Source: a virus
Direction: 5' to 3' (one strand)
DNA length: 21,483 nt
Virus record (IMG/VR): IMGVR_UViG_3300035698_004628
Location: 1 to 21,483 of that record
A program made the position numbers and the translations under genes. Positions 1 to 21,483 of the stretch are shown here, piece after piece. The notes beneath the pieces are model-generated. The model did not search any database. It had not been told where the DNA came from and worked only from the letters and a program-made list of their open reading frames with translations. The stretch's first letter is position 1, and the number at the start of each line of letters is the position of its first letter.

Positions 1-522
1 AGAAGACCCAGACTACTAGAAAATATCATATCAGATGGGACATTGTCATATGATGATCGTCATAATGAATCCATATTGTTAGGAAGAATAGAAAATCCTA
101 CTCAAGATAGAAATAGAACACGACATGATTGGAGTACGTGTATATCATTATTCAATATGCCCAAAACAAATACAGCATATCCATACACACAAGAGGAATA
201 CCTATATAAAGTAAAATCGTCAAAATTTGGTTTAACATTACCAGGATACGGACCAAAATGCAACAGAGAAATTGAATTAATGGGTCTTGGAACAGTTCCA
301 ATTATTACCCCTAATGTTGAAACTAGATATTACGATCCATTAGAGCGGGATAGACATTATCTTGTTGCTAATTCACCAGCAGAAGTTATAGAATGTATTG
401 CAAGTTGTTCAAAAAATAAATGGGAAATCATGTCAAACGAGTGTAAATTATGGTACAATAGAAATTGTTCACGTTTGGGATCATTTAAAACCACTATGCG
501 AATAATAGGAGAACATCAATGA
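1..522 (+). CDS. Exostosin-like glycosyltransferase, C-terminal part (5' end outside window)
   Basis: The frame is open from base 1 to a TGA at 520-522, so the visible 173 residues are the C-terminal part of a longer protein. A TTG at 43 could be read as a start, but the frame is open upstream of it and it has no clear ribosome binding site, so a truncated gene is preferred. The stretch GLTLPGYGPKCNREIELMGL, followed by GTVPIITP, matches the shape of the nucleotide-sugar-binding part of exostosin/GT47-type and related GT-B transferases: a glycine-rich turn, a conserved Arg-Glu pair and a G-x-(I/V)-P-(I/V) strand. It would transfer a sugar in glycan assembly. Its stop overlaps the next start as ATGA, placing it in the cassette operon. 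The family call comes from motif shape; the acceptor and sugar are unknown. Confidence 0.6.
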   Translation, partial: RRPRLLENIISDGTLSYDDRHNESILLGRIENPTQDRNRTRHDWSTCISLFNMPKTNTAYPYTQEEYLYKVKSSKFGLTLPGYGPKCNREIELMGLGTVPIITPNVETRYYDPLERDRHYLVANSPAEVIECIASCSKNKWEIMSNECKLWYNRNCSRLGSFKTTMRIIGEHQ

Positions 523-1232
523 ACAGAACTGCAATAATGTTTACAGGTACGTGTAGGAGTCTACAATACACCCACACGAACATTAATGAGTTCTTAATAA
601 ATCCAATAGAAAACTGTGATGTATTTATGCTTATAGCAAAAACCGAACATGCTTCTAATGTAAGTCTATTTCTTAATATTCCTCAAGTTAAACTGATATC
701 AATAGAAAATGAACCAGATTATGATACTAGCGGTTATAGATTTATACCTGGATTCCCACCACCTACATGCACACCACAAATTTATTCTAAAATGATCAAT
801 CAAAGAAAGAAGGCTAATTTAATGTTAGAATCCTATGAAGCTACTAATAATGTTACATATGATAGGGTTATATTTTCAAGATTGGATGTAAAATACTTCT
901 ATTCTGTTAAGCCACATATTGATAACTTGGATATGAATACTCTATATGTACCAGATTTTCATAACACCTTTGGTGGTGTGGTAAATGGTTATAATGATAG
1001 ATTTGCAATTAGTAATAGAAAAAATATGGCAGCATATTTTAATCTTGTGGATTCAATTAACGGCTTCATATCGGAAGGTAATCTTATTTCGCCAGAGGCG
1101 CTTTTAAAATGGAGTATCACAAGAAGCAAAATCGCAGTTGGACATATACCAGTACGGTTTGGTAGAGTCAGACAAGATGGGTCAGAAATAGATCTAAGAT
1201 TAAAGAGTAATATATCTAGAAGGGATAGTTAA
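519..1232 (+). CDS. Glycosyltransferase-like protein of the glycan cassette
   Basis: A 237-residue protein starting at an ATG that overlaps the previous stop (ATGA), with an AGGAGA ribosome binding site 6 nt upstream at 507-512. The N-terminus (IMFTGTCRSL) is a beta strand followed by a G-x-x-R-S turn, as in small glycosyltransferases that begin 'sGqlR'. Near residues 115-125 is YDRVIFSRLDVKY, which resembles the R-x-D segment of GT-A-like enzymes. A later segment, DFHNTFGGVVNGYNDRFAIS (about 145-165), looks like an acceptor/metal-binding loop. There is no signal peptide or membrane helix. I recognise it as resembling uncharacterised glycosyltransferase-like proteins of phages and large viruses, but cannot name a characterised family member. 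Its place in the cassette supports a glycan role. Confidence 0.5.
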   Translation: MNRTAIMFTGTCRSLQYTHTNINEFLINPIENCDVFMLIAKTEHASNVSLFLNIPQVKLISIENEPDYDTSGYRFIPGFPPPTCTPQIYSKMINQRKKANLMLESYEATNNVTYDRVIFSRLDVKYFYSVKPHIDNLDMNTLYVPDFHNTFGGVVNGYNDRFAISNRKNMAAYFNLVDSINGFISEGNLISPEALLKWSITRSKIAVGHIPVRFGRVRQDGSEIDLRLKSNISRRDS

Positions 1233-2074
1233 TGAAAACACATAAAGTATTAGTATTGGGATCGTCTGGTCAAATAGGCGCACCGTTGGTCGAATATTTA
1301 GAAACACAAGGTCTGGATGTTCGAACGTTTGATATTGCAAGTAACACAATAGAAGATCTTAGAATACGAGACAATAAGATACTTAAAACTCATATCAATG
1401 AAAGTGACTTTATATTCTTTTTGGCATTTGATGTTGGTGGTGCCAAGTATTTATATAAGAATCAACATACATATAATTTTATAGATAACAATATAAGGAT
1501 TATGGCTAATACATTTGAAATATTAAAAGAATTAGGAACTCCATTTATATTCGTTAGTAGTCAGATGGCGGATATGATAGAATCCACTTATGGTGTATTA
1601 AAAACAATTGGGGAACGATACACTAATTCTATTGGTGGGTTGAATGTAAAATTATGGAATGTATATGGACTGGAAACTGAATCTGAACGGTCACATGTCA
1701 TAACAGATTTTATTATACAAGCAAAAACTACTAAAAAAATTGAAATGATGACCGATGGGGAGGAGATTCGACAACTGTTACATGTTGATGATTTCTCTGC
1801 TTGTATGTTTACCCTATACAATGAGTATTATAATCTCGACAGGAACAAACCATATCACATTTCATCGTTTGCATGGGTTTCTATATTAGATGTGGCCAAT
1901 GAGGTTGCTTCCAACTTTGATAATGTTACAATTATACCATCAGATACGGGAGATGTTGTACATAATGGATGGAAGATAGAACCAGATACCCATATAACAA
2001 CGTATTGGAACCCAAAAATTACATTAACTGATGGTATTAAAGATATAATAAAAGGGATGAATGCTAATGAATAA
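1232..2074 (+). CDS. NAD-dependent epimerase/dehydratase (extended SDR)
   Basis: A 280-residue extended short-chain dehydrogenase/reductase. The N-terminal Rossmann motif GSSGQIG (residues 10-16) binds NAD(P). The SDR catalytic elements are present: Ser109/Ser110 at the end of the strand FIFVSS and Tyr120-x3-Lys124 in STYGVLK. A V-Y-G motif (NVYGLE) follows at the usual distance. The family acts on nucleotide-diphosphate sugars as 4-epimerase, 4,6-dehydratase or reductase; which one cannot be told here. Length is slightly under the usual 300-330 residues but the fold appears complete. The start overlaps the previous stop (TAATG), with AAGGGA just upstream. It probably supplies or converts a sugar nucleotide for the neighbouring transferases. 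Confidence 0.8.
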   Translation: MKTHKVLVLGSSGQIGAPLVEYLETQGLDVRTFDIASNTIEDLRIRDNKILKTHINESDFIFFLAFDVGGAKYLYKNQHTYNFIDNNIRIMANTFEILKELGTPFIFVSSQMADMIESTYGVLKTIGERYTNSIGGLNVKLWNVYGLETESERSHVITDFIIQAKTTKKIEMMTDGEEIRQLLHVDDFSACMFTLYNEYYNLDRNKPYHISSFAWVSILDVANEVASNFDNVTIIPSDTGDVVHNGWKIEPDTHITTYWNPKITLTDGIKDIIKGMNANE

Positions 2075-2681
2075 TCCAGTAGATTCAATAATAGATATTA
2101 CACTAAAAAACATATGGGATACTGATGAACATTTAATGACATTATTCGGGTTAACATTATCTATGAAACCAACAAATGTAATAGAGTTAGGAGTTAGAAC
2201 GTGTAGAACCACACTCCCCTTTTTATATGCTTGCAAGCTGATTGGTGCCAAATTAACATCAGTTGATATAAACAATATAAAACCAGATTTTACGTTTCCC
2301 GAAGACTGGAAAGCAAATTGGCAATTTATAAAAAAGGACGCTATAGCATTTTTGAAAGACGAGTATCCTAATATACGAAGTAACGGTGATATAATTTATA
2401 TAGATGATTTGCATACTGGGGATCATGTTAGGAATGAACTATCAGTATTATCCGAACTTGTTTCGCCATTAGACTTGATAGTTCTACATGATTTAATGTA
2501 TGGAAATTCACAACCAAATTATAGATCTGTGGAACATGCACCAAATACCCAATGGGATACTGGTGGACCATATAAACCAGTATCCGAATTAGATTTGGAT
2601 ACGTGGGAATATATGACAATTCCTAGATGCCATGGGTTAACCCTTCTACGCAAAACATCGGATACAATAATAAGGACATGA
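2061..2681 (+). CDS. Class I SAM-dependent methyltransferase
   Basis: A 206-residue protein. The motif VIELGVRTCRTTLPF (about residues 40-54) is the glycine-containing SAM-binding loop of class I methyltransferases, followed by the acidic end of strand 2 (TSVDIN). A later IIYIDDLHTG and a histidine-aspartate strand end (IVLHDLM) resemble the Methyltransf_24-type enzymes often found in surface-polysaccharide loci. It overlaps the SDR gene by 14 nt. A second in-frame ATG at 2067 gives a start two residues shorter; the AAAGGG at 2051-2056 could serve either. Substrate unknown; modification of a sugar or the glycan end is inferred from context. Confidence 0.7.
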   Translation: MLMNNPVDSIIDITLKNIWDTDEHLMTLFGLTLSMKPTNVIELGVRTCRTTLPFLYACKLIGAKLTSVDINNIKPDFTFPEDWKANWQFIKKDAIAFLKDEYPNIRSNGDIIYIDDLHTGDHVRNELSVLSELVSPLDLIVLHDLMYGNSQPNYRSVEHAPNTQWDTGGPYKPVSELDLDTWEYMTIPRCHGLTLLRKTSDTIIRT

Positions 2682-3430
2682 AGCCTATTATAACATTGAA
2701 TGAAACTCTATTAGAGTTGGTTAAAGATAAGCGTATTGCTCTTATAGGACCAGCGCCGTATCTTATTGGTATGAAATCAGGAAGAGTTATAGATTCATAT
2801 GATGTTATTTGTAGACCAAACGAGGTCATACCACAAATAAATGTTCGTAATGATTATGGCAGTAAAACTGATATACTGTTTTGTAATTTTGGAACTCCGT
2901 GGATGCGGGGAATAACAGGCAGAATAGATTTAGAAGACGGAAAGGAGCATTTCAAATCTCTTAAGCTTGTAATTGGGAGTGCAATAAAATCTGATCATTC
3001 TGAGGTTAACTTTTTGGGCTGGCCAGATACTTATGTGAGTAATGTAGTTAAAAATTTTGAGAGTATAAATGAATTTAATCTGCCATTTTATTGGATAGGT
3101 ATCAAAGACTATAAGATATTATACAATAAAATTGGAGTAGAATTTAATACAGGTGTAGCTGCTATTACAATATTACTCCAATATCCAATAAAAGAGTTAT
3201 TTATATCTGGATTTACCTTTTATAGTTGTGGAAAGCGATATAATGATATATATCGAGAAGGTTATATAGATGATATTGATAAACGTATAATATTTAAAAA
3301 TGGTGAAACTGGCGGGCATGGAGCCAACGCTATAAGTAAGCAAATAAGCTATTTCAAGAATATGCTAATTAGATATAACAAAAAAATAAAAATTGATGAC
3401 AAAATGAAGAACATATTAGGAATATTATGA
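2678..3430 (+). CDS. GT29-like (sialyltransferase family) glycosyltransferase
   Basis: About 250 residues. I start it at the ATG at 2678, which overlaps the previous stop as ATGA and follows AAGGA; an in-frame ATG at 2627 would extend it by 17 residues but has no ribosome binding site. The N-terminal block IALIGPAPYLIG, then GRVIDSYDVICRPNE, then YGSKTDILF follows the sialyl motif L pattern of GT29 (V-G-x-S...IDSxDxVxRxN...GSKT). The segment EFNTGVAAITILL with LFISGFTFY resembles sialyl motif S (TG...L...Y-GF). A conserved His (GGHGANA) lies near the C-terminus. GT29 enzymes use CMP-sialic acid, which fits the NeuB and cytidylyltransferase genes of the same operon. No membrane anchor is visible. 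The family call is fairly firm; the acceptor is unknown. Confidence 0.7.
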   Translation: MKPIITLNETLLELVKDKRIALIGPAPYLIGMKSGRVIDSYDVICRPNEVIPQINVRNDYGSKTDILFCNFGTPWMRGITGRIDLEDGKEHFKSLKLVIGSAIKSDHSEVNFLGWPDTYVSNVVKNFESINEFNLPFYWIGIKDYKILYNKIGVEFNTGVAAITILLQYPIKELFISGFTFYSCGKRYNDIYREGYIDDIDKRIIFKNGETGGHGANAISKQISYFKNMLIRYNKKIKIDDKMKNILGIL

Positions 3431-4272
3431 ATACATTTTCTTGTTATAATTGTGGCAGTACAAATTATACTGTAGTGGCAGATTCAAATGAAATTAGATT
3501 TAATTGTTATGGTTATGATAAGCAATTTGTGAAATGTGGTAGTTGTAGTCTAGTACAACTATTTCCTATGTGGGACGATACTATACTAAATTCGTTATAT
3601 TCCCAGTATAGTAATAAAAAAGATTTCAAATCATATAAACCAAAAAGGGAAACACGAAAATATATCAAACGGTTTATATCAGCAGATTCTAAAGCATTAG
3701 AAATTGGCTGCGGTCGAGGTGATACGGTAACTTGGCTTAATAGCAGGGGGTATGATGTTATTGGTGTAGATCGAGATCCAACCGTATCATCTGATATTAT
3801 ATCGACGCATACGTATCAAATGTATACCACTAGTGATACGTTCGATTTTATATTTGCAATACACGTACTTGAGCATATAAAAGATCCACGATCCTTTATA
3901 AAAAAGGCGGTATCTATGTTAACACCAAACGGCAATATGCTATTTGAAATACCAAACATTGACGACCCATTATTAACGATTTATAAAGTCAAGGAATTTT
4001 CCTCCTTTTTTTGGTATCCATATCATTTATATAACTACAGTCCTAGCACAATAATAAGCGTTTTAGACAATAGTTATTTTAGAAATGATATTATAGTAAA
4101 AATAGAATTAAAACAACGATATGGTATATTGAATCACTTGTATTGGAAATTATTCAAAGCCCCAAGCAATATAACATTTAATATACCGATAATAGACTAT
4201 TTTTATAAGTTGTTTTTAACAAAAATAATGAAAAAGAGTGACACTATATTAGTTTCTATATGGAGAAAATAA
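3427..4272 (+). CDS. SAM-dependent methyltransferase with N-terminal zinc-binding motif
   Basis: A 281-residue protein. The N-terminus carries two CxxC pairs (Cys6/Cys9 and Cys37/Cys40) that probably bind zinc, as in sugar C- or O-methyltransferases with a zinc-ribbon head. SAM motif I is LEIGCGRGDT (residues 91-100), followed by the acidic strand end VIGVDRD and the strand-4 motif FDFIFAIHVLEHIKDP, typical of Methyltransf_23-type enzymes. A hydrophobic, aromatic C-terminal region (about 185-280) follows. The start overlaps the previous stop (ATGA) with AGGAA upstream; the next gene begins immediately after the stop. Likely a sugar or glycan methyltransferase; the target is not visible. Confidence 0.8.
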   Translation: MNTFSCYNCGSTNYTVVADSNEIRFNCYGYDKQFVKCGSCSLVQLFPMWDDTILNSLYSQYSNKKDFKSYKPKRETRKYIKRFISADSKALEIGCGRGDTVTWLNSRGYDVIGVDRDPTVSSDIISTHTYQMYTTSDTFDFIFAIHVLEHIKDPRSFIKKAVSMLTPNGNMLFEIPNIDDPLLTIYKVKEFSSFFWYPYHLYNYSPSTIISVLDNSYFRNDIIVKIELKQRYGILNHLYWKLFKAPSNITFNIPIIDYFYKLFLTKIMKKSDTILVSIWRK

Positions 4273-5031
4273 ATGAATGGAGTATTCATAACAGTTAGAA
4301 GCGCGTCCACTAGATTACCACAAAAATGTTTACTTGAAATAGACGGAGTAAAAAATATAGCACGTCTTATCAAGAGATTATCAAAATCTAAAGAAGCAGA
4401 TATGATAATTCTATGCACTACTACCAATAAGGAAGATGATATATTATGTGAAATCGCAACGGAAGAGGGTATAAAATATTTCCGTGGTAGTGAAAATGAT
4501 AAACTGGATCGGTGGTATGGAGCAGCAAAGAAATATGGCATAGACGTTGTCGTAACCGCAGATGGTGATGACTTATTTTGTGAGCCGATATTAATAGATA
4601 TGGCATTTAGACAAATACATGAACATGGGTGCCATTTTATTGAAGAAAACCCCGGCGCATCGGTCCCTATAGGAGCGTTTACATATGCCTTTAGGGTAAA
4701 TGCTCTTAATAAAGTGTGTCAGATAAAGGATTCTGTTGAAACTGAAATGATGTCAGTATATTTTACTGATACTGGATTGTTTTACGTTGAACCATTATAC
4801 AATATACCCGAAGAGTTTAATAGACCAGAGATTAGAATGACGTTAGACTACGAAGATGACCTAAAATTTTTTACCAATATAATCGAAAATATAAACTTGA
4901 AAAGGTTTACCCTTTATGATATAATATTGTATCTGGATAAGAATCCAGAAGTTATTAAGATAAACCAATATCTTACAGAAATTTATTTGGATAATCAACG
5001 GCAAAATACTACACTAAAAATAAAAGAATAA
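4273..5031 (+). CDS. SpsF/CMP-sugar-type cytidylyltransferase
   Basis: A 252-residue nucleotidyltransferase. The N-terminal strand is followed by the signature R9-x2-STRLPQK18, the CTP-binding loop of the cytidylyltransferase/SpsF family. Next come IILCTTTNKEDD, the segment FRGSENDKLDRWYGAA (the family's 'frGs-d-vl-Ry--aa') and an acidic site VVVTADGDDLFCEP. The enzyme would couple CTP to a sugar acid to give a CMP-sugar. With NeuB and a GT29-like transferase in the same operon, a CMP-nonulosonate is the most likely product (inference). It starts directly after the preceding stop with GGAGAAAA upstream, and its own stop overlaps the next start (TAATG). It is shorter and more SpsF-like than classical NeuA. 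Confidence 0.75.
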   Translation: MNGVFITVRSASTRLPQKCLLEIDGVKNIARLIKRLSKSKEADMIILCTTTNKEDDILCEIATEEGIKYFRGSENDKLDRWYGAAKKYGIDVVVTADGDDLFCEPILIDMAFRQIHEHGCHFIEENPGASVPIGAFTYAFRVNALNKVCQIKDSVETEMMSVYFTDTGLFYVEPLYNIPEEFNRPEIRMTLDYEDDLKFFTNIIENINLKRFTLYDIILYLDKNPEVIKINQYLTEIYLDNQRQNTTLKIKE

Positions 5032-6218
5032 TGAAAAACCCAACAAAATATTTTGGAAATGAAGAAAAGTATATCAGACAGGTTCTTAATTCAGAAGATT
5101 GGTCCTCTACATCTGGTAGTTGGAATATAAAATTAGAACAAGAATTTGCTAAACGATTTGGATCTAAGTATGCTGTGGCGTTTAATTCTGGAACATCCAC
5201 AATACACGCATCACTAAAGGCCGCTGGTATCAAACCAGGAGACCAGGTAATATCCCCAGCATTGACTGTTATAATGGACACCACAGCAACCCTCCATGCT
5301 AATGCTATTCCAGTATATGCTGATATAGATCCAAATACATTCCTAATGGATATTAATGATGTTGAGAAAAAGATAAACAATAAAACAAAAGCCATAATTG
5401 TGGTTTCGCTTTACGGATTAACCGTGGACATGGGTGCAATAAATAAATTAGCAAAGAAATATAATCTAATAGTAATAGAAGATAATGCCCAATGTGTTTC
5501 TAACAATCTATCTGGAGACATAGCAAGTTTTAGTTTTGAAAATACAAAACATATTTCATGCGGGGAGGGTGGAATAATTACTACCGACAATGAAGAGTAT
5601 GCAGAGATGGCCAGAAAGATTGGTGGTCATGGATTTAAAAATCTAAAGGCTGATGAGGGACGAGTTAGACTTCGTCAAGACATCTTCCAGAGTCCAACTT
5701 ATAAGCGACATGACGTTCTTGGGTGGAATTATCGACTATCAGAGTTTAGTGCTGCTATAGCACTAGCACAACTCGAAAATTTAGACAATCTAATACATCT
5801 TAGGGTAGAATCTGCAACTGCGTTTATAGACGTAATGGAAGGCTGTGACTATCTAACCCCACAGATTATACCAGATGGTCATAAAAATTCATATTATACC
5901 CTTGGTGTATTATATGATGGTTATGAACGCATTGGTGTTTCGTGGGAAGATTTCCGAAAGGAGTATATACAACAAGGTGGCGATGGAATATACGGTGCAT
6001 GGTCAGTTCCGTATCTAGAACCAGTGATGGTTAACCGTGCATTTGTTGATATATATCCAGAAGTATATAAAGATGTGTCGTATACTGCTGGAATATGCCC
6101 AGTAGCGGAGAATGTACAACGACGATTAATGCAATTTAAGACTAACTATCGAGATGTAGAACTCGCAAAACAACGGGCAGAGTGTTTACGAACTACTATA
6201 AAGAAAGTAGGAAGATAA
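5031..6218 (+). CDS. DegT/DnrJ/EryC1/StrS-family PLP aminotransferase
   Basis: A 395-residue sugar aminotransferase. Visible family features are SGSWNIKLEQEFAKRFGSKY near the N-terminus, the cofactor phosphate-binding region AFNSGTSTIHASLKA (50-64), the PLP-ring aspartate in VIEDNAQC (Asp151) and the Schiff-base lysine in FSFENTKHISCGEGG (Lys173). Length matches the family (370-400). These enzymes transaminate keto-sugars on nucleotide diphosphates. Here the enzyme would make an amino-sugar precursor of the cassette's final sugar. The C-terminal third (YGAWSVPYLEPVM) also fits. Start and stop both overlap neighbours as TAATG, so translation is probably coupled. The exact keto-sugar substrate is unknown. 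Confidence 0.88.
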   Translation: MKNPTKYFGNEEKYIRQVLNSEDWSSTSGSWNIKLEQEFAKRFGSKYAVAFNSGTSTIHASLKAAGIKPGDQVISPALTVIMDTTATLHANAIPVYADIDPNTFLMDINDVEKKINNKTKAIIVVSLYGLTVDMGAINKLAKKYNLIVIEDNAQCVSNNLSGDIASFSFENTKHISCGEGGIITTDNEEYAEMARKIGGHGFKNLKADEGRVRLRQDIFQSPTYKRHDVLGWNYRLSEFSAAIALAQLENLDNLIHLRVESATAFIDVMEGCDYLTPQIIPDGHKNSYYTLGVLYDGYERIGVSWEDFRKEYIQQGGDGIYGAWSVPYLEPVMVNRAFVDIYPEVYKDVSYTAGICPVAENVQRRLMQFKTNYRDVELAKQRAECLRTTIKKVGR

Positions 6219-7285
6219 TGTTTGATATACGATTTTATGAAGATATACATAACATAAAAGGGGATGTTATTGCGGGGAAACTAACCGATAAAGATCTTCT
6301 TATCGCTAGGTTTGATGATTTAAGAAGAAATTCACCAATAGTATATAACATCGAAACCACAAATGCCTGTAATATGAAATGTAAGATGTGTCCTAGAACT
6401 ACCATGATGACAAGATCTATAGAAACTATGGATCAGTCTATATTTTCGGACGTAGTAGATCAACTAACTCCATTTTCTGATAATGAATGGAACCGATGGA
6501 AGACATTTGTAGAAAATACATACAATATAATGGAAGATGATATGTCAGAAAACCACTTCTTTCTATATATTATCCCAAAAGTAATTCAACTTCATGGATA
6601 TGGCGATCCCCTTCTAGATAAATATATTATAGATCGTGTTAAAAAAATATCTGATAGTGGGTTTAATTCATATTTCAGTTGTAACCCAGCTAACTTATGT
6701 GTTGACAAGACAGAGAGACTAATGGATAATGGATTATCATATATAAAATACTCAATTGAAAGTGTTAACGATGATCACCATAAAAAAATCCGTGGCGATG
6801 CATCTAATTTCTCTGAAAGTTATCATAAAATATTACAGGTATTAGATCTTAAGAGACAACATGAGTATGATACAACAGTAGTTATAACAATGTTAGACCT
6901 TAATAATGATAAACAGAAAGAAGAGTACGATGCTCTAACAGAAGCATTTAAAGATTTAGATGTATACATATATTTAAAAAGTCAAGATCAACAATGGTAT
7001 GATGATAAAGACTACCACGGAACAAATTCTATACATTGGTCTGAAATTTGTAAGCATCCATGGATGTCAATGACAATAAAATCGGATGGTAGTGCTGCGA
7101 TGTGCATGGAAGATTACAATAATGAAATAGTATTGGGTAATACCAAATCTAATAGTTTATATGAGATATGGAATGGTGAAAAATACAAACAATTCAGATT
7201 GGACCACTTTAATTCGTCACAAAATATAAAATGTACAGGAGAATGTGATATGAAAATTATAGGGAAATATTTAAATGAACTTTAA
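6218..7285 (+). CDS. Radical SAM protein with C-terminal SPASM-like domain
   Basis: 355 residues from the ATG at 6218, which overlaps the previous stop (TAATG) and has AGGAAG upstream; an in-frame upstream ATG at 6182 lies inside the aminotransferase and is rejected. The radical SAM cluster motif C51-NMK-C55-KM-C58 is intact and preceded by the strand VYNIETTNAC. The C-terminus has CKHPWMSMTIKSDGSAAMC and a pair of cysteines in CTGEC, the arrangement of a SPASM/twitch domain that binds an auxiliary iron-sulfur cluster. An insertion of about 45 residues (roughly 75-120) lies between the cluster loop and the HGYGDPLLDK strand. Radical SAM/SPASM proteins of this type occur in surface-sugar loci, where they may epimerise or dehydrogenate sugars. 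The reaction here cannot be assigned. Confidence 0.85.
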   Translation: MFDIRFYEDIHNIKGDVIAGKLTDKDLLIARFDDLRRNSPIVYNIETTNACNMKCKMCPRTTMMTRSIETMDQSIFSDVVDQLTPFSDNEWNRWKTFVENTYNIMEDDMSENHFFLYIIPKVIQLHGYGDPLLDKYIIDRVKKISDSGFNSYFSCNPANLCVDKTERLMDNGLSYIKYSIESVNDDHHKKIRGDASNFSESYHKILQVLDLKRQHEYDTTVVITMLDLNNDKQKEEYDALTEAFKDLDVYIYLKSQDQQWYDDKDYHGTNSIHWSEICKHPWMSMTIKSDGSAAMCMEDYNNEIVLGNTKSNSLYEIWNGEKYKQFRLDHFNSSQNIKCTGECDMKIIGKYLNEL

Positions 7286-8123
7286 TAAACTAACAAAACC
7301 ATATATGATTGCTGAAATTGGAATAAACCATAATGGGAATATGAAAACTACAAAACGCCTATTAGATGCTACCTTCGCATGTAGTTGGGACTGTGCAAAA
7401 TTTCAGAAAAGAAATCCTGATATAGCAGTTCCAGAACACCAAAAAAATGTAGAAAAGGATACCCCTTGGGGAGTAATGACGTATTTGGAATATAAAAAAC
7501 GAATAGAGTTCAGTAAAGACGAGTATAATATCATAAATGGTTATTGTGTCAAGAAACCATTGGACTGGACTGCTAGTATATGGGATATTGATAGTCTAGA
7601 ATTTATTAACGAATATGATGTACCATTTATAAAAATACCATCTGCAATGATAACTAATACTGAATTATTATATAACGCGGCAAAGACTAATATTCCAATA
7701 ATTATATCTACTGGTATGAGTACACTAAAAGAGATTGATAATGCAGTTTCAATATTAGAAGAACATGCAAGTCAGTTAGCAATATTACACTGTAATTCAT
7801 CATATCCAGCAGACCCGAAAGAACTTAATCTACGAATGATAGAGACACTTAGTAAACGATATGGACATACCGTTGGGTACAGTGGTCATGAATATGGATT
7901 AGATTCAACCACTATAGCAGTTAGTATGGGTGCTATGATAATAGAGCGTCACATAACAGTAGATCGTAATATGTGGGGAACTGATCAATCAGCCAGTGTT
8001 GAAATACAAGGTATGGATAAGTTGTATAAACAAGTACAATCAGTAGGAGACTGTATAGGAGATGGTGTTAAATTTGTAACCAATGCAGAAAAGTTAATCA
8101 AAAATAAGTTACGGGGCATATGA
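7275..8123 (+). CDS. neuB: NeuB-type nonulosonate (sialic-acid-like) synthase, no SAF domain
   Basis: A 282-residue TIM-barrel synthase that would condense phosphoenolpyruvate with an N-acetyl-hexosamine to form a nine-carbon sugar acid. Seen in order: AEIGINHNGN (13-22), AKFQKRNPD, PFIKIPSAMITNTELL, IISTGMSTLKE, ILHCNSSYPADPKELNL, VGYSGHEYGL, GAMIIERHITVD and WGTDQSAS, all family landmarks. It stops at NKLRGI, where canonical NeuB enzymes (about 340-350 residues) go on into the SAF/antifreeze-like domain; that domain is absent. Some loops differ from classical NeuB (SGH for SDH, TDQ for the usual PDH). It overlaps the radical SAM gene by 11 nt, with AGGGA upstream, and is the last gene of the cassette. 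Confidence 0.85.
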   Translation: MNFNKLTKPYMIAEIGINHNGNMKTTKRLLDATFACSWDCAKFQKRNPDIAVPEHQKNVEKDTPWGVMTYLEYKKRIEFSKDEYNIINGYCVKKPLDWTASIWDIDSLEFINEYDVPFIKIPSAMITNTELLYNAAKTNIPIIISTGMSTLKEIDNAVSILEEHASQLAILHCNSSYPADPKELNLRMIETLSKRYGHTVGYSGHEYGLDSTTIAVSMGAMIIERHITVDRNMWGTDQSASVEIQGMDKLYKQVQSVGDCIGDGVKFVTNAEKLIKNKLRGI

Positions 8124-8179
8124 CATACTACATAGATTTGGAAAACCTATATTTGATGTATATATTTGTGACAAGGTAA
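8120..8179 (+). other. Possible 19-codon ORF coupled to the NeuB stop
   Basis: An ATG at 8120 overlaps the NeuB stop as ATGA, the overlap style used elsewhere in this operon, with GGGG at 8113-8116 in ribosome-binding position. It reads MTYYIDLENLYLMYIFVTR and stops at TAA. It may be the first codons of a lost cassette gene or chance. No known family is recognised. Confidence 0.2.
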
Positions 8180-8205
8180 TAAATGTTAAATATTGAGTTT
8201 AGTAG

Positions 8206-8234
8206 TTGAAATAGTAATCTACTTCTGTTATAAT
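8206..8234 (+). promoter_or_regulatory. Sigma70-type promoter for the IMPDH/GMPR gene
   Basis: TTGAAA at 8206-8211 and TATAAT at 8229-8234 are separated by exactly 17 nt, a near-consensus sigma70 promoter. The expected transcription start, about 7 nt after the -10 box, falls on or next to the ATG at 8241, so the transcript would have little or no leader. No Shine-Dalgarno sequence lies between the box and the ATG. The rest of the 117-nt gap (8124-8240) is AT-rich and shows no clear terminator. Confidence 0.75.
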
Positions 8235-8240
8235 AACTAC

Positions 8241-9281
8241 ATGAAAACATATACTTTTAATGACGTACTAATAGAGCCAGCATATTCTGAAATTCGGTCT
8301 AGAAAATCTATTGATATACGCACCATGTTAGGTGAGAAGGTACTTAGAGTGCCAGTGATTTCAGCTAACATGAAAACTATAACAGGCCCACGTATGGCTG
8401 CTGAGATGTGCAACCGTGGAGCAATCGGAGCACTACACAGGTTCAACACCATTGAAGGTGCAGTTAAAGATTTTCAAGATACAAAAGACGATATAGACTT
8501 TGTATTATGTACTAGTTCAAAAACCATTGAGAGTAAACAAAAGGAGTGTGCATTTGTTTCTATAGGTGTTAATGGTGACCACAAAGAACGCTTCGCTGCA
8601 CTCTATGATGCAGGAGCAAGATACTTTTGTATTGATATCGCTCATGGTCACAGCATCATGATGAAAGAAACAATAGAATTTATCAAAAGCCAACAGTCTG
8701 ATATTTATATGATGGCAGGAAATGTTGCAACAGAAAAGGGATATAAAGACCTTAGTTGTTGGGGAGCGGATGCTGTTAAGATTGGTATTGGGCCTGGGTC
8801 TATGTGCCAGACGAGAACAAATACAGGAGTAGGTGTTCCTCAACTATGGGCATTAGAGAAGATTAGAACCACCAGAGGACAGCATACTGCAAGTATAGTT
8901 GCTGATGGTGGAATTAAGACCATTGGTGACATTGCCAAGGCATTCAAATATGCTGACGCTGTTATGCTAGGTTCATTCTTTGCAGGTTCAATGGAAACTC
9001 CAGGCTGTGTCTACAAACGTAAAGATGGTACTAGATATAAAGTTTATGGTGGTTCAGCCGCAGGAGATAACAAAGGTAATGGTGAAGAAAAGCCAGAATT
9101 TGTTGAAGGTGTAACAGAAGAAGTTCAGCTAGGTGACCATGTAAAATTCCTACTACGAGAAATCAGAGAAGGTATACAATCTGCCTGTTCCTATGTTGGT
9201 GCAAATAACCTAAGAGAGTTTAAAAAGAAATGTATATTCAATCAGATTAGTGGTGCTGGTAAAGAGGAAAGCAAACTGTAA
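8241..9281 (+). CDS. IMP dehydrogenase / GMP reductase family protein, no CBS domains
   Basis: 346 residues from the ATG at 8241. A TTG at 8193 would add 16 residues, but that stretch is the promoter and is rejected. The barrel shows TFNDVLIEPAYSEIRSRKS at the N-terminus, SANMKTITG, the nucleotide-phosphate and catalytic loop KIGIGPGSMC (Cys189) followed by TRTNTGVGVPQL, VADGGIKTIGDIAKA, and a C-terminal SACSYVGANNL. Cys189 is the family's nucleophile. There is no CBS insertion, and the length matches GMP reductases (about 345), while the flap region (EFVEGVTEEV) is not diagnostic. IMPDH would make XMP and GMPR would make IMP from GMP; either adjusts the purine pool during infection. It has its own promoter and follows the cassette without being coupled to it. 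Confidence 0.85.
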   Translation: MKTYTFNDVLIEPAYSEIRSRKSIDIRTMLGEKVLRVPVISANMKTITGPRMAAEMCNRGAIGALHRFNTIEGAVKDFQDTKDDIDFVLCTSSKTIESKQKECAFVSIGVNGDHKERFAALYDAGARYFCIDIAHGHSIMMKETIEFIKSQQSDIYMMAGNVATEKGYKDLSCWGADAVKIGIGPGSMCQTRTNTGVGVPQLWALEKIRTTRGQHTASIVADGGIKTIGDIAKAFKYADAVMLGSFFAGSMETPGCVYKRKDGTRYKVYGGSAAGDNKGNGEEKPEFVEGVTEEVQLGDHVKFLLREIREGIQSACSYVGANNLREFKKKCIFNQISGAGKEESKL

Positions 9282-9313
9282 TGTATCAAAATCAACATGA
9301 TAAAGATGGAACT

Positions 9314-9319
9314 AAGGAG
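9314..9319 (+). promoter_or_regulatory. Ribosome binding site fixing the start at 9327
   Basis: AAGGAG, 7 nt before ATG 9327. It selects that ATG over an in-frame ATG at 9297, which has no such site. Confidence 0.8.
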
Positions 9320-9326
9320 AACTAAA

Positions 9327-9506
9327 ATGGCGACTAAAGAAACACAAGAGTTACTAATAGAAGCGTTAACCTTCTATATGAATAGCATCAGTGAAGCGAT
9401 TAAGAACGTTCCAGAAGATGCTAATCTAGATATTGACGCAATGAGGAAGCTAATAAAGCTTGACGATATTAAAATTGGACTGGAGAAGAAAGGTAATGAA
9501 GAATAA
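9327..9506 (+). CDS. Hypothetical 59-residue acidic helical protein
   Basis: A small protein starting at ATG 9327 behind a good AAGGAG site. It is rich in Glu/Asp/Lys and Leu/Ile, with no Cys, no membrane segment and a likely all-helical fold (two amphipathic stretches, TQELLIEALTFYMNSISEAI and DIDAMRKLIKLDDIKIGLEK). It overlaps the next gene by 11 nt. No family is recognised. The strong ribosome binding site and the coupling make it a real gene; its role is unknown. Confidence 0.65.
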   Translation: MATKETQELLIEALTFYMNSISEAIKNVPEDANLDIDAMRKLIKLDDIKIGLEKKGNEE

Positions 9507-10302
9507 AATTCTGGTATTGGGGAAGGGATACCTCGGAACGGAATTTGAACGTCATGGCTTTGAGACATGGGGAAAAGATAAATTCAGGATAAATTATCCA
9601 GAAGGAACCGTTTCAGGAATTCAATTAGATGAGTTAAGAAAATATGATGCAGTAGTAAATTGTATAGGCAAATCTAATACAAGGTGGTGTGAAGATAAAG
9701 AAAACTTTAAAGAGGCATTATTTGTAAACGGAACATTGCCAGGAATACTAAGCAAGTTTTGTAAGCGGAATAAGATAAGGTTTGCTCATATTTCGACTGG
9801 TTGTTTGTATGATAATACAAACAAGTCTAACGATGAAGATTCCTTTATGGCTGCACACTGTAACTATACAGCAACTAAATGGGCTGGTGAGGGTTCATGT
9901 GATGTTGATAGTGATCTGATCATTCGTCCGAGATTATTGTTTAGTGATGTACTAGATAGAAACAATCTATTATATAAGCTGCCAAATTTTACTACCTATA
10001 CAGGAGATAAACTAGATAGCTTTACTTGTACATCCACTATAGTTGGTGCAACAAAAGAGTTGATTCAACATGATCAATGTGGTATATTTAATGTATCACA
10101 AATTGGTTCAGCAACCATAGCTAGATTAGCTCATTGGTGTGACTTGCCGATTAAGGGTGTTAATACAGCAGAGCAGTTAAGAAGTCGAGAAGGTCTATAT
10201 CTTGTAAACAATGTTATGAACATAAATAAACTAATGAAGTTTTATACACCAACTAATATAGAAACAGCGATAAAGTTATCATATGCTGAACTCAATAAAT
10301 AA
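9496..10302 (+). CDS. RmlD-like NAD(P)-dependent sugar reductase (extended SDR)
   Basis: 268 residues from ATG 9496, which overlaps the previous gene; an upstream in-frame ATG at 9460 lies inside that gene and would place an unrelated 12-residue tail before the Rossmann strand, so it is rejected. ILVLGKGYLG (5-14) is the nucleotide-binding loop. VVNCIGKSNTRWCE resembles the RmlD strand 'vvNaAa-t-vd-aE', Ser100/Thr101 sit in HISTGCLYD, and Tyr124-x3-Lys128 in YTATK completes the catalytic triad. RmlD_sub_bind proteins reduce dTDP-4-keto-sugars, for example in dTDP-rhamnose synthesis. No RmlA, B or C is present in this window, so substrate supply would have to come from the host or another phage locus. 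It lies between a purine enzyme and gp46, apart from the main glycan cassette. Confidence 0.75.
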   Translation: MKNKILVLGKGYLGTEFERHGFETWGKDKFRINYPEGTVSGIQLDELRKYDAVVNCIGKSNTRWCEDKENFKEALFVNGTLPGILSKFCKRNKIRFAHISTGCLYDNTNKSNDEDSFMAAHCNYTATKWAGEGSCDVDSDLIIRPRLLFSDVLDRNNLLYKLPNFTTYTGDKLDSFTCTSTIVGATKELIQHDQCGIFNVSQIGSATIARLAHWCDLPIKGVNTAEQLRSREGLYLVNNVMNINKLMKFYTPTNIETAIKLSYAELNK

Positions 10303-10474
10303 AGAAGAATTTGTAGTACATACAAATATACCAGAGCAAATACGTGATCTTCAGTTTAATGATGAAGCATTTAGTGATGTGATAGATGCACTAGCTAATA
10401 GTTCTACATTATCTGAGGCCGAGTCTGCTGTAAATTTTGCATTTGAACAGAGTATATTTTTAAGGAATTTATGA
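10283..10474 (+). CDS. Hypothetical 63-residue protein upstream of gp46
   Basis: A short acidic ORF (63 residues) overlapping the end of the SDR gene by 20 nt and ending in an ATGA overlap with gp46. The ribosome binding site is weak, so it may depend on translational coupling to the upstream gene. Predicted largely helical (FNDEAFSDVIDALA, LSEAESAVNFAFEQ); no motif or family recognised. The overlap on both sides is the main support for it being real. Confidence 0.55.
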   Translation: MLNSINKEEFVVHTNIPEQIRDLQFNDEAFSDVIDALANSSTLSEAESAVNFAFEQSIFLRNL

Positions 10475-12273
10475 AACAAGTAAAATTCAAAACAATGGAG
10501 ATTGAAAATTTTCTTAGCGTAGGAAATGAAACCGTATCAATCAATTTCAAGACTGGGCTTAATATCATAACTGGTATTAACCACGATAAAGAAGATTCTA
10601 AAAATGGTGTGGGTAAGTCCACCATAGCTGACGCACTATTCTTTTGTCTATTTGGCACAACAATACGAGAACTCAAGAAGGAAGAAATCGTTAACAATAT
10701 TAACGAGAAGAAATGTAGAGTTAAGTTAGCGTTTTCGGTTACTGATAATTCAGTAGTAACAGAGTATATGCTAGAGAGAAAGATATTACCAAACAAGGTT
10801 TATTTAGAAATAGACGGAGTAGATGCGACAGAATCTTCAATGCCTAAAACTACAGAAGAAGTTTGTAGAATAATTGGGGCAACACCAGAAGTATTCAAAA
10901 ATGCTGTAATTATGACTGTCAACGGAACTATTCCGTTCATGGCTCAGAAAAAGGTAGAGAAGAGAAAGTTCTGCGAAGGGCTTTTTGATCTTGGTGTCTT
11001 CCAGGATATGCTTCTTGAGGGTAGAAAACGTTATAACGAAATCAATACCGAAATATCAATAGAGACTACAAAATTAGATGAGGTTACAAATACCTTATAC
11101 ATATATGTTAACCAACAGAATCGTAAAGATGAATATAGAACAGGGCGTAAGAATAAACTTCTAGAAAGGGAAACATCAAATGTTGCCGAATTGAAGGAGC
11201 TTGAGGGCACCCTTAAAGAGGTTACTGGTGAAAATATAGATGACTTCAAAGCTAATATATCACTATTAGAAAAGAAAAAGACTACTGTTCAAGATGATAT
11301 TCGCAGACAAGTCAGAAACATAGCCACGAAAGAAGAGAAGATTAACACTAAGAAGGTTGATATATCTAAGCTTAAAGAGTTTGGTGATATGTGTGATAAG
11401 TGTAAGCGTCCATTTACAGTAGATGATATAAAATCTAGGGATGAGAAGATTGCGGCTGTGTTGGAAGAGATAAAAACTATAGAAGTTGCAATTGAAGATA
11501 ACACAAAAACACAGGAAAACTTTGAAGACTTAAAACTAAAATGTAGCAAGGCCATTGATAAACAGAAAGATAATATCACTGAACTAAATAATAGTGTAAC
11601 GCATAATAAGAATGTTGCGGATAGAATAGAGCAACTTAATGTCTGGAATAAACAGATTAAAGTTGATATAGAAGCGTTAGAAGAGGATAAAGACGAATTT
11701 GAGGGGTTAATAACCGATACTAAGAAACGATCCAATACTCTAAATCAAACTATAGAAAAGTTGAAGACCAGGCTATATATTTTAGAGTCTGTTAAACATA
11801 TTGTTTCAGAAGAAGGTGTTAAATCGTTCATCATTAAAAAGCTATTGAAGATACTGAACGGAAAACTTGCATACTATCTAGTTAAGCTAGATGCACCATG
11901 TAGGTTCAAATTTAATGAGTACTTTGGCGAACAGATTATAAACGATAAGGGGCAAGAGTGTTCATATAACAATTTCTCAAGCGGTGAACGCAAGAGAATT
12001 GACTTAGCAATATTGTTTACATTTATGGATATCAGGAGATTACAGGGAAATACATCTCTAAATGTAGCATTTTATGATGAGATATTAGATACAAGTTTAG
12101 ATGATAAGGGAATAGAATGTTTCTTAGAAATATTGAATGAAAGAATAGAAAAATATGATGAGGCCTGTTACATAATAAGTCACAAAGCAACTGCTATGAA
12201 AGCAGCCACTAACGATGTTATATTTTTAGAAAAGAAAGATGGGTTCACCACCGTAGGTGAGTGTAAAGATTAA
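10471..12273 (+). CDS. 46: Recombination endonuclease subunit gp46 (Rad50/SbcC-like ATPase)
   Basis: A 600-residue SMC-type ATPase, a little longer than T4 gp46 (560). The Walker A region is ITGINHDKEDSKNGVGKST, with GKS at residues 48-50 and several extra residues between the first glycine and NG compared with T4. Coiled-coil arms flank a zinc-hook motif C308-DK-C311. The ABC signature NFSSGERKRIDLA lies near residue 510, followed by Walker B AFYDEILD and the His switch YIISHKA. In T4, gp46 works with the nuclease gp47 to resect DNA ends for recombination-dependent replication. No gp47-like gene is in the window. AAGGA lies 4 nt before the ATG, and the start overlaps the preceding stop (ATGA). 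Confidence 0.93.
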   Translation: MKQVKFKTMEIENFLSVGNETVSINFKTGLNIITGINHDKEDSKNGVGKSTIADALFFCLFGTTIRELKKEEIVNNINEKKCRVKLAFSVTDNSVVTEYMLERKILPNKVYLEIDGVDATESSMPKTTEEVCRIIGATPEVFKNAVIMTVNGTIPFMAQKKVEKRKFCEGLFDLGVFQDMLLEGRKRYNEINTEISIETTKLDEVTNTLYIYVNQQNRKDEYRTGRKNKLLERETSNVAELKELEGTLKEVTGENIDDFKANISLLEKKKTTVQDDIRRQVRNIATKEEKINTKKVDISKLKEFGDMCDKCKRPFTVDDIKSRDEKIAAVLEEIKTIEVAIEDNTKTQENFEDLKLKCSKAIDKQKDNITELNNSVTHNKNVADRIEQLNVWNKQIKVDIEALEEDKDEFEGLITDTKKRSNTLNQTIEKLKTRLYILESVKHIVSEEGVKSFIIKKLLKILNGKLAYYLVKLDAPCRFKFNEYFGEQIINDKGQECSYNNFSSGERKRIDLAILFTFMDIRRLQGNTSLNVAFYDEILDTSLDDKGIECFLEILNERIEKYDEACYIISHKATAMKAATNDVIFLEKKDGFTTVGECKD

Positions 12274-12277
12274 GGAG
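12272..12277 (+). promoter_or_regulatory. Ribosome binding site of the GT-B gene inside the gp46 stop
   Basis: AAGGAG begins inside the gp46 TAA stop and lies 5 nt before ATG 12283, so gp46 termination and reinitiation are probably linked. Confidence 0.75.
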
Positions 12278-12282
12278 TTATA

Positions 12283-13590
12283 ATGCCAAAGTTCAAAATG
12301 CCTATACAACAGGCACCACAAGTTCAACCACAACAGCCACAGCAACCAGGAGTTGCATATACACCACAAAACCTTGGAGTACCATTTGCACCACTAGGAA
12401 TGCCAATGGGTATTCCACAGACTACAGTAGTCGGACAACAGAGAGTTGGAGGCGGAGCACCACCTTTGCCTATGCCAGGAGCAAACCTTAAACGTGCAGT
12501 TAATTACTATGCTGATTATGGTGGTTGTGGCTTTTGGAGAATGGTATGGCCTGAGCTTTTGATGAATGGTAACCAAATAGCAATTATTAATGGGCTAACA
12601 ACTATGGTACTTGATGGAAGATTCTATCAGGGACTTAATGCAGTTAGGTTACAGCGTCAGGCAACACCTGTACAGCTAGAGTTTATGAAATTCCTCAAAG
12701 AAGGGGCTAAACAACTTGACTTCAAGATAATTTATGAGATTGATGATATTATCTTTAAAGATGATATACCAGATTTTAATAGATGCAAGGTTGCATTTGA
12801 ATCAGAAGAAATTCTTCAAAGTGCACTAGCTATTATGCAAGCAGCAGATGAAATTTCTGTTACTTGTGAATACATGAAGGATTATTATCGTCATAAAACA
12901 GGAAACCAAAATATTAGCGTGGTTCCTAATATGGCACCTAAAATGTGGACAGAAGGATTTTATGATAAAAAGCGTCTTATGGAAAACTTCGATAAGCAGA
13001 AGAAGCGTCCAAGGATTGGTTATTGTGGGTCTGGAACTCATGTTGATGTTACCAACAGAACTGGACAGCAAGATGACTTCACACATATTGTAAAACAGAT
13101 TATTGCTACTAGAAAGGATTACAAGTGGGTAATGATGGGGTGTTATCCATTGCCACTTAAACCGTTTATTGATAGCGGAGAAATTGAATACGCACAGTGG
13201 GCATCGTTCATTAACTATCCACAAGCTATGCATGACCTGAATCTTACTGCAACAATTGCTCCATTGATGGATTGTCATTTCAATAAGGCTAAAAGTAATA
13301 TCAAGTTTCTAGAAGCTGCATATCAGGGGCTTCCAGGTGTCTATCAGGATCTGGTAACATATAAAGATGCACCACTCAGATTTAAAAGTGGTGATGATAT
13401 GGTAGACCAACTAAAGAGGTTGGTAAAGGATCAATCCTATTACATGAAGGTATCTAAAGATAGTAGAGCATATGCAGATACAATGTGGTTAGATGATCAT
13501 ATTGACCAGTATTTGGAACTATATTTTACTAACTATGGTGATCCAAAGCGTAAAACATTGCTTGAATATAATCCTGAACAAAAGATATAA
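12283..13590 (+). CDS. GT-B-fold glycosyltransferase (GT4-like) with Pro/Gln-rich N-terminus
   Basis: A 435-residue protein. Residues 1-65 are low complexity and probably disordered (runs such as QVQPQQPQQPG, then Gly/Pro/Met-rich). From about 67 there is a GT-B-like N-lobe containing YYADYGGCGFWRM, VRLQRQATP and IIYEIDDIIF, then a C-lobe beginning RPRIGYCGSGTHVDV, with WVMMGCYPLPL, and the donor-site helix NKAKSNIKFLEAAYQGLPGV that is typical of GT1/GT4 enzymes. It should transfer a sugar from a nucleotide donor; donor and acceptor are unknown. It sits between gp46 and gp43, not in the glycan cassette, so it may act on DNA or a virion protein (inference). A good ribosome binding site lies 5 nt upstream. 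Confidence 0.75.
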   Translation: MPKFKMPIQQAPQVQPQQPQQPGVAYTPQNLGVPFAPLGMPMGIPQTTVVGQQRVGGGAPPLPMPGANLKRAVNYYADYGGCGFWRMVWPELLMNGNQIAIINGLTTMVLDGRFYQGLNAVRLQRQATPVQLEFMKFLKEGAKQLDFKIIYEIDDIIFKDDIPDFNRCKVAFESEEILQSALAIMQAADEISVTCEYMKDYYRHKTGNQNISVVPNMAPKMWTEGFYDKKRLMENFDKQKKRPRIGYCGSGTHVDVTNRTGQQDDFTHIVKQIIATRKDYKWVMMGCYPLPLKPFIDSGEIEYAQWASFINYPQAMHDLNLTATIAPLMDCHFNKAKSNIKFLEAAYQGLPGVYQDLVTYKDAPLRFKSGDDMVDQLKRLVKDQSYYMKVSKDSRAYADTMWLDDHIDQYLELYFTNYGDPKRKTLLEYNPEQKI

Positions 13591-13601
13591 CTAGACAACG
13601 C

Positions 13602-13617
13602 CTTTCAATTATGAAAG
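13602..13617 (+). other. Short hairpin in the gap after the GT-B gene
   Basis: CTTTCA-ATTA-TGAAAG forms a 6-bp stem with a 4-nt loop in the 48-nt gap (13591-13638). No T-run follows, so it is a poor intrinsic terminator. It may be an RNA stability or translation element, or chance. Confidence 0.3.
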
Positions 13618-13638
13618 AATATAGAAAATGGAGAAGGA

Positions 13639-14235
13639 ATGAGTACGGCACCAATGTTTGGAGGAAGTGTAACAACAACTTCATCGTCATCAGAGTTTGG
13701 TGATGATGTAATAATCAAGGGAAACATATATCTAGATGGTGATATATGTCAAAGTAAGGAAAAAATGGCAGGTAAGAAATCAAATGATAATGACATAGAA
13801 GTTGAAGTTGTAGATAATGGATTCATGGCGAAGATCGGCCCAAAGACATTTGTGTTTTCTAACCTAGACGAGTTAGATAAGTGGATGAAAGATAATTTTA
13901 GTAATCCCAAAGAAGCAAAGAAAACTATTCGTGAAGCAAAGGGTCTAACTAAACCGCAACAAGATTTACTCGACACCTTTGAGAAATTAAGTATTCCAAA
14001 ACCTATTATTGCTCCCCAGCCATTGGTTAGTTGGGAGCAACCAATGGGTAACAGTATAGGAACAACAACAACCTACCCAACTGTTGATTATAATACCACC
14101 ACAACTTCTGGCGGAACTGATGATTACAATACCACCACATCTTCTAGTGATATGCAAAGTGGACTAGAACGCCTTGGACAAAAGAAGGGTATTCTAGGAA
14201 GCCTGTTTGGTAAGAAAACGAAGGAGAAGAAATAA
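13639..14235 (+). CDS. Hypothetical protein, first of a paralogous pair
   Basis: 198 residues; GGAG lies 5 nt before the ATG. Four parts are visible: an N-terminal Ser/Thr-rich stretch (1-42); a compact domain (about 43-100) with VVDNGFMAKIG, TFVFSNLDELDKWMKDNFSN; a Pro-rich and Thr-rich linker with two 12-residue repeats beginning DYNTTT; and a very basic tail ending GKKTKEKK. The compact domain resembles the product of the next gene, suggesting a tandem duplication. An in-frame ATG at 13765 with AAGGA at 13756-13760 begins MAGKKS, like the neighbour's MADYKK, so a shorter product may also be made. No known family recognised. Its stop overlaps the next start (TAATG). Confidence 0.65.
   Translation: MSTAPMFGGSVTTTSSSSEFGDDVIIKGNIYLDGDICQSKEKMAGKKSNDNDIEVEVVDNGFMAKIGPKTFVFSNLDELDKWMKDNFSNPKEAKKTIREAKGLTKPQQDLLDTFEKLSIPKPIIAPQPLVSWEQPMGNSIGTTTTYPTVDYNTTTTSGGTDDYNTTTSSSDMQSGLERLGQKKGILGSLFGKKTKEKK
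14086..14145 (+). repeat. Two-copy 24-nt direct repeat, 36-nt period, within a coding region
   Basis: Copies at 14086-14109 and 14122-14145 match at 22 of 24 positions by eye and begin 36 nt apart, so they keep the reading frame. They encode the Thr-rich DYNTTT repeats of the surrounding protein. Confidence 0.8.
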
Positions 14236-14513
14236 TGGCGGATTATAAAAAAGTAGGTATCGATATAATGGAGAATGGATATACGGTAACCGTTATCAAT
14301 TCTAAAAACCATACAAAGGGAAAACAATTTGTATTTGATAATGCCAAGAAGATGCGAAAATGGCTTCAAGACAACCTATCAGCTACAGGAGAAGTAGAAA
14401 GATTCTCAGAAGCTCTTGACAATAATGATGAAAATGATACTATGACATTTACTGGGCAATCAAATCCAGTAAGCAATATAGGTCTCGGCTTACCAACACA
14501 AGGCGTAGTTTAA
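14235..14513 (+). CDS. Hypothetical protein, second of a paralogous pair
   Basis: 92 residues, with AAGGAG at 14221-14226, 8 nt before the ATG. The first half (DIMENGYTVTV, KQFVFDNAKKMRKWLQDNLS) shares the pattern (D/E)NG(F/Y) ... FVF-x-N ... KW(M/L)x-DN with the compact domain of the preceding protein. The second half is acidic, then Gly/Pro-rich, and probably flexible. It ends in a TAATG overlap with DNA polymerase, so its translation may set polymerase expression. No function known; constant company with gp43 would suggest a replication accessory role, which is only inference. Confidence 0.65.
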   Translation: MADYKKVGIDIMENGYTVTVINSKNHTKGKQFVFDNAKKMRKWLQDNLSATGEVERFSEALDNNDENDTMTFTGQSNPVSNIGLGLPTQGVV

Positions 14514-17086
14514 TGTATAGAAACATATTTTACAATATACCAAAGAAGTTCATCAAGCTTTGGACTTGGGATGACCAAGGAGAACGATGCAGTGTAGAGA
14601 TTCCGTTTGAACCATACATATATGTGGAGAATGAATCTAACGCAGATGCTATGTCCATCTTCAATACCAAATTGGTAAAGAAAAAGTTCAAGAACTCATG
14701 GGATCGTACTAAGTACATCAAGAACTCTGGACTCAAACGAATTTTCTATAACATTCAAGCTGAACAACAGTTTTTGATAGATACGTTTGATACAAAAAAC
14801 GGTGACCTTGAATTCTCACAGCATCCACTAAAGACATTCTTTCTTGATATTGAAACATACTCGCCTGGGGATTTCCCAGACCCAAAGATTGCACCAGACA
14901 AGATTAATGTCATAACAATTTATGACTCACTCTCAAAAATGTTTTACACATGGGGAACTGGTGGAATGGGCGGTGGAGATTATTATCCACCAGATAATGT
15001 AAAGTATTGTAAATGTAAGTCAGAGTCCGACCTTCTCATCCAGTTCTTAAAGTTCTGGAAGAAGGATTATCCAGATATCGTTTCAGGATGGAACTCAGAG
15101 AGTTTTGATATTCCATATCTCATCAATAGAATTAAGGTTATACTTGGGGAAGATAAAGCAAATGCCCTTTCTCCTGTAGGTCAACTATATTGTCGTGAGA
15201 ACATATTAACTAAGTTTGGTAAGCATGAAGACCGTTGGTACATAAAAGGCGTGAGCCATTTGGATTACATGGCAGTATACAAGACCTTTACAAGAGAAAA
15301 GCGCGAAAGATACAGCTTGGACTTCATTGGTGAAACTGAATTAAAACAGAATAAGAAGTCTGTTCCAGCATCAGATCTACCATCCTTTGCCGATAATAAC
15401 TGGCAGGGCTTTGTAGAATATAATATTCAGGATGTTAACATACTAGTTCAACTTGAAGAGTCTCTACACTACCTTCAAATCGTTCGTAAGCTTGCCTACA
15501 TGGGGTACACGAACTTTGAACAAGCACTTGGTACCATTGCAATTGTTACTGGTGCCATGGCTCTAAAGGCTCTTGAGAAGGGAATGATTATACCAACGTT
15601 CCCAATAACTGATATGGCGAACTATGAAGGTGGGTTTGTAAGAGAGCCACAACGTGGTCTTCGTGATAGTATTATAAGTTTTGATGCTAATAGTCTATAT
15701 CCAAACACCATTATCAGTGCAAATATCTCACCAGAGACAAAAATTGGTAAGGTCATAAATAAGACTGAAACTCATATTGAAGTTAGAACAACTAGTGGAA
15801 AGATATATGAGCTTCCACATAGTCAATTTGGAGAATGGGTTGAGAAGGAAAAGCTTGCAATAACAAAGGCCAAAGTTCTATATCATCAGAAGAGCAAAGG
15901 ATTCTGTCCTGAGCTTTTAGATTCCATTTATACTGAGCGTAAACAAAATCAGGCCGACCTTAAGAAGCACAAGCAGGATATTAAACACTGCAAAAAAGAT
16001 TCTGATAAATACAAAGACCACGAGAAGATGATTATAGAGCTTGATGTAATGCAATACACATTGAAGATTCTTATGAACAGGTTGTATGGAGCATTTGCTA
16101 ACAAGCATAGTCCGTTCTATGATATTGATGCTGCCGCAAGTGTTACACTTACAGGTCAGGCATGTATTAAAGAGGCTTCTGATATTATCAATAACTTCGT
16201 TGACAAGGAATATGGTATAAAAGAAGACTGCACAATATATGGGGATACGGACAGTGTATATATTACTATTGACCCTATACTCAAATCACTTGGTAAGACC
16301 CTTGTTAATGATAAAGGTAATATATCAAAGGCTGCTTATGAAGTGGCAGAGAGGATGGAAGCAGAACTCAATACCAAGATTACAGATTGGTCGGTTAAAA
16401 CATGTAATGTTAAAGACCCTCGATTTGTATTCAAACGTGAAACGATTTGTAACTCGGGATTGTTCCTTGAAAAGAAACGATACATTCTTCATGTGTTAGA
16501 TGATGATGGAATGAAGCCTGACCCTGAAAAGGAAATCAAATATACTGGTGTAGAGGTTGTTAGTATTAAAATTCCTAAAAAGGTTAAGCCTCTTATCAAG
16601 CGTATTTCAAAGGTACTGTTGACAACAAGAGATAAGAAGAAAACTGATAAAGCATTTAAAGATGCATACGAGGAATACCTAAAACTAAATGTTGAGGATA
16701 TTGCCACACCTATTGGAATCAATAACTATGAAAAATATGCCGATAAGTCAAATGGGTTTGATGTTGTGACCAGAACACCTGGACATGTTAAATCATCTAT
16801 AATGTATAATCATCTTCTACATCTAATGGCTCTTACTAACAAATATGAGCAGATCGTATCTGGTGATGATATTAAAACGTTTTATGTTCAGAAGAATAGA
16901 TATGCTGTTAAGAGCATTGCGTTTAAAGATAGATACCCAAGAGAGTTTGGTATTGATATAGATAAGGAGTTCATGTTCAATAAAAATGTAACTCCTGCTG
17001 TACAACGACTATATGATGCTGTTGGGTGGAATATGAAGAATCCAACAGAAGAAACAGAATGTGATTTATTAGAGTTACTGGGTTGA
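14513..17086 (+). CDS. 43: DNA polymerase, family B, with 3'-5' exonuclease (gp43)
   Basis: 857 residues, slightly shorter than T4 gp43 (898). The exonuclease motifs are intact: Exo I DIET (Asp112, Glu114), Exo II GWNSESFDIPYL (Asn194, Asp199) and Exo III YNIQD (Tyr303, Asp307). The polymerase motifs follow: motif A SFDANSLYPNTI (Asp391), motif B with KILMNRLYGAF (518-528), and motif C YGDTDSVY (576-583). The C-terminus ends in CDLLELLG, which resembles the hydrophobic peptide by which T4-type polymerases hold the sliding clamp gp45. This is the replicative polymerase. Start overlaps the previous stop (TAATG) with a modest AAGG 9 nt upstream. A promoter for the next gene begins in its stop codon. 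Confidence 0.96.
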   Translation: MYRNIFYNIPKKFIKLWTWDDQGERCSVEIPFEPYIYVENESNADAMSIFNTKLVKKKFKNSWDRTKYIKNSGLKRIFYNIQAEQQFLIDTFDTKNGDLEFSQHPLKTFFLDIETYSPGDFPDPKIAPDKINVITIYDSLSKMFYTWGTGGMGGGDYYPPDNVKYCKCKSESDLLIQFLKFWKKDYPDIVSGWNSESFDIPYLINRIKVILGEDKANALSPVGQLYCRENILTKFGKHEDRWYIKGVSHLDYMAVYKTFTREKRERYSLDFIGETELKQNKKSVPASDLPSFADNNWQGFVEYNIQDVNILVQLEESLHYLQIVRKLAYMGYTNFEQALGTIAIVTGAMALKALEKGMIIPTFPITDMANYEGGFVREPQRGLRDSIISFDANSLYPNTIISANISPETKIGKVINKTETHIEVRTTSGKIYELPHSQFGEWVEKEKLAITKAKVLYHQKSKGFCPELLDSIYTERKQNQADLKKHKQDIKHCKKDSDKYKDHEKMIIELDVMQYTLKILMNRLYGAFANKHSPFYDIDAAASVTLTGQACIKEASDIINNFVDKEYGIKEDCTIYGDTDSVYITIDPILKSLGKTLVNDKGNISKAAYEVAERMEAELNTKITDWSVKTCNVKDPRFVFKRETICNSGLFLEKKRYILHVLDDDGMKPDPEKEIKYTGVEVVSIKIPKKVKPLIKRISKVLLTTRDKKKTDKAFKDAYEEYLKLNVEDIATPIGINNYEKYADKSNGFDVVTRTPGHVKSSIMYNHLLHLMALTNKYEQIVSGDDIKTFYVQKNRYAVKSIAFKDRYPREFGIDIDKEFMFNKNVTPAVQRLYDAVGWNMKNPTEETECDLLELLG

Positions 17087-17111
17087 TTTTCATATCCAGT
17101 TATGTTAATAT
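17083..17111 (+). promoter_or_regulatory. Promoter between gp43 and the 145-residue gene
   Basis: TTGATT at 17083-17088, overlapping the gp43 stop codon, is 17 nt from TAATAT at 17106-17111. An overlapping TATACT at 17109-17114 is an alternative -10. It would let the uvsX-gp41 group be transcribed separately from gp43. Confidence 0.5.
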
Positions 17112-17117
17112 ACTATA

Positions 17118-17123
17118 AAGGAG
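17118..17123 (+). promoter_or_regulatory. Ribosome binding site of the 145-residue gene
   Basis: AAGGAG, 7 nt before ATG 17131; strong and well spaced. Confidence 0.8.
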
Positions 17124-17130
17124 TAGTGAA

Positions 17131-17568
17131 ATGACAACAGAAGAAACAAAAACAGAAGAAACCGCAGACGTGAAGAAGAAGGACTTGGTAGTATTTTTGG
17201 ATACTATCGGCAGAACAATTATTGCAGAAAGGTACTCAGAAAGTTCTAATATACTTAGTGTTCAAAATCCTGCCGTTGTAAATATTGTTCCACAACAGGA
17301 TAAAATGGCATTGCAGTTGTTCCCTCTATTTTTCAGAGAGTTCCTTGCTGCAAAGGAAGAGCCAGTAAGGTTCAAGTTCAATAAGACTAATATCACCATG
17401 TCAGAAGGCGATATCGCATTGGACTTTAAAGTTGCTATTCAATATGAGCAGTTGTTCGCACATGTTGGTGAAATTGGAGCAGGACCTAGGCAAGCACCTC
17501 CACAGCCACAGGCACCAGCACCTAATCAGGCACCAGCACCAAAGATCAGTCTCTTTGATGATGAATAA
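17131..17568 (+). CDS. Hypothetical replication-associated protein with Pro-rich linker and SLFDDE tail
   Basis: 145 residues in three parts: a charged Glu/Thr/Lys N-terminus (1-20); a compact, probably beta-rich core (21-110) including LVVFLDTIGRTIIAERY, LFPLFFREFLAA and DIALDFKVAIQY; a Pro/Ala/Gln linker (about 117-138); and the tail KISLFDDE. The tail resembles the sliding-clamp-binding peptide of T4-type polymerases (RB69 gp43 has a C-terminal SLFD-containing peptide, from memory). The layout, core-linker-acidic tip, also recalls SSB proteins. I recognise that a small gene commonly lies between gp43 and uvsX in marine T4-like phages, but know no function for it. It shares TAA/AAGGAG with the uvsX ribosome binding site, so the two are coupled. 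Confidence 0.7.
   Translation: MTTEETKTEETADVKKKDLVVFLDTIGRTIIAERYSESSNILSVQNPAVVNIVPQQDKMALQLFPLFFREFLAAKEEPVRFKFNKTNITMSEGDIALDFKVAIQYEQLFAHVGEIGAGPRQAPPQPQAPAPNQAPAPKISLFDDE
17509..17540 (+). repeat. Two exact 14-nt copies, 18-nt period, in the Pro-rich linker
   Basis: CAGGCACCAGCACC occurs at 17509-17522 and 17527-17540. It encodes repeated Gln-Ala-Pro-Ala-Pro units of the flexible linker and can expand or contract in frame. Confidence 0.8.
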
Positions 17569-17576
17569 GGAGTAAT

Positions 17577-18710
17577 ATGGGTAAACAAGAAATACCAGCA
17601 GGATTAAAAGATGCGTTCAAATCTCTAAACAAAATGAATACAGACAGTACTATTCTTTCAGAGAATGCATTGTCTGTAGTTAATGAGTATATTGATACTG
17701 GTTCAATGGCACTTAATGCCATAGTTTCTGGTACATTAACTGGTGGTGTTCCTAAAGGCCGAATTACTGGACTAGTCGGCCCAACAGGTTCTGGAAAGAC
17801 GCTTATTCTTAATAAGATAATTGCTAATGCTCAGAAGTCAGACTCAGATGTTTGGGGTGTCGTATGGGATACAGAAAATGCATACGATCCACAGATGGCA
17901 ATCAATGTAGGTGCTAATCCAGATAGGATTAAAGTAAATCCTGTTGCAACGGTTGAGGAATGCCGAAACCAAATAGCAACGTTCTTGGATGGCATCATTG
18001 TTGACCCTTCTCTTCATGGTAAAATAGTGATTGGTATTGACTCACTAGGAAACCTGGCATCTGCAAAAGAAATTGCTGATGCTGAAAAGGGAAAGAATGC
18101 AGTTGATATGGGAATGAGGGCTAAGTCTCTCAAGAGCATGATGCGTGTTCTTACTCATAAGTGTGCAAAGGCCAATGCTACATTGCTCTTTACAAACCAC
18201 ATCTATGATGATCCTGCGTGTATGTTCCCATCTTTGGTCAAAAGCCAAGCTGGTGGAAAGGGCCCATTGTATCTTGCATCACTGCTTATACAGTTGGCTG
18301 TAACACAGGAAAAGATGGAATCAACAGGAGAGAAGGAAAAGTTTATTCCAATGGCAAATAGAGTCAAGGGTGTAAATCTTAGAGCACTTACTGTAAAAAA
18401 TAGATTCGTACCACCGTTTCTTGAGACAAGCATGTATCTTAATTTCAAAACAGGATTATACAAATACTCAGGTTTACTTGAAATGGCTGAGGCATATGAT
18501 ATTGTTAAGAGAGAAGGCAATACTTATGTAAGTCAATCTGGAGAGAGGCTTGGATTTAAGAAAGCTTTCCGTGACAGTACAGAACTTTGGGAAGAACATA
18601 TTATTCCCAATCTAGATATAGCACTACAGAAAGACTTGGTGTTCAGTACGGAAGCTGAGCGTCTAGCTGTTGAGGTTGAGGAGTTGGAAGATGAAAAAAC
18701 GGACGAGTAA
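17577..18710 (+). CDS. uvsX: UvsX RecA-like recombinase
   Basis: 377 residues, close to T4 UvsX (about 390). Walker A is GPTGSGKT (68-75), Walker B is KIVIGIDSLGNL (Asp155), and WDTENAYD (98-105) holds the catalytic-glutamate region. The L2-like segment after ATLLFTNHIYDDP and QAGGKGP also fits the family. UvsX forms filaments on single-stranded DNA and drives strand invasion for recombination-dependent replication and repair. AAGGAG at 17567-17572 lies 4 nt before the ATG. The C-terminus is strongly acidic (VEVEELEDEKTDE), as in other RecA-like proteins. Its end overlaps the next gene's start by 20 nt. Confidence 0.93.
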   Translation: MGKQEIPAGLKDAFKSLNKMNTDSTILSENALSVVNEYIDTGSMALNAIVSGTLTGGVPKGRITGLVGPTGSGKTLILNKIIANAQKSDSDVWGVVWDTENAYDPQMAINVGANPDRIKVNPVATVEECRNQIATFLDGIIVDPSLHGKIVIGIDSLGNLASAKEIADAEKGKNAVDMGMRAKSLKSMMRVLTHKCAKANATLLFTNHIYDDPACMFPSLVKSQAGGKGPLYLASLLIQLAVTQEKMESTGEKEKFIPMANRVKGVNLRALTVKNRFVPPFLETSMYLNFKTGLYKYSGLLEMAEAYDIVKREGNTYVSQSGERLGFKKAFRDSTELWEEHIIPNLDIALQKDLVFSTEAERLAVEVEELEDEKTDE

Positions 18711-19197
18711 AGAAAAGTATAAAGACTATGTCGAGAGAGCTAAGAAAAAATACGAAAAAGAGCTTAAGGAAATCAAAAGTGCATATCGTCATTCAGGTAA
18801 TGATTGCTCTGATATTCTAAACTCTATATATGTTAGGAAGGTTTACTATAGGATAACCTATATGAACTTGAAACGTCTTGGATTCTTTAGGTTCTTTTTT
18901 GAAAAGTTTAGAGCAGAACGAAGATATCGTTACTGTCTTGCTCTGGGCCGACCAGCAAATCTTCAATCTCCTTGGACATTTTGGCATATAACATCCAATG
19001 TTGGTGGTATAAGCATCAGTGACTTTGCCAGAGAAGTTATGATACAAGTAAAAAGGGCAGAAGAAGACTTGTATAAGAAAGCAATGGATGGTAAGATATC
19101 TATTAGCGGTAAAGATGTAATGGTAGAACGTGACAAGGAAGCTAACCAAGTAAGGAAAGAGTTTAGTGCCGAAGAAACCAACACAGAAGAAAAATGA
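18691..19197 (+). CDS. Hypothetical basic protein between uvsX and gp41
   Basis: 168 residues from ATG 18691, which follows a GAGGAG-rich stretch; an in-frame ATG at 18670 lies further inside uvsX and is less likely. The N-terminus is very basic and helical (KKRTSKEKYKDYVERAKKKY), then an aromatic- and Arg-rich middle (LKRLGFFRFFFEKFRAERRY) and QSPWTFWHITSNVGGISISD, then a mixed-charge helix. It overlaps uvsX by 20 nt and gp41 by 32 nt. Position beside the helicase and the basic surface make a DNA-binding or helicase-loading role possible (T4 uses gp59 for that), but no gp59 similarity is visible to me. Confidence 0.65.
   Translation: MKKRTSKEKYKDYVERAKKKYEKELKEIKSAYRHSGNDCSDILNSIYVRKVYYRITYMNLKRLGFFRFFFEKFRAERRYRYCLALGRPANLQSPWTFWHITSNVGGISISDFAREVMIQVKRAEEDLYKKAMDGKISISGKDVMVERDKEANQVRKEFSAEETNTEEK
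19152..19156 (+). promoter_or_regulatory. Ribosome binding site supporting a GTG start for gp41
   Basis: AAGGA, 9 nt before GTG 19166. The alternative in-frame ATG at 19205 has no such site. Confidence 0.5.
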
Positions 19198-20533
19198 ACT
19201 TGATATGGATTTCATGGAAACGATCATTGCGTATAATGCAATGTTCGATGAGTCCTATCTAACATCAATTATAGATATAGCCAGTCCAATATTCTTTAAG
19301 GATATAAGTATAAGAACAGTCTTTAAAGTTGTAGCAGACTTCCACTTTACTCGTGGAACTGTTCCAACTCCGACTGAGATTAAAGCACATCTATCATCTG
19401 ATGGTGAGCGTTCTTCGTTCAAAAAGGTGTTGGCATCTTTTAAGACATTAGATAGTCATTATAACAAGGATGAACTTCTTGCTAATACAGAACAGTTTTT
19501 CAGAGAACGGGCAGTATACGAAGCTATACAAACCACTCTGAAAGATTATTCTGATGAAGACAAAGATGCGTCAGTAGTAGATACACTAGATTTGTTTACT
19601 AAGGCTTGTAACATTAGTCTTGTAGATAATCTAGGACGTGATTACTTCAATGATATTGATGAACATATAGATGACCTAACCGTTGTACATCAACACGTAT
19701 CAACTGGATATGCATGGTTGGATAAAATGTTGGCAGGTGGTTTACTGGCAGATGGTCGTGCTCTTTATGTATTCAGTGGTGTGACTAACTCTGGTAAGTC
19801 AATTATTCTGGGAAACCTCGCTGCTAATATTGTTCAGCAGAACAAGACGGCAATTGTTATCTCTCTTGAAATGTCAGAGGATATGTACTCAAAGCGTTTA
19901 AGTAGTCAGATGTCGAAGATTCCATTTGGTAAGCTTCGTGAAGAAACCTCTGCACTTAAAGAGTTCGCAAAGAATCATCAGAGTTCTAATCCAAAGGGAA
20001 ATCTATTCATAAAGGAATATCCACCAAAGTCTATCACCGTGAGTCATATTAGAGCTTATGTAGAGAAACTTATACAGAAGAAAGGAATCAAGCCTGATGT
20101 ACTAATCATTGATTATGTAAACTTGCTTAGTCCTAGTGTAGTAACTGGTAATTCTTATACAGATATTAAGGCAATTACAGAACAACTTCGTGCATTGTCT
20201 TATCTGTTTAATTGCCCTATAGTTACAGCAACACAGCTTAACAGGAATGCATTTAAGAAGGTAGACCCTGGCTTGGAAGATACCAGTGAATCAATGGGTC
20301 TTGCAATGACAGCAGATGCACAGTTCGCCATCTGGTCTGATGAGAACGACAAGGAACTTGGTATCATACATATGGGTTGTCAGAAGAATAGATTTGGACA
20401 AAACTTTGGAAAGGAAGCTTTCAGAATAAGTTATGATACGTTATGTATTGAAACAATGAATGAGGACTTTATGGAAAACAATAATGTTAAAGCTGCGGAA
20501 AATAGCATAGAATCCCTTTTAAATGCATTATAA
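19166..20533 (+). CDS. 41: Replicative DNA helicase gp41 (DnaB family)
   Basis: 455 residues, near T4 gp41 (475). The C-terminal RecA-like domain has Walker A FSGVTNSGKS (about 203-212), the H2 region VISLEMSED with Glu235, Walker B DVLIIDYVN (Asp316), and ATQLNRNAF, the usual glutamine-bearing strand. The N-terminal 160 residues form the expected helical collar domain. gp41 is a hexameric 5'-3' helicase that unwinds the lagging strand template with primase gp61. The GTG start at 19166 lies inside the previous gene and has AAGGA upstream; ATG 19205 would remove 13 residues. The stop codon lies in a TTATAA palindrome shared with the convergent HNH gene. Confidence 0.93.
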   Translation: MPKKPTQKKNELDMDFMETIIAYNAMFDESYLTSIIDIASPIFFKDISIRTVFKVVADFHFTRGTVPTPTEIKAHLSSDGERSSFKKVLASFKTLDSHYNKDELLANTEQFFRERAVYEAIQTTLKDYSDEDKDASVVDTLDLFTKACNISLVDNLGRDYFNDIDEHIDDLTVVHQHVSTGYAWLDKMLAGGLLADGRALYVFSGVTNSGKSIILGNLAANIVQQNKTAIVISLEMSEDMYSKRLSSQMSKIPFGKLREETSALKEFAKNHQSSNPKGNLFIKEYPPKSITVSHIRAYVEKLIQKKGIKPDVLIIDYVNLLSPSVVTGNSYTDIKAITEQLRALSYLFNCPIVTATQLNRNAFKKVDPGLEDTSESMGLAMTADAQFAIWSDENDKELGIIHMGCQKNRFGQNFGKEAFRISYDTLCIETMNEDFMENNNVKAAENSIESLLNAL

Positions 20534-21157
20534 CTTACTACCCTTAGATAAATTATCTTCTGCCCAGAGTGGTTGAAGATTTGTGTAATGGAAACATTCT
20601 TTTTGTTGCTCTGGATCTGTGAGATCAAATGATGCACATGGTTTAATATGGTCAATGTGCCATCCAAATAGACCGTGATTTCTCCATGTCATGCCCTCAG
20701 TAAATTTGGATTCGATATGGATTTTACAGTTTTCTATAGTACAACCTAAAAGATCCATTGATGAATATGCCTTTTGACCAGATTGCGATAAAATAGCATA
20801 TCTAATTCTATTTCTTAAATTATACGCTAACTTATAATTGGGATCTGTATCTTTACGATTTTTTACATATTCATTTCGTTCTGCTTTATGTGTTTGATAA
20901 TATTTCTTTAAATATTCATTTTGTATTAGTCTGCGAGATTTTCTATAGTTACGTATCCTTGGTTTATTTTTAGTATAATAAGCTTTACAATATTCCAATT
21001 TTTTATCCTTATGTTTAAAATAAGAAACCTTATTTCTATTATTACAGCATATCTTACAATCTGGTCGATACCCATCAAGCCTTTGCTTGTCTTTTGGAAA
21101 GTCAGATAATGGTTTCTCGCATCCACATTTAGTACACACTTTTATGTTGTTATTCAT
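20528..21157 (-). CDS. HNH endonuclease, probable free-standing homing endonuclease
   Basis: 209 residues on the opposite strand to every other gene here. The N-terminus has a zinc-finger-like pair C-x2-C ... C-x2-C (VCTKCG and DCKICC). The middle is Lys/Arg/Tyr-rich (KHKDKKLEYCKAYYTKNKPR), as in DNA-contacting arms. The C-terminus carries the HNH core WHIDHIKPCASFDL ... HYTNLQPLWAEDNLSKGSK, with Asp-His, Asn and final Asn/Lys in place. Two adjacent ATGs exist; I chose 21157 because AGGAGA (21162-21167, - strand) is 5 nt from it and only 2 nt from the one at 21160. It appears intact. Such genes often invade conserved phage loci; here it directly abuts gp41. Confidence 0.85.
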   Translation of the reverse strand: MNNNIKVCTKCGCEKPLSDFPKDKQRLDGYRPDCKICCNNRNKVSYFKHKDKKLEYCKAYYTKNKPRIRNYRKSRRLIQNEYLKKYYQTHKAERNEYVKNRKDTDPNYKLAYNLRNRIRYAILSQSGQKAYSSMDLLGCTIENCKIHIESKFTEGMTWRNHGLFGWHIDHIKPCASFDLTDPEQQKECFHYTNLQPLWAEDNLSKGSKL

Positions 21158-21161
21158 CATG

Positions 21162-21167
21162 TCTCCT
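21162..21167 (-). promoter_or_regulatory. Ribosome binding site of the HNH gene
   Basis: AGGAGA on the - strand. Spacing favours the second of two adjacent ATG codons (21157) as start. Confidence 0.7.
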
Positions 21168-21173
21168 ATAAGT

Positions 21174-21179
21174 ATTATA
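21174..21179 (-). promoter_or_regulatory. Possible -10 box for the HNH gene
   Basis: A perfect TATAAT on the - strand. No good -35 is seen (best is AAGAGA at an 18-nt spacing), and the predicted start falls at the edge of the ribosome binding site, so support is weak. Confidence 0.3.
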
Positions 21180-21244
21180 GTGAGGGACAGTCGTTAGTCT
21201 CTTAGCGATTTTCAATGATCTAGTATACCATTGAATTACCTCAC
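21180..21244. repeat. Inverted repeat with inner hairpin between HNH and DHH genes
   Basis: GTGAGG (21180-21185) and CCTCAC (21239-21244) are exact complements enclosing a 53-nt segment. Inside, TCAATG (21212-21217) pairs with CATTGA (21229-21234). The whole could fold into a closed multi-arm structure on either strand. It lacks a T-loop sequence and standard tRNA spacing. Confidence 0.45.
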
Positions 21245-21258
21245 ATTAACTATATAAT
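21231..21258 (+). promoter_or_regulatory. Upstream promoter of the DHH-like gene
   Basis: TTGAAT at 21231-21236 and TATAAT at 21253-21258 with a 16-nt spacer. It is the first of two tandem sigma70-type promoters, and overlaps the 3' arms of the inverted repeat. Confidence 0.5.
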
Positions 21259-21283
21259 TATTTATTAAAAGTAGCAAAAATAT

Positions 21284-21312
21284 TTGATATATGTCATAGA
21301 ATAGTGTATACT
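21284..21312 (+). promoter_or_regulatory. Downstream promoter of the DHH-like gene
   Basis: TTGATA at 21284-21289 and TATACT at 21307-21312 with a 17-nt spacer. The expected start lies just before the AAGGAG at 21324-21329, giving a very short leader. Confidence 0.65.
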
Positions 21313-21334
21313 AATGATAATAAAAGGAGTTTCA

Positions 21335-21483
21335 ATGAACAAACCTAAAAAAATTATGGCTTGGGTACACTGGGATCTCGATGGTGTTCTTTGTTACTTG
21401 ATATTAAGGTGGGCATTTCCAAAGGCCCAACTTGAATATCTACCAACAACAGTTCAGAATTTTAGAGACACGTATACTAAGTG
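21335..21483 (+). CDS. DHH-phosphoesterase-like protein, N-terminal part (cut by window end)
   Basis: ATG 21335 follows AAGGAG by 5 nt and two promoters. The frame stays open for 49 codons to the window end. The segment VHWDLDGVLCYLILRWAFP, then AQLEYLPTT, matches the first motif of DHH-family phosphoesterases (H-x-D-x-DG at a strand end, then a helix and a 'p.-veyv' strand). DHH proteins cleave phosphodiesters, for example RecJ-type exonucleases or cyclic-dinucleotide phosphodiesterases. With only the first motif visible the family call is tentative and the substrate unknown. A HAD-like reading of the DLDGVL segment is possible but the leading His favours DHH. Confidence 0.5.
   Translation, partial: MNKPKKIMAWVHWDLDGVLCYLILRWAFPKAQLEYLPTTVQNFRDTYTK

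Follow-up and report, generated by a model that had tools for sequence, protein, structure and literature searches.

Kdn and sialic acid pathways combine a phosphoenolpyruvate (PEP)-condensing synthase with a cytidylyltransferase, and the same combination is found in the viral DNA analyzed here (the window: 21,483 bases, an entire IMG/VR record), with a phosphatase present in cellular relatives. However, the NeuB-family synthase of the window is short and lacks the SAF domain, its cytidylyltransferase is of the SpsF rather than the NeuA type, and a radical SAM enzyme and an aminotransferase are present in addition. The legionaminic and pseudaminic acid pathways also use a NeuB-family synthase, a DegT aminotransferase, and a cytidylyltransferase, although the module in the window has no dehydratase, hydrolyzing epimerase, or N-acetyltransferase.

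Scattered sugar genes are known in phages. The T4-like cyanophages P-SSM2, S-SSM7, and S-SM2 carry large sugar-gene (LPS) clusters inside their genomes (PMC3037559), which the window resembles as a sugar-gene cluster within a T4-like genome. It differs from them in its enzymes: among 50,697 phage records, NeuB of the type found here occurs in only 3 and SpsF in a single one, and tblastn with the radical SAM protein gave no match. The marine virus AG-345-L05 (MH319754.1, Kyanoviridae) contains an unannotated SpsF-DegT-NeuB-HAD run with 43 to 45% identity, but it has no radical SAM gene and its NeuB belongs to a different clade. The literature searched gave nothing direct on phage NeuB/nonulosonate cassettes or on Kdo8N, although it covered few subscription papers, so that this absence is weak evidence. 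In the phage records searched, few carry a near-complete route by which a sialic-acid-like sugar would be made, CMP activated, and transferred.

Gene content of the locus

An earlier note, made from the sequence alone, had described an operon of ten overlapping genes beside T4-type replication genes, and both observations hold. Positions 1 to 8123 are occupied by ten genes on the plus strand (g01 to g10), all with open frames, whose nine junctions are tight: eight overlap by 1 to 14 nt and one abuts (0 nt).

1..522, +, g01: C-terminal part of a GT47-like glycosyltransferase-like protein, truncated by the contig end
519..1232, +, g02: DUF7796 protein (Pfam, 7e-9)
1232..2074, +, g03: extended SDR of the nucleotide-sugar epimerase/reductase type (Pfam Epimerase, 1.1e-22; GxxGxxG and YxxxK)
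2061..2681, +, g04: CmcI/rhamnosyl O-methyltransferase-like methyltransferase (Pfam Methyltransf_24, 3e-8; RMNT_CmcI, 6e-7)
2678..3430, +, g05: putative sialyltransferase resembling GT29, with motif L alone (Pfam Glyco_transf_29, 0.0012, below cutoff)
3427..4272, +, g06: SAM methyltransferase carrying a CxxC region at its N terminus; the bacterial-type module starts here (Pfam Methyltransf_23, 3e-19)
4273..5031, +, g07: SpsF-like cytidylyltransferase (Pfam CTP_transf_3, 6.9e-16; 61% in L030)
5031..6218, +, g08: DegT/DnrJ/EryC1 sugar aminotransferase (Pfam DegT, 4.1e-71)
6218..7285, +, g09: radical SAM protein with a Twitch domain, putatively a BtrN-like sugar dehydrogenase (Pfam Radical_SAM, 5.9e-11; SPASM, 1.4e-14)
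7275..8123, +, g10: NeuB-family synthase, short form without a SAF domain (Pfam NeuB, 1.7e-70; catalytic residues; tree)
10471-12273: gp46-like gene
14513-17086: B-family polymerase
17577-18710: UvsX
19166-20533: gp41/DnaB

Pfam profile matches confirm the radical SAM enzyme, aminotransferase, SDR, two methyltransferases, and SpsF-type cytidylyltransferase named in that note. A DNA-level search of the whole window against the phage records gave zero matches, and PHROGs gave no match for NeuB, SpsF, the GT29-like protein, or the radical SAM enzyme. The T4-type late-promoter motif TATAAATA was observed 3 times against 4.8 expected, which is uninformative.

As judged by homology and gene order, the cassette is built of two modules: g06 to g10 form a bacterial operon, while g01, g02, g03, and g05 make up a viral glycan block. 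We give a probability of roughly 0.55 to the reading that the phage carries in them a pathway for a CMP-activated, amino-substituted nonulosonate. The enzyme families, the catalytic residues, the conserved operon, and a separate acquisition are the parts of this reading that can be taken from sequence comparison, and the earlier proposal of a phage-borne nonulosonate-type cassette is supported, with synthesis and CMP activation represented and a plausible candidate for transfer.

The NeuB-family synthase and its operon

The product of g10 had been proposed to be a NeuB-type synthase, and the profile search places it firmly within that family (PF03102; 237.7 bits against a cutoff of 22.1, covering positions 2 to 241 of 241). 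In the alignment, E14, K42, K120, S123, S145, H205, H226, and D237 match PEP- and metal-binding residues of the meningococcal enzyme, which we take to be Glu25, Lys53, Lys129, Ser132, Ser154, His215, His236, and Asp247, and Ser replaces the residue at site N184. The 282-amino-acid protein has no Pfam match to the SAF domain, which canonical sialic acid synthases carry at the C terminus; the 6ncs chain is comparably short (290 residues). It also scores below the cutoff of TIGR03569 (NeuB_NnaB equivalog, N-acetylneuraminate synthase; 238.5 versus 399.65 bits). In the tree, g10 groups with cellular NeuB proteins and falls outside a marine viral clade of 14 members, a placement that looks like the separate acquisition of an intact pathway.

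The order of g06 to g10 (methyltransferase-SpsF-DegT-radical SAM-NeuB) is collinear with bacterial operons at 47 to 68% identity, for example, in an Omnitrophota metagenome-assembled genome. The SpsF-DegT-radical SAM-NeuB order is shared at 50 to 68% by loci from Bacteroidales (L021), an archaeon (L024), Omnitrophota (L030), and, from DegT onward, Margulisiibacteriota (L022). L030 adds a g06 homologue (47%) in the same gene order and a B12-binding radical SAM gene, and L052 and L054 are variants of the operon; over all of the cellular loci compared, identity is 45 to 68%. Unlike the window, several cellular short-NeuB operons have an adjoining KdsC-like HAD protein, including those of L021 and L030, and some have the B12-binding radical SAM enzyme. 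No description of these operons was found in the literature searched.

No HAD phosphatase, NeuC, or 4,6-dehydratase gene lies within the window, so that a host-supplied substrate remains putative. The absence of a NeuC-type epimerase had been noted before and stands, although it may not be a gap, because cellular short-NeuB operons usually include a small KdsC-like HAD, which points to a precursor drawn from central metabolism as a phosphorylated hexose. There is precedent in Kdn synthesis, which starts from Man-6-P and uses a phosphatase acting on a 9-phosphate (PMC6200933).

Cytidylyltransferase and aminotransferase

The match of g07 to CTP_transf_3 (59.1 bits; cutoff, 22.6) is accompanied by an N-terminal RxSxRxPxK-like nucleotide motif (VRSASTRLPQK) and by DGD, and its closest PDB structure is 6oew (1.5e-20). 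The aminotransferase g08 retains the PLP-lysine region and is 65 to 68% identical to its counterparts in L021, L022, and L030.

Among NCBIfam families, g08 scores best against PseC (5e-54) and LegC (3e-50), a result that would fit a conventional legionaminic/pseudaminic-type pathway in which g08 acts on a UDP- or GDP-4-keto-hexose, the dehydratase comes from the host or from elsewhere on the phage, and the radical SAM enzyme makes a separate side modification. The window is a fragment, so absent genes may lie outside it, and L055 and L056 place a SAF-bearing NeuB, a NeuC-type epimerase, and a cytidylyltransferase beside a radical SAM gene of the g09 family. However, both g08 scores are far under the equivalog cutoffs (PseC, 183.6 versus 423.5 bits; LegC, 171.1 versus 420 bits), and the core genes of L021, L022, and L030 have no adjoining or intervening 4,6-dehydratase, acetyltransferase, or hydrolyzing epimerase; in L021 and L030 they adjoin KdsC-like HADs instead. 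The DegT enzyme also appears to be replaceable, since a class-IV aminotransferase may occupy its position in marine viral modules. We therefore consider the conventional pathway unlikely.

The radical SAM enzyme

On profile and model evidence, g09 most resembles the sugar-alcohol dehydrogenase BtrN and is predicted to catalyze an oxidation. BtrN is its best match both by PDB profile (6e-15) and by Foldseek (1.4e-8; model pTM, 0.84), with the match strongest over 64 residues of the Twitch region. The CX3CX2C motif is formed by C51, C55, and C58 and the Twitch cysteines are C278, C296, C339, and C343 (numbered from the ATG at 6218); all seven are invariant in a 12-sequence alignment, and the auxiliary cysteines have the same C-x17-C spacing as BtrN. 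BtrN, likewise a radical SAM enzyme with a four-Cys Twitch domain, oxidizes an aminocyclitol by two electrons (PMC9012708), whereas g09 is longer and is linked to NeuB rather than to antibiotic (butirosin) synthesis. The neighborhoods of L055 and L056 tie this radical SAM family to nonulosonates.

DesII structures rank 3rd and 5th to 9th in the fold search, close behind BtrN, and the DegT-radical SAM pairing is also compatible with a DesII-like lyase that would remove the amino group installed by DegT and yield a deoxy-nonulosonate. Such a lyase is improbable, as BtrN heads both the profile and the fold ranking, the four auxiliary cysteines are invariant with BtrN-type spacing, and an SDR holds the equivalent position in the marine viral modules, which fits oxidation better than elimination. 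The suggestion that an SDR/radical SAM pair supplies the precursor fares less well, since the BtrN-like enzyme pairs with DegT and is not obviously a precursor maker, and the SDR g03 belongs to the other block.

The viral glycan block and the GT29-like protein

The genes g01, g02, g03, and g05 have counterparts in a second, viral block, in which NeuB and cytidylyltransferase genes are also present. GT29-like genes adjoin both in L039 and L040, and in L038 they adjoin an SpsF homologue. Homologues of g02 (30%) adjoin the GT29-like genes in L038 to L040, where g03 also has homologues (44 to 45%). The two further glycosyltransferases proposed earlier are not supported as such: g02 is a DUF7796 protein, and g01, which has no Pfam match itself, is GT47-like only through a 272-amino-acid relative in L039 (48%) that matches Exostosin_GT47 at 3e-6, below the cutoff.

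The assignment of g05 to GT29 holds in part. Its Glyco_transf_29 score is under the Pfam cutoff (18.8 versus 23 bits), so that in this strict sense it falls outside the family, but the 52 aligned residues (20 to 71) correspond to sialylmotif L, and hhalign against authentic GT29 proteins of a jumbo phage gives 6.5e-8 (94.6%). The alignment has no clear H-x4-E (motif VS). CstII and CstI are the top fold matches (E, 0.004), which constitute only a trend because the model is of low confidence (pLDDT, 51.5). The motif, the fold trend, and the gene neighbors all point to a sialyltransferase-like enzyme. A tblastn search with g05 against the phage records found no match, and when viral sequences were scanned again using the GT29-like alignment, no further loci emerged.

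Proposed pathway

The reaction order, the exact sugar, the acceptor, and the benefit to the phage are what we infer from these assignments. The host would supply a hexose or hexose phosphate, with which NeuB (g10) would condense PEP. Before or after that step, g09 would oxidize a hydroxyl to a ketone, which g08 would aminate; g07 would then form the CMP-sugar, two methyltransferases (g04 and g06) may modify the sugar, and g05 may transfer it from its CMP-activated form. No flippase or polymerase was seen, so transfer should be cytoplasmic, onto virion proteins or a host glycan precursor. The cassette may serve virion decoration, a change to the host surface, or a block on superinfection. Adjacency to tail genes was dropped as an argument for virion decoration, since the large proteins encoded after the marine viral modules had no PHROG match.

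More tentatively, the module may represent an undescribed nonulosonate branch, present in bacteria and acquired by phages more than once, in which a dehydrogenase (BtrN-like radical SAM, or SDR in marine viruses) and a PLP aminotransferase add an amino group without the nucleotide-hexose dehydratase route, alongside a short SAF-less NeuB and SpsF. The apparent radical SAM/SDR swap at one pathway position yields a concrete, testable prediction of sugar chemistry, and radical SAM sugar oxidation, if true, would be an unusual route. A poorly studied bacterial operon is thereby linked to phage-host surface interaction.

Coherence and origin of the cassette

A suspicion that LPS clusters are passenger or "stuffer" DNA has been raised for cyanophages (PMC3037559), and the cargo at this site varies among distant phages of the lineage, as would be expected if g06 to g10 occupied a hotspot for glycan genes and made no coherent product in infected cells. 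This is very improbable, given that all ten frames are open, the gene order is kept, the catalytic residues checked are intact despite 32 to 44% divergence of g07 to g10 from their nearest bacterial relatives, and GC3 is low, as in phage genes. A chimeric assembly of bacterial and phage DNA, to which the bacterial affinity of g06 to g10 might point, can be set aside almost entirely, because g01, g02, g03, and g05 belong to a viral block, the radical SAM gene is present on three other IMG/VR contigs, GC is even and the internal junctions are continuous across the cassette, and in distant phages of the same lineage (L062 and L063) this site next to gp46 is likewise occupied by glycan genes, though different ones.

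Layout of the window and its phage genes

The window is the complete 21,483-base IMG/VR record and is thus a fragment of a larger phage. Genes g01 to g10, all on the plus strand, occupy positions 1 to 8123; of their nine junctions, eight overlap (1 to 14 nt) and one abuts. The next genes begin a little more than 100 nt further on, and among them are the T4-type replication genes that the earlier note had placed beside the cassette.

Features downstream of the cassette
8241-9281 (first ATG 8241): IMP dehydrogenase/GMP reductase-like gene, adjoining the cassette (Pfam, 1.7e-83)
9496-10302: RmlD-like SDR, between the cassette and the gp46-like gene
3' of the SDR, in order: gp46-like gene, glycosyltransferase-like gene, B-family DNA polymerase, UvsX, gp41-like helicase
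12283-13590: glycosyltransferase-like protein, 435 aa, phrog_7162, between gp46 and the polymerase
20528-21160, minus strand: endonuclease VII/HNH-like gene, the sole minus-strand gene

The IMP dehydrogenase/GMP reductase-like gene has homologues in 73 phage records, including Bacillus phage G and Microcystis phage Mel-JY01, the top ones at ~34-39%. The RmlD-like SDR may be an additional sugar gene, and the minus-strand gene is probably a mobile endonuclease. The polymerase matched 2,609 phage records, mostly with T4-like hosts and names (top identity, ~30%). GC content is 0.30-0.37 in the cassette versus 0.33-0.40 elsewhere.

Core enzymes

The proposed NeuB-type synthase and SpsF-type cytidylyltransferase were both confirmed: g10 is NeuB beyond doubt (Pfam E = 1.7e-70) and g07 is certainly CTP_transf_3 (7e-16). 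Assignments of g08 to DegT (4e-71) and g09 to radical SAM plus SPASM are equally certain in Pfam. The g10 protein retains the residues that the meningococcal enzyme uses for catalysis and metal binding, but it has Ser at the N184 site and no SAF domain in Pfam; its closest solved relative, 6ncs, is likewise a short chain (290 residues). It scores 238 of the 400 bits required by the N-acetylneuraminate synthase equivalog, and g08 falls under both the PseC and LegC cut-offs; therefore, the sequences do not warrant the label Neu5Ac, legionaminic, or pseudaminic.

Two modules and their origin

The cassette comprises two modules, of which g06 to g10 are a bacterial-type operon. An Omnitrophota locus (L030) encodes a KdsC-like HAD, a methyltransferase (47%), SpsF (61%), DegT (66%), radical SAM (56%), a B12-binding radical SAM protein, and NeuB (65-68%, containing a break). 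SpsF, DegT, radical SAM, and NeuB also occur together in L021 (Bacteroidales), L024 (an uncultured archaeon), and L054, and in rearranged form in L052, with no g06 homologue at the corresponding place in these four. Another cellular contig, L022, has a DegT-radical SAM-NeuB run at its edge. The radical-SAM gene is scarce: within the phylum to which L030 belongs, 5 out of 285 genomes have it, and within the L021 phylum, 1 out of 395.

Homologues of g01, g02, g03, and g05 are colocated in viral contigs L039/L040 (48%, 30%, 44%, and 54%, respectively), adjoining NeuB (40%) and a CTP_transf_3 cytidylyltransferase. Another locus, L038, has the order g03-g02-g05, followed by an SpsF homologue.

In the NeuB tree, the window sequence groups with five cellular sequences (support, 99/89), outside a 14-member marine viral clade (97/92), and a minimum of five changes on starred branches is needed to account for the virus label. 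On this basis, these NeuB modules seem to have been exchanged repeatedly by cells and viruses.

Six contigs belonging to this phage's lineage (polymerase identity, 42-45%) have the gp46-g16-polymerase-g20-UvsX-gp41 order in common, as far as their length permits, and all six keep the 435-aa glycosyltransferase-like protein (51-58%). Two carry other sugar genes upstream of gp46 (L062, 257-6791; L063, 2599-5933), encoding GT47, a GT10 fucosyltransferase, GT25, epimerases, a transaldolase, and a GHMP kinase. This stretch looks like a glycan-gene hotspot.

Radical-SAM enzyme and proposed chemistry

The g09 protein contains CX3CX2C and four additional cysteines, every one invariant in a 12-sequence alignment. 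The additional four constitute a Twitch-type auxiliary site like that of BtrN, which oxidizes an alcohol of an aminocyclitol (PMC9012708). BtrN is also the top PDB profile match (6e-15, over three collinear segments) and the top fold match of a predicted model of good quality (pTM 0.84; 1.4e-8), with SkfB and DesII ranking below. In butirosin synthesis, the PLP aminotransferase BtrS acts alongside BtrN. In the simplest reading, a hydroxyl would be oxidized first and the resulting ketone then aminated.

Marine viral modules usually run SpsF, aminotransferase (DegT or class IV), SDR, NeuB, and small HAD, so that an SDR occupies the position of the window's radical-SAM gene; L036 has both. KdsC-like HADs in the cellular operons suggest, by analogy, a phosphorylated intermediate, for which the synthesis of Kdn from Man-6-P is a precedent (PMC6200933) and which would make NeuC unnecessary. 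In L055/L056, a g09 relative (40-41%) occurs together with NeuB plus SAF, a NeuC-type epimerase, and a cytidylyltransferase, thus linking this radical-SAM class to nonulosonates by either precursor route.

Large radical-SAM proteins recur beside SpsF/DegT/NeuB (L004, 5864-7561, and similar; L030, 8596-9984; L035, 6237-7637 and 8668-10017). Those of L030 and L035 are B12 binding, and such proteins might methylate or rearrange the sugar.

Transfer step

The suggestion that g05 is a GT29-like transferase holds for sialylmotif L, but the remaining sequence is unassigned and motif VS is not clear. The protein aligns with authentic GT29 proteins of jumbo phage LR756508, which flank NeuB there; its predicted model is poor, and the fold list is topped by the bacterial sialyltransferases CstII/CstI with weak E-values. 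No flippase, polymerase, or exporter was seen in the cassette, and the acceptor is therefore likely cytoplasmic, either a virion protein or a host glycan precursor. In the jumbo phage (LR756508.1, 11247-14661), a GIY-YIG domain protein gene lies between NeuB and the second of the two true GT29 genes.

Rarity and other viral loci

T4-like phages with sugar clusters are already known (PMC3037559). A search of 50,697 phage records found this type of NeuB in three (one labeled Moritella viscosa), SpsF in one, and the radical-SAM protein in none; a literature search of limited coverage found no description of the operon. A Kyanoviridae single-cell virus genome (MH319754.1, 10116-13142) carries an unannotated SpsF-DegT-NeuB-HAD run. 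Highly divergent short NeuB paralogues (240-247 aa, 23-25%) are encoded in L007 (7671-8393) and L009 (7687-8430), where SDRs follow them and the same viral clusters contain a normal NeuB. Long proteins lie immediately downstream of marine viral NeuB modules (L004, 16582-20843; L013, 15173-20840; L005, 7974-11852). Several are mutually related and lack a PHROG match, and some look, by eye, like baseplate or tail proteins.
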